Shown in pieces: positions 1 through 64,000 of a DNA stretch of 64,000 nt. Positions within the stretch are counted from its first letter, which is position 1; each line of letters starts with the position of its first letter. The stretch is taken from the NCBI RefSeq assembly GCF_050624435.1, contig NC_134541.1, forward strand, positions 6,025,983 to 6,089,982, written 5' to 3'. Under the pieces are notes generated by a model. That model was not told the DNA's origin. It saw only the letters and a list, made by a program, of their open reading frames with translations, and ran no database searches. Origin of the DNA: Tenrec ecaudatus (taxonomy: Eukaryota > Chordata > Mammalia > Afrosoricida > Tenrecidae). The position numbers and the translations under genes are program-made.

Positions 1-1000
1 TGAGAGAACCAATTCACTGTGTGGGAACAATGCCTCTCTGAGTGGTCTGTTGGACTTGCAATCTACTTTCAATCAAGGTCTTTCTTATGGAAACTGACTC
101 TTCTTGTACATGCTCCTAATTGGCCATCTTACTATTTAACAATCCAAGGTCCTGAGAAGTAATTTCAGGACCTAAATGTAGCCTAACTTTCTGTGAAGGC
201 ACTGCATGGAGTCAGGGTTCCCACTGTAGGCCACAGTCCTTCACAAACAAGTGCTTTTAGATTTTAGGCTCTAATGCAAATACCATGGACCCACATCCTG
301 ACTCAGCACTTACTGATTCCGAGCCAGTCGTGTTTCATCAATCTCTTCTTACCCCTATGTATGAATACACATTGAGAATGATCACACCCCACAGGGATCA
401 ATCAGGGCTGGCATTGTCATTGACCTCAGTGTCTATAGATGCTGCACCCCTTAGTTGGAGTTCAAATGTAGGGACTTCAGTTTATGGTAAGAACGAACTC
501 TTAAAATGTGAAAAGTTTCATTGGGACAAAATTCACATATCATTCACTTTCATAGGTCAATCGTATTAAAAAGTGTTGTGTAATCATCACTATAATCTAT
601 CCTAGAACATTTTCTTCCTTGTTGTATTCATTACTAGCTTCCATTTCCCTCCCGCCTCCCCTCCTGCACCCCCAAGAAGCATTACTCCAGTTACTGTTGC
701 TATAGATTTACCCATCTTTGAGTTTCTTATACTGCAAAACATACCCCAAAATAGCCAGCAGAAAAACACCAACAACAGTATGAAAATATGCCAGAGGAGA
801 AAACCTCAACTGAGAAAAAAACAGGAAATACTAAAAAGTAGAGCAAATTTAAAATGGGTTAAAAGATGAATCAAATGAACAAGTGGTAACATTTTAACTT
901 AGTGAGATCTGCCATAGTCGAGTTTACCAGGCCCTGTGAGAGCAGGGCTATGCCCACTCATCTACTATAGTTGCAGGGGATTCCTCAGCTTGTAGAGACC
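1..1000. other. Relic intron-1 sequence of the first (decayed) KRAB-ZNF unit
   Basis: No coding region is supported here. Around 720-1,000 the sequence resembles intron 1 of unit B at about 42,480-42,760: both contain a stretch on the pattern aacattttaac, then atctgccata and a following block about a pooled 'agcaaggct/agcagggct' motif. It therefore looks like duplicated intronic DNA whose promoter lies upstream of the window. The rest is ordinary AT-rich sequence. Confidence 0.4.
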
Positions 1001-1450
1001 CTTGGCCCCTGGGCTCCAATTGTCACCCATTGCTTCTGAAAATGGAATATTCACAATTTAAGCTCTGTTACCATTTTCTCCTTCGGATTTGGATTTTATT
1101 CTCTTCATTCTAGATCACACATGCTGATGTGTTTCTTCCATGTGGAATTAGTTGTCACCTCAGTTCGATGACTCCTTGTTTGAAAACAAACTCTTAAGCC
1201 CCCGGATGCTATTATTTTTTATTCCGGGTACCATCTCATGTAGATGGCTGCTTGTTGAAGGGCAAACCTTTAACACCCAGATGCTATTATTTTTGATAGC
1301 CCGGGGCCATCTGATTTCTTTACCACACTTTGCTGTGGCATCCCTCTCTTCATGAAGTGAGGACCTAGCCAAGGTCATGTCATAAGAACTGATTGTTTTT
1401 ATATTGGGATTAGAATTAAGTGGAAGCCTGACATCCATTTACATATCTAT
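1000..1450 (-). repeat. Old diverged copy of the abundant tenrec-type retroelement
   Basis: Read on the minus strand it follows the same order of motifs as the younger copies: the cttccatgtgg block, the 'tagatggctgcttgttga' block, the 'gatagcccggg.catc' block, then 'ttctttaccaca'. It is strongly diverged, so this family, or its parent, has long been active in the lineage. Related old copies lie near 40,870-41,250 and 42,750-42,860. Confidence 0.5.
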
Positions 1451-2340
1451 GATTTATAAACATGATTTATAAAAATCTCTGATTCACTTTAGAGGCCTCA
1501 TTATCATTTTATGAAAGAAAATTATCAATCATGCACATGGAACATAAAATAATCTGTTGATAGTATCATTAATTGAACCAATGGTATAGAATTTAACACA
1601 CTGTTGAGGAAAGTAAGGTATATACATGCATATACTGAACCTGCAATCCATGAATTGTTCATTTGTACAGGTTAAACTCTTAAATGATGTTGCACTGTTT
1701 ACATTGACCATGGGAGTTGGTGATAGGGAAAAATTTCTAGTAGCAATTTTCTTTTTTTTGCAGGGACAGTAACAGACTTATCAGATTAGTACATGTCATG
1801 GTAAAGCTCAGAGGGCATTAAAATAGTAAATCTGCCACTTTGAAATGGCACTCATCCATTTCTTCTCACACCAGAGACTTTTAGTCTTAAGTCCAAGAGC
1901 TGCAACTACGTTTGAGGTAAAGGCCCTTCCCTTTAGTGGGGTTTCCACGTTGAGTCCTTCTGGTGTAGTCTGTGAGGATGTGTCCTTGAAAGCACAGAGT
2001 CTAGGGTGAGAGTAGTTTATAGCACATTTCCTGGCTCTCCACAGGCTGGATAGAAACTAGGTCAAAAGTGTGTAATTATGATCACAATACTGGGTTCCAT
2101 CTACAAGGAGTATGCCCCCCCAAATGGAAAAAAGCTCAGCTAGAGACTAGTTTGAAGGTGATAAGGTTGTTTTGTCAAAAAAATTTAAATACATAGCTTT
2201 GAAAATAGTCCAAGTTTGGGGCCTAAATTCTCATCAGTATTGTTAGCACTTTTTCCCAATGGGTAGTTGCTTCTCCCACTTTACCCCACAAGGGAAGGAA
2301 ATGCCTCCTCAGAAACATAGATGCCCCCTCTCAGCCTGAT
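1450..2340. other. Intron-1 segment duplicated from/with unit A (matches 16,500-17,445)
   Basis: This stretch is colinear with 16,500-17,445 in intron 1 of unit A. Shared landmarks include 'accatgggagtt.gtgata', 'gggaaaaattt', the block about tcttctggtgtag at 1,958 and 17,160, and 'ttgcttctcc' near 2,268 and 17,355. No gene lies in it. It shows that the decayed first unit once had the same intron-1 architecture as unit A. Confidence 0.7.
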
Positions 2341-2604
2341 CTTGACCTGAGAGGGTGAAAAAGAAGAGAAGAGAGAATGTAAAAGGAAAACCTCGGAAAA
2401 AGAAAGGAGAGCCAAAAGGAAGAAGAGAAAGTACCGGAGAGAAGGGTGTTGGCAGGACCAGAGTGGGACAGAATATACAAACAAGACAATATTTGTGGCC
2501 ATGCACTTGATATGGGTCACTGGCCTTTGCTGACCTAGGTGATGTGTGAGACAGACTATCACATATTTCATGCCTGTGTACCTTATTAAGCATTTTTGTT
2601 TGGA

Positions 2605-3789
<1,185 letters not shown>

Positions 3790-3790
<1 letters not shown>

Positions 3791-4700
3791 GCAGCTGGTG
3801 GGCATGGATAGTGGGAGGTGATTTCACAATGAATTAAACCTCCTCTTGCACCACAGGGAATTCGGGGAGAGGAATCGGAGGGCAGGGTCTGGTCAAAATT
3901 TCATTTCACTGCCCCTCAGCAGAGGACAAAACGTGTCCACCAGCCATCGGTCCTTGCCTCACCAGTGAGGGCATTTCAGAAGAAGCCTTTTGAGGGAGTC
4001 CGTGGTAACTACACAAAGGTTTCCACCTTCTATAACCAAATGGAACAGAAAGGAGAAGGTTCCGTCTTCTAAGAATGGTGGACCGGCTTTCTTTCATGGA
4101 GCTTGTTTTTCAAATGCCTGATGGTCTTTCCGTTGTAATATTTTTCTTTAATCAACTGTAAGTCTTGCTCCTGTCACTGATGTGTTTTCAAATGTACGTA
4201 ATATACAAATTCACAATCACATTTTCTTTCATGAATTCAACACAAAACAGGTTCTAAAACATTTATTGGTGGGACTGGTCTGAATAGACTTGAATACGTC
4301 TGGAATCTTTCTGTACCCTTGGAACAAATGTTGTTCCTGAATGCTTGGTTTTCAGTTCTAATCCAATGTCTTGTTACACTTACTCTCTCTCTCAGACCTT
4401 GAAGTCAGCTTGTCTGAGCTGTCTATTTTCCAGGATCAGAGAAGGGAAGAGAGGGCATGCAGATGAATCATTTATTCTTATATGTTAAGCCTGGAAGGTT
4501 GGGTTTCTGGGATGGAGGGGGGCCTTCACCCTTGTTAGTTGGAGATGAGTCTCAATCACATTCTCATAATTAATATTGTTGCCCACTGTAACCTCCCATA
4601 GTAGTGCTGCCTTAAAGTTACCTCTTACAAGCACCTTACCTGCAGCTTTATCTATAGGAGCAGACATTTGCTATTGCTCTCAAGGCTCAGGAGACGGTCA
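3790..4700. other. 3' flank of the decayed unit, homologous to the 3' UTR of unit A
   Basis: The segment 3,900-4,160 resembles 36,760-37,010. Both have a gaggacaaaa block, the ttctaagaatgg motif, 'agcttgtttt', a 'ttttcaaatgcc/ttttcatatgcc' block and a T-rich stretch before a poly(A)-signal position. In this copy the AATAAA of unit A is replaced by a 'ttaatcaac' type sequence. No gene is seen up to 4,700. Confidence 0.5.
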
Positions 4701-4715
4701 CTCTCTCTTACCTGC

Positions 4716-5222
4716 TGTGGCAGTTACATACTCTTTTGTCAATTTGAAAGAAGGCCTGGAGTCTAGCCTGTCAATCAGGTCATAGCAATGAGGCCTCTGT
4801 GGGCCTTCTCCTAAGGATTCTGGGAATTCTTGTCTTCATCCCTGGAGGCAGGACACACTCTCTGTGCAAGAGATTCCTGCTGACAAGCCACATGAAGCTG
4901 TACTGCTGGAGCCAGAGCCCTGGCGCTGGAGGAGCCACGTGGAGACCCACACCAGTGCTGAGATGCTTCCACTGCCATTGGATCCACAAGACTTTCCACC
5001 CACTGGCCTGTGATCTTCCTGCATTCGACATCATTGCATATGTTGTGTGAGTCTGAAGAGGAATTTATAGACTGGTATCGGACATACAGGCTAGTATCAG
5101 ACTCATGGATCAGACTGGGCTGGGATGTTTTTTCAATATACAATTACTCTTTTATATAAAGCTCTTTCTTATACATATGTGAGTATCTATGAAATTGTTT
5201 CTCTAGTCAACCCAGACTAACA
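4716..5222 (-). repeat. LTR-like interspersed repeat with TG...CA ends
   Basis: On the minus strand it starts TGTTAGTCTGGGTTGACTAG and ends about TAACTGCCACA, giving the TG...CA termini of an LTR and a length near 507 bp. I recognise the opening as a common mammalian interspersed repeat but cannot name the family with certainty. No internal viral genes are next to it, so it would be a solo LTR. It lies inside the 3' flank of unit 0. An alternative is a non-LTR repeat that happens to have these ends. Confidence 0.4.
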
Positions 5223-5229
5223 CACCTGA

Positions 5230-5747
5230 CCCAGCACTGGTGTTAGGTTACTCCATCAATGAACTCAGAGACCTTTAGGGTTAAGGTACAGCCCACTTTG
5301 TTGCCTATGTGGTTACCTGTAATTAGGGGGCTTAATGCCCTGAGAGTATAAAGGTTGGTGTTGGAAATATATTCTCTCTCTGCACCGATCTGGCTCCTGA
5401 AGTCATGGAAGAGGTGAACTCCCGTAACTTTTATCTGTTTCTTAAATTTCTTCCCTTCAGTTTCACATCTGTTCCTTAGGACCATTCCGAATGTGAAGCT
5501 GGACTTCGCAAAAGCCTTTAACCATGCCCAAACATTTCCAGTCTGATTGCTTTAGGCCTTATGACTACCTCACATGTCAAATTACCAATGATAAGTCTAA
5601 AGACCCCTCAACACATTTCTGATACCAGGTCAAAGGATATTCAGCCATGTGACCAAAGCCCTTCTATCAGAGGACAAAACCCTGCCAATGTCATTCCATA
5701 TCACTCTGATGTCCTTTGCCACAACCCTAATAAAACCTTCACTGACT
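5230..5747. other. Downstream flank shared with unit A (37,100-37,620)
   Basis: No gene. The order of the blocks 'ccaatgatA.gtctaaag', 'cacatttctgata', 'agccatg', 'cctgccaatg' and 'attctgatgtcc' is the same as at 37,450-37,600. The tandem duplication therefore includes sequence well past the finger exon. Confidence 0.6.
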
Positions 5748-5955
5748 AGCGGAGCTCTGGTGGCATAGTGAGTTATGCTTTAGACTGGTAACCACTAAGT
5801 CAGCAATTCGAAACCATCAGCTGCTCTATGGGAGAAAGATGAGGTATTCTATTGCTACAAAACATTGCACTCTTAGGAACCAAAGAGGTAGTTCAACCCT
5901 GGCTTATCAGTTTGCTGTGAGTCAGTGGCATTGAGTTTGGTTTTCTGGGTTAGAA
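5748..5955 (+). repeat. AfroSINE
   Basis: tRNA-derived SINE read on the + strand: gagctctggtggcatagtg (A-box end), ggtaaccactaagtcagca and the box-B-like 'attcgaaacc', then the typical gggagaaagatgag and 'gtgagtcagtggcattgag' tail. AfroSINEs are confined to Afrotheria. Confidence 0.85.
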
Positions 5956-6289
5956 TGGCTGGAGGGGAGGCCTTACAGAGCAGATAATAGGGGTGGGGCT
6001 ACTGAGATCAGCTCCTCAATACCAGGGGATACAAAAAAGAAAAAAGCTCCCCTGGGCATTTGTCCCACTAGATGAGCATCAAGCAACTCACTCTGAGTTA
6101 TTGCACTCAGTGGCGTCGCCTGAGAAGGTTCTCTCTGGTCACTGTATTTTTTTTGTAAGAGTAGTTTCACTCGAACATCTTTTTTTTGTGATGGCCAATT
6201 TAAGAGAACAGCATGCAGCTGCGAGATTTCATTTCCTGCTTGGAAAAAAATGCCACAGAAACTTGTGATGTGAAACACAGCTTACAAGA

Positions 6290-7186
6290 ATAATGCTTTG
6301 CACTGAAGCTACAGCTTAGGGAGAGGGGCATGTCTGATCAGAGCACATGGGAGCAAAAAGAGGGGGAGGAAGAGAGAGTGGAGCACATCCTGGCCCACCA
6401 AGCCTTGAGGACCATATCCCTGCTCGGAGCAGTCAATGCACAAAGAGGACCATAAGGCTTGCCCCAGTAGGAGACACAACATCCCTCACTGACCCATAGC
6501 CCTACAGGGACAACAATGGAGACACAGAGTGGGAATTGCGCCCTATCTGACCCCACCACACCAAGGTAAAGCATTAAGGGCAGAACAGCAAGGGGAACAG
6601 AGAAAGGAAGTCACAAGGGAGTACCAAAAATAGACTTTGGGGCCAGGGAGTGGCACCACATCAGACTCGACCAGAAAATACTCCAAAAAGTCAACAAACA
6701 GACCTTGAATGATTTACAGGCTTTTCTTTCTTTCTTTTTACCCCCTTGTCATTGGTGTTTTTGTTGTTGGCCTTGTTTTGTTTTCTTTTGTCACTTTGTC
6801 TTGCTCTGTCTTGTTTTTGTGTGTGCATATTATTATCTCTGCAGGTCAATCTAGATAAGATAGGTTGGATAAACAATCTGGAGGAGAAAACATCCCGATG
6901 GTTCGGGGAACATGGGACGGGGGAGATCAGGGAAAGGAAGTGATGTTAACCAACCCAAGGATAGGGAAGAACAAGTGATCCAAAATCAGTGGTGAGGAGG
7001 GTGTAAGAGACCTGGTAGGTCTTAATTAAGGGCAATGTAATGGAGAGGAATTACTGAAACCCAAATGAAGGGTTGAGCTGAGCATGATAGTGGGACAAGA
7101 GGAAAGTAAAGGAAACAGGAAAGAACTAGGAGGCAAAGGGCATTTATAGAGGTCTAAATATAGGCATGTACGTATGTAAACATATT
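6290..7186 (+). repeat. Abundant retroelement, 5' part of a copy split by later insertions
   Basis: This is the left half of a + copy of the ~2-kb family. It includes the gagcacatcctggcccacca block, the T-rich stretch at 6,720-6,840, 'aagataggttggataaac' and 'ggtctaaatataggcatg'. The right half resumes at 9,187. The break is flanked by gtaaacatatttct (7,174-7,187) and gtaaatatatttct (9,184-9,197), as expected for a target-site duplication made by the nested element. Confidence 0.8.
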
Positions 7187-9186
7187 TCTTTTTCAAAAAT
7201 CATTTTATGGGGGGCTCATACAACTCTTATCACAATCCATACATCCATCCATTTTGTCAAGCACATTGTACATTTGTTGCCATCCTCATTCTCAAAACAT
7301 TTACTTTCTGCTTGAGCCCTTGATATCAGCTCCTCATTTTTCCACTCCCTCGCCCCTCCTCTGGCCTCATGAATCCTTAATAATTTATAAATTATTATTT
7401 TGTCATATTTTACATTTTCCAATGTCTTCCTTTCCCCACTTTTCTGTTGTCCATCCCCCAGGAAGGAGGTTATATGTAGATCCTTGTAATCTGTTCCCCC
7501 TTTCCACCCCACCCTCCCTCCATCCTCCAGGTATCGCTACTCTCACCAATAGTCCTGAAGGGATCATCCGCCTTGGATTCCCTGTGTTTCCAGTTCCTAT
7601 CTATACCAGTGTACATCCTCTGGTCTAGCCAGATTTGTAAGATAGAATTGGGATCATAATAGTGTGGAGGGGAGGAAGCACTTAGGAACTAGAGGAAAGT
7701 TGTATGTTTCATCATTGTTACACTGCACCATGACTGGCTCATCTCCCACGGACCCTTCTGTAAGGGGATGTCCAGTTGCCTATAGATGGGTCTTGGGTGC
7801 CCAATCTACACTCCCCCTCATTCACAATGATTTTATTTCTTGTTCTTTGATGCCTGATACCTAATCCCTTTGATACCTCGTGACCACACAGGCTGGTGTG
7901 CTTCTACCATGTGGGCTTTGTTGAATGCTTCTCAGCTAGATGGCCGCTTGTTTACCTTCAAGCCTTTAAGACCTCAGACACAATATCTTTTGATATCCGG
8001 GCACCTTCAGCTTTCTTCACCACATTTGCTTATGCACCCATTTGTCTTCAGTGATCATATTGGGGAGGTGAGCACACAATATGATTTTTTTTGTTTTTTT
8101 GATGTCTGATACCTGAACCCTTCAACACCTCATGACCACACAGGCTGGTGTGCTTCTTCCATGTGGGCTTTGTTGCTTCTGAGCTAGATGGTCGCTTGTT
8201 TACCTTCAAGTCTTTAAGACCCTAGACACTATATCTTTTGATAGCTGGGCTCCATCAGCTTCTTTTTAAAAAATATTTATTTTTTTAATAAATCATTTTA
8301 TTGGGCTCATACAACTCTTATCACAATCCATACATACATCAATTGAGTAAAACACTTATACATTTGTTGCCCTCATCATTCTCAAAATTCGCCTTCCACT
8401 TGGGTTCCTGGAATCAGCTCATTTTCCTTTTTTCTCTCCCCCTCCCTCCCTGCTCCCTCCTCCCTCATGAACCCTTAATAATTTATAAATTATTATTTTA
8501 TCTTATCTTACACTGCCCGGCATCACCCCCTCACCCATTTTCCTTTTGCCCATCCCCCAGAGAGGAGGTTACATGTAGATCCCCGAGATCGGTTCCCCCT
8601 CTCTACACCCCCTTTCTTCCTGGTGTTGCCACTCTCACTGCTGGTCCTACATCAACTTTCTTTAGCACATTTGTTTATGTACCCACTTTGTCTTCAGTGA
8701 TCATGCCAGAAGGTGAGCATCATGGAATGCCAGTTTAATAGAATAAAGTATTCTTGCATTGAAGGAGTACTTGAGTGGAGACCCCATGTCCATCTGCTAC
8801 CTTAATACTAAGTTTATAAATATATGCACATAGATCTATTTACCCAGTCTCATATATAAATATATTTACATATATACATGCTTTTATTTAGACCTCTATA
8901 GATGCCCTTTGCCTCCTAGTTCTTTCCTCTATTTCCTTTTACTTTCCTCTTGTCCCACTATCATGCTCAGCCTTCATTTGGGTTTCAGTAATTCCTCTCG
9001 GTTACATTGCCCTTGATCAAGCCCTACCAGGCCTCCTACACCCTCCTCACCACCGATTTGGATCACTTGTTGTTCCCTCGTTCCTGGGTTTGTTAACACC
9101 ACTTCCTTTCCCCCTACCTTCCTCTCTCTCATGTCCCCCTAGAACCATTGGTTACATTGTTTTCTCCTCCAGATTGTTCATCCAGG
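7187..9186 (-). repeat. Near full-length abundant retroelement nested in another copy
   Basis: It begins with the complement of the poly(A) end (aaaatcattttatggggggctcatac) and runs through all the minus-strand family blocks to about 9,180. It carries a second copy of the internal 'gatgtctgatacctg...gatagctggg' unit (about 7,845-8,030 and 8,100-8,250), so the internal unit is tandemly duplicated. A third-level insertion lies within it at 8,262-8,650. Confidence 0.75.
8262..8650 (-). repeat. 5'-truncated retroelement nested at the third level
   Basis: The 3' end of the family (aataaatcattttattggg on this strand) interrupts the outer element between catcagcttcttt (8,246-8,260) and catcaactttcttt (8,649-8,663), a probable target-site duplication with one substitution and an indel. 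After it the outer element continues with 'agcacatttgtttatg'. Confidence 0.65.
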
Positions 9187-10141
9187 TAAATATATTTCTA
9201 TATCATGATGGTGATATAGATCTATATGCATTTATTTATAAGCTTAGTATTAAGGTAGCAGATGGACATTGGGGCCTCGACTCAAGTACTCCCACAATAC
9301 AAGAACACTTTGTTCTATTAAATTGGCATTCCATGATGCTCACCTTCCCAACTTATCAATGAAGACCAATCAGTGCATAAGAAAACGTGGTGCAGAAAGC
9401 TGATGGTGCCGGGCTATCAAAACATAGAGCTTCTGGGGTCTTAAAGGCTTGAAGGTAGACAAGCGGCCATCTAGCTCAGAAGCAATAAAGCCCACATGGA
9501 AGAAGCACACCAGTCTGTGTGATCACAAGATGTTGATGGGTCAGGTACCAGGCATTAAAGAATAAAAAATCAAATTCTTGTGAAGGAGTAAGAGTACAGA
9601 GTGGGGACCCAAGACCCATCTGTAGGTAACTGAATAAACATACAACTTTCCTCTAGTTCCTAAATGCTTCCTCCCCTCCACACTATCATGATCCCAATTC
9701 TACCTTACAAATCTGGCAAGACCAGAGGATGTACACTGGTTCAGATAGGAACTGGAAACACAGGGAATCCAGGGCGGATGATCCCTTCAGGATCAGTGGT
9801 AACAGTGGCAATACTGGGAGGGTGGAGGGAAGGTGGGGTGGAAAGGGGAAACCGATTACAAGGATCTACATATAACCTCCTCCCTGGGGGATAGACAACA
9901 GAAAAGTGGGTAAAGGGAGATGTTAAGATATGACAAAATAGTAATAATTTATAGAGGGTTCATGAGGGAGGGGGAGCAATGTGAGAGGGGGAAAATGAGC
10001 TGATACCAAGGGCTCCATCAAAAAGGAAATGTTTTAAGAATGATGATGGCAACAAATGTACAATGTGCTTGACACAATGGATGTATGTATGGATTGTGAT
10101 AAGAGTTTTATGAGCCCCCAATAAAATGATTTAGAAAAAAA
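9187..10141 (+). repeat. 3' part of the split abundant retroelement
   Basis: It continues the copy that starts at 6,290, from 'gatatagatctatatgcat' through 'tagtattaaggtagcagatgg' to the 3' end gagccccaataaaatgat and an A-tail at 10,130. The ends match other copies base for base over long stretches. No open reading frame of interest is present. Confidence 0.8.
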
Positions 10142-10784
10142 AGTAAATTTCCTCACCATCTGCAGAAGATCAACCCCCTCCCATTTGAAAGTCCCATATA
10201 AGAACTAGAAACTTTCCTGAGACAACTTCCTCATCTCAGCTCCAGAGGAGAGGGACCTGCTTCCCTCCCAGAGCAAAGTGTCTCTCAACTATGCTTAAGG
10301 TAGTCCCTTCTCACCTCGCAGGAAGGACCCACTGTATCCCTTTTGAAATGACTCCATGCTTCAATAAAACTGTGGCTTATATCTTTGCTGCTGTGCATGT
10401 GTGTGTGAGCTAGGCTTATCTCTGGATACTAATAAACCACAGGGATTTGGAGCTTGCTGGTTCCCTGGTAGATGGCAGTAAGGGAACTGAACTTCATAGT
10501 AATCAAAAATATATTTATATATATTTCCAATGACAATAAACCCAATTGTTTTTTTATTTGATGTTAATATTCCCTGCAACAAACAAATAAAATAACCCCA
10601 CTGCTATATCAAGAGTCCCCAGGGATGAGTGAAACCTCTTTCTAAGTATTCTTTAATGTCCCCAAACCAGACTTTCAAGTGTGCCATAACATTATTTTGT
10701 CACATGTTTTATTTTAAAACTAACCCATTTTTTTCTTCAAAATAAAAACAAGTTTCACTTTAAAAAATGTTTCTTATATCATAC

Positions 10785-10985
10785 TGAGCCCTGGGGAATT
10801 TATGGTTATGAACTTGTTTGCTTACCAGAAGGTATCCAGTTCAAAATCATCAGCTGCTCTGGAGGAGAAATACTTTCTAGACCCATAAAGAACAGTCCTC
10901 TAGGAAACTCACAAGGGCAGTTCCACCTTGTCCTATAGAGTCCATATTGACGTTGCCAGAAAGTTTAGATTTTTGGTTTGGATCT
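10785..10985 (+). repeat. AfroSINE, diverged
   Basis: Starts gagccctgg, then 'catcagctgctctggagga', 'aactcacaagggcagttcca' and 'cttgtcctatagagtcc', the standard AfroSINE body. It is more mutated than the copy at 5,748. Confidence 0.7.
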
Positions 10986-11157
10986 ATCTCATACATATAT
11001 TCATACTGAACTGAATTAAAAAAAGATATATTTTGATTACTAGTTAAAAATATAATTTATTCTCTGAATAACGTCCAGGTAAAGGGTAGATTAAATTTAC
11101 CAAATCACATGAACTATTTATGTATTTTATATTTATAACAGTCTTCTATTCTCTTTC

Positions 11158-11300
11158 TTTTTCTTAAATCATTTTTGTGGGGTTGGGGGCTCATACAGCT
11201 CTTATCACAATCCATCCATGCATCCATTGTGTCAAGTACATTTGAACATTTGTTGCCATCATCATCTTCAAAACATTTTCAACTTTTATTTTCTATGAGC
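11158..11300 (-). repeat. 3' end of abundant retroelement
   Basis: Short 5'-truncated copy: 'cttaaatcatttttgtgggg', 'gctcatacagctcttatcac', 'ttgttgccatcatcat'. It lies just upstream of the CpG island of unit A. Confidence 0.7.
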
Positions 11301-11559
11301 ATGATGATAGTTTGTTCCTCATTTTGAGGACTTAGGGAGGAGGCATATAATCACAGGAAAGCCCTGGAGGTGAGGGTAACACTCGACTGACATGGTGAGA
11401 GTGGGCTTTGTCCTCCCAGCCTGTTGCCCTTTACTCAAGGGCAGGCCAACAAGGGCAGGAGCTTCCCCATCCCGGACTGTAGGTTCCAGAACCCTGACAC
11501 AGTCCTCTGGGTTCTACTTCACTAGAAAAAGTTTGGTGGAAACAATTCCCAGCCAGCGC

Positions 11560-12300
11560 TAGGGGGCGCCCGCGTCAGGCCTGGGGAACGGACGCGCCTC
11601 TGACGTCATCACGCGGCGAGGGGCGGGGCGGGAGCCCTCGGTGAAAGCGGCCGCTGGACCTTCTCTTCGGTGCGGATTTTGGAGAGAAAGGCCGAAGGGA
11701 AGCTTCACTGAGCAGTGTCTGCGGGGTGACGAGCAGGTATTCTGAGGGAGGGACCGGGAGCCGAGGACGCGGTGACCACTGTCTGGCCCGTCCCGCCTGC
11801 CCCGCGGCGGCTCTGTGGCGGCCGAGGGAGCCGCAGCCTGACCGCCGGGCGGACGGGCTCCGGGGAAGCCCGCGCCGCTGACTGACTGACAGCTGAGCGC
11901 GGCCGCAGGGTCCACGACGCCCGAGTGGTTTTTCCCGCGCGGTCACGAGGCGCAGGGAAGGTGGGCCCATCGTCGGACAGGAGGAGGTTTCAGGTTGTGG
12001 GCTGCGTTCTGCGGGTTGAATGTCCTCTGGTTCCTGGGATTGCGCTTGTGGGGACGGATGCGCTGTCCTAGACGCGCTTTGGGGCCCAGGAAAGTGTGCG
12101 GGAGACGGCCGGGTCCTCGAGTTGCGGGGAGCTCCGTGACCCGTCGGTCGGGACTGTGCCTGGGCCGCGAGTGACCTCGAATTTCGAATTTCATTTTTGA
12201 GGCGGTGGGTGGCATGACTCCAGGACAAAGAGCATAGAGAGGGCTACTCGATCCAAGCGTTTCCGGGTCTTTGGGTTGTGGGGTGGGTGCAGAGGGCATT
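11560..12300 (+). promoter_or_regulatory. CpG-island promoter of KRAB-ZNF unit A
   Basis: A sharply GC- and CpG-rich block in otherwise AT-rich DNA. It holds a perfect CRE, TGACGTCA, at 11,601-11,608 and a GC box, ggggcggggc, at about 11,620. The matching block upstream of unit B has the CRE at the same place relative to a shared gcggccgctg motif. Such islands normally drive broadly expressed genes, and CRE elements bind CREB/ATF factors. The exact start site cannot be read from sequence; I place it near 11,640-11,670. Long open frames on the minus strand here are a by-product of GC richness. Confidence 0.8.
11650..11736 (+). other. Predicted noncoding exon 1 of unit A
   Basis: A donor, GAGCAG|GTATTC, lies at 11,736/11,737, and unit B has the same donor (AACAG|GTATTCTGAGG) at 41,803/41,804. 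The paired conservation of CRE, gcggccgctg block and donor makes this the likely first exon. The 5' boundary is approximate. No start codon in a useful frame is seen, so it is taken as 5' UTR. Confidence 0.55.
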
Positions 12301-12830
12301 AAATATACTCTTATCCCGAGTTGGTCGTGCGAAGGCTAGGGTAGCAAACCCGGCAATTTTCTGGCGGAGAGCGCCTGATTGGTGCTGCATACTTCGTGGT
12401 CGTGGTGGGAATCCGGCACTGGGCGGGTAAGTAAGGTGCGCGTGTGTATGTCATACGGGCTGGAGACATCCCAGATGGTGGTTGAGTTGGGGCAAGGCCG
12501 GATGTGCTTCATTTTATGCCGGCATGGGGAGGTGTTAGGGATTCATATTCTGTTAGTATAACGTCCCTTAGGTATTGTGAGATTGTCCGCCAGGCCTGCA
12601 TGTAGTTTCTAGTGATTTTAGAGGTGGGAGAGATTTGGAGACCCGTTAGGAGGGCTGGCTGACCCCTTGTGACTTTGATCCAATTTTCTTGATTGAATTG
12701 AAGAAACTGAACAAACTGTAGTATCCAGTCGTGTTCTGTTCAAGAAACAAACGGGGCAATCTTTGTTGTAGCATTCAGAACCCTCATTTTGATGCTATAG
12801 AGACAAGTGAGCAGAGCTGGCCAACTCCCC
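12300..12830. other. Unit A intron 1, unique-looking
   Basis: No coding signal or recognisable repeat. The first part still corresponds to intron 1 of unit B through a shared 'ccaggacaaagagc' motif (12,220 and 42,288). Confidence 0.4.
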
Positions 12831-12834
12831 TTTG

Positions 12835-13060
12835 AAAACAAAAACCCAAACTCAGTGCCATCATGTTGGTCCCTACTTGTAGTGAATTCTGGTGACATGG
12901 TGAGTTATACTTTGGTCTGCTAACCACAAGGTCAGCAATCGAAAAACCACCAACCATGAGAAGGATGAGGTCTCCTCAAATGAAGAGTTACAGTTTAGGA
13001 TACCCACAGAGGCACATAAGGTCACCCCTTTGACAAATCTTTCCAAGTCCCAATACTATA
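12835..13060 (+). repeat. AfroSINE, rearranged
   Basis: A short reversed tail piece (ccaaactcagtgccatc) precedes a + body with 'ctaaccacaaggtcagcaa' and 'gagaaggatgaggtctcc'. It is a recombined or doubly inserted SINE. Confidence 0.6.
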
Positions 13061-13224
13061 TATATATATAAAATTAAAGGACTCTGCAAATGGTTCACAT
13101 TTTGACCCACAGAGCTTCCTGTTGGAAGTGGGTCCAGGCTGTTTTTTTGTTGTTGTTTTTTTTTGGAAGGCGTAGCCCACTACCTCCAGCAATGGTAATT
13201 GTAGTGCATTGCGATGTGGAATTC

Positions 13225-13435
13225 CCTGTTAGAATGGTTTGAGGAGGGAGGGAGAACAAAAAAAAAAAGAGGACCTGATGCAAAGGCTTAAGTGGAGAGC
13301 AAATTCTTTGAAAATGATTAGGGCAAAGAATGTACAGATGTGCTTTATACAATTGATGTACGTATATGTAAGGGTTGTGATAAGAGTTGTATGAGCCTCT
13401 AATAAAATGTTTAAAAAATTTTTTAAAAAAAAGAA
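13225..13435 (+). repeat. 3' end of abundant retroelement
   Basis: 5'-truncated copy: 'gaggacctgatgcaaaggct', 'gcttaagtggagagcaaat', ending with ataagagttgtatgagcctc and 'taataaaatgt' plus A-tail. Confidence 0.8.
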
Positions 13436-13559
13436 TGCTTTGAAAAGACTGTTCTTCTCTGGCTGTGAATTACAGGTATGTCTCTTAGACCACAGGACCC
13501 TTGGTATTTTGAAACTCACCAAATGGCCTGTTGGCAAAAGATGAGGCACTTGGCTTCCA

Positions 13560-13665
13560 TAGTTTCTAATTTTAGAAAACTTGTAAGGTGATTTTACTCT
13601 GTCCTAGAGGGTTGCTGTGAGTTGTAATTGACTAGAATAAGACCTTGGTGTCAATAGTCAAGATA
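13560..13665 (+). repeat. AfroSINE fragment (3' half)
   Basis: Only the tail half is visible: 'tctgtcctagagggttgct', then 'gtgagttgtaattgacta'. Confidence 0.5.
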
Positions 13666-13751
13666 ATCAAGTTTCCATTTTAAAAATCTGACTCCTTTGA
13701 AAATGATGGAATTTGTGGTGAAAATGAGAATATTTAACCACCTATATGATA

Positions 13752-13965
13752 TAAGGATTTTTAGTGATATAGTGGTTAGGAATTGCACTGCTAACCACAA
13801 GGTCAGCAGTTCAAAACCACCAGCTGCTCAGAGGGAGAAAGATGAGGCTTTCTAATTCTGGAAAGAGTTACACACTCAGAAACTCACAGGGGCAGTTCAG
13901 TCCTGTCCAATATGGTTGCTGTGAGCCAGAATCAATTAGATGGCAGTGAACTTTATGCAACATAG
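13752..13965 (+). repeat. AfroSINE
   Basis: Full body: 'atagtggttaggaattgc', 'ctaaccacaaggtcagcag', 'ttcaaaaccaccagctgctc', 'gggagaaagatgaggcttt', tail 'ttgctgtgagccagaatca'. Confidence 0.85.
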
Positions 13966-14264
13966 GCAACTAACCCTCAGAATAGAAAGGAGCTATAAAC
14001 AAATAAGCAAGCAAGCAAAACAGCTGTGGTGGTGAAACTGAGTCAGAATCAGCACACTGGCAGTGGAGTTTTAGCATGGACATTTTACTAGTGTTGGGGC
14101 AGGGCCGATGTTGTGCCTCAAATGATCCCTTCCAGGATAGATCAGTATTCCAGGGACGGGGTCAGGGTATAATGATAGACTGACTCTGGGCTCTCTCCAA
14201 CAGCCAGTTATCAACCCCAAGCATTTCCCTCCTCCAGCACCTATGTCTATGGGTCAAACCAGAC

Positions 14265-14340
14265 CCATTTCTGTGGAGTTGATGCCAGTGCATAAGGAGA
14301 CCCTGTGCCCAACAGAGTAGAACTGTGCTCCATAGGATTT
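14265..14340 (-). repeat. AfroSINE fragment, minus strand
   Basis: The block 'gagttgatgccagtgcat' and 'cagagtagaactgtgctcc' is the complement of the SINE 3' half. Confidence 0.5.
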
Positions 14341-14384
14341 TCACTAATTATTTTAGAAGTAGCTTCCAAGAGTCTTTTCTTCCA

Positions 14385-16440
14385 AGTTCCTTAATTCTTT
14401 TTCAAAATCATTTTATTAGGGGCTCATACAACTCTATCACACTCTATACATACATCAGTTGTGTAAAGCACGCTTATACATTCATTGCCCTCATCATTCT
14501 CAAAACATATGCTCTCCACTTAAGCCCCTGGCATCAGGTCCTCAGTTTACCCCCCCTCCCTCATGAGCCCTTGATAATTTATAAATTATTATTTTGTCAT
14601 ATCATGTCCTGTCCGATGTCTCCCTTCACCTACCTCTCTGTTGTCGATCTCCTAGGGAGGAAGTCACATGTAGATCCTTGTAATCGATTTCCCCTTTCCA
14701 ACCCACTCTCCCTCTGCACTCCCAGTATTGCCACACACACCACTGGTCCTGAAGGGATCATCCACCCTGGATTCCCTGTGTTTCCAGTTCCTATCTGTAC
14801 CAGTGTACATCCTCTGGCCTAGCCAGACTTGCAAGGTAGGATTCGGATCATGATAGTGATGGGGAGGGGGAGGAAGCATTTAGGAACTAAAGGAAAGTTG
14901 TATTTTTCATCCTTGCTACATCATACCCTGAATGGCTGTCTCCTCCCCAAGACCCCTCTGCAAGGGGATCTCCAGTGGCTGACAAATGGGCTTTGGGTCT
15001 CCACTCCGCACTCCCTGCCTCATTCACTATGGTAAGATTTTTTTGTTCTGATGATGCCTTAGACCTGATCCCTTCGACACCCTCGTGGTCACACAGGCTG
15101 GTGTGCTTCTTCCACGTGGGCTTTGTTGCTTCTGAACTAGTTGGCCACTTGTTTACCTTCAAGCTTTTAAGACCCCAGACGTTATATTTTTTGATACCCA
15201 GGCACCATCAGATTTCTTCACCACATTTGCTTATTCGCCTACTTTGTCTTTGGCTATTGTGTCGGGAGGGTGAGCATCACAGAATGCCAATTTAATAGAA
15301 GAAAGTGTTCTTGCATCGAGGGAACACTTGAGTGGAGGCCCAATGTCCTTCCACCACCTTAATACTAAACCTATAAATATAGGCACATAGATCTATTTCC
15401 CCATCCTCATATATAAATATATTTGCATATGTACATGTCTTTATCTAGACCTCTATAAATGCCCATTGCCTCCCAGCTCTTTCCTCTATTTCCCTTGACT
15501 TTCCTCATGCCCCATTGTCATGCTCCGTCCCCACCTGGGTTTCAGCAATACCTCTTGGTTGCATTACCCTTGGTCATGCCCTACCAGGCCTCCCACACCC
15601 ACCTCACCACTAATTTGGATCACTTGTTGTTCCCTTGTCCCTGGGTTTGTTAAAACCGCTTCCTTTCCCCCGACCTCCACCTATCCCATGTCCCCCTGGA
15701 ACTGTCAGTCCCGTTGTTTTTCCTCCACATTGTTCATACTGCCTATCTTATTTAGACAGACCTGCGGAGATAATAACATGCACAAAACAAGACAGAGCAA
15801 AACCAAGCAACAGTATACAACAAAACAACAACAAACCACTGACAAAGAACAAGACAAAACACAACAAGAAAGAAAAGCTTGTAGTTAGTTCAAGGATCGT
15901 TTGTTGGCCTTTAGGAATGTTTTCCAGTCCAGTCTGTTGGGGCACCACGCCTTGGCCCCAAAGTCCACTTTCAGCATTCCCTGGGGACCTTGCCACTCCA
16001 TTCCCTTGCTGTTCCGCTGCACTCCTCCAGTGCTTTGCCTTGCTGTGTGGTGGGATCAGGTTGGGTGCAATTCCCACACCGTGTCTCCGGTGCTGTACCC
16101 CACAGGGCCATGAGTCAGTGAGGGTGTCATGTCTTAGAGTGGGGCTGACCATGTGATCCTTTCTGTGGACTGGCTGCTCTAATTGGGGTCATCGTCCTCA
16201 AAGCCTGGTGGGCCAGGATGTGCTCCACTCTCTCCTCCTCCCCCTTCAACTGTTCCCGTGTGCTCTGATCAGATATGTCCCTCTCCCGGAGCTGCAGATT
16301 CAATGCTGTCCTTTGATATAAATTATTCTGGGGGAGAGGGGCAGGCATCCACTTAGTATTTGGTACTGGGACCAGCCTCCCAGACCTCTCCACTGGTTCC
16401 CTACTCCATGCTGGAATGTTGCGTTCACACCTCATCTGGT
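14385..16440 (-). repeat. Full-length-looking abundant retroelement (about 2.05 kb)
   Basis: Among the longest copies here. On the minus strand it starts near 16,420 with 'agggaaccagtggagagg'. It then has the gagcacatcctggcccacc block, a T-rich stretch and 'aagataggcagtatgaac', then 'ggtctagataaagacatg', and ends with ccccTaataaaatgattttg at 14,395. No long open frame with protein-like composition is present, so the family is noncoding. It lies in intron 1 of unit A. Confidence 0.8.
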
Positions 16441-18020
16441 TTCTTTACCATACTTTGCTGTGGCATTCATATCTTCAGTGATCTCTTCATGAGGTGAGAA
16501 TCAGCCAGGGTCATGTCATCAGAACTACTTGTTCATATATTGGGGCTAGAATTAAGTGCGAGGCCCAAATCCATTTATGTATCTATGGTTTATAAACGTC
16601 TGGTTCACTTTGGAGGTCTCATCATTTTATGACAAAAAATTATCATTCCTCTCCTTGGGGCTAAAATAATCTATTGATAGTGACATTAATTTATCCAATG
16701 ATATAGAATTTAGCACACTAATGAGCAAAGTAAGGTGTACATTATAGATTGAACCACAAACTATGAATTATTAATTTGTAAATATTAAACTCTTAAAATG
16801 ATGGAGCACTATTTACATTTACCATGGGAGTTAGTGATAGGGAAAAATTTCCAGTAGCATATATTCACAAGGACAGAAACATACCTATCTGATTAATACA
16901 TCTTATGGTAAAGCAAGGAGGGGAGGGCATTATAATAGTAAATATAGGGTGGTCCTGGGCCACCTTTCATTGAGCACCTACAACAGAAGGGATTGAAACC
17001 AAAGACCAACAATCACCAGTTCATTAACCTTGGGATCACAGACAGTCATAAGTTTCTTCTCACACCAGGGCCTATAAGTCTTAAGACTAAGGGCTACCAG
17101 TAATTTTGCAGTAAATTTGAGGTAAAGCCCATTTCATTTAGTGGGGGTTCCACATTGAGTTCTTCTGGTGTAGCCTGTGAAAGAGGTGTCCTTGAAAGCG
17201 CAGAGTCTAAGGCGACAGTAATTTATAGGACATGGTCTGGCTTACCACAGGCTGTATTGAAATTAGATCAAAGGTGTCTAATTATGAACACAGTAGTGGG
17301 CTTGTTCTCCCATTGGGTTCTATGTAAGTATTGTTGTGTGCTTTTTCAGATGAGAAGTTGCTTCTCCCTGTTCATCCAGCAACAGATGGGTAAATGCCTC
17401 CTTGGAAACATAGATGCTCCTTGCTACCTCCCAACCCCCCAATCTTAACTTGACTTTCCTTTAAGGAAGAATTAACTATTGGAACTCTTGAGAGTTAAGC
17501 TGGTATAGTACTTAGAGTTGCTTCTGTGTATGTAGCAATGTTTAGTCAGTGTGAGCTGTTTTTAATAGTAATACAACTTGTGGCGTGAATCATCAAAAAG
17601 ATGAATTCACTTCCAAGTTTCAGATGTATCACTACAGGCTGTATTTTAGTATAAACACCTGACTTTAAGTATGAAAACCTGGCTGGCAGCACCTTTCTCT
17701 TCTATGACAGATCTCAGGTTTTTTGTTTGTTTTTAAGGAAGAAGCTACTTCACTTGAAACTTGGGCATCTCTAGCCTGAAATCTGAAGACAGAGATATAG
17801 CGTTGAATAAGCTCACAATGCCATTTTCAGCCTCAAGTCTATGTCACATTGTAACTTGCTCTCAGTGGACCTTGTGGAGAAGAGGAGCCAGGCCTCATTT
17901 TCCCTGGTCACAGCTGAGTAAAGTAACTCCATCCTTCCCTTCCATGATCAGAAGAACTAATGGGGTGCATTATGCATTACGGGTGATCTGCTTTCGCACA
18001 GCTTTTCTTTCAATCCTTAG
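16440..18020. other. Rest of unit A intron 1
   Basis: No gene. The left part (16,500-17,445) is homologous to 1,450-2,340. The right part (17,640-18,020) is homologous to 43,690-44,100 in unit B and leads into the exon-2 acceptor. Confidence 0.5.
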
Positions 18021-18079
18021 GTTTGTCTGCTATGGATACTGACTGTCCCCAAGAGAAGAGGAAGAAGGCTCAAATACCG
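18021..18079 (+). CDS. ZNF343-like: Unit A exon 2: short N-terminal coding exon of a KRAB-ZNF
   Basis: The acceptor is ...caatccttag|gtttgtctgc and the donor ACCG|gtgagt at 18,080. An ATG at 18,032 opens a 16-residue segment, MDTDCPQEKRKKAQIP, ending in phase 0 as the KRAB exon requires. Unit B has the same exon at 44,102-44,160 (MGTDCPQERRRTPQIL). As I remember it, human ZNF343 has a closely similar stretch just before its KRAB box, but there it is internal. An additional upstream coding exon therefore cannot be excluded, since the frame stays open to the acceptor (Leu-Ser-Ala before Met). RNA evidence would settle the start. Confidence 0.75.
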
Positions 18080-18720
18080 GTGAGTTGAAATTAGTTATCT
18101 TAATTATCTTCACTGCTGGCTCATTTACAGGAGGGTAGGATTATATTCTCTCTCTTGGAAAGGAATAAGGCAACCAACAATTTAGACATTTCATGCCTTT
18201 TAGCAAAGTTAGGCATGTTTGCATTTTATGTTCCTTGTTGGAAAATATACCCAAGGTTAATAATAAGAATCCAGAAAACTCTAAGAAATAAGGAATATGT
18301 TTTGAAAAACTGAGATTGTTAACATTTTAAAATGTACTATTAAATTTTAATACACATCCACGGATGTCTAATATCTAATGGTGGCATCCTATATACTGGG
18401 CAATTTTTTGTTTTTACTTATTGATCTTTTTAGATATAAAAATTGAGAACAAATAGTAACAGGCGATCCTCAGGTACCATCATATACATTCGGCAATCAT
18501 CTCTAAGGGACAGTCCTTTGTGCAGGAATATGATACTGTGTAGTCAAATGGAATTTTCCACTTCTGTTCAGTTCTGACAGCTGCTGCTCACACAGGACTT
18601 TTACTCTGATCTTAGTCCATTGAGCCTAGGACAGATCTAACAAATGTAAAGGATCCTCTTCTTTAGGCTTTCAATATCAGCCTTAAACTTGGTCACTCTC
18701 TCTGGGCTATCTTACTTGTG
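18080..18720. other. Unit A intron 2, proximal part
   Basis: Colinear with 44,161-44,780 in unit B. No coding signal and no clear repeat before the RTE piece at 18,720. Confidence 0.4.
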
Positions 18721-18880
18721 TCCTCTTCAGTATACAGATGACACGAAAACTTTATTTGATGAAAGCAAAAATTACTTGAAGCACTTACTGATGAAAATCA
18801 TACTATAGTCATCAATATGGATGATATTTCAACATAAAATAAAAATATGAAAATGTTCTCAGGAAGTGGAGTCAAGATTG
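18720..18880 (+). repeat. RTE/BovB-like LINE fragment
   Basis: The codons around 18,727 read LQYTDDTKT, a decayed YADD-type reverse-transcriptase motif region, followed by KHLLMKI. The same RTE segment occurs at 48,650-48,760 in unit B and at 24,834-25,109 on the minus strand. Confidence 0.6.
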
Positions 18881-19655
18881 TGTCTAGGTAGAATCACCTG
18901 CCCGGTACTCCTGATGTTAGATTGGAAAATTAAGAGGTAAGGAGGCCAATATTGGGAGGCTGGTTGCTAGAAATAGAATTCAAATGTACTAGGGCCTGTG
19001 GTCCAGCCCACCCCCCATGTGATTTTCACCCATGGAGTTATTCCAGGACTCACTGAAATGCTCTAAATTCACTGCGTCTGCCCATAATCTCCACTAACCC
19101 CTCATAAGGTCCAGTAGTACGGCGTCTACCACCCTTCCTGCACCCAAGATCCAAGACCTGCAGCATGCAGTAATTTCCCCAGACTGCTTTCTAAAGGTAG
19201 TCATAATTCCAAGTTCGCAGAGAGCCTCTAGGAAATAGCCCCAAGAGCTCACATTGGAGGCCCCCCTCTCTGTTACTCTCCCTGCTCCTGCATTCGCAGG
19301 CTTTGTTTCTCTCCTTCCCAGCTAGGAACAGACTACATTAGCCATGCCCATGTACACACCTGCTGCCCAGCTCCATACCTGCCAGCATGAGTAACATTAG
19401 ATAATTAGACACTAATTTGCTGTAATTGGAGAACCCCTAAGATATTTACTTGGGGCAGAACACAGATCCCCAGAGCACAGCCTGCAGAGCTGTATAGGAG
19501 AGAGCCTGGAGTGACACAGGAGAGCAACCAGGAGAATTCAGATCCAGTGGGCCCCAAACCTACTCGGCTAATCTGGTCCCCCTTCCCTGGGGACTCTGTG
19601 GAACAGCCCTGATACCAAGTCCCTTATTTAAAAAAAACAAACTTAAAAACTGCTT

Positions 19656-19955
19656 TCAAGGGGAGGGAGGGGAAAAAAAAGAGGACCTGATGCAAGGGGC
19701 TTAAGTGGAGAGCAAATGCTTTGAGAATGATTGGGGCAGGGAATGTATGGATGTGCTTTATACAATTGATGTATGTATATGTATGGATGGTGATAAGAGT
19801 TGTTTGGGTCCCTAATAAAATGTAAAAAAAGAGGAGAAAAAAATGATTAGGGCAGGGACTGTACAGATGTGCTTTATACAATTGATGTATGTATATGTAT
19901 GAACTGTGATAAGAATTGTATGAGCCCCTAATAAATTGTTAAAATTAAAAAAAAA
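19656..19955 (+). repeat. 5'-truncated abundant retroelement with duplicated 3' end
   Basis: The insertion is flanked by aaaaactgctttcaa at 19,646-19,660 and again right after the A-tail at about 19,953-19,967, a 15-bp target-site duplication. The 3' terminus is present twice in tandem: '...gagttgtttgggtccctaat' at 19,798 and '...gaattgtatgagcccctaat' at 19,914. The same dimer is seen at 26,880-27,110 and 52,070-52,311. Confidence 0.8.
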
Positions 19956-20434
19956 CTGCTTTCAATCTGAGGCTGTGTCCCTTTGTATAACTTTGAATGT
20001 AAACCTGGGCCATTAGCATAACATTAACTTAACAAAACAGGTAGAAAGCAGATCTCTGGAGCACAGCCTGCAGAGCCAGGAGTAACACAGGAAGGCAACC
20101 GTGGGAATCCAGATCCAGTGGGACTCAAACCCAATTGGCCACTCTGGTCCCCGTCTTTGGGAGACAGAGTGGCACAGCCCTGATACCAAAGCATACTACA
20201 AACACCTATAAAAATTATTTTGAAGATAACACTAACAGAATGAGAATACATATCCTGGACATTTTAAATATCAAACTCTAGAGCTGAATTGGTCTGACAT
20301 AGTAGAATTACAAATAAATGAGACCTCATAGTAGTTTTTTTTTTTTTAAGCTTTCATTTAGAGGCTGTGTTCCTTTTCATAGCTATGAATGTAAGCAGCA
20401 CAAGGCTGGTTTATTATCATAGCTTTTTTTTTTT

Positions 20435-20481
20435 AATATGGAACGCTTCACGAATTTGCGTGTCATCCTTGCGCAGGGGCC

Positions 20482-20532
<51 letters not shown>

Positions 20533-20538
20533 GAGCAC
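20435..20538 (-). pseudogene. RNU6 retrocopy: U6 spliceosomal snRNA retrocopy
   Basis: Reading the minus strand from 20,538: GTGCTCGCTTCGGCAGCACA at the 5' end, then ACTAAAATTGG, the ACAGAGA box, AGCATGGCCCCTGCGCAAGG, and CGTTCCATATT at the 3' end. I find no mismatch to the mammalian U6 sequence I know over 104 nt. The terminal U-run is replaced by an A-tail. The insert is flanked by tattatcatagcttt at 20,412-20,426 and 20,539-20,553. There is no TATA element or proximal sequence element upstream, so it is an L1-mobilised pseudogene rather than a transcribed locus. Its intact sequence suggests a recent insertion. Confidence 0.93.
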
Positions 20539-20649
20539 TATTATCATAGCTTTAACATAGCAAAAGAGGAAAAGCCAACAGGAGCTGAAGGTCACAGCCC
20601 AGACCAAAACTGGTTCTAAAAGTTTGAGGCTTGACAAAGAGTCTTTGAA

Positions 20650-22960
20650 AAACTGTTAATCGTGGCCATAACCAGTTCCCCTCCAGTACATGACCCTTCC
20701 AGTTGGGCTGCACCTGGCTCTGTGACCCCACTGTGAGATCATCCTGGCCCTGAGACCACCCCCACTTCGCTGGGCTGCCTTGGCTCTGCCACTCCTGTGA
20801 GGAACCGCCTGGCTTTGAGGCTCCCCTGACAGGATGCTGCTAGCCCTATAGTCCCAAATCCTTGCAGGATTACACCGGCCCTGTGACTCCTCCACCCAGC
20901 CACATACTGTGTTCCAGCTCCCCCTCCAGGCCATATCCAGCCCTGAAGCTCCCTGAGGTTCCATCTGGACCCAATAACCCCACCACTGGCCCAATCCGGA
21001 CCCTCGGCCCCTACCACTGGGCTACATATGGTCCTGAGACTCCTCCACATGCTCACCCCGGCTCCATACCCCCCCTCCCCATGGGCAGCCCTTAAACGTG
21101 TGTCTCCTCCACGGGCTCAATCCACCCTCTGAGATATCCGTCCTAAGCTCTCCACCAAATTGCTCCAGCTCCTCACCCAACTGACCTACACAATGCCACC
21201 CTGGAGGCCCGCAACCATCTGTGAGCATCCCCTAGAGCCTTCCAACCTGCCCACCAAAAAATAGAATCCTGGTAGGTTAGGGTGAGAGGGAAACCCCTGG
21301 GATAAAGTGGTATCCTAACCTCCCAGTGCAGTTGGCTACAGGCAGCCTGGAGAAGCATTCCTACCAGCCTCCCAGAAGAGAAGATCTTTGACTCCCCAGA
21401 AAATGGTGCTGAGCTCCAAAATGACACGCAGACAGCAACCTACCAAAACAACCTCAGTGAAAAAACAGGAGACACAAAACGCAATGTCGGAGGAGGTCCT
21501 GAACTTAGCAATGCTCATAGTAGAAGCAGAAGTTGATGCTGCCTGGAGTCATATAGGATATGAAGGAAGCAATACAGAAAAAAAAAAGATGAAATGATAC
21601 AGGAGATAAAGGACACCCAACAAAAGGAAATACAAGAGTTAAGGGACTAGGTAACAAAAGCAACCAACAAATTAACAGAGTTCATCAACAGAATAGAAGC
21701 AGAGAACTGTACCAGTGACCTCGAGGATAACCAGGCAGACTTCAACAAATGGGAAAGACATTCAAACAAGATAATCAGAGAAGCTGAAGAAAACCCAAGA
21801 ACGATGTCTGATGCCGTGAAGAGGAACAAAATTAGAATAATAATTACCAGAACAAGACACAACGATGAAGTCAAAAGCAAAAATTGTGATTGCAAGGGGA
21901 TTCCTAGAAGAAAACTTCCTTAGCTTAATGAATGAGAATCAGGCAACCATTCAGGAAGTAGAGTGGACACTAGCTAGACTGGATCCAGGTAGAATTTGCC
22001 AAGGCAGATAATAGTTAAACTATCCAACTTTGAGGAAAAGGAGAAAATTAAAAGAGCACCTAGGGGCAAAAAGACAGTCACTTACAAAGGTACCCAAATA
22101 AGAATATGCTCAGACACCATGAAGGAGAGAGTGGACTAACATTTTGCTGAAATTGAAAGAAAACAAGGCAAACCCAAGAATCTTCTACCCAGCCATATTT
22201 ATCATAATAGAAGGATAAGTAAACATCTTCCCAGACAAGGGAAAACTCAGAAAGTGTACGATAAAAGAAACCCAGCTCTAAAAAATCCTTGCTGCCCCAG
22301 TATGATCAGAAAAACACTCACTGAGCAGAAATATGAGACCACCACATAGAGCAATTCCACCCAGAGTTCAACACACATAATAACATTGGCTCATCAGTGA
22401 AAAGAAGGCAGGAATGAAACACATGTACACACACGACACACTGATAAAAAGGAAAATAGGGAAGCACCCAACAGGAAAGGTACAAGATGGACATCACTGA
22501 GTCCACAGATGGATGTAATAATTCTGAATATCAATGGACTGAACACGTTCATTAAAAGACTGAAACTAGTAGAATGGCTTAGGAAACACAACCCATCAAT
22601 CTGCTGCTTACAAGAGACACGCCTAAAACTAGCAGACAAAATAGGCTGAGAAACAAAGGCTAGAGAAAAATATACCAAACAAATGGCAATTTAAAAAATG
22701 CAGGTGTTGGGATCCTAATCTCTGATAAAAATATCTCAAGGTGCAAGCCATAACAAGAGATTAGGAGGGACACTATACAATGTTCAAGGCATCAGTAGAC
22801 CAAGAACCATTGTGCATAAAAAATATATATATGCGCCCAATGAGAGACCCACGAAATTCATCAAACTACCAAAAGATGAAAAAAGAAATCACGGCCTCAA
22901 CAATCATAGTAGATGACTTTACACCACTCTCCAAGAAAGATAGATCATAAGGAAAGAAGA
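20650..22960 (+). pseudogene. Degenerate L1 LINE: 5' UTR, ORF1 remnant, ORF2 endonuclease start
   Basis: From 20,650 to 21,380 there is GC-rich, noncoding, L1-5'UTR-like sequence. From 21,388 a broken frame reads MTPQKMVLSSKMTRRQQP and later KLTEFINRIEAEN and NQADFNKWERH, the charged coiled-coil character of L1 ORF1p. From about 22,515 a second broken frame reads ILNINGLNTFIKRLK, then PSICCLQETRLKL, then KYIYAPNERPTKFIK, then TIIVDDF.PLSKKDRS. These are the opening blocks of L1 ORF2p, the APE-type endonuclease with its N, QETxL and APN motifs. In-frame stops and frameshifts make it inactive. The reverse-transcriptase part is missing: the sequence goes straight into the abundant-retroelement tail at about 22,960. 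Confidence 0.7.
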
Positions 22961-24225
22961 GACGAATTATTGAGAGATAATGCATGAAAGTCGAACATGA
23001 TAGTGAACATGATAGTGGGACAGGAGGAAAGTAAAAGGAAATAGAGGAAAGAAAGAGGAGGCAAAAGACATTTATAGAGGTATAAATATAGGCATTTATA
23101 GATATAAATATATTAATATGTAACTATAGGGTTGTAGATCTGTGTACATATGTTTATATGTTAAGTATTAAAGTAGCAGACAAACATTGGGCTTCTACTC
23201 AAGTCCTCCTTCCATACAAGAATACTTTGTTCTAATAACTTGGCATTCTGTGATGCTCACCTTCCTGACATGATCACTGAAGACAAAAAGTGCTAAAGCA
23301 AATGTGAAGAAACCTGATAGTGCCCAGCTATTAGAAGATATAGCGCCTGGGGTCTTAAAGGCTTGAAGATAAATAAGCGATCTTTTAGCAGGGAAGCAAC
23401 AAAGTCCACATGGAGGAAGCACACCAGCCGGTGTGATCATGAGGTGTCGACAGGATCAGGTACATAGGCATCAGAAGATCCAAAACAATCATATAGATGC
23501 AAGAGTGGGGTCAGAGTAGAGACCCAAGCAACTTCTGTAGACAATTAGACAATAGGACATCCCTTCATAGAATGGTCACAGGAAGGGACAAATCAGCCAG
23601 GTTGCAGTATAGCACCGATGAAATACAACATTCCTCTTGTTCTTTAATGCTTACTCTACCCACTATCATGACCGCAGTTCTACCTTTCAAATCTGGCTAG
23701 ACCAGAGCATGTACACTAGTACAGATAAGAGCTCTCGACTTAGGGAATCCATGACAGATAATCCCTCAGGAGCAGTAATGGAGCAGGGATACCTTGAGGG
23801 TAAAGGGGGAGAAGTGGGGAACTGATTTCAATAAATAATGTATAACGCCTGGGGGGACAAACAACAGAAATGTGTGTGAAGGGAGACAACAGATGGTGTA
23901 AAATAGGAAAATAAAAATATAAATTATCAAGGGTTCGTGAGGGTGGAAGCGATGGTGACAGGAAAAACAGGAGCTGATACCAAGATCTCAAGTAGAAAGG
24001 AAATGTTTTGGAAATGATGATGGCAACATATGTACAAATGTGCTTGATAACAATCGATGTATGGATTGTTAAGAGCTGTAAAGAGCCCCCAATGAAATGA
24101 TTTATTAAAATATGTTTTGAAAATGATGGGAACATATATACAAATATGTTTGATACAATTGATGTATGGATTGTCATAAGAGCTATAAGAACCCCCAATA
24201 AAATTATTTATTAAAAATAAATATT
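22960..24225 (+). repeat. Abundant retroelement tail directly following L1 remnant
   Basis: It begins at 'gacgaattattgagagata' and 'catgatagtgggacaggagg', then follows the family order through 'ttaagtattaaagtagcag' and 'ctagaccagagcatgtac' to gagcccccaatgaaatgatt. A second, shorter terminus (24,115-24,215) follows. It therefore also carries a duplicated 3' end, but with a different junction from the 19.7-kb copy. Confidence 0.75.
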
Positions 24226-24227
24226 TT

Positions 24228-25380
24228 TTTACTGCACAGTCCTGCACCATCTCACAACTGTTCTATGCCTGAGCCCTTTGATGCAGCCACTGTGCCCGTC
24301 TATCTTGTCAAAGGCCTTTTTCTTTTTTGCTGCCCCTCCACTTTACCAAACATGAGACCCTTCTCCAAGGACCGATCTCCTCTACAATATGTCCAAAGTA
24401 TGTTACAAATCTTGCCATCTTTGCCTTTAAGGAGCACTTTGGCCTTACTTCTTCCAATACAGATTGGTTTGTCCTTTTTGCAGTCAATGGTGCTTTGAGT
24501 ATTTTTCTCCAGCACCACATTTCAAATACATAGATTCTTTTGTGGTTTTCCTTATTCAGTGTCCAGCTTTCACATGAATTTGATGCAATTGAAAGTGCCA
24601 TGCCTTGGGTTAGGTGCACTTTACCCCTCATAGAAACATCCTTACTCTTTTCAATACTCTAAAGAGGTCTTGTGCAGAATATTTTACCTAATGCACTATG
24701 TTTTTTGATCTCTTGACTGCTGCTTCCATGCGCTTTGTGGATCCAAGTAAGAAAAAAGCTTTAACCACTTCAACCTTTTTTCTGTTTATCATGATGTTAC
24801 CTATTGGTCCAGTTATGAAGACATAGGTCTTCCTCACATTGAGTTGTAATCCATACAGAAGGCTGCAATCTTGATCTTCATCAGCAAGTGCTTTAAGTCC
24901 TCATTTTCCACAGGTGAGGTTGTGTCATTTGCATATGGCAGGTTGATAAGCCTTCCTTCAATCCTGATATCCCATCGTTCTTCATGTAATCCAGCTTCTC
25001 TGATGATTTGCTCTGCATGTAGATTGAACAAGTGTGGTGAGAGAACACAACCCTGTTGCACGCTTTTCCTGATTGTCAACCATGCAGTCCTCCCTTGTTC
25101 TGTTAGCACAACTAACTGCCTCTTGATTGATCATGTACAAAGTCTGAGCACAATGATGTGTTCTGGAATTCCCATACTTCTCAAAGTTATCCACATCTTT
25201 GCATAGTCGATGAAACACAAATAGACACCTTTCTGGCATTCTGTGCTTAGAGTCAAGATCCATCTGACATCAGCAATGATATCCTTTGTTCCATACCCCC
25301 TTCTGAATCCAGCCTGAACTTCAGGCAGTTCTCAGTCAATAACAAATCTACTGCTAATGACCTTCTTAAAGTTTTATAAT
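24228..25380 (-). pseudogene. RTE/BovB-like LINE, reverse-transcriptase part, inactive
   Basis: The minus strand encodes blocks QQGCVLSPHLFNLHAEQI, then LINLPYANDTT (the decayed YADD catalytic motif), then LKHLLMKIK. After a frameshift come CESWTLNKENHKRIYVFEMW and CWRKILKAPLTAKRTNQSVL, then the C-terminal YFGHIVEEI. Order and wording match BovB-type RTE reverse transcriptases. Several frames are needed, so it is a 5'-truncated dead copy. RTE elements of this type supply the tail and mobilisation machinery for many SINEs. Confidence 0.8.
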
Positions 25381-25580
25381 AATAATAATACAAACAGTTA
25401 GAGTTCCTGGGGGGAAATAAGGGGTAGGGGATGAAGGGTAGCTGATATCAAAGAGTTTTAAATGTTTTGAAACATTGTGGTAGCAAATATACCATTATGC
25501 TGGATACATCTAAATTATGGAATGTTATGACATCTTTAAGAGCTCCCAATAAAATGGTTAATGATAATAAAAAGTTTTAC
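25380..25580 (+). repeat. Older 3' end of abundant retroelement
   Basis: Motifs 'ctgatatcaaagagtttta', 'atgttttgaaacatt', 'agagctcccaataaaatggt' mark a diverged terminus of the family. Confidence 0.6.
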
Positions 25581-25589
25581 AAAGCAATG

Positions 25590-25832
25590 CTGTCATTTTG
25601 AGGACAGAGGCACCCCTGACTCAAGTTGTATTATTTTCAGTAGATTCATATGAATGTGAAAATGGGACGTGCATAAGGAACCACAAAGAACTTATGTATT
25701 TGGGTTATGATGTTGTCAAATAATGAATATGCTCTGGATTGCCAGTCATCAGTCACTAGTCACTTCTCCAGTCACTAGTCTCTGGAGAAGGGTGTCTTGC
25801 TTGACAAAGTTAAAAGAGTACTCGAAAAAAGA
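25590..25832 (+). repeat. RTE/BovB-like 3' part, left half
   Basis: 'gaggacagaggcacccctgac' and 'ggagaagggtgtcttgcttg' belong to the RTE 3' coding region. It is interrupted by a younger insertion and resumes at 27,111. Unit B has the matching fragment at 48,930-49,360, so it predates the A/B duplication. Confidence 0.65.
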
Positions 25833-27110
<1,278 letters not shown>

Positions 27111-27270
27111 GAGGAAAACCCTCAACAAAGTAGTTAGCACAGCAGCTGCAACAATGGGCTCAAACATAGTGATTGCTAGGATGTGACAAGTCCAGGCTAC
27201 GTTTCCTATCTGTTGTACAAGTGTTGCCGTAATTATGAAGGAAATGAATGTTAAATTGGACCTTCATAAT
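27111..27270 (+). repeat. RTE/BovB-like 3' part, right half
   Basis: Continuation of 25,590-25,832: 'aacaaagtagttagcacagc', 'aatgggctcaaacatagtg', 'tatctgttgtacaag'. The unit B counterpart is about 49,240-49,360. Confidence 0.6.
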
Positions 27271-27274
27271 GTGT

Positions 27275-27400
27275 TTGTGGAGCCCTGAAGGCATAGTAAC
27301 AAAGTGCTGGGCTGCAGGTCAGTTCTGCTCTGTTCTGTGCAGTCTGTATGAGCCAAATTTACTCTGACAGTGAGGTAAGGTGCTTGTTTAGTTTTCAAAG
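27275..27400 (+). repeat. AfroSINE with internal deletion, shared with unit B
   Basis: Head 'gtggagccctgaaggcatag' joins directly to tail 'ttctgtgcagtctgtatgag'. The matching SINE in unit B (50,408-50,635) is full length, so the deletion happened in A after duplication. Confidence 0.75.
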
Positions 27401-27921
27401 GATATGCTATAGGAGTATTGCTGTAATTCTTTTTCATAAATACTGCCCTTGATTAATTAAGTATTAAGGTCATTACTAGAAAAGCTTATAAAAAACATTA
27501 AAAGTGATTTTACAGATCTCTTTGTTACCTGGACTCTTGGAGACATGCTCGCTGCAGACCCTATCTGTTCACTTCCACTTTTCTCTTTATAGTTGAAGTC
27601 GTTCGATCTTCGCCTTTAAGTTCTCACCATCCCTTCATGCGTAGTTCAAGCTCCATCATCCTGATGCCTTGTGTTCTTTTCTAGCCTTCTTATATAGTAA
27701 ACTCCTATGTTTGGATTCCTTTCTTATTCTTAAAGGCAATTTTTCTTGAAAACTTATTAATGCAATCAGATTGATTCACCATTCATTTCTCCAATGAAGT
27801 CATGTGTTTTTGAGGTCTGGGATGTGTGTGTTGGTCATCACTTCTGCTCCCCAAAGATCCAAGTCTGCAGTGAAGTCTGAGGAACGATATGGAGAACTCT
27901 TTTCTCTATGAAGAATTAGAT

Positions 27922-28099
27922 CAGCAGTTCTTAACCTGTGGTTTGCAACCCCTCTGGGGGGTCAAACGACCTTTTCACAGGGGTCGCCTGATTCATAACA
28001 GTAGCGAAATTACAATTATGAGGTAGCAACTAAAATAATTTTATGGTTGGGGGTCACTACAACATGAGGAACTGTATTAAAAGGTCATGGCATTAGTTG
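27922..28099 (-). mobile_element. SPIN-type hAT transposon (nonautonomous), unit A only
   Basis: Starts CAGCAGTTCTTAACCTGTGG, then 'gggtcaaacgaccttttcac' and 'aggggtcgcctgattcataa', then 'atgaggaactgtattaaaa', in line with SPIN elements. The right inverted repeat is missing beyond 'ggcattag'. Unit B at 56,738-56,765 reads aagaattagatgaacttc without any insertion, an exact empty site. The element lies about 95 bp upstream of the KRAB exon. Confidence 0.85.
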
Positions 28100-28193
28100 A
28101 ACTTCAGATGCAGATTCATCAGGGCCCCCAGCTGGACTCTCATTGTGAAAATTGGTGGTGTTGCACTATACATTGATTTCTTGCTCATTCTAG

Positions 28194-28320
28194 GAGCCCA
28201 TTACAATCAAGGATGTCACTGTGGTTTTCACGGAGGCAGAATGGAAGACACTGAGCTCTGAGCAGAAGAACCTGTACAGAGACGTGATGCTGGAGGTGTG
28301 CAGGAATCTCTTCTCATTGG
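28194..28320 (+). CDS. ZNF343-like: Unit A exon 3: KRAB-A box
   Basis: Acceptor tcattctag|gagccc, donor tcattgg|gtgagg. The exon is 127 nt, the standard size of a KRAB-A exon. It translates as [17 protein letters not shown], then [18 protein letters not shown] and CRNLFSL. The residues needed for TRIM28 (KAP1) binding in KRAB-A boxes are present: the DV pair, the EW pair and the MLE motif. It enters in phase 0 and leaves one base (G) that combines with AA of exon 4 to give Glu. No KRAB-B exon is seen before the finger exon. Unit B has the same exon with a few substitutions. Confidence 0.92.
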
Positions 28321-28381
28321 GTGAGGATGTGCTTTTTTCTTCTCATTAACGCAGTAGATATTTATTGGCCACTGTGCAAAG

Positions 28382-28600
28382 TAAGCCACAATGGTACAGT
28401 GGTTAAGCACTTGTATGCTAACCTAGTATTCACATATATTTAGTTTGGACCCACCAGCCACTCTGAGAGAACGGTGTGTCAGTCTTCTTCTGTCAAGATT
28501 TATAGATTTGGACATCCTAGGGGACAGTTCATCTGTTCTGTATGTAGGGTTGGCATGAATTGAAATCAACTTGACCGTCACAGATGTTTTTGGTTTTCTA
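28382..28600 (+). repeat. AfroSINE shared with unit B
   Basis: 'atggtacagtggttaagcac', 'gacccaccagccactct', 'tgtcaagatttatagatttg'. The same insertion is at 57,045-57,240 behind the other KRAB exon, so it predates the duplication. Confidence 0.85.
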
Positions 28601-28789
28601 TGTGCCGTACAGTTTCTGCTCAACTATTATCCTAGTTGTTGGCCATTTGAACCTATTTAGGGGTACCGCAGAAGGTCTGTCAGTTTGCTTAGGCAAATAA
28701 GGTTACTCACCCACTTGCTGCTATAGAGTTGATTTACAGGTCTCTGTACATAACTTATTATGGGAGTGAAAATCCATGTCTTTCTTCAG

Positions 28790-29140
28790 TGATGCAACTG
28801 CTAGTTCTTAACTGCTGATTTTGTAGTTTGCAGTTCAATCCTATTATCCCTAAGCCAAGAGCCAACAAAGTCCTATAGACCAAATCAAAGAAAAACGTAA
28901 AATAAATTTTATGGAGTTGTTCTACTCTAAACACATGGGGTATGCATGAATTGTAAATGACTTGGTGGCTATAACAATAATGTCAGTAAGCATTGTACTG
29001 CTAACTTCATGGTAGGTAATTCAAGATAGTTCACCAGTCACTTCTGTGGAGGAAGAACAAGCTGTCTACTCCCATAAAGATTTATAGCCCTCAATAGGGT
29101 TCCTACGAGTCAAGAGGGACTGAGTGACTGTGGGTCTGTG
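28790..29140 (+). repeat. Two adjacent diverged AfroSINE pieces
   Basis: First piece 28,790-28,975 ('actctaaacacatggggtat' tail). Second piece 28,980-29,140 ('ctcccataaagatttatag', 'gggttcctacgagtcaagag'). No gene. Confidence 0.5.
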
Positions 29141-30653
29141 AGATTCTCAGATCCTTGAGATTCTCAGCCTACATTAAGCAATGTTATAGTTAGAAATTCC
29201 TGGCTTTACTGGTTTTAACCTTGAGTATAAAGCCACAACAGTCAACAACCTTTTATATACAGTCATAATAAAATACACCAGGCTGAAAGATAATGTTTGC
29301 TATAACGTGAAAATCTAATAAAAGAGTGGTTGAAAAAGGGCTATTGGCAGGGTAGCTGGCTGAAGTATGAAATTTATGAGGACTTTTTGGAAATTAGCAA
29401 GTGGCTTATATTTAACCACAGGTGTATAGTAATAAGGAAGTTAGAGCTCTGGGTACTAGGGTAAAGGCATTTCAGATGGAAGGAGTTGTCAGTGCTGGTA
29501 GGGCCTTGTGGAAGGTATGTGCCAGCCAAGTACAAGGGAGGACATGTCAGGATGCTAAGGCAGTGGGGACACTGCAAAGGTGGGTATGGAGAATACATGC
29601 CGCACCAGCAGTTTAAATTCAATGCTACATTTTGTAATGGCTTTTGGTGCTCATAAACTATGTCTTAAAATTTATTTAAAATATTTTCATTGATTCCTCA
29701 GTCTGGGTTGATGAACATTATCAAATACAGTATTATTTTTCTAGACCAAAGTTGTCCAACTTTTTCTATAAAGGGCCAATCATAAATAAATAAATAAGAT
29801 AAAAATGGGCCAATGATCAATACCTCAACTAATGGTTCTGGCTGTGTCCTGTCCTCACAGGACCTAGACACTGACATTTTATTTTTGTGATTGTCACACA
29901 TGACAAAATGTATTTGTTCGACTGTTTTCTAACCAATTAAATTGTCAAAAAATTTCCTGGGTTGTATGCTACATCAAATCAGGGAGAAGATTGTGTTTGG
30001 CCTGTGTATGTAGTCTCTTCTTTCACATTATCCTTGCCCAGTAGAAATTATGAGCCACATAGCTCTTTTAAAATTGCCTAGTAAGCACATTTAAAAAAAG
30101 TAAGACTAAACTAGTGATATGCCATTTCCACATTTAATCAGTATTAAAAAAACACTTATTTATATAACATACCATAATATCTTAAAAATCTGGTGTATTT
30201 TATATTTAGAATACATTTTAGTTCTGACTAGCCTTATATCAATTGCTCAGTGTAAATATGAGTGGCTATGTTTTTATTGTTTATTATATTTCTCCATATT
30301 CCTGCATTTGTAGAGAAACTATCACATTTTCGTTGACACCAACCAGTTCCAGTTGTCATTTTCTACAAGCAGTGTAATTCCTTCTCTGATACAGATTTAC
30401 TTTGTTACATTTTCATCTTCTTTGTCATATATATATATATATTAATTGCATTGAAGTTACCCTTTATGATGTAGTTTCATCAAACTCAGTATCAGTATAA
30501 ATATTCCTCAATTTTCAGTGAATTTGAGTTATGATGACTATCACCTGTGATTTTAGAGGAGATTGTTTTTTGTACAACTTACCATCTTATCATTAGTAAT
30601 AAGATGGTGCATATTATTTCCACTGTAGAATTTGTTATTAGCATGCTCATTCC
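29140..30653. other. Unit A intron 3, AT-rich; possible old hAT relic at 29,745-29,998
   Basis: No coding signal. 'gttgtccaactttttctata' with 'aagggccaat' is reminiscent of old hAT-Charlie transposon ends, but the right end is unclear. The remainder to 30,653 is AT-rich and unrecognised. Confidence 0.35.
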
Positions 30654-31171
30654 ACAATGAAAAATACAACTTTCCTCTAGTTCCTAAATGCTTTCTGCCC
30701 CTCCCCCCCTGCCGCCCACTATCATGATCCCAGTTCTACCTTGCAAGTCTGGCTAGACCAGAGTATGTACACTGGTACAGACAGGAGCTGGAAACACAGG
30801 AAATCCAGGGCGGATGATCCCTTCAGGACCAGTGGTGTGAGTGGTGATACTGGGAGGGTGTAGGGAGAGTGGGTTGGAAAGGGGGAACCGATTACAAGGA
30901 TCTACATACAACTTCCTCCCTGTGGAACAGACAACAGAAAATTGGGTGAAGGGAGATGTCGGACAGGGCAAGATATGACAGAATAATAATTTATAAATTA
31001 CCAAGGGTTCATGAGGGAGTAGGGAGCAGGGAGGGAGGGGGAAAATGAGACCTGATGTCAGGGGCTTAAGTGGAGAGCAAATGTTTTGAGAATGATGAGG
31101 ACAATGAATGTACAAATGTACTTTACACAATTGAGTTGTATGAACCCCTAATAAAACAATTAAGAAAAACA
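30654..31171 (+). repeat. 5'-truncated abundant retroelement
   Basis: Flanked by catgctcattcca at 30,642-30,654 and 31,173-31,185 (13-bp target-site duplication). Ends 'gaacccctaataaaacaatt' plus A-tail. Absent from the matching part of unit B. Confidence 0.8.
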
Positions 31172-31589
31172 CATGCTCATTCCAATCCCCAATGGATAAA
31201 GAAATAAAATATAAAGCACAGTATAAAAAACTGCTTTAGTATAAGGATAGAAAAATCTGCTTTATAAACCTACTTTGATAAAAAAATGAAAACTAAATTA
31301 AAATGAGGTATTCTACTTACATCACACAGCTGCCTCGGATATAATTGTTGGAATAGATCCTATTCATAAATTGGAGTCTATGTGTGTCAGTTTATCCATT
31401 TCAATAGAGTTTCCAGTGTTTTGATTTGACCTTTGATAATCAGTCTAATTGTCCATACAACCCATAGTCGACAAATCAAGCAACATACTGCACTGGGCAA
31501 ATCTGCTTCGAAAGATGTCCTGTAAAGTGTTAAAGGCAAAGATGGCACTTTAAGGTCTAAGATAGGCTTCTTCCAAGTCATGGTATCTT

Positions 31590-32015
31590 CATGTTAACAT
31601 TGGCTAATGAATAAGGAAAAACCAAGGAAGAATCGATGCCTTTGCATTATGATATTGACCAGAAGTTATTGGCTATACTAAGGAGTACCAGAAGAATGAG
31701 CAAAGCTGCCTTGGAAGTAGTAGAGCCAGAATACTCCTTTGAAGGAAGGATGGCACAGCTTCTCCCATCCAGTGGACATATTAGCAGGAGTGACCAGTGC
31801 CTAAAGCTGGGTGGATATCATGCTTGGTCAAGTAGAGGGTCAGGGAAAAAGAAGGGCCTCAGTGAGATGGATTGACACATTGATTCAACAATGGCTGAAT
31901 CATAGCATTGATTGTGAGGACAGTGTGGAAGCAGGCTTTTTTGTTTCCTTGCCCATAGGGCCTTCGTGATTTGGAGCCGACCTGACAGCACTAAAATAAC
32001 AGCAACAATCTAATT
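31590..32015 (+). repeat. RTE/BovB-like LINE 3' end
   Basis: Frame pieces ILRSTRRMSKAALEV, EPEYSFEGRMAQL and HISRSDQCLK correspond to the C-terminal region of RTE ORF2. The tail 'ggagccgacctgacagcac' resembles the RTE/AfroSINE 3' end. Confidence 0.65.
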
Positions 32016-32722
32016 AGTTTTTCTCCTTTCATAGTAATGTCTTTCTCTACTTTAATACATTTATCTGTTTCAGATAAACGTTCTCGCCCACCAGGTTAAT
32101 GGGAAGGGATGATACACTGGCCATAAATGGAGTTCATGCCAACCTCTGTTCTTTCAGATCAGGGCAACTGGTGCAAAAGTAGTTTGTGCCAGCTCAGATT
32201 GCGACTGGGGTAAGGGTGCATGTTAGCAGAAGGAATTCATAGGACCCCTGAGGCTGCTGGAGGTGGGGCAACTAATCACTGGCCATTTGGAGTGGCCACT
32301 GTTTGTTCTACTACTCTGATGAAAGAGGGAGTTCACAGGCCTCCAGAATGGGGGGTGAGGACTCAGCAGTGTACATAAATGTTCATGAATGTACGGCTAT
32401 AGCCTCAGACTGGAGGTTGAATGTTGGAAGGGACAGGTCACTGGGTGAGGGTGGGGGCTTGATACACTTTTGATCACTAGGAAGGTGTGAAGAACAAGAA
32501 AGGATCATACCTTTTACCATTAGCTACCAGGAATACCTGGTTGCTATCTTGATAGAATACTGTAAAAAAGTTAAGGGTGGCTATGCTGCCTCAGTGTACC
32601 CAATTCTGTTTTCTCTCTGGTCACTTCTTGTTCAGCTTCTTCTCCTAGTCAGTATTTAATCTGCTTTTCTACCTTCTCTTCTGAAGCTCAGGTTACAGGG
32701 TCTTTGGTGTCTTGGTATAGAG
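32015..32722. other. Intron 3 of unit A, unrecognised
   Basis: Somewhat G-rich single-copy-looking DNA. I see no coding signal, repeat ends or structural RNA. Confidence 0.3.
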
Positions 32723-32888
32723 CAGTGGTTCTCAACTTGAGGGTCGCAACCCCTGTGGGGGGTCATAACACTAGCAAAATTACAGTTAATGACATAGCAA
32801 CGAAAATAACTTTGTGGTTGGGGGCGGTCATCACAACATGAGGAACTGTATTAAAGGGTCGCTGCATTAGGAAGGTTGAGAACCACTG
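32723..32888 (+). mobile_element. SPIN-type hAT MITE, intact ends
   Basis: 166 bp with inverted termini CAGTGGTTCTCAACTT... and ...AGGTTGAGAACCACTG. Flanked by gtatagag and gtgtagag, an 8-bp target-site duplication with one mismatch, as hAT transposases make. The internal gagggtcgcaacccctg and 'caacatgaggaactgtat' blocks match SPIN elements. It has no transposase. Confidence 0.9.
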
Positions 32889-32967
32889 GTGTAGAGGATC
32901 TGTGTAGCCTCATCTTGCCAAAGTCCCCCAGTAGTTCTATTTTACATGGCTGCTTGTATGCGAGCTT

Positions 32968-33850
32968 TTTTTTTCTCAGTCATTTTATTGGGAGTCTCGT
33001 ACAACTCTTATCAAAATCCGTCCATTGTGTCAAGCAAATTTGTACATTTGTTACCATCATTCTCAAAACATTTTCTTTCTACTTGAGCCCTTGGTATCAG
33101 CTCCTCATTTCCCCCCCTCCCTTCCTGCCTCCCCCTCCCTCATGTGCCCTTGATAATTTATAAATTATTATTATTTTGTCATGTCTTACACTGTCCGATG
33201 TCTCTCTTCACCTACTTTTCTGTGTCCACCCCCCAGGAAGGAGGTCACATATAGATCCTTGCAATTGGTTCCCCTTTTCTACCCTCCCTTCCCTCCACCC
33301 TCCCAGTATCGTCAATCTTACCACTGGGCCTGAGGAGTTCATCTGTCCTGGAATCCCTCTGTTTCCAGTTCCTATCTGTACCAGTGAACATCCTCTGGTT
33401 TACCCAGATTTGTAAGGTAGAATTGGGAATCATGATAGTGGGGGATAGGAAGCATTCAAGAACTAGAGGAAAGTAGTATGTTTCATCGTTGCTACCCTGC
33501 ACCCTGACTGGCTCCTCCTCTCCCCGCGACCCTTCTGTAAGGGGATGTCCAGTTGCCTACTGATAGGCTTTGGGTCCCCATTCTGCATTCCCCCTTATTC
33601 ACAATGATATGCTTTTTTGTTCTTTGATGTCTGATACCTGATCCTATCGACACCTTGTGATCACACAGACTGGTATGCTTCTTCCATGTGGACTTTGTTG
33701 CATCTGGGCTAGATGGCCACTTGTTTACCTTTAAGACCCCAGATGCTGTATCTTGAGAGCCGGGCACCATCACCTTTCTTCACCACATTTGCTTATGTAT
33801 GTATCTGCTTTGTCTTCAGCGATCCTGTTGGGAAGGTGAGCATCTTGGAA
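32968..33850 (-). repeat. 5'-truncated abundant retroelement
   Basis: Begins with the family 3' end complement 'gtcattttattgggagtctc'. The flanks 'tatgcgagctttt' and 'atgtgtgagctttt' (about 32,957 and 33,851) form a diverged target-site duplication. Confidence 0.75.
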
Positions 33851-33859
33851 TGTGTGAGC

Positions 33860-34337
33860 TTTTAAGAGAGTAGATGCTGCTCCCAAAACTAGGGTGTAGA
33901 ACATTATCTATTTTGTTAGACCAATTAACTAAGTTGGCCCTTGATGTTATGGTTTTAACCCCTTTAACCAATCCTGTGAGTTACTTGGATATGTCTAGGA
34001 AGTCTCTAATTGTGTGTATGCTTTATTGTAGCTATGTGAATACATAAGTAGCATACACAAAAATGTATGTATGTGTGGCTATAGGAACATCTACACAAAT
34101 AGTGCATATATATCTATGTTGGTTTCATTTCTAGGATAAGCTGTAAACAGTTTGGTTTTTATACTTTGTTTACTCATAAGTTGCAACATGCCCTGTAATT
34201 GCAATACAACAGTAAACTATCTTGGAATGTCTGAAGTCTACTGTGCCAGTGAAGTATTTATGGAGGAGATTGATCGGTTTGTGGCACTGGTGAGAAGATC
34301 CTGGCTTGAAATGGATGAAGATTTATATGTATATTCA
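33860..34337. other. Unit A intron 3 colinear with 57,560-58,035
   Basis: No gene. Shared blocks with unit B: 'ccaatcctgtgagttacttg', 'gatatgtctaggaagtc' and 'aggataagctgtaaacag' or its variant. Confidence 0.5.
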
Positions 34338-34640
34338 AGGTGTTCTGGTGGAACTATGGGTTAGGAATTTTGGTGCTAACCATGAGGTCAGCAGTTTAAA
34401 CTCACCAGCCACTCCTAAGGCAAAATTGAGCCTACTTCCATGAAGACATACAGCCATAGAATTGATTGTGTCAGTTAGAAATATGCTACTAAGATTATAA
34501 TTAGTTGCCATCAGGTGGATTCTGACTCATAATGGACATGTGTGAAGAATAGCTTAGAACTCTTCGATAGGGTTTTCCGGCCCGTGCCCTTCCAGACTCA
34601 CATTGCCAGAAGGTCACCAATCTGTCTTGTGAACCATCAT
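34338..34640 (+). repeat. AfroSINE (+) followed by reversed AfroSINE-like piece (-)
   Basis: 34,338-34,480 is a + AfroSINE ('ttctggtggaactatgggtt', 'ccatgaggtcagcagttt'). 34,500-34,640 is a reversed piece ('gccatcaggtggattctgac'). Both have counterparts in unit B (58,035-58,205 and 59,090-59,230). The stretch 34,612-34,640 is the uninterrupted form of the site where unit B has a 2-kb insertion. Confidence 0.7.
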
Positions 34641-34789
34641 CCTTTCGCCTAGTAGTCAGGCTCATAACTGTTTGTACCCCAGCCCCCCGGTCTGCACAAT
34701 GAGATACTGTCATCATGAGAGAAGGCAACCCAGCCCAAGTAGCCCCATTTAAAGTTGCACTAATGGAAAACTTTCTCTCTCTCCTGCAG

Positions 34790-36513
34790 AAGCAAAGTCA
34801 GAAATCTCTTCCTGTTCCCCATGCCTCAGGCAGCATGTGCTTCAGATCTTCCCCGAGTTCCATCCAGGAAATTCCAACCTCAGGCAACAGAAGCAGCCAG
34901 AGCATCAGGATTCTGATCAGAACTGCAAGAATGAAAACACACAAGGGTGGGAGAGAGAAATCTCTAAACCCTTGTGTAGGAACACAGGGGAGACAGAGAC
35001 CTCCAGGGCTTTATCCAGCCCAGCCTGCGGAGGGTCAGCAAGCCCCAGAGAAAGCAACAGAGGAGTGGGATTGGAGCCCTACTCCGCCCAAACAGTGAAC
35101 AGTTCTGTGGAAACAGACAAGAGTTTGAAGGAATTAGAAACCTCAAGATTTGGAGCAGTCAGCTATAAAGACGATGAGCCCAGCTATATCCTGAAATCAA
35201 ATTTCACCACAAACCAGAAGACCCTTCTGCGAGAGAAGCCACACGTATGCATGGACTGTGGGCGAGGCTTTCGCCACAAGTCAAGTCTCATCATACATCG
35301 GAGGATACACTCGGGGGAAAAGCCATATGTGTGCAGGGTCTGCGGGAGAGGCTTTACCTGTCTTGCAAATCTCCTTTCTCACCAGAGGATACACTCAGGT
35401 GAGAAGCCTCATGTGTGTAAGGAGTGCGATCGAGGCTTTAGGCAAAAGTCACATCTTATCACACACCTGCGGACCCATTCAGGGGAGAAGCCTCACATGT
35501 GCGTGAACTGTGGGCGAAAGTTTCGCCACAAGTCAACTCTCACCACACACCAGAGGATACACTCGGGGGAAAAGCCATATGTGTGCAAGGAGTGCGGCCG
35601 AGGCTTTACCTGCCATGCAAATCTCTTTTCACACCAGAGTATACACTCAGGCGAGAAGTCACATGTGTGTGAAGTGTGTGGGCGAGGCTTTAGCCAAAAG
35701 TCCTATCTCCTCACACACCAGAGGATACACTCAGGGGAGAAGCCGCATGTGTGCATGGACTGTGGGCGAAGCTTTAGTCACAAGTTAACTCTTATCACAC
35801 ACCTGAGGACACACTCAGGAGAGAAACCATATATGTGTAAGGAGTGTACACGAGGATTCAGCCAAAAATCACATCTCATCTCGCACCTGAGGACACACTC
35901 AGGGGAGAAGCCGTATGTGTGTGAACAGTGTGCACGAGGTTTTAACCAAAAGGCACATCTCATCAGACATCAGAAGACACACTCAGGAGAGAAGCCACAC
36001 TTATGTAAGGAGTGTGGGCGAGGCTTTATCCAAAAGTCCTATCTCATCACACACCAGAGGACACACACAGGGGAGAAACCACATGTGTGCATGGACTGTG
36101 GGCGAGGCTTTAACCAAAAGTCACATCTCATCATACACCAGAGGACTCACTCAGGGGAGAAGCCATACATGTGCAGGGACTGTGGGCGAAGCTTCACTCA
36201 CAGGTCAACACTCATCTCACACCTGAGGACACACTCAGGGGAGAAGCCACACGTGTGTACGGACTGTGGCCGAAGCTTTAGCCACAGGTTGACCCTCATC
36301 AGACACCTGAGGACACACTCAGGAGACAAGCCATATGTGTGTAAGGAGTGTGGTCGAGGATTTGCCTGCAAAACAAATCTCCTTATGCACCAGAGGACAC
36401 ACTCAGGCGAGAAGCCACATGTGTGTAAGGAGTGTGGACAAGGCTTTAGCTACAAACAAAGGCTCATTAAACATGAGCCAACTCACTCCAGAGAAGCTCT
36501 GTGTTTGCAGTGA
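34790..36513 (+). CDS. ZNF343-like: Unit A exon 4: 15-finger C2H2 zinc-finger exon, ZNF343-like
   Basis: Acceptor ctctcctgcag|aagcaaag at 34,789/34,790. Joined to exons 2 and 3 it gives about 632 aa: residues 1-16 lead, 17-58 KRAB-A, about 60-209 spacer (KSEISSCSPCLRQHVLQIFP, TSRALSSPA, LKELETSRFGAVSYKDDEP), and about 210-625 fifteen fingers. Each finger has the C-X2-C-X12-H-X3-H pattern and HSGEKP linkers; the 28-residue unit is typical of the family. Predicted contact residues vary between fingers (for example QKSHLIT, HRLTLIR, CKTNLLM helices). The spacer resembles human ZNF343 as remembered, and more distantly the KRAB/finger spacer of PRDM9. It ends at a TGA (36,511-36,513) caused by a frame change in what was a sixteenth finger: CSECKQVFDSNLLS reads on in another frame. 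It is expected to act in the nucleus as a TRIM28-recruiting DNA-binding repressor; targets are unknown. Confidence 0.9.
35242..36501 (+). repeat. 84-bp tandem coding repeat: 15 zinc fingers
   Basis: Fifteen 84-bp units, each one finger plus linker. The linker-coding block cactcaggggagaagcca and 'tgtgggcgaggcttta' are highly conserved between units, so unequal crossover and gene conversion are likely. Fingers 13-15 correspond to fingers 14-16 of unit B. Confidence 0.95.
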
Positions 36514-37015
36514 ATGTAAACAAGTCTTTGACTCTAATTTACTCTCATAGACCATAAGATATAGACAGAAAGCTTTGTGTGTAGAGAAGATAAGAATTTG
36601 AGACAAAGGCACACTTCAGAGAAGTGGTTTCTGTGGTCCAAGAAGGTGAGGTGCTGTGACAATAAGTTTATTCTTGCACCAGATGCCACAGGGATAAGGG
36701 CCGGGAGAGCTGTTATGCAAGGAGGGAACGTGACTCCAGGGTCCTTTCTTAGCTGACTGAGGAGGACAAAATGTTGCCACCACAACTCCGCCCACTTCTG
36801 AGGCAGTGTCAGAAGAATTCTGCTCTTTGTGAGGGGAGCTATCAGTAGTAATTAACTAGATTATTCTTTCCACATTCTGTAACTAAATAGAATAGAAAAG
36901 TAGAAGCTTAAGTCTAAGAATGGTTAGCTTGTTTTATTTTCATATGCCAGTTCCTGCAAGTGCTTTGTTGTCTTTTTGTTTAAATTTTTTAATAAACCAT
37001 CAGGAACACTTGTTT
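36514..37015 (+). other. 3' UTR of unit A
   Basis: Contains the remains of a further finger (to about 36,548) and then ordinary UTR-like DNA to the poly(A) signal. It is homologous to the flank of the decayed unit at 3,790-4,160. Confidence 0.6.
36991..36996 (+). terminator. Candidate polyadenylation signal AATAAA of unit A
   Basis: AATAAA in 'aattttttaataaaccatca', followed by a T/G-rich stretch 20-40 bases downstream. It is the first good signal after the stop codon. Confidence 0.6.
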
Positions 37016-38925
37016 ATTCATTTGTCTTAGAGGCTATGTGGATTTCAAATTCACAACTCTTAGTGAACTCAGTCCTTTAGTTAAACATTTCTAAGTACAT
37101 TTATTGGCGAATCCAGTCCTTTGCATCGGGAGAAGAGTTGTCTAGGCTTTGGAGACAGGTGCCAAGTGAAAGGAGAGAAGACCACTTCTAGTGTCACTTC
37201 TTTCTATAACTCTCTTCCTTTGATGACTTCTGTGAATGCTCCCTCTCCTGGTTTCCCTTCATATTGTAAGTCTTTGTTCAGGTCTGTGAAGTCTTTCTCC
37301 ACTCCACCCATGGACTCTGAATATCACTCTCCCTTTTCGTGAGGACAGCTTACCAGAGACTTGCAGAGTCCAGGCTCAGAGCCTTTGGTTGGACCCAAGC
37401 TCTTCTTCAGTCTGTTGCTTTGGGCCTTGTGGTTGCAGCCCATGTCTAATCACCAATGATATGTCTAAAGTCCTCAGCACATTTCTGATACTAGTCATAG
37501 GACCTTTAGCCATGCCCCCTCCGCCTTCTGAAGGGAAGACTCAGCCCTGCCAATGATGCTCTCAAGCCATTCTGATGTCCATTTGCCATAACTTCCCTCA
37601 GACTGTTAGTGACAGGAAGGGAGCGCTTGTAGAACAGACCATTGAGGGGGCACCTGAGGATGGTTCCTGCACATACTATATGCCAGCATATAGCCAGGTG
37701 GAGTTGCTCCCTCAGGGTGAGGAAGGAAATGTCTTCTAACTTCCAAGAATCCATCACTCCCCAGGATTCTGCTTCTGCCCCTGTCAGTGAGGTGAGGATG
37801 AGGTGCTACTTCATGAGAGACTATGGATCATTCATGTTTTGTGACATCAATTCTAGGATATCCAGCCTGTCATGTACCTTCTGTCCCAGTTGAGGCTTTT
37901 ATGCTTGCTGTATCCTTGGAACTCAAGCTTCTGGGGCAAACACCTCTCCCCCACCCCAGCTCAGCTTGGATAAAGTTCTATCACAGAGGAGCTATGGCAC
38001 ATTCACATTGGTAGGTGACTGAGACCTTAGTACTGTCAGTTTGGGAAGGTTAAGGCTGGGCCCCCTGCAGTCAGGTGTCCTGGGTGTAAGTCCTACTTGG
38101 AAAGCGCCTCCTGTCACAGTGTCTGTTCACTGCTGCTCAGAGCCGCCACCCCCCCCCCCGCAGTGTGGGGCACATCTGTAAAATATACTTGCCAATATTT
38201 CCCTGTTGCACTGTCCTGGTACTGAATTCTGGAGATAGGGGCACTGTGTTCTTGTGATTGTTCATGGTACCAACAGGATGGAGACCATTCAAGCATCGAT
38301 GAAATATTTTTCATTGAGGTTCAGAGGTTCCTTGAGATCCAGTCAGCTGGAGTAGTTTTATCCAATGATCTGAATGCAGTTGTGCTCCAGCTGGCACAGG
38401 TGTTGGTGTGGATGGGTGTGTTGTTGAGCCTGTATCCCCTCTAGCAACACTGCTGGCTGTCTTCCCCCGCTCCCCACCCCCAACTGAAGTAAGTACCTGC
38501 CTTTTAGGAGACTGATTGTGTATGATTGAGAAGGTGGGAAGGAGAAAGACAAACATTGGATGGGAGGTAGGCGGCCAGGCTAGGCGGAAGGGGAACTGGT
38601 GCTATGGTCTAGTCTCCCCAGGAAAGCATTGTCTCATCTGACCTGTGTGGGGAACTGCTCTCCTCCGCATGCTATAGTGTCCTGGAACATGGACACGTAC
38701 TGACCTTTGGAACATGGCCTACTTCCACCACCCCGTTTCACTACAGGACCCCTCAGTTGCCTCAGATGGCAATGTGGCTCAGACTATTGGATTCCACAAG
38801 CTGTAGTTCTGTGACATTTCTCTGACACCCCAGAAGAGTCCTCAAACCTGGTATACAGACACAAACTATTGGAGCTTAAACATACGAGGGGGTACCCCCC
38901 CAAAACAGAATTTTCCCCCAAAGCC
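37015..38925. other. Intergenic DNA downstream of unit A
   Basis: The first 600 bases match the flank of unit 0 (5,230-5,750). From 37,620 to 38,880 the sequence looks single-copy; no gene recognised. 'tacgagggggtaccccccca' at about 38,884 looks like the end of a mariner-type transposon fragment, but no second end is seen. Confidence 0.4.
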
Positions 38926-39260
38926 GTGTATTTTTTTAGTCATTGGGGGCTCATACAAATCATCACAAGCCATCCATCCACCCATCCATTGTGTCAAGCA
39001 CATTTGTACATTTGTTGCCATCATCATTTTTAGAACATTTTCTTTCTACTTGAGCCCTTGGTAACAGCTTCTCATTTTTCCCCTCCCTCCCCTACCCTCC
39101 CTCTTTCATGAACCCATGACAATTTTTTTTGAACCCATGATAATTTATAAATTATTTTTTCATGTCTTACACTGTCTGATGTCTCCTTTCATCCACTTTT
39201 CTGCTGTCCACCCCGCTGGGAGGGGGTTATAGGTGGCCCCAGGGACTCATTTCATCAAGG
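38925..39260 (-). repeat. 5'-truncated abundant retroelement
   Basis: 'gtcattgggggctcatacaa', 'gtgtcaagcacatttgtaca', 'cttgagcccttggtaacagc'. A 25-base block with 'gaacccatgacaattt' is tandemly repeated at 39,110-39,145. Confidence 0.75.
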
Positions 39261-40860
39261 TGTTTGTTTGGTTATGTCTAAGAAATGTGGTCCATTACAT
39301 TCATGGATATAATTGCAGCAAAACTGAATAATTATACAAATATACTCTCAAATCTATATATATTTGTGGATAAACTCACTCTCTCCCACGCCTGCTTAGC
39401 CTGTACAAGCACCTACTTTAACATCACCATTACTGCGGGATTTTGTGTGTATATATTACAGTATTTACCTCTGTTGCTTTATCTTTTACAAATCTTCCAA
39501 TGCCTTGCCTTGCTTCCATCAGTTTTGCCAGCCTCCTCTTACTGTATGCTGCCTTCCTTTTTACCTAAAGTAACATTTTTCCACCATCTAGCCAATTACT
39601 GTATCTTCCCTCCCCTTGCATCTCTTTGAAGTCACATCTTTTCACTCTGTGGGGCAACCATGGAGCTGTTCTCATCACTGTGGTTCTATCTCTCAAAGAA
39701 TATGTTATTTTCTGGGACTGAAGGAAAAAAAGGGATCTTTTTTGACATGGGAAATTCAAGTTGATTTGCAGTTATTCTTAGAATTTCAGTACCCTTTCTG
39801 TGAGCAAAAGCACACTGGCTTTGCAAAACTCCCAAGTTGAGTGTTGCCAGGTGGACTGGTGTAACCCTGTCCTCAGTCTAGGTGTTAGTCCACATATCAG
39901 GCCTGAACCCTAGATAGAAAGAGCCTAATTAATAAATACGTCACATGGAACAAAGAAAGGTTAAAAAAGGTGTTTATTTAGGAAGCCATGCTAATGAAGC
40001 ATTCAACAACAACAGACATGGTTAAGGTCCTTTCAGTTTATAAATAACAGTTTATACTGATCTAACAATCTTAGTGGGTAGGCTATAGTTTTAGGTACAT
40101 GACAGATCATAAGAATGCCGTAGGACATGGTGAATGTTCAGAAAGAACATAATTATCAACTTCTTAGATGACTACTACTTAAATGATTTTAAGTAGTAAA
40201 ACTGGAAGGTCAAATGGAACTAACGATGCATATATTTGGGTGGGGGGAAAGCACTAAGAACTGATTACTCTTAAACATTGCTGACTTAAAATCAGAATGG
40301 CTGCAGTTAGACACGGATTGTTTTAGGGTACCAAAGAGTTCCCAATCTCAAATATAAGGAGACCATTTATTAAGTCGAAAGAGACAAACACAACACAAAG
40401 ATAAAGACAAATCCAGTTGAAGTAGGCCATTAGCAGGAAGTCATAAAGGCATCTAAGGATTCACAATCAGGATACTAATTAAATAAGGCATGAGACAGAA
40501 ACCTGTCACAAGTTCATGATTGGTGGCAGATCAGTACAACACCCTTACAGGTAGGACTACAGAAGTCGAAACGGCTATGAACGGAATACGCACACTGTGT
40601 TAGAAGAACCTAAAAGATTGGTCCAGGGCCCTCTGACTAAGGCAGCCACGGCAGGACTGAAAAGACATGGCTGGTGACTATGTGAACCCCAGTAATGTCC
40701 ATCACGCATATCCAGGCAAGTTACTAAGGCTGCTCCTCGTTGGGTTGGCTGCATGGGGGTCAAAGAATTCCACTTTCCAATGTACTCTGCCTGAGGGCAA
40801 GATTATCTACATCCTTGAATAAGGCTCAGAAGGAATTCAATGAAGGCTTTAAGTAGCATT
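39260..40860. other. Intergenic DNA, unrecognised
   Basis: Mixed, mostly AT-rich, with no coding signal I trust. 39,880-40,860 has a different composition and could be an old retroelement, but I recognise no ends or motifs. Confidence 0.3.
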
Positions 40861-40869
40861 CAACAAATG

Positions 40870-41250
40870 GATTTTGGGTTTTCACCTTTACCTATAGCCT
40901 TGTACAAACAGGTGCTCAGACTATAAGCTCTAACACAACCCTTCCTCTAATCACGAATCACATTAATAATCCTTTGATCACCCAGACTAACATGCTTCTT
41001 CTTATGGAGTTTACTGAGATGGCTGCTTTTTTTTTTTTTTAAGCAGAGGATGGTTTATGGCTGCTTTTTAAAACAAGCCTTCAAGACCCCAGACACTAGT
41101 ATCTCATTTAGCCAGGTTCTGCGTGATTTCATCACACTGCTATGTTACCCATATCTTCAATAATAACTTCATGAGTGTTAGTACACAGTTGGGCCACATC
41201 AGAGGAATTACTAATGTTCTTAGATTAAGTTTGCGCTCAAATTCATTTCT
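40870..41250 (-). repeat. Old diverged abundant-family copy upstream of unit B
   Basis: 'cacccagactaacatgcttc', 'gacccc agacactagtatct' and 'agccaggttctgcgtgattt' follow the minus-strand order seen at 1,110-1,400. The similar position relative to the cluster units suggests it was duplicated with them. Confidence 0.45.
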
Positions 41251-41277
41251 ATCTAACGTTTATATAGTTCTATGGTC

Positions 41278-41450
41278 CACTGGTGTCTTAGTGGTTAAGC
41301 TTTGGGCTACAGCCCCCAAGGGTGGCAGTTGGAAACCATCAGCAGTTCTACAGCAGAAAGATGGGGCTTTTTACTTCCTCACGGGCAGTTCTACCACATT
41401 CTGTAGGGTCACTATGAAGCAGTATTGACTGGATGGTGGCAGTAAGTGAG
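41278..41450 (+). repeat. AfroSINE
   Basis: 'actggtgtcttagtggttaa', 'ggtggcagttggaaaccatc', 'gcagaaagatggggctttt', tail 'tagggtcactatgaagcag'. Confidence 0.8.
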
Positions 41451-41499
41451 ATGGTCCACTTTAGAGGCAGTTTATCACTTGGAGAAATTCCCACTCAGC

Positions 41500-42420
41500 T
41501 TCCCTTTAGTCAAATGAGGCCGACCACACGGGGCAGCCCTACTTTTCGTTCCCGCACGAGGAATTGTATGTCACAGCGCCGAGACCTGAATTCCACTTAA
41601 GCTGCCTGCCTATAACACTTCCCAGCCCGTGCGGCTGTGCCGTGCCTGTGCACCGGAAGTGCCTTTGACGTCATCATGCCCCGAGGGGCGTGGCCGGAGG
41701 CCGTTCCGGAAAGCGGCCGCTGCACTTACTTGACTGGATAGATCTTGAGGAGAAAGGCCAAACAGATACTTTACTGGGGAACTGCTGCTGGTTTGATAAA
41801 CAGGTATTCTGAGGGCAGCACCGAGAGCCGAGGACGCGGTGACCACCCTGTCCCGTCCCGCCTGCCCCGCGGCGGCTCTGTGGCGGCCGAGGGACCCGCA
41901 GCCTGAGCGCCGTGCGGACGGGCTCCCGGGAAGCCCGCGCCGCTGACTGACTGACGGACGGACGGACGAGTGCGGCCGCAGGGTCCTCCTCGACGCCCGA
42001 GTGGCTTTTCCCGCGCGCTGTGTTGAGCAGGGAAGGTGGGCCCAGCGTCGGGGCCCGAGGCGGGGTCAGGTACTGGGGCGGGGGCTGCGTCCTGGCGGTT
42101 CAACGCCCTGGGGTTCCCGGGGCGCCGTCTGTGGGGAAGGGGTCTCGGCTCAAGGCACGCGTTTGGGGCGAGGAATGTGGGTACGGAGACAACCTGGAGC
42201 GCCGGGGCTCGTTGGTCCTGGTCTGGAGCTGTGACGCTTCCTCGGTCCCGAACTAAGGATTTCTTTTTCGAGACGGTGCATTAACCCAGGACAAAGAGCC
42301 CGTGTAGAGCGGGCTGGACCAGGCATTCCCGGCGCTCTGGGCTGTGCGGCCGAGGTCCGACCGCACCAAGTGGTTGCCCATCCTCTGTTGGTCGGCGCGC
42401 GTCCGGGGTCGCCAACCAAG
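41500..42420 (+). promoter_or_regulatory. CpG-island promoter of KRAB-ZNF unit B
   Basis: A CpG-rich block homologous to 11,560-12,300. It has a perfect CRE, TGACGTCA, at 41,666-41,673 and an Ets-type core, ccggaagt, at 41,653-41,660. A gcggccgctg motif about 40 bases after the CRE matches unit A. Long stretches after the donor (cggcggctctgtggcggcc) are nearly identical between units. Two retained promoters suggest that both genes can be transcribed. Confidence 0.8.
41715..41803 (+). other. Predicted noncoding exon 1 of unit B
   Basis: Donor ATAAACAG|GTATTC at 41,803/41,804, equivalent to 11,736/11,737 in unit A. The 5' end is approximate; no usable start codon. Confidence 0.55.
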
Positions 42421-42934
42421 CAGTTTTATGATGGAGAGCGCGTGTGAGATTGTCTGCACAACAATCACAAACCAGACGTGGGAGACATATGGCTGATAGC
42501 ACTGATATTGTATAACCTCACCCGTTGGGATTGAACAACAGAATTCTATGTGAATGGATATATTAGAAAGTGTAAGATAATGTCAATGCTACTACTAAAA
42601 ATGGGTAAACAGAGAGCAATGATCAAGTATCACATTTTAACCTAATTATATCTGCCATAATCCAGTTTATGATAACATCTGATAGCAAGGCTATTGACAT
42701 ATGTGGACTATAGTCAGAAGGTATTCTTCAGGGCAGAATCCATATATGGACCCTACAAATGGATTTTAGCTTCCCACTGCCCTCCATTACCTTCTGTAAA
42801 TCAGGTGTTCACAATTTAAGCTCTGATACTATTCCCTTCTTTGGATTAGAACCAAATCTTGAACGAGCCCTGGCTTCTACCGCCACACAACTCAGGGGCA
42901 ACAGAGAGAGCGCTCACTGCTTTCTTTCTTCTTT

Positions 42935-43060
42935 TTTAAAAACCATTTTATTGGGAGATCTTACAGCTACCATAACATTCCATAGTTCAACCACATTAAG
43001 CAGTATTGTACAATTGGTATCATCAGTTTCAAAAATTTCCTTTTTTTTCTTGCTCATTGC
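42935..43060 (-). repeat. Very old 3' end related to the abundant family
   Basis: 'aaccattttattgggagatc', 'cataacattccatagttc', 'gtacaattggtatcatca' align loosely with the family terminus. Confidence 0.45.
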
Positions 43061-43319
43061 TTTCTTAAAGTGTTCAGTTACTTAACTTTTTAACTTGTAT
43101 CAGTTAACATCCTGTATATTTTAGTCTAAAAAGCTTTCCTATGTAAATATTTTTCTTCCTTTATGATTTTATTATTAGAATGGTCAAATGTCACCTGGCA
43201 GTTACTTAGATTATTTCTAAGTAAACTGATAATTCTGTCTCTAAAGTGGACTAACTTTAAAGTTATAAAATGAATCAGGGCAATAAAACCCAAAAACGAA
43301 TCAGGGCAAAGAGAAATGG

Positions 43320-43680
43320 GCTGAGGGGGAGTAGCGATACTAGGAGGGGAAAGGGAAGGTTGGGGAAAAGGCAGAACTGATCACATTGATCTATCTATAA
43401 CCCCCTCCCAGGGGGATGGACAACAGAAAAGTGAGTGAAAGGAAACATCGATCAATGTAAGACATGAAAAAGTAATAATTTAAAAATAATCAAGGGTTCA
43501 TGAGGGACGGAGGGAGGAGGAGAAAAAGGAGAAGCTGATACCAAGGGCTCAAGTAGAAAGAAAAATGTTTTGAAAATGATGATGGCAACAAAAGTACAAA
43601 TGTGCTTGACACAATGGATGGATGTATGAATTGTGATAAGAGTTGTATGAGCCCCCAATAAAATGATTAAAAAAAAAAAG
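43320..43680 (+). repeat. 5'-truncated abundant retroelement
   Basis: Ends 'gagttgtatgagcccccaat' and 'aaaatgatt' plus A-tail at about 43,678. It lies in intron 1 of unit B. Confidence 0.8.
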
Positions 43681-44101
43681 ATCAAGCAACTTCTCTATCC
43701 CACAGGTCCTAGATGATTGGGCACAAGGCAGCTTTTATAAGTGAGGATTGAAGATATCATCTCCTAAGCAGCAGAGATCCTCCTGGAGATGAAAAAACTT
43801 CCATTTGACTATAACAGAATATCAGGCAGGAGTGGATTAACTCTTGGTCCTTGTGCTCCCAAAGAGCACAAGGCTTCAAAGAACAGGGGAATAATGGACA
43901 CCATGAGGAACCTGTCAAAAGGTGAGAATTGTAGAGGGTCTGGATGAGGGGAGGGGCCCAAGTGTCCAGATACAGGTGAGACTGCTTTAGTGGTTGCAGC
44001 TGAGTAAAGTAACTCCCATCCTCCCATCCCATGATCAAAAGAACTAATTGGGGAGCATTATGGGTGTTGCTCATTCTCACAGTTTCTCTTTCTACCCTTA
44101 G

Positions 44102-44160
44102 ATTTGTCTGCTATGGGTACTGACTGTCCCCAAGAGAGGAGGAGGACGCCTCAGATACTG
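44102..44160 (+). CDS. ZNF343-like: Unit B exon 2: short N-terminal coding exon
   Basis: Acceptor tctacccttag|atttgtctgc, donor ATACTG|gtgagt at 44,161. The ATG at 44,113 gives MGTDCPQERRRTPQIL, 16 residues ending in phase 0, the counterpart of 18,021-18,079. The basic run (ERRR) replaces KRKK of unit A. As in unit A, a still earlier coding exon cannot be ruled out. Confidence 0.75.
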
Positions 44161-45660
44161 GTGAGTTGAAAGTAGTTACCTTATTTATCTTCACTGCTGG
44201 TTCATTTCCCAGAGGAAATGAGGCTTATGTTCTCTGTCTTGGAAAGGAATAAGGCAGGCAACATTTAGACATTTCATGCCGCTGTGCCATGTTAGGTAGG
44301 TATGTTTGCATTTTATTTTTCTTGTTAGGAAATTTATCCAAGGTTAGTAATAAAAATAAGGAAACTCTAAGATATATATTTAAAACTAATATTAATAGCA
44401 TTTTAAAATATACTATTAAATGAGTACACATTCACAGATGTATAATACCTAATGACAGCATCTTATAAACTGGGCATCTTTTTGCTTTTTAATTACTTAT
44501 CTTTTTAATCTTACAAAATTCAAGCAAATAAGGACAGTAGATTCTCATATACTATCATATATATTCAGTAGTCATCTCCAAGAGATAGCATTTTTTAAGG
44601 GATAGCCTTATTTGCAGGAATTGATAATGTACAGACAAATATAAAATATCTAAATACCCACTGTTCTTCCCTGTTCAGTTGTGACACAGCTGCCCACATG
44701 GGACTTTTTCTCTGAGCCTAGCCCATTGGAAGTAGGTCAGATTTAACACATTTAAAGGATCCTATTTTTTAGACTGCCAAGTTTGAGAGTCTACAACCCA
44801 ATATATCTGCTGGGTACAAATTTGAGGTGTGCCTTATCCCATCATGATGCCTGCCTCAAACATGGTATCTCTCTCTGGGATGTCTCAGGTCTGATCCTCT
44901 GGCTTCAAGTCCAGGCTTTTTCTCTACCCACCTGTATATCAGCCCTATGGTTTGGAGTTCCCTTTGGGCTCCCCTGTGTTTGACCTGTTGACTTTCAGTA
45001 CTCCTAAATGTTTATTTATTTATTATTGTTTTCTGGTTCCTTTTAAAAAGAAAATTTTCTTGGTATAAAATTCATATATCATACACTCTTCTTAGTTAAG
45101 TCACTCTTAAAAAGAGTTGTATATACATCATCACAATCAGTTCTAGTTTTCCCTCCCCCAATTACTGTATATTTAATCATTTATTGAAACAACTCAGAAC
45201 TCACAAAAAGGGCTGTTTATGATCACACATTATTATAGCAAAACTGGAATATAAGCAAATAGATGCAAAGGAAGAGTTGCCTTTGTGGAGCTTCCATGTA
45301 CCCAAATGGGGGGATGCTGTCATCCCAGAAGCACCAATGTCTTCACCTACCAGGGTTCAAAGCTTTTGTTGACTTCACTGCTTAGGATGGATTGGATCAT
45401 CCTCCATCTTTCCCCTAAGACCAAGAGAACTCTGAAATGAGTGCTGTCGATCATTCCTGATGGGGTGCATTTCTGTGTTTTCATAGTGATGTGTGAACTT
45501 AAGAGCCAGCAGGAGCATTTATACTTTATGGTATTATTCTTTTAATGTACTGTGACAACTGAATTTGACGCATTTTCATGGGTAATTGGGGTTATTTAAA
45601 CCATGTTAAGAGAAGTTTGTGCATATTTTAACTGCAGAGTGAGGAACTTCTGCATTTAAG
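44161..45660. other. Unit B intron 2, proximal
   Basis: 44,161-44,780 is colinear with unit A. 45,050-45,180 resembles an old L1 3' UTR ('aaattcatatatcatacac', 'catcatcacaatcagttcta'). 45,190-45,500 may be an old LTR but is not recognised with confidence. No gene. Confidence 0.4.
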
Positions 45661-45679
45661 GTTCAAGAGTTTGTACATG

Positions 45680-46092
45680 TCAGATAAGAGCCCATGACAT
45701 AGGGAATCTAGGTTAGATAAACTACTCAGGAACAGAAATGGGAGTAGTGATACCAGGATGGTGAGGGGAAGGTAGGAGTATAAGGGGTGGAAGGGAGAAC
45801 TGATCTCAATGATTCACACACAACATACACACACACAGATGAACAACATAAATTTGGGTAAAGGGAGACAGTGGTCGGTGTAAGATAAGAAAACAATAAT
45901 AATGTATAATTTACCAAGAGTTCATGAGGATGGGAGGGTAAGGGAAGGAGGGCAAAAAGAGGAGCCGATACCAAGGGCACAAATAGAAAATAAATGTTTA
46001 GAAAATGATAACTATATGTACAAATATGCTTAATATAATTGATGTATGGATTGTTATAAGAGTTGTGAGTCCCCAATAAAATAATTTTAAAA
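45680..46092 (+). repeat. 5'-truncated abundant retroelement
   Basis: Flanked by agtttgtacatgt at about 45,668-45,680 and 46,103-46,115, a 13-bp target-site duplication. Ends 'gagttgtgagtccccaataa'. Confidence 0.75.
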
Positions 46093-46621
46093 CAAAGAAA
46101 AAAGTTTGTACATGTACAATTTACTGACTTGTGTATGTTCCTTGAGTCGGTTAATCATTCCCATCCTCCATTTTACATTGTTTCTCCTCTATTAAACTCA
46201 CTGCCTCTCTAATCTTTTGAGCTGCTATTGTCTATTTGACCCAAATAGATAATTTTAAAGAGCATAATGCTCAAAACAATCCTTTATTGGGTAAAACTAG
46301 TTGATAAGAAACAGTTGCAAACTCCCACTAATAATCAGAATGTGAAGTACTTGAAGTATGAGTCTAGGAAAATTAGAACTCATCAAAAATGAAAGGAAAC
46401 CCATAAACGCATACAGTGCATGAAATGACAGATCATTGCAAAGACAGAAAAGAAAGAAAAGACCAAACTGCATCTGAGAGCAGGCTCTGAAGCCTGCTCT
46501 TGAATGTGCAAGACCTGGTGTTAGAAAACATAAAGGAAGCTCATACTTGGCATGTCTCAAGCTGAAATTGCTAAAGAAACATTCAAGTTTTGATTTCCAT
46601 TATCGAAGGATATTGGAAGGG

Positions 46622-46782
46622 CAGTGATTCTCACCCTTCCTAATGCCAAGACCCTTTAATACAGTTTCTCATGTGTGGTGACCCCAATCATAAAATTATT
46701 TTCATTGTTACTTCATAATTGTAATTTTGCTACTGTTATGAATCAGGAGACCCCTGTGAAAGGGTCATTCTGAGAACTGCTT
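46622..46782 (-). mobile_element. SPIN-type hAT MITE
   Basis: About 161 bp. It begins CAGTGATTCTCACCCTTCCT with 'aatgccaagaccctttaata', and has 'gtgaaagggtcattctgaga' near the other end. The order is that of SPIN elements, in the opposite orientation to the copy at 32,723. The right terminus is degraded. Confidence 0.85.
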
Positions 46783-47349
46783 TAGGGGACTATTGAAGGA
46801 CTTAGGGAGCATCAAGAGGAAATGGAAGGAATACACAGTCACTGTACCAAAAAAGGAAGTGGTGGCATTGAGCCATTTCAGGATGTTTTGCTGTGCAATG
46901 AATTTATTTAATATTCCTCTTCTGGCCTTAGCTTTTGTTAATTACCTTTTTTCCCCTGATGGGTCTCTGAGAAATTGCTAAGAAAGTTAATTATGATTGA
47001 CATCCTGCTGGAAATAAAATGAGCCACCTCAGAATCAGGAAGGGGGATTTCACTACCAATAAGAGAGAAGAGCCAGGAGCGGAGCATATCCTTTGGACCC
47101 ATGTTTCCTGTGCATGGAATGCCTGCCTTGATCCAGGACACAGCTTTGACACCAGAAAAATGACAGAGGAGCAGCATGATTGGATACAGGAGCCAGAGCC
47201 TGAGGTAGGGCAGAGGAATTCCAGCCCACAGAGCAATTAAAGCTTAGTGCTTTCAGATAACAGGCTAGCTTGTGGAGTCGGATGCTTCTGAGAACTTAAT
47301 TGCAGGAGGCGAAATTGCTGACTAGAGGAGATGAGTCCTTTTGGGTCAG
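46783..47349. other. Unit B intron 2, unrecognised repeat-like stretch
   Basis: 'agtggtggcattgagccatt' and 'gatgagtcctt' suggest an interspersed repeat, but I cannot name it. No unit A counterpart is evident, so it may be an insertion. Confidence 0.3.
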
Positions 47350-47546
47350 CAGGAGTTCTCAAACTACAGCCCGTGGGCCACATGTAGCCTGCTGAGTGTT
47401 TTTGCCCTGTTTTGTTTTTTACTTCAAAATAAGATGTGTGCATAGGTATTTGTTCATAGTTCTTTTTAAAAAACTATAGTCTGGCCCTCCAATGGATCTG
47501 AGGGACAGTGAACTGGCCCCCTGTTTAAAAAGTTTGAGGACCCCTG
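47350..47546. mobile_element. Second hAT-type MITE family
   Basis: Ends CAGGAGTTCTCAAACTACAG and, on the opposite strand, CAGGGGTCCTCAAACTTTTT. In between: 'ggccacatgtagcctgct' and 'ggccctccaatggatctgag'. Clear imperfect terminal inverted repeats over about 15 bases and a length of 197 bp. It has no coding capacity. It is different from SPIN. The 8-bp flanks (tgggtcag / ggttaaag) are not a convincing duplication, so age or an inexact boundary is likely. Confidence 0.7.
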
Positions 47547-48420
47547 GGTTAAAGCTTATAAGGAAGTAGCATTCCCTTTGAGCATTTATATGCAGCTCTA
47601 ACAGTTTTGTAACTTTGCTAAAGCAAGGAAAGGCCAGACCAAGAGACTAAGCACCAGGGGAAAGCTGGCCTGCAGGCTTTGTAAAGAAGAAGCGGTACTG
47701 ACTGAGCCACTGCAGCCTGAGCACTTGCCATCTGATTACAGCATGTTGACTTCATAGTAAATCCCATAATTGTGAGTTCCGTGTGGCTAGTGCAATGCAT
47801 TTTCAAACCCAGCTAAAAAGCAGAAGGTAACATGGGGGAGGGATGTTTGGAAGCGAGAGATATGCTTCACCTCACTTTCATAGAAGTCAGCTTTGAGCAA
47901 TACTGACTACATTTTGATTTTCCTTCCCCCTACTGAATTTATAAGAGATGAGATATTTCATTTCTTTTTATGGGTATATGATCAAAAACTGATAGCTAGG
48001 TGCACTGACTGTACTGGTGAAAACCAAAAATCTAGAAGTTGTCAGAAAACCAAGGGAGATGTTTCAACAAATGGATGCTAAGCTGGAGGTCCTCAATTGT
48101 CTCTGCCCACAAATTTGTAATACTACTACCTATCCAGTTCAGTGGAAGATATTCTTATTTGTGTATAAATTATGAAAGAGTTATTAATGTAACATACAAG
48201 TAAAATTTTGTTGAAGATCATTCAAAAATAGTAGTGCTAATCAATATATAGACAGGGAACTATAAGAAACTCAAGTGAGAAAAAAAAGTAACAAGTCAGA
48301 TTCAAAAGAGGTCATGATATGGGGGATATCAATATTGATATCAGATAATCATGGATAAAGGTAGCAAAAAGAAAGATATTTGAGTCAGTATGTGTATCAT
48401 AACAAGTAATGGATTACATT
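47547..48420. other. Unit B intron 2, unrecognised
   Basis: No coding or repeat signal that I can support. Confidence 0.3.
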
Positions 48421-49360
48421 ACCAAGGATGGGAATTACAGAGCACTTACTTGTAGTGTTGATGCAGAGCCTGTATGTAGATAAGAGGTAATCATTCCAAC
48501 AGAATGAGATTCTACATGTTTGGAATAAAGATTTGCATCAGGGTTGTGTTCTTTCGCCTTATTTAATATATGCTGTGCACATAATCAGAGAATCTGAACT
48601 ATGTGAAGAAGAATGAGGGATCAGGAGTAGAGAAAGACTCATTAACAAACTGCAGTATACAGATGACACAAAAACTTAACTTGATGAAGGCATAGTGACG
48701 GAATTAATACTACAGCCATCAATATGGATTAAATTTCAACATAAAATAAAAATCTGCAGAGCAAGACTCAAAGCAGCATTATGTGACTGGAGAAAATACC
48801 AATCAAGGGTTTCTTTTTGCTTTTATCCACACAAAAATAAATCACACAAGAATAAATCAGATGACCCATTGTAATAGGCAGATCTTCTAATGCCTTATAA
48901 ATCTGCTAATGACTTCATTAAATTTTTATAAAACAAAAGTGTCTTTTGAGGACCAAGGTGCCCCTGTTATTTTCAGTAACTTCATTTGAATGTGAAAACT
49001 GGAGATGAAGAAAAAGAATAAAGAATTGGTGCATTTGAATTATGGAGTTGTTAAATAATGAATATGCCCTGAAGTGCTACAAGAAAGAACCAATCTTTCT
49101 TAGAAGCTGGATAGCCAGAATGTAGAGAAGCACGTAAGCAAGTATGGTAAGGCTTCATCGCATGTACTTTGGGCTCATGAGGAGGCACCAGTCCCTGGTG
49201 TCATGCTTGACAAAGTTAGAGAGTAAGTGAAACTGAAGAAGACCTTCAACAAAATGGTTGACACAGTGGCTGTAATAATGGGCACAAACATAGTAACAAT
49301 TGGGAAGATGGCATGGTATAGACCCAGGTGGTGGCTTCATCTGTTGTACAAGAATTACAA
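48420..49360 (+). pseudogene. RTE/BovB-like LINE fragment, shared with unit A in part
   Basis: Pieces LHQGCVLSPYLI, IIRESELCEEE and LQYTDDTKT (a decayed YADD region) on the + strand, then RTE 3' sequence. 48,930-49,360 is colinear with 25,590-25,832 plus 27,111-27,230 of unit A, so this part predates the duplication. It contains multiple stops. Confidence 0.7.
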
Positions 49361-49389
49361 TGATTCAGAATCAATTCAATGTTATAACT

Positions 49390-50408
49390 GAAGAGTGTGG
49401 ATAACCTTGAGAGGAATGAGAATACCAGAATTCTTCATTGTGTTCCCGTGGAACTTACACATGGATCAAGAGGCAGTTGTGCAAGCAAGAGGATACTGGT
49501 TGGCTTAAAATCAGGAAAAGAGTGTACCAGGGTTGTATCCTCTCACCATGCTTGTTCAGTCTATATGCTGAAACATCAAGAGAAGCTGGGGTATATGAAG
49601 AACAATGGGGCATCAGGATTTGAAGGCAGAGATATGCAGATGATTCAACTTTGCTTGCTGAAAGTGAGGAGGATTTGAAGCACTTATTGATGAAGATCAA
49701 GGATTGTAACCTTCAGTGTGGATTCAACTCAATGTAAAAAAGACTAAAATCCTAACAACTGGACCAATAGATAACAATATGATAAATGTAGAAAAGATCA
49801 AAGTTATTAAAGGATTTTGTGTTGCTTGCATGTACAATTAGTGTTCATGAGATCAAAAGATGTGTTGCATTAGATAAATGTACCACACAAGACCTCTTTT
49901 AGAGCATTGAAAAGCAAAGGTATTACTTGAGGACGAAGGTGCGCCTGACCCAAGCCATGGTATGTTCAGTTACCTCATATGCAGGCGAAAGTTGGACATT
50001 GAATAAGAAAGACTGAAGAAAAATCAATGGATATGATGTGTGCTGTTGGAAAAGGCTATTGAAAATACCATGGATTGCTAAAAGGACATACTGCTCTGTC
50101 TTGGAAGAAGTACAGCCAAAATATTCCTTAGAGGCAAGGATGACAAATCTTAGTGCTACATACTTTGGACATATTGTCAGGAGGTACCAGTCCCTTGGGA
50201 AGGACATCATGTTTGGTCAAGTGGAGGAGCAGTGAAAAAGGACGGCCCTCTAGGAGATGGATTGATACAATGGCTGCAACAATGGACTCAGGCATAGGAA
50301 CAATTATGAGGACCATGCAGGACTGGGCAGCGTTCTGTATTGTGCATAGGGTGGCTGTAAGTCTGAACTGACTTAATGACACATAACAACAACAACAACA
50401 ACAATAAT
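49390..50408 (+). pseudogene. RTE/BovB-like LINE, C-terminal half of ORF2, inactive
   Basis: Frame pieces KRVYQGCILSPCLFSLYAE, RYADDST-like 'agatatgcagatgattcaac', then CCWKRLLKIPWIAKRTYC and ARMTNLSATYFGHIVRRYQS. This is the standard RTE order of reverse transcriptase and C-terminal region. The YADD codons (tat gca gat gat) are intact at about 49,631. It ends in (caa)n at 50,385-50,403, the usual RTE tail. Stops and frameshifts break it. Better preserved than the 48.4-kb piece, so younger. Confidence 0.8.
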
Positions 50409-50635
50409 ATATTTGTGGAGCCCTGGAGACATATTAATGAATACTTGGCTGGTAACCAAAAGACTGACCGTTTGGAACCACCAGTGACCATTCTAGAGAA
50501 ATATGTGGCAATCTACTTATGTAAATATTACAACTTAGAACCCAATAGGGTAGTTTCGCTTTGTTCTGTATAGTCTGTATGAGTCAAAATTGTGACTCAT
50601 ACAGTGACAGCAGGGTAAGGTGTTTGTTTCGTTTT
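50408..50635 (+). repeat. AfroSINE shared with unit A
   Basis: 'tggagccctggagacatatt', 'ctggtaaccaaaagactgac', tail 'agtctgtatgagtcaaaat'. Counterpart at 27,275. Confidence 0.8.
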
Positions 50636-50859
50636 AAAATAATATATTGTCTACAAATGTCCTTTTTCTGAAGTATTGTTGCCATTTTCTTGCTAACTTT
50701 TCATAGGTACTGACTGCTGTACTCCAGAGTAAAGTACTAAGGATATTATTAGAATAGCTAATTGAGAACCATCCACAGCTATGAGGTCAAAACAGCTACC
50801 TGAATACAACCAGTGCCTCCTCGAGGTCTCCCTCCAGGGTTACCCAGCTCTTCGCCCTG

Positions 50860-50999
50860 CTTTCCCGCAGTGCTCGAAGAACCATTGGGGATCCTTACGT
50901 AAGACAGATCAAGATAAAAACCGGTGTTGTGAAGCAATTGGTCTAAGAAAAAGTGATTTAAGAAAAAAAAAATCAAGAAGACTGAAAAAATGAAGGCTG
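50860..50999 (+). pseudogene. TBCA pseudogene: TBCA (tubulin cofactor A) processed pseudogene, 5' part
   Basis: From 50,887 the sequence reads GDPYVRQIKIKTGVVKQLV, then stop, then EKVI, stop, EKK: the N-terminus of tubulin-folding cofactor A, a small chaperone that holds beta-tubulin. The start codon is lost (att at 50,884). Upstream 'cagtgctcgaagaacc' looks like 5' UTR. There are no introns. The copy is cut after aaaaaatgaaggctg by a 1.3-kb retroelement and resumes at 52,312. Located in intron 2 of unit B and absent from unit A. Confidence 0.8.
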
Positions 51000-51469
51000 G
51001 TGGGTGAACAAGTAAATGTGAAGAAAGCTGATGGTGCCCGGCTATCAAAAGAGATAGTGACTGGGGTCTTAAAGGCTTGAAGATAAACAAGCGGCCATCT
51101 AGCTCAGAAGCAACAAAGTCCACATGGAAGAACACACCAGCCTGTGTGACGAGTGGTCCCGAAGGAATCAGTTATCAGGCATCAAAGAACAACAAATCAT
51201 ATCATTGACTGCACACCTCCATGATAGGATCGCTGAAGACAAATGGGTGCATAAGCAAATGTGAAGAAAGCTGATGGTGCCCGGCTATAAAAAGAAATAG
51301 TGTCTGGGTTCTTAAAGGCTTGAAGGTGAACAAGCGGCCATCTAGCTCAGAAGCAAAAAAGCCCACATGGAAGAAGCACACCGGCCAGTGCAATCACGAG
51401 GTGCCAAAGCGACCAGGTATAAGGCATCATGCAAAAAAAAAGAAAGAAAGATGTGTATATGTATATATA

Positions 51470-51528
<59 letters not shown>

Positions 51529-52311
51529 CACATTGAATGAAGGGGGAAGTGCAGAGTGGAGACCCAAGGCCCAAGTGTCGGCCAATGGAGATCCCCTCAT
51601 AGAGGGGTTTAGGAGAGGAGATGGGTTAATTAGGGTGCGAGGTAGTACCGATGAAGAACACAGCTTTCCCCCAGATCCTGGATGCTTCCTCCCCCCAACT
51701 ACCATGATCCGAATTCTACCTTGCAGGGCTGGATAGGGCAGAGGTTGCACACTGGTACATATGAGGGCTGGAGGCACAGGGAATCCAGGGTGGATGATAC
51801 CTTCAGGACCAAGGGTGTGAGGGGCGATGCTGGGAGAGTGTAGGGTGAGTGGGTTGGAAAGGGGGAACTGATTACAGGGATCCACATGTGACCTCCTCCC
51901 TGGGGGAGGGACGGCGGAGAAGGGGGGGAAGGTAGACTCCGGATAGGGCAAGATATGACAAAATAACGATGTATAAATTACCAAGGGCACATGAGGGAGG
52001 GGGGAGCGGGGAGGGAGGGAAAAAAAAATAAGGACCTGATGCAAAGGGCTTAAGTGGAGAGCAAATGCTTTGAGAATGATTGGGGCAGGGAATGTATGGA
52101 TGTGCTTTATACAATTGATGTATGTATATGTATGGATTGTGATAAGAGTTGTATGAGTCCCTAATAGAATGTAAAAAAAGAAAAGAGGAAAAAAAAGAAA
52201 ATGATTAGGGCAAAGAATGTACAGATGTGCTTTATACAATTGATGTATGTATATGTATGGACTGTGATAAGAGTTGTATGAGCCCCTAATAAATTCTTTT
52301 AAAAAAATTTT
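51000..52311 (+). repeat. Young 1.3-kb retroelement inside the TBCA pseudogene
   Basis: Flanked by aaaaaatgaaggctg at 50,985-50,999 and 52,312-52,326, a perfect 15-bp target-site duplication. It has the same internal partial duplication, microsatellite and dimeric 3' end as the twin at 25,833-27,110, with only scattered differences. It belongs to the same young subfamily. No coding capacity. Confidence 0.9.
51471..51521. repeat. (GT)n(AT)n microsatellite
   Basis: Short GT run then about 42 bases of AT, in the same place of the element as 26,251-26,341 but shorter. Confidence 0.9.
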
Positions 52312-52356
52312 AAAAAATGAAGGCTGAAGATGGTGAAAATCATGCCATTAAAAAAC
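52312..52356 (+). pseudogene. TBCA pseudogene: TBCA processed pseudogene, continuation
   Basis: Reads EKMKAEDGENH.AIKKQ (one-base change of frame at 'aatcatg'), continuing the cofactor A sequence across the inserted element. It stops matching after KKQ, where the next retroelement begins. Confidence 0.75.
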
Positions 52357-54478
52357 AAAAAGAGAGGGGTCGACCACATTATCAAGTGGACAGCACCACC
52401 CTCCCCCCAAGAAGAATTCACTTCAGAGGATAGCACTGATGCTACAGCTCAAGAAGAGGGGAAGAGGACTCGTCTGTTCAGAGCATACAGGAGCCAACAA
52501 GGAGGCATAGGGGAAAAAAAGAAAAGAGTGACGCACATCCTGACTCACCAAGCCCTGAGGACAATGTTCCTGCTCAGAAAAGCAATGCACAGAGATCACC
52601 ACAGGACTGGCCCCACTGTGGGACACAGTGTTCCTCATTGATCCATGGCACCACTGGGGACAACACTAGAGACACACAGTGGGAATTGTGCCAGCCATGA
52701 GCTCATCACACTGAAGCCAGCCTCTGGGGGCATGCAGCAGGGCAGCGGGGGAAACAGAGTAATGAAGTCCCCAGGGATAGAGGCAGTGTCAGGGCATGGC
52801 ACCCCATCAGACTTGACTGGAAAGCACTTGTGAAGGAAAACAAACAGACCCTGAACTATTCATACGTTTATGTGTGCATGTGTGTTTTTGTTGTAGCTAT
52901 TATTTTACTTTCTGTTGGTGCTTCGTGGTACTCAATCTTGTGATAGTATAGCTTGTCTACCTGGAAGGGATAGGCGGAATAAACAAGCCAGAAGAGAGAA
53001 CAACGGGATGACAGTTCTGGGGGGACATGAGGGTAGGGATAGTAGGGGGGAGGAAGAGGTGTTAACAAGCCCAGGAACAAGGGAATAACAAGTGATCAAA
53101 AATCAGTCTCAAAGAGGGTGTGGGAGGTCCTCCCTCAACACAAGAACGCTTTGTTCTAACAATTCAGCAGTCTGAGATGCTCACCTGCTTGGCACAATCA
53201 CTGATGACAATGGGTGCACAGGAAAATGTGAAGAAAGCTGATGGTGCCCGGCTACCAAAAGATAAAGCACCTGAAGTCGCTGAAGACAATGGGTACACAA
53301 ACAAATGTGGTGAAGAAAGCTGATAGTGCCCAGCTACCAAAAGATATAGCACCTGAAGTCTTAAAGACCTGAAGATAAACAACAGCCATCTAGCTGAGAC
53401 ACAACAAAACCCACATGAAAGAAGCACACCGGCCTGTCCCGACTAGATCACTGAGGACAAAGTGAGCGCATAAGCAAAAGTTGCGAACAAAGCTGAGCTG
53501 ATGGTGCCCGGTTATCAAATGATATAGCATCAGGGGTCTTACAGGCTTGAAGACAATCAGGCGGCCATCTAACTAGGAAACAACAAAGCTCACAAGGAAG
53601 AAGCACACCAACCTATCCCGACGTGAACGCTGAAGACAAAGCCGGGTGCATGGGCAAGTGCGGTGAAGAAAGCTGATGGTGCCCAGTTGTCAAAATATAT
53701 AGAATCTGGGGTCCCATAGGCTGGAGGATAAGGGGACATCTAACTGAAAAACAACAAATCCTACATGGAAAATGCACACCAGCCCGTGAGATGACAAGTC
53801 ATTGAAGGGATTAGGTATCAGGCATCAAAGAAAAAAAAATCATAGCATTGTGAATGAGGGGTCGGGGGCAGAGTGGGGACTCAGGGCCCATCTGGGGGAA
53901 ATTGGACATCCCTTGCAGAAGGGCTGTGGGGAGGTGAGGAACCAGTCAGAGTGTAGTGTAGCAACGAGGAAACACACAATTTTCCTCTAGTTCTTGAATG
54001 CTTCCCCCCCGCCCCCACTATCATGATCCCAGTTCTACCTTACATAACTGGCTGGACCGAGAGATGTACACTGGCATGGATAGGAACTGTAAATACGGGG
54101 AATTCAGGACATATGAGCCCCTCAGGAACAGTGTTGAGAGTGGCGATATCTGGAAGGTGGAGAGAGGGTGAGGGAGAAACGGGAAACAGATGACAAGGTC
54201 TACATGTAACCTCCTCCCTGGAGGATGGACAGTGAGGAAGACGTCGGATGGTGTAAGATATGATAAAATAATAATTACTTATAAATTATCAAGGGTTTGG
54301 TGGGAGGGGGTAGTGAGGAGGGAGGAGAAAATGAGAAGTTGATGCCGGGCTCAGGTGGAGAGTGGGTGTTTTGAGAATGATAATGGCAATATATATGTAC
54401 AAATGTGTTGGACACAAATGATGTATGTACGGATTGTAAAATGAGTTGATGAGCCCCTAGTAAAATGATTTTAAAAAA
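52357..54478 (+). repeat. Abundant retroelement with 3-4 tandem internal units
   Basis: Nearly full length (5' block 'gaagaattcacttcagagg', T-rich stretch, 'aagggataggcggaataaac'). The internal unit that starts 'gctgaagacaa' and contains gaagaaagctgatggtgccc occurs at about 53,200, 53,280, 53,450 and 53,630; the first is partial and the rest are about 165-190 bp. It ends 'atgagcccctagtaaaatga' at 54,470. It is a diverged, older copy with VNTR-like expansion. Confidence 0.75.
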
Positions 54479-54479
54479 A

Positions 54480-55000
54480 CAAAAACAAAAGCAGATCTTG
54501 CAAGAGTACTGGATGATGATCATAGATTGCCAGCGTAGGTTAGAAGCTGCATATGCTGATCTTCCTCAGATATTAGAATGTGAAGTTAGAAACTTAAAAT
54601 TTTTCTGTATGAGTTTTTTTTAACTGAAATCCATTCCAGAGTTTATTATTTTTAACCACGGCTGCATAATGTTGAAGTAGAATGAAAATGTGATTCTTTT
54701 AATGTAGTTGAATATACAGTTGCCTAACTCAAGGCATCAAATAAATCACTTCATGTAAAAAAGTTTTTTAAAAAATCAACAGATAGTGATATTATGGATC
54801 TCGTTTATTACCTGAACTTTTGAGGCATGCTCATTACAGACCCTATCTGTTCACTCCCACTTTTCTCTGTATAGCTGAAGTCCTTCCATCTTCTCCTTTA
54901 AGTCTTCACCATCCCTTCATGCCTAGTTCAAGCTCCAACTCTCTGGTGTCTTTTGTTCTTTTCTAGCCTTCCTATTACAGTAAACTCGTAGGCTTTGATG
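54480..55000. other. Unit B intron 2, colinear with 27,400-27,720
   Basis: 54,770-55,000 matches unit A ('cagaccctatctgttcact', 'caccatcccttcatgc'). No gene. Confidence 0.5.
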
Positions 55001-55068
55001 CATTCTTTTTTTGCTGCTCCCAAGTTTTATTCAAGAACTCATTCAAAATATTCCCTAGAAATGATTTT

Positions 55069-56036
55069 TTAAAAATAATTTTATTGGGAATTCGTACAAC
55101 TCTTATCACAATCCATTGTGTCAAGCACATTTGTACATTTGTTGCCATCATCATTCTCAAAACATTTTCTTTCTACTTGAGCCCAATCAGCTCCTCATTT
55201 TCCTCCTCCCTCCTAGCCTGCCCTCTCTCACAAACCCTTTATAATTTATAAATTATTACTATTTTGTCATTTCTTATACCGTCCCATGTCTCCCTTCACC
55301 CACTTTCTGTTGTCTGACCCCCAGGGAGGGAGTTATATGTAGATTATTGTGATCAGTTCTCCCTTTCTCCCCTATTTTCCACTTACCATTCTGGTATCGC
55401 TACTCTCATTATTGGTCCTGAGGGGTTTACCCGTCCTGGATTTGCTGTGTTTTCAGCTCTTATCTGTACCACTGTACATCCTCTGGTCTAGCCAGATTTG
55501 TAAGGTAGAATTGGGATCATGATAGTGGGGGGGAGGAAGAATTAAAGAACTAGAAGAAAGTTGTATGTTTCATTGTTGCTATGCTGCACCCTGACTGGCT
55601 CATCTCCTCCCCGCGACCCTTCTGTGAGTGATGTCCAGTTGCCTACAGATGGGCTTCGTGTCTCCACTCCACACTCCCCCTCATTCACAGTGATAAAAAT
55701 TTTTGTCCTTTGATACCTGATCTCATGGATACCTTGTGATCACACAGACTGGTGTGCTTCTTCCATGTGGCTTTGTTGCTTCTAAGCTAGATGGCTGCTT
55801 GTTTACCTTTTTTTTTTTTGCTCCCCGCCCCCAACACCTTCAAGTCTTTAAGATCCTAGGCACTATATCTTTTCATAGCTAGGTTCCATCAGCTTTCTTC
55901 GCTACATTTGCTTATGCACCCTCTTTGTCTTCAGTGATCTGTTGGGAAGGTGAGCATCATGGAATGCCAGGTTACTAGAACAAAGTGTTCTTGAATTGAA
56001 GGAGTACTTGAGTAGAGGCCCAATGTCCATCTACTA
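55069..56036 (-). repeat. Abundant retroelement in the 3' UTR of the RPL22 pseudogene
   Basis: Flanked by cctagaaatgatttt (55,054-55,068) and cctagaagcgagttt (56,037-56,051), a diverged 15-bp target-site duplication. 5'-truncated minus-strand copy. Confidence 0.8.
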
Positions 56037-56091
56037 CCTAGAAGCGAGTTTTAATCCTCATCTTTGTCCTGGTTAATTTGGAAGCAACATA

Positions 56092-56202
56092 CCATGTATA
56101 CTTGTATATAAGCTGAGTTTTTCACATTTTTTATGCAGTCTTTGTGGTAAAATTAGGTTCCTTGGCTGATAATTGGGTCAGCTTATACTCAAGTATATAC
56201 AG
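56092..56202. mobile_element. TA-flanked palindromic MITE (Tc1/mariner-like)
   Basis: Ends ccatgtatacttgtatataa and, on the opposite strand, ctgtatatacttgagtataa: imperfect inverted repeats of about 25 bases. TA dinucleotides flank both sides (56,090-56,091 and 56,203-56,204). Removing it rejoins the RPL22 codons cleanly (GAA-TTA-TGT-TGC-TTC). A 111-bp noncoding element. Confidence 0.75.
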
Positions 56203-56846
56203 TAATTCGTGACTTTTTTTGCTGTTGGTGACCACACACAATCACGTCGATTATTATTATTCAATTTTTTTGAGATATTTCAAATACCTTTGGAAAAAGA
56301 CACCTTGGAGGTTACAGTAATCTTGCCCTTGCTTCTTTCAATGGTTACAGTGACTCCCCTGAGATGACTGGCTTCCTCATTCAACTTGATGCTTTCTTGA
56401 AGAAGCTGCTCAAAACTGGTAGCATCCATGATTCCATCTTCTACAGGGTGGGTGCATTCACGCGTGAACTTTAGAACCTGCTTCTTTTTTTGTCCCCCTT
56501 TGCCACAGGCTTTTTTACTGGGGCCTGGTGGCAGCGGAGGCACAAAACTTTATGCATTCTTAAGGGCAAACTTTGCTTGAATACTGAGCAATACGATCAA
56601 ATGGTTCACCAGTCATTTCTCCAGTGAAGTCATATGTATTTGAGGCCTAGGATGTGTGTTGGGCATCACTCGTGCTCCCCAAAGATCCAAGTCGGCAGTC
56701 AAGCCTGAGGAACTTGATATGGAGAACTGTTTTCTCTATAAAGAATTAGATGAACTTCCGATGCAGATTCTTCAGGGCCCCCAGCTAACCTCTCACTGTG
56801 AAAATTGGTGGTGTTTTTATGCACCTTGATTTCTTACTCATTCTAG

Positions 56847-56973
56847 GAGCCAGTTACAATCGAGGATGTCACTGTGGTTTTCACGGAGGCAGAATGGAAG
56901 ATACTGAGCTCTGAGCAGAAGAACCTGTACCGAGACGTGATGCTGGAGGTGTGCAGGAATCTCTTCTCATTGG
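56847..56973 (+). CDS. ZNF343-like: Unit B exon 3: KRAB-A box
   Basis: Acceptor tcattctag|gagcca, donor tcattgg|gtgagg; 127 nt. Translation [17 protein letters not shown], then [18 protein letters not shown] and CRNLFSL. It differs from unit A at only three residues (V for I, E for K, I for T) and keeps the DV, EW and MLE positions used for TRIM28 contact. Phase 0 in, phase 1 out, as in unit A. Intact, so the repressor function is probably retained. No KRAB-B exon was seen. Confidence 0.92.
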
Positions 56974-57044
56974 GTGAGGATGTGCTTTTTCTGTTCATTA
57001 ACGCAGTAGATATTTATTGTCCACCTGCTCTGTGCCAAGTGAGC

Positions 57045-57240
57045 TACAGTGGTGCAGTGGGTAAGCATTTGCATTCTAACCAAATGTTTGCATACATTTG
57101 GTTTGGACCCACCAGCCACTCTGTGAGAGAAAAATGTGTCACTCTTATTCTGTCAAGATTCATAGACTTGGAAACCCTCTTGGCCAGTTATTTTATCCTT
57201 TAGGGTCATTATGAGTTGGAATCAACTTGATAGTGACATG
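57045..57240 (+). repeat. AfroSINE shared with unit A
   Basis: 'agtggtgcagtgggtaagca', 'gacccaccagccactctg', 'tgtcaagattcatagactt'. Same insertion as 28,382-28,600. Confidence 0.85.
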
Positions 57241-57364
57241 TTTTTTTTTTCTATGTGTTATATAGTTTGTACTCAAGTTGTATCCTAAAGGCTGGTCATT
57301 TGAATCCATTCAGGGGACACTGCAGAAGAAAGATCTGGCAATCTCGTTAGCCAAATGTTCCCTC

Positions 57365-57560
57365 ACTCACTCATTGCTGAGTCGATTTTGACTCATAGTG
57401 ACCCTATGGGACAGGATAGCATTTGCCTCTTGGGCTCCTGAGCCTGTAATTCTTTATGGGAGTTGAAAGCTTTGTCTTTTCCCCAGGAGCATCTGGTGGT
57501 TTCAAACTGCTGACCTTGCAATTATCAGCCCAATCTGTAACCACTAATCCATCAATTAAC
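57365..57560 (-). repeat. AfroSINE, minus strand
   Basis: 'gagtcgattttgactcatag', 'tgaccctatgggacagg', 'ctgaccttgcaattatcag', 'gtaaccactaatccatc'. The unit A site appears to lack it. Confidence 0.75.
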
Positions 57561-58035
57561 TAAGTTGTCCCTTGATACAATGGTTTAATCCTTTGTCCCA
57601 GTTAACCAATCTTGTGAGTTACTTGGATATGTCTAGGAAGTCATTCTAATTGTGCCCCTATGTGCTTTTATTATATCTAAATGAATACATATGTAGTACA
57701 CAATGTGTGTATATAGCTATAGAAATGCCTATACAGGCACACAAAAAATGCCTATACATGGGCGCGTGTACTCCTGTATACCTATTTGTACATATCTATG
57801 CTTGCTTCATTTCAAGGATAACCTCTAAACAACTTGGTTTGGATACTTTTTATTTATTTATGAACTGCAAGGTGTCCTGTAATTGTAATATAGCATGCAG
57901 GGATTAACCAATAAACTGTGTTAAGGAAATGTCTGTAGCCTACTATGCCAAGGAAGTATTTGTGGAGGAGATTGCCTGTTTATGTTACTGGGTGGAGGGC
58001 ACTGGCCTGATATTCATGAAGACTTAGATATATGT
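57560..58035. other. Unit B intron 3 colinear with 33,900-34,337
   Basis: No gene; shared 'gatatgtctaggaagtc' and 'aggaagtatttgtggagg' type blocks. Confidence 0.5.
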
Positions 58036-58205
58036 TTAAGGAGCTCTGGTGGAGCTATGGGTTAGGAATTGTGTTGCTAACTGCAAGGTCAGCAGTTCAA
58101 ACCCAACAGCCACTCCTAAGGATAAAGAGAGACTACCTGCTCCTATAACGATGTATAGTCTTAGAAATCTTATACAGCGTTGGGATGAGTCAAAATTGAC
58201 AATGT
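58035..58205 (+). repeat. AfroSINE shared with unit A
   Basis: 'gagctctggtggagctatgg', 'gcaaggtcagcagttcaaac', counterpart of 34,338-34,480. Confidence 0.85.
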
Positions 58206-59090
58206 GGAAGTGGGCTTGGTCTATGTCTGTAAACAGGAAGTCCTGTGGGGGTTTTGTGTATTTTTCAGACAGGAAGCAGAAGGGAAAAAGAGACAAGAAG
58301 CAAAAGAAAGAGGTGGCAAGGAACCCCTTGAAAGAGGTGTAAGACTAGATACAGTGAGTTCAGGGGATGAGCCTCATGGCACAGTCAGTAGACTGTGCAG
58401 GATCCAGAGGAATCTATCCTCAAGGGACTAGAGTAACCTTCCATTGGAGGTTAAAAGGAAGCTTGACTTTGGAGAGGCGCTGAGAGCTGCTGCACTGAAG
58501 AGAGGAGACTGCCTTCTTCCTGATCTATCAGTCCCTCTTTATAATAAGAACAGTCATGATTTCCACACAGGTCATAGGAACTATTATTCCCATGGAATAG
58601 CAAAGTGTTAGAGCAGAATATATCATGTGAGTGTCTGCGTCTTAGCAGAGGATTTTAGCAGAAGGAAAAGTTAGACTAAGAGAATACTAGAAGCTGTTTG
58701 CAAGGCAGAAGCAGTATCTGATGCTTACTTGAGAAGAGAAGTTCTAGTCTGACATTTTGACGAGGTTGTGGGTGTGGGTTATCTGGATTGCATACCTAAT
58801 ACTACTGCTATGAGGTTGACTGCAAGTCTTCGGGGACCCTCTGTGACATGATACAATGGTCCCATAGAGTTTCCCAGGCGCCAAATCTTTATAGAAGCAT
58901 TTTGCAATCCCATTCTAGCATTGAGCCATTTGTACCACTAACTTTTTGGATTGCATCCAAGGGCTTTAACTGTTGCCCTGCATGGCATCCTTCTGGATTG
59001 CAAGAGAATGTTTCATTTGTAAAAATAGAAGATAAATGAGCTGTCAGTGAAGGAAAGATTGTATTGTTTATATTATCCTTTAGAATGTGC
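58205..59090. other. Unit B intron 3; reversed AfroSINE at 58,800-58,985
   Basis: 58,205-58,800 shows no recognisable feature. 58,800-58,985 is a diverged minus-strand AfroSINE ('gaggttgactgcaagtcttc', 'gagtttcccaggcgccaaa'). Confidence 0.45.
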
Positions 59091-59231
59091 TAGTAAGATT
59101 CTTACTAATTCCCATCAAGTGAATCCTGACTCAGTGAACACATGTGAAGAATAAGATTCGTTCCTTAAGGTTTTTCCAATCTATGCCCTTCCAGGCTCAG
59201 ATTGCCAGCACACCACCAGTCTGTCTTGTGA
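59090..59231 (-). repeat. Reversed AfroSINE-like piece, shared with unit A
   Basis: 'cccatcaagtgaatcctgac', 'ttgccagcacaccaccagtc', counterpart of 34,500-34,625. Confidence 0.65.
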
Positions 59232-59245
59232 ATCATCATCCTTTT

Positions 59246-61202
59246 TAAAAAAAATCATTTTATTGGGGCTCGTACAACCTTTATCACAATCCATACATAC
59301 AATTCTGTCAAGCACATTTGTACATTTGTTGCCATCATTTTCAAAACATTTTCTTTCTACTTGAGCCCTTGGTATCAACTTTTCATTTTCCCCATCCCAT
59401 TCCTACCCTTCTTCCCTCATGAACCCTTGATAATTTATAAATTATTATTTTGTCATCTTTTATACGGTCCCACTTCTCTCTTCACCCACTTTTTTGTTGT
59501 CCACCCCCCTGTGAGGGGGTTATAGGTAGATCATTTTAATCAGTTCCCCCTTCTCCCCCATCTCTCCTTACCTTTCTGGTATGGCTACTCTCAATATTGG
59601 TCCTGAGGGGTTTATCTGTGCTGGATTCCCTGTGTTTCCAGCTCTTATCTGTACCCATGTACATGCTCCGGTCTAGCCAGATTTGTAAGGTAGAATTGGG
59701 ATCATGATAGGTTGCGGGGTTGGGGAGGGGTGAAGAATTAAAGAACTAGAGGAAAGTGAAGTTGTATGTTTCATAAGTGTTCTATTGCACCCTGACTGGC
59801 TCGTCTCCTCCCTGTGACCCTTCTATAAGGGGATGTCCAGTTGCCTACAGATGGGCTTTGTGTCTCCACTCCCCCTCATTCACAATGATAGGATTTTTTT
59901 GTTCTGGGTCTTTGATGCCTGATACCTGATCCTATCGACACCTTGTGACTACACAGGCTGGTTTGCTTCTTCCATGTGGGCTTTGTTGCTTCACAGCTAG
60001 ATGACCACGTTTATCTTCAAGCCTTTAAGACCCCAAATGCTGTATCTTTTGATAGCCAGACACCATCAGCTTTCTTTACCATATTTGCTTATGCACTCAC
60101 TTTGTCTTCAGCATTCATGTTGGGGAAGTTGAGCATCATGGAATGCCAGTTTAATAGAACAAAGTGCTCTTGCATTGAGGGAGTACTTGAGTAGAGGGTA
60201 CAATGTCCTTAATACCAAACTTATAAATATATGAACATAGATCTATTTCCCCATCATCATATATATATTTACATATAAACATGCCTGTATTTAGACCTCT
60301 ATAAATGCCCTTTGCCTCCTAGTTCTTCCCTCTTATTTCCTTTTACCTTCCTCCTGTCCCACTATCACGTTCAGCCTTCATTTGGGTTTCAGTAATTCCT
60401 CTTGGTTACATTGCCCTTGATCAAGCCCTACCAGGCCTCCTACACACTCCTTGCCGTAGATTTTAGATCACTTGTTGTTCCCTTCCTTCCACCCACCTCC
60501 CCATCTCCTTCCACCCACCTCCCCATCTCCCATGTCTTCCCCGGAACTGTCAGTCCAGTTGTTTTCTCCTCCAAATTGTTTATCCCGCCTATCTTATCTA
60601 GATATACATGCAGAGATAATAGTAGGCATAAAAACAAGATAGCAAAACAAAGCAACAAAAGAAAACAAAACTACCATAACAATAACAAAAAAAACCAATG
60701 ACAAAAACCGAAAATCCTATAAATACTTCAAGGTCTGTTGACCTTTAGGAGTGTTTTCTGGTCTAGTCTGATGGGGTACCTCCCCCTGGCCCCAAAGTCT
60801 ATTTTTGGTATTCCTGGGGACTTCATTGCTCTGCTTCCCTTGCTGTTCTATTGCATGCCCTTTGTGTTTTGCCTCCGTCTGGTGTGGTCAGATGGGACAC
60901 AATTCCCTGCACTGTGTTTCCATTGTTGTTTCCTGTTGTTCTGTGGGTCAGTGAGGCATGTCTTGTCTTGTGGTGGGGATGGCCCTATGGTCCTCTCTGC
61001 ATTGGCTGCTCTGAGCATGAATATCATCCTCAGGGTTTGGTGGGCCAGGATGTACTCCACTTTCTCTCCCTCCCCCTCAGCTAGATTTTCATTGCTGTCC
61101 TGTGAAGGAATTCTTCTGGGGGAAGGAGGAACTGTCCATGTAGTTGGGATTGGACCTGGCCTCTCAGACCTCTCTATTGGTTCCCTGATTTATGCCAGTA
61201 AC
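59246..61202 (-). repeat. Full-length abundant retroelement just upstream of the unit B finger exon
   Basis: About 1.96 kb, from poly(A) complement at 59,246 to 5' end 'ggttccctgatttatgccag' at 61,198. Flanked by atcatcatcctttt at 59,232-59,245 and 61,203-61,216, a perfect 14-bp target-site duplication. The uninterrupted site survives in unit A at 34,620-34,640 (accatcatcctttcgcctag). It ends only 166 bases before the exon-4 acceptor. Its last 465 bases happen to be open in the frame of the finger exon. Confidence 0.9.
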
Positions 61203-61368
61203 ATCATCATCCTTTTAACTAGTAGTCAGACTCATAACTGTTTCTACCCTAGCCCCACCGCACCCCCGGACTCCAGCAGCGAGATACTGTTTGTCATAAG
61301 AGAAGACATCACAGCTCAAGAAGCCCCCTTTAAAGCTACACTAACGGGAAACTTTCTCTCTCCTACAG

Positions 61369-63476
61369 AACCCAAATCAGAGATCTCTCCCTATTCCTCT
61401 TGCCTCCTGGCTCTCTCCTGTCAGCAAGTCCTCAGCCAGCATGTGCTTCAGATCTTCCCCAACTTGTGTGCAGAGAATCACTTCCAACCAAGGGATGCCA
61501 GCCCAGGACACCGTAAGCACCTGGAGCAGCAAGATTCTGGTCAGAGTTGCAGAAGTAGAAACATAGAAGATCAGGAAAGAAAAGATGGCTCCAAACCCTT
61601 GTGTGGAAACACAGGGGAGGGAAAGAAATCCAGCCCATCTTGGAGATGGCCAGCAAACCCCAGAGAAGGGAACACAGTGATACGACGGGAATCCGACTCA
61701 ATCCAAAGAATGAACAGCTGTGTGGAAACAGACAGAGAGCTCAAGGAATTAGAAAGCTCAAGATTTGGAACAGTCAGCTACAGAAAGGATGAGCCAGACC
61801 TTGGCCTAAAATCATATTTCATCACGAATCAGAGGAAGCTTTTCCGGAAGAAGCCACATGTGTGCATGGACTGTGGGCGAAGCTTTTGCCAAAAGTCAAC
61901 TCTCACCACACACCAGAGGATACACTCAGGAGAAAAACCACATGTGTGCAAGGAGTGCAGGCAAGACTTTACCTGCCATGCAAATCTCCTTTCACACCAG
62001 AGGATACACTCAGGCGAGAAGCCACATGTGTGTAAGGAGTGTGGGCAAGGATTTAGTCAAAAGTCATATCTAATCAAACATCAGAGGATCCACTCAGGGG
62101 AGAAGCCACATGTGTGTATGGACTGTGGGCGAAGCTTTAGTCACAGGTTTACTCTGATCACACACCTGAGGACACACTCAGGGGAGAAGCCATATGTGTG
62201 TAAGGAGTGTGCACGAGGTTTTAGCCAAAAGTCACATCTCATCAGACACCAGAGGACACACTCAGAAGAGAAGCCACATGTGTGTAAGGAGTGTGGGCGA
62301 GGCTTCAGCCAAAAGTCATATCTCATTACACACCAGAGGACACACTCAGGAGAGAAGCCATACATGTGTATGGACTGTGGGCGAAGCTTTAGTCACAGAT
62401 TATCTCTCATCAGACATCAGAGAACACACTCAGGAGAGAAGCCACACGTGTGCATGGACTGTGGGCAAAGCTTTAGTCACAGGTTAACTCTCATCAGACA
62501 CCTGAGGACTCACTCTGGAGAAAAGCCATATGTGTGTAAGGAATGTGGACGAGGATTTAGCCAAAAGTCACATCTGATCACACACCTGAAGACACATTCA
62601 GGGGACAAGCCACATGTGTGTCAGGAGTGTGGGCGAGGATTTAACCAAAAGTCACATCTCATCACACACCTGAGGACACATTCAGGGGAGAAGCCATATG
62701 TGTGTAAGGAGTGTACACGAAGATTTAACCAAAAGGCACATCTTATCAGACATCAGAGGACACATTCAGGTGAGAAGCCACATAAATGCATGGACTGTGG
62801 GCGAGGCTTTAACCAAAAGTCACATCTCATCACACACCTGAGGACACATTCAGGTGAAAAGCCTTATGTGTGCATGAGCTGTGGGCGAAGCTTTAGCCGC
62901 AGGTTAACTCTCATGACACACCTGAGGACACACTCAGGAGAGAAGCCACATGTGTGCATGGACTGTGGACGAAGCTTTAGTCACAGGTTAACTCTCATCA
63001 GACACCTGAGGACTCACTCGGGAGAGAAACCATATGTGTGTAAGGAGTGTGGCCGAGGATTTACCTGCAAAACAAATCTTCTTATGCACCAGAGGACACA
63101 CTCAGGCGAGAAGCCACATGTGTGTAAGGAGTGTGGGCAAGGCTTTAGCATAAGGTCAGTTCTCATTATACACCAGAGGACACACTCAGGGGAGAAGCCA
63201 TACATGTGTAAGGAGTGTGGGCGAAGATTTAGCCACAGGTTGACACTCATCATACACCACAGGACACATTCTGGGGAGAAGCCTTATGTGTGTAAGGTGT
63301 GTACACGTGGATTTAGCCAAAAGTCAACTCTCACCACACACCTGAGGACACACTCCGGGGAAAAGCCATATGTGTGCAAGGAGTGTGCACGAAAATTTAA
63401 CCAAAAGTCAAATCTCATCAGACATCAGAAGACACACTCAGGAGAGAAGCCACATGTGTGTAAGGAGTGTGGGTGA
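61369..63476 (+). CDS. ZNF343-like: Unit B exon 4: 19-finger C2H2 exon, truncated array, ZNF343-like
   Basis: Acceptor ctctcctacag|aacccaaa at 61,368/61,369; the spliced G plus AA gives Glu, then PKSEISPYSSCLLALSCQQV, then LSQHVLQIFPNLCAENHFQP, the spacer I remember from ZNF343. With exons 2 and 3 the protein is about 760 aa: KRAB-A 17-58, spacer about 60-221, fingers from about 222. Nineteen complete C2H2 fingers follow with HSGEKP-type linkers. The twentieth stops at HVCKECG because tgtgggTGAggc replaces the usual tgtgggCGAggc. An open frame continues upstream of the acceptor to 60,738, but that part is retroelement and intron. With 19 intact fingers it should still bind DNA. Compared with unit A, fingers 14-16 match fingers 13-15, with extra fingers after them. 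Confidence 0.88.
61857..63476 (+). repeat. 84-bp tandem coding repeat: 19 complete zinc fingers plus stump
   Basis: Nineteen 84-bp units followed by 24 bases. Helix types recur (SQKSHLI, SHRLTLI, NQKSHLI, NQKAHLI), which points to duplication of blocks of two or three fingers. Confidence 0.95.
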
Positions 63477-64000
63477 GGCTTTAGCCAAAAGTCTTATCAC
63501 ACACCAAATGACACACTCAGGGGAGAAGTCATGTGTGTATATGAACTGTGGGTGAAGCTTTAGCCACAGGTTAACTCTAATCACACACTTGACATATTCA
63601 GGAGAGCAGCCACGTGTACATGAACTGTGGGTGAGGCTTTAACCACAGGTTAACTCATAACATGAGGACACTCAGAAGAAGAGCTGTATGTGTGTAAGTA
63701 GCATTCACAAGGATGTGGTGAAAAGTCACTACATCACAACCCTGAGGATACATGCAGGGAACAACCCATATGTGCGTAAGAAGTGTACATGAGTGTTTAA
63801 CCAAAAGTTACATCATCACACCAGGAGACACTTAGGAGGGAGCTGCATGTGTGTAATGAGTGTGGGCAAAGTTTTAGTAAAAAGTCAATTATATATCAGA
63901 GGGTACACTCGGGAGAAGTCACATCTGTATAAGGAGTTTGGGCAAAGCTTGAAGCTTAGCTGTAAGCAAAGGCTTATTAAGCATCAGCTGACTCTCCAGA
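63477..64000 (+). pseudogene. Decayed distal fingers of unit B, running off the window
   Basis: Finger blocks continue: 'ggctttagccaaaagtctta', 'gaagctttagccacaggtta', 'gtgggcaaagttttagtaaa'. They carry deletions, frame changes and repeated TGA in the tgtgggYGA position. The last piece 'gcaaaggcttattaagcatc' matches the final finger of unit A (QRLIKH), so the ancestral array had about 25 fingers and ended near the window edge. This part would be 3' UTR of unit B. Confidence 0.8.

Follow-up and report, generated by a model that had tools for sequence, protein, structure and literature searches.

A probable noncoding retroposon family with a variable tandem core, inserted by L1 machinery, in the genome of Tenrec ecaudatus

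Results and Discussion

A Family of 18 Insertions

In a 64,000-base window of the Tenrec ecaudatus genome (the whole stretch of DNA analysed here), we resolved by hand 18 insertions of one repeat family from the 39 aligned pieces of a consensus search. Judged from its sequence, the family is probably a nonautonomous, noncoding retroposon mobilised by L1, with a unique head, a variable tandem core and a polyadenylated tail, and with a full-length RNA of about 1.95 kb.

Comparing the window with seven of its own copies as seeds placed the family on both strands and over 18,229 of the 64,000 bases (28%), a total that includes some short TA/TG microsatellite matches. The count of 18 leaves out fragments at 1,113-1,334, 16,433-16,560, 25,462-25,555 and 42,511-42,579. 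An earlier, sequence-only reading had described a ~2-kb retroelement present in about 20 copies in 64 kb; the abundant family is real, with 18 as the number of resolved insertions. The range 52,357-61,202, under which that reading was given, is not one element: it holds three copies, namely B, I18 (minus) and A (minus). An RPL22-like match and a KRAB exon sit between these copies. The family is known here from this one window alone, and the first ~100 bp of its consensus are supported by one or two copies. The insertions and associated features are as follows (TSD, target-site duplication; a slash in a site marks the position ahead of the A-run).

59,246-61,202, minus strand: copy A, full length, consensus 1-1951; TSD 59,232-59,245 / 61,203-61,216, site GTT/AAAA
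52,369-54,484, plus strand: copy B, near full length, from consensus ~40, four tandem core units; in TBCA retropseudogene; site ATT/AAAAAA; right end placed only to within ~12 bp because the TSD is A-rich
14,387-16,418, minus strand: copy C, full length, from consensus ~5 (by eye); TSD not found
6,300-10,142, plus strand: copy I2_D, from consensus ~110, split at 7,190-9,185 by nested I3; own TSD not found
7,190-9,185, minus strand: I3, nested, two copies head to tail; single TSD 7,176-7,189 / 9,186-9,199
51,000-52,311, plus strand: I16, young subfamily, two core units, doubled 3' tail; 15-bp TSD, in TBCA retropseudogene
25,842-27,104, plus strand: I9, young subfamily, two core units, doubled 3' tail; TSD 25,825-25,841 / 27,105-27,121, one mismatch
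19,660-19,950, plus strand: I7, young subfamily, doubled 3' tail; TSD 19,645-19,659 / 19,951-19,965, site CTT/AAAA
20,608-24,217, plus strand: I8 composite, presumed L1 part plus element; left end uncertain, TSD not found
13,243-13,431, plus strand: I5, 3' end only; TSD 13,231-13,242 / 13,432-13,443, one mismatch
30,655-31,171, plus strand: I10; 13-bp TSD 30,642-30,654 / 31,172-31,184
32,970-33,852, minus strand: I11; TSD 32,959-32,969 / 33,853-33,863, one mismatch, by eye; site CTT/AAAA
42,927-43,051, minus strand: I13, 3' end only; TSD 42,912-42,926 / 43,052-43,066, one mismatch
45,681-46,102, plus strand: I15; TSD 45,668-45,680 / 46,103-46,115
~55,070-56,036, minus strand: I18; 16-bp TSD, three mismatches, by eye, 55,054-55,069 / 56,037-56,052; site ATT/AAAA
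11,158-11,280, minus strand: I4, 3' end only; TSD not found
38,931-39,236, minus strand: I12; TSD not found
43,328-43,681, plus strand: I14; TSD not found
50,895-54,600, plus strand: TBCA retropseudogene split by I16 and B; pieces ~50,895-50,999, 52,312-52,368 and from ~54,486
1,113-1,440, minus strand: ancient family fragment, two core units; paralogue at 16,433-16,560 in duplicated flanks

Target Sites and Tails

TSDs of L1 length were found at the ends of 12 of the 18 insertions. For nine of these, the flank match reached or exceeded the 95th percentile of controls (306 flanks mispaired on purpose), while those of I11, I18 and B, imperfect or short, were identified by eye. In the other six insertions (I2_D, I4, C, I8, I12 and I14) a TSD was looked for and not found. 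The three TSDs named in the sequence-only reading all proved to be exact copies: the 15 bp of I16 (AAAAAATGAAGGCTG, at 50,985 and 52,312), the 14 bp of copy A (at 59,232 and 61,203) and the 13 bp of I10 (CATGCTCATTCCA, at 30,642 and 31,172). An exact TT/AAAA stood ahead of the TSD in 5 of the 12 cases (A, I7, I11, I18 and B; raw count). That reading described ends with AATAAA-like sequence and poly(A). We found A-rich tails, and a terminal AATAAA was present in 13 of the 18 insertions and one-base variants in I3 and B, with I4, I9 and I12 lacking it.

Insertion by the L1 machinery is thus well supported by the TSDs, the A-rich tails, AATAAA and TT/AAAA. The earlier proposal of LINE-dependent, L1-type insertion stands to this extent, the alternative that the sequence is an L1 3' UTR being only partly decided (see below). 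An LTR or proviral origin was rejected on the TSD lengths (11-18 bp across the family), the A-rich tails and the lack of domains in three long copies. The TBCA retropseudogene in which both I16 and B lie serves as an empty site; the rejoined flanks of the two insertions read as TBCA (hand-joined peptide against PDB 1h7c, E = 1.4e-22).

Anatomy and 5' Ends

In consensus coordinates, the element opens with a unique head (1 to ~1,070), continues with a core unit (~1,079-1,325) and closes with a tail of ~620 bp that carries G-rich tracts and AATAAA. Core units measure ~180-250 bp and vary in number from one to four; the core is present in 10 of the 18 insertions, with more than one unit in I3, I9, I16 and B and one unit in the other six. 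I3 comprises consensus 616-1150 plus 1590-1951, then 1142-1322 plus 1079-1943, each copy having an A-rich tail and one TSD enclosing the two. A 5' inversion was considered for the I2_D/I3 arrangement, which is better explained by nesting, I3 having a TSD of its own.

A doubled tail is common to I7, I9 and I16, which form a young subfamily; I9 and I16 match at 97.5% of 448 aligned positions in the tail, and in both the two halves of the doubled tail are not identical. I8 also bears a second tail copy. The two-copy array in one TSD and the young subfamily with a doubled tail are newly described anatomy.

The four longest copies (A, B, C and I2_D) begin within ~110 bp of one another, in line with the earlier remark that copies either share similar 5' start points or are 5'-truncated. 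The consensus 5' end is supported by A and C, B starting 40 bp in and I2_D 110 bp in. For this clustering we obtained p = 8e-5 counting all four ends, or ~9e-4 when the first end is taken to fix the point, in a post hoc test that assumes a constant truncation rate and takes its thresholds from the data. The closeness of the four ends lends support to a discrete RNA, which would be about 1.95 kb long, but I8 is fused to L1. Extension of copy C further upstream was set aside, since the adjoining core-like piece is part of a flank that has its paralogue at 1,308-1,831.

Coding Content and Database Searches

When three sense frames each of A, B and C (nine frames) were searched against Pfam, no domain rose above its cut-off (best row, FcoT, E = 0.046), which for these three long copies agrees with the earlier statement that no protein-like open frame is present. 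The other weak row in the window scans, CNOT1_HEAT_N (E = 0.062), also fell short. These scans left out 2,701-10,142, 19,651-20,600, 23,011-25,558, 30,501-37,999, 45,671-46,104, 50,999-52,355 and 61,203-64,000, and covered one strand only at 1-2,700, 14,387-19,650, 20,601-23,010, 42,901-45,670, 52,356-54,484 and 59,246-61,202.

Rfam gave no match to copy A at E up to 1 and, across the window at gathering level, U6 alone. There was no blastn match of copy A to phages and plasmids, and none of the exact 22-base tail pattern in viral and prokaryotic contig collections; such blanks in viral or prokaryotic DNA say little. No such element was named in the titles and abstract openings of the literature matches listed.

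The I8 Composite and Alternative Origins

I8 consists of a presumed L1 5' UTR, ORF1 and the start of ORF2 (to ~23,000), joined in sense to consensus ~820-1951, the last 1.1 kb of the element. No other L1 coding sequence was recognised in the window, and this copy is without reverse transcriptase and decayed (K2P 0.176). With L1 ORF2 probes, whose sequences were approximate, residues 2-156 were matched in the window at I8 only; the next-best match, at 24,999-25,073, was not significant (E = 0.14). ORF2 beyond residue 156 was recognised with these probes beside none of the 18 insertions of this one window, I8 having the ORF2 start. ORF1 pieces found no second significant locus in the window (next best E = 0.68). 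Consensus 1-830 showed no likeness to the presumed L1 5' UTR and ORF1-EN of I8, with scores below the shuffle mean, and derivation of the element head from either was rejected on these scores.

The I8 fusion bears on a check that the sequence-only reading had itself proposed, namely whether the 2 kb are a long 3' UTR of this species' L1 family, the copies being ordinary 5'-truncated L1s and I8 an internally deleted one. We consider this rather unlikely, albeit a serious alternative. It would account for ORF1 and ORF2 residues 2-156 standing in sense with the element in I8, and it predicts the TSDs, the poly(A) and AATAAA, and the G-rich tracts equally well. A working L1 should also leave many 3' ends behind, yet the window has no other recognisable ones. 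However, recognisable ORF2 past residue 156 is absent from all 18 insertions, and at the observed truncation rate ~1.8 of 17 insertions should extend >500 bp past consensus 1, whereas the four longest stop within 110 bp (a post hoc comparison). A HAL1-like history, in which L1 derivatives with ORF1 and part of ORF2 gained the tail, as in I8, and the noncoding 2-kb form later arose from these by loss of the coding part, appears improbable: the structure of I8 would suit it, and known HAL1s are described as encoding ORF1 only and relying on full-length LINEs (PMC5322556), but the window holds a single such copy, a decayed one, and consensus 1-830 is unlike its L1 part.

A reverse transcriptase match at ~49,447-49,725 reads as part of an RTE-type LINE, and a second LINE system is therefore present. 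That an RTE/BovB-type LINE, rather than L1, is the partner of the element is nevertheless highly improbable, because the LINE in question ends in CAA repeats (read from sequence) and the pattern of TSD, TT/AAAA and poly(A) is of L1 type. A partnership by shared tail was rejected, the last 300 bp of the element showing no likeness to the 3' part of that LINE (score 22.0, under the shuffle mean of 25.3).

Proposed Mechanism

If the element is indeed a noncoding retroposon mobilised by L1, it would give a polymerase II-type transcript, polyadenylated at its own AATAAA, whose poly(A) tail would be taken in trans by the L1 ORF2 protein. This protein would nick the target at TT/AAAA-like sites and reverse-transcribe the element RNA, usually halting early. 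The enzyme may sometimes jump to a second element RNA, yielding two-copy arrays, or to an L1 RNA, yielding the I8 composite, and one doubled-tail copy presumably gave rise to the youngest subfamily. What we observed directly were the insertions, their TSDs and tails, the nearby 5' ends, the nesting, the array in one TSD and the doubled tail in three copies. The I3 array and the doubled tails could also have arisen when a later insertion landed in an A-rich tail, its TSD hidden in the A-run. The U6 and TBCA retropseudogenes show that other RNAs were copied in trans in the window.

Comparison with Known Elements

Known long noncoding L1 passengers include SVA and LAVA, VNTR composite retroposons that share an Alu-like region. 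Both are described as nonautonomous, multi-part elements whose repeat core varies in its number of units and which L1 mobilises in trans (PMC4432496, PMC7353768), and as hominoid-specific (PMC4432496). The element is likewise noncoding and multi-part with a variable number of core units, architecture and not sequence being compared; it differs in the size of these units (~180-250 bp, against 30-50 bp; PMC4432496) and in that 6 of 10 core-bearing insertions have one. The likeness to HAL1 lies in being nonautonomous and L1-dependent, and in I8 carrying ORF1 without reverse transcriptase, but ORF1 was recognised beside 1 of the 18 insertions. G-rich tracts, AATAAA, poly(A), TSDs and 5' truncation are shared with truncated L1 copies; a human L1 3' UTR is described as 231 nt long, with a G-quadruplex region (PMC10830416), whereas the element measures about 1.95 kb, its longest copies start close together, and none of the 18 insertions has later ORF2 recognised next to it. 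In L1 chimeras (U6/L1, Alu/L1, mRNA/L1), two RNAs are joined per insertion via RNA ligation or template switching (PMC13174262). I8 also joins two RNAs in one insertion, but there L1 lies on the 5' side of the element, while in the chimeras L1 is the 3' partner.

We tentatively suggest, as a possibility and not as our expectation, that an architecture like that of SVA and LAVA evolved separately outside primates, in a retroposon that outnumbers recognisable L1 here, and that L1 reverse transcriptase, jumping between element RNAs, made the heterogeneous doubled tail, which then became the fixed mark of the most recent lineage, not a one-off scar. A dense independent family would let one test which RNA features win the L1 enzyme in trans, the candidates being the tandem core, the G-rich tail and the strong polyadenylation signal. 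If the sequence is instead a 2-kb L1 3' UTR, it would be far longer than its human counterpart (231 nt; PMC10830416).

LINEs are reported to make up 31% of the Tenrec ecaudatus assembly (PMC13063843), and given this share the copies may already be filed as L1. The ancient fragment at 1,113-1,440 is probably older than the duplication of its flanks, because its paralogue lies in the duplicated flanks.

Repeat Abundance and Insertion Marks

As judged by a self-search with two copies, both strands of the window hold one repeat family, and matches to seven seed copies covered 18,229 of the 64,000 bases. An iterated majority consensus, begun from copy A (59,246-61,202, minus strand), reached 1,951 bp and gave 39 aligned pieces, which we resolved by hand into 18 insertions, a count that omits four small or ancient fragments. 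The depth of the consensus was 1 to 4 pieces at the head (sampled positions 1 to 601) but 22 near the tail (position 1,901), as is typical where copies are 5'-truncated.

When the flanks of the 18 insertions were compared by score, with 306 mispaired flanks as the control, nine insertions reached or exceeded the control's 95th percentile. Three further target-site duplications (TSDs), short or imperfect, were found by eye at I11, I18 and the long copy B (52,369-54,484, plus strand), and neither approach revealed one at the other six. The exact motif TT/AAAA occurred at 5 of the 12 TSD sites (A, I7, I11, I18 and B). A terminal AATAAA was present in 13 insertions, with one-base variants in I3 and B. 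A four-run G motif was found in 11 of 19 tail blocks; its place varies, hence we give it little weight.

Two of the insertions, I16 (51,000-52,311) and B, are housed in a TBCA retropseudogene, which serves as an empty site. To their right, Pfam gave a weak TBCA match (E=0.0018) that scored 19 bits where the cut-off is 30.3, the sequence between and beside the insertions continues as TBCA with frame changes, and the hand-joined peptide matched PDB 1h7c with E=1.4e-22. Because TBCA reads through the rejoined flanks, the ends of I16 are fixed, and those of B are fixed within about a dozen bases.

An abundant, L1-type noncoding family is solidly established. The sequence-only reading had proposed such a family, with TSDs at several copies and no protein-like frame, and this agrees with the counts and with the lack of any Pfam domain above cut-off in the sense frames of three long copies; the AATAAA-like ends that it described are missing from I4, I9 and I12.

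Discrete Retroposon or L1 3' UTR

On balance, we favor a discrete nonautonomous retroposon as the somewhat likelier identity of the element; an ordinary L1 3' UTR, though rather unlikely, is a live rival. The 5' ends of the long copies A and C all but coincide, while B begins about 40 bp and I2_D about 110 bp inside that point. Across 17 insertions (I8 excluded), earlier truncations number 13 in 14,255 bp of exposure; at this rate of 0.91 per kb, the chance of a stop inside any given 110 bp is p=0.095. For four of four long copies this gives p=8e-5, a post hoc value that assumes a constant rate and a limit set by I2_D itself; if the start is instead fixed by the first copy, three of three gives p about 9e-4 (by hand from p=0.095, likewise post hoc).

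We also searched the window with probes approximating human L1 ORF2p. Residues 2-156 matched at 22,491-22,947, the next matches had E=0.14 (24,999-25,073) and E=1.6 (49,528), and the C-terminal probe gave none up to E=10. Since, in addition, the sole RVT_1 match in the Pfam-scanned parts belongs to an RTE-like element near 49.5 kb, no copy was seen to continue into later ORF2 in these searches, which argues against the 3' UTR reading.

Contrary evidence comes from I8 (20,608-24,217), an L1 joined to the element. Its L1 part shows the ORF1 domains Transposase_22 and Tnp_22_dsRBD and, as an Exo_endo_phos match below cut-off (E=0.00016), the beginning of the ORF2 endonuclease. This L1 is joined directly, in the sense orientation, to consensus ~820-1951, after which comes a second tail copy; a TSD was sought at I8 and not found. 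I8 may have arisen by template switching, with L1 RNA copied after element RNA, or may be an internally deleted L1 whose 3' UTR is element sequence, or a HAL1-like relic. The element head showed no likeness to the upstream region or ORF1-EN of this L1. No independent L1 3' end was recognized in the window, where a single-copy 3' UTR fragment would be missed without a repeat library. The proposal of a nonautonomous, L1-dependent element is partly supported, by the L1-type insertion marks and the nearby 5' starts of the long copies, and weakened by I8.

SVA and LAVA (PMC4432496) are nearest to the element in working, HAL1 (PMC5322556) in dependence, and L1 chimeras (PMC13174262) are nearest for I8. 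LINEs are put at 31.02% of the Tenrec ecaudatus assembly (PMC13063843). None of the titles and abstract openings covered by our literature search names the element.

Arrays, Doubled Tails and Core

I3, which sits inside I2_D, consists of two consecutive copies, each with an A-rich tail, enclosed by a single TSD, GTAAAYATATTTCT, at 7,176 and 9,186. Such an array would result if the reverse transcriptase, having copied one RNA, jumped onto a second at its tail; alternatively, a second insertion may have entered the first's A-rich tail, its TSD hidden in the A-run.

A doubled tail with two differing halves is common to I7, I9 and I16; by eye, its second half resembles the single tail of I5. These three insertions cluster with support 0.96 in a tree built from 17 tails, without I4 and I13, and the tails of I9 and I16 are 97.5% identical over 448 positions, the closest among the pairs compared (93.2% across a 1,282-bp alignment, TA microsatellite included). 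From this grouping and likeness, it seems that a doubled-tail copy went on to act as a source. Ten of the 18 insertions contain the core (~consensus 1,079-1,325); four of these ten carry more than one unit, with at least two different junctions.

Neighboring Features and Age

Other features of the window are as follows:

20432-20538, minus strand: U6 snRNA retropseudogene (Rfam, 111.9 bits)
34837-36513 and 60738-63476: two long C2H2 open frames of a zinc-finger gene cluster
48500-50400: RTE/BovB-type LINE remnant by our own reading (RVT_1 match ~49,447-49,725)
56286-56483, minus strand: Ribosomal_L22e match (Pfam, E=1.4e-12), probably an RPL22 retropseudogene

The U6 retropseudogene, with a likely TSD read from the sequence (ATTATCATAGCTT), is a further mark of L1 activity. 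The RTE/BovB-type remnant terminates in CAA repeats, and by eye the target of I9 is another copy of such sequence, near 25.8 and 27.1 kb. A short repeat at 58041-58230, a candidate AfroSINE-like element, would fit an afrotherian host.

Within the zinc-finger cluster, KRAB boxes lie at about 28.2 and 56.9 kb, and the flanks (0.9-2.3, 16.4-18.7 and 42.6-44.8 kb) are partly paralogous. The 912-codon open frame of its second gene starts within antisense copy A, which it overlaps at 60738-61202; automated annotation could therefore join element sequence to the zinc-finger protein.

K2P distances to the consensus, whose head leans to copy A, ranged from 0.075 (I3a) to 0.305 (I13), with I4 left out. 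Because an older fragment (K2P 0.249) sits in the flanks duplicated with the zinc-finger genes, the family probably predates that duplication; I9 and I16 suggest much later activity.
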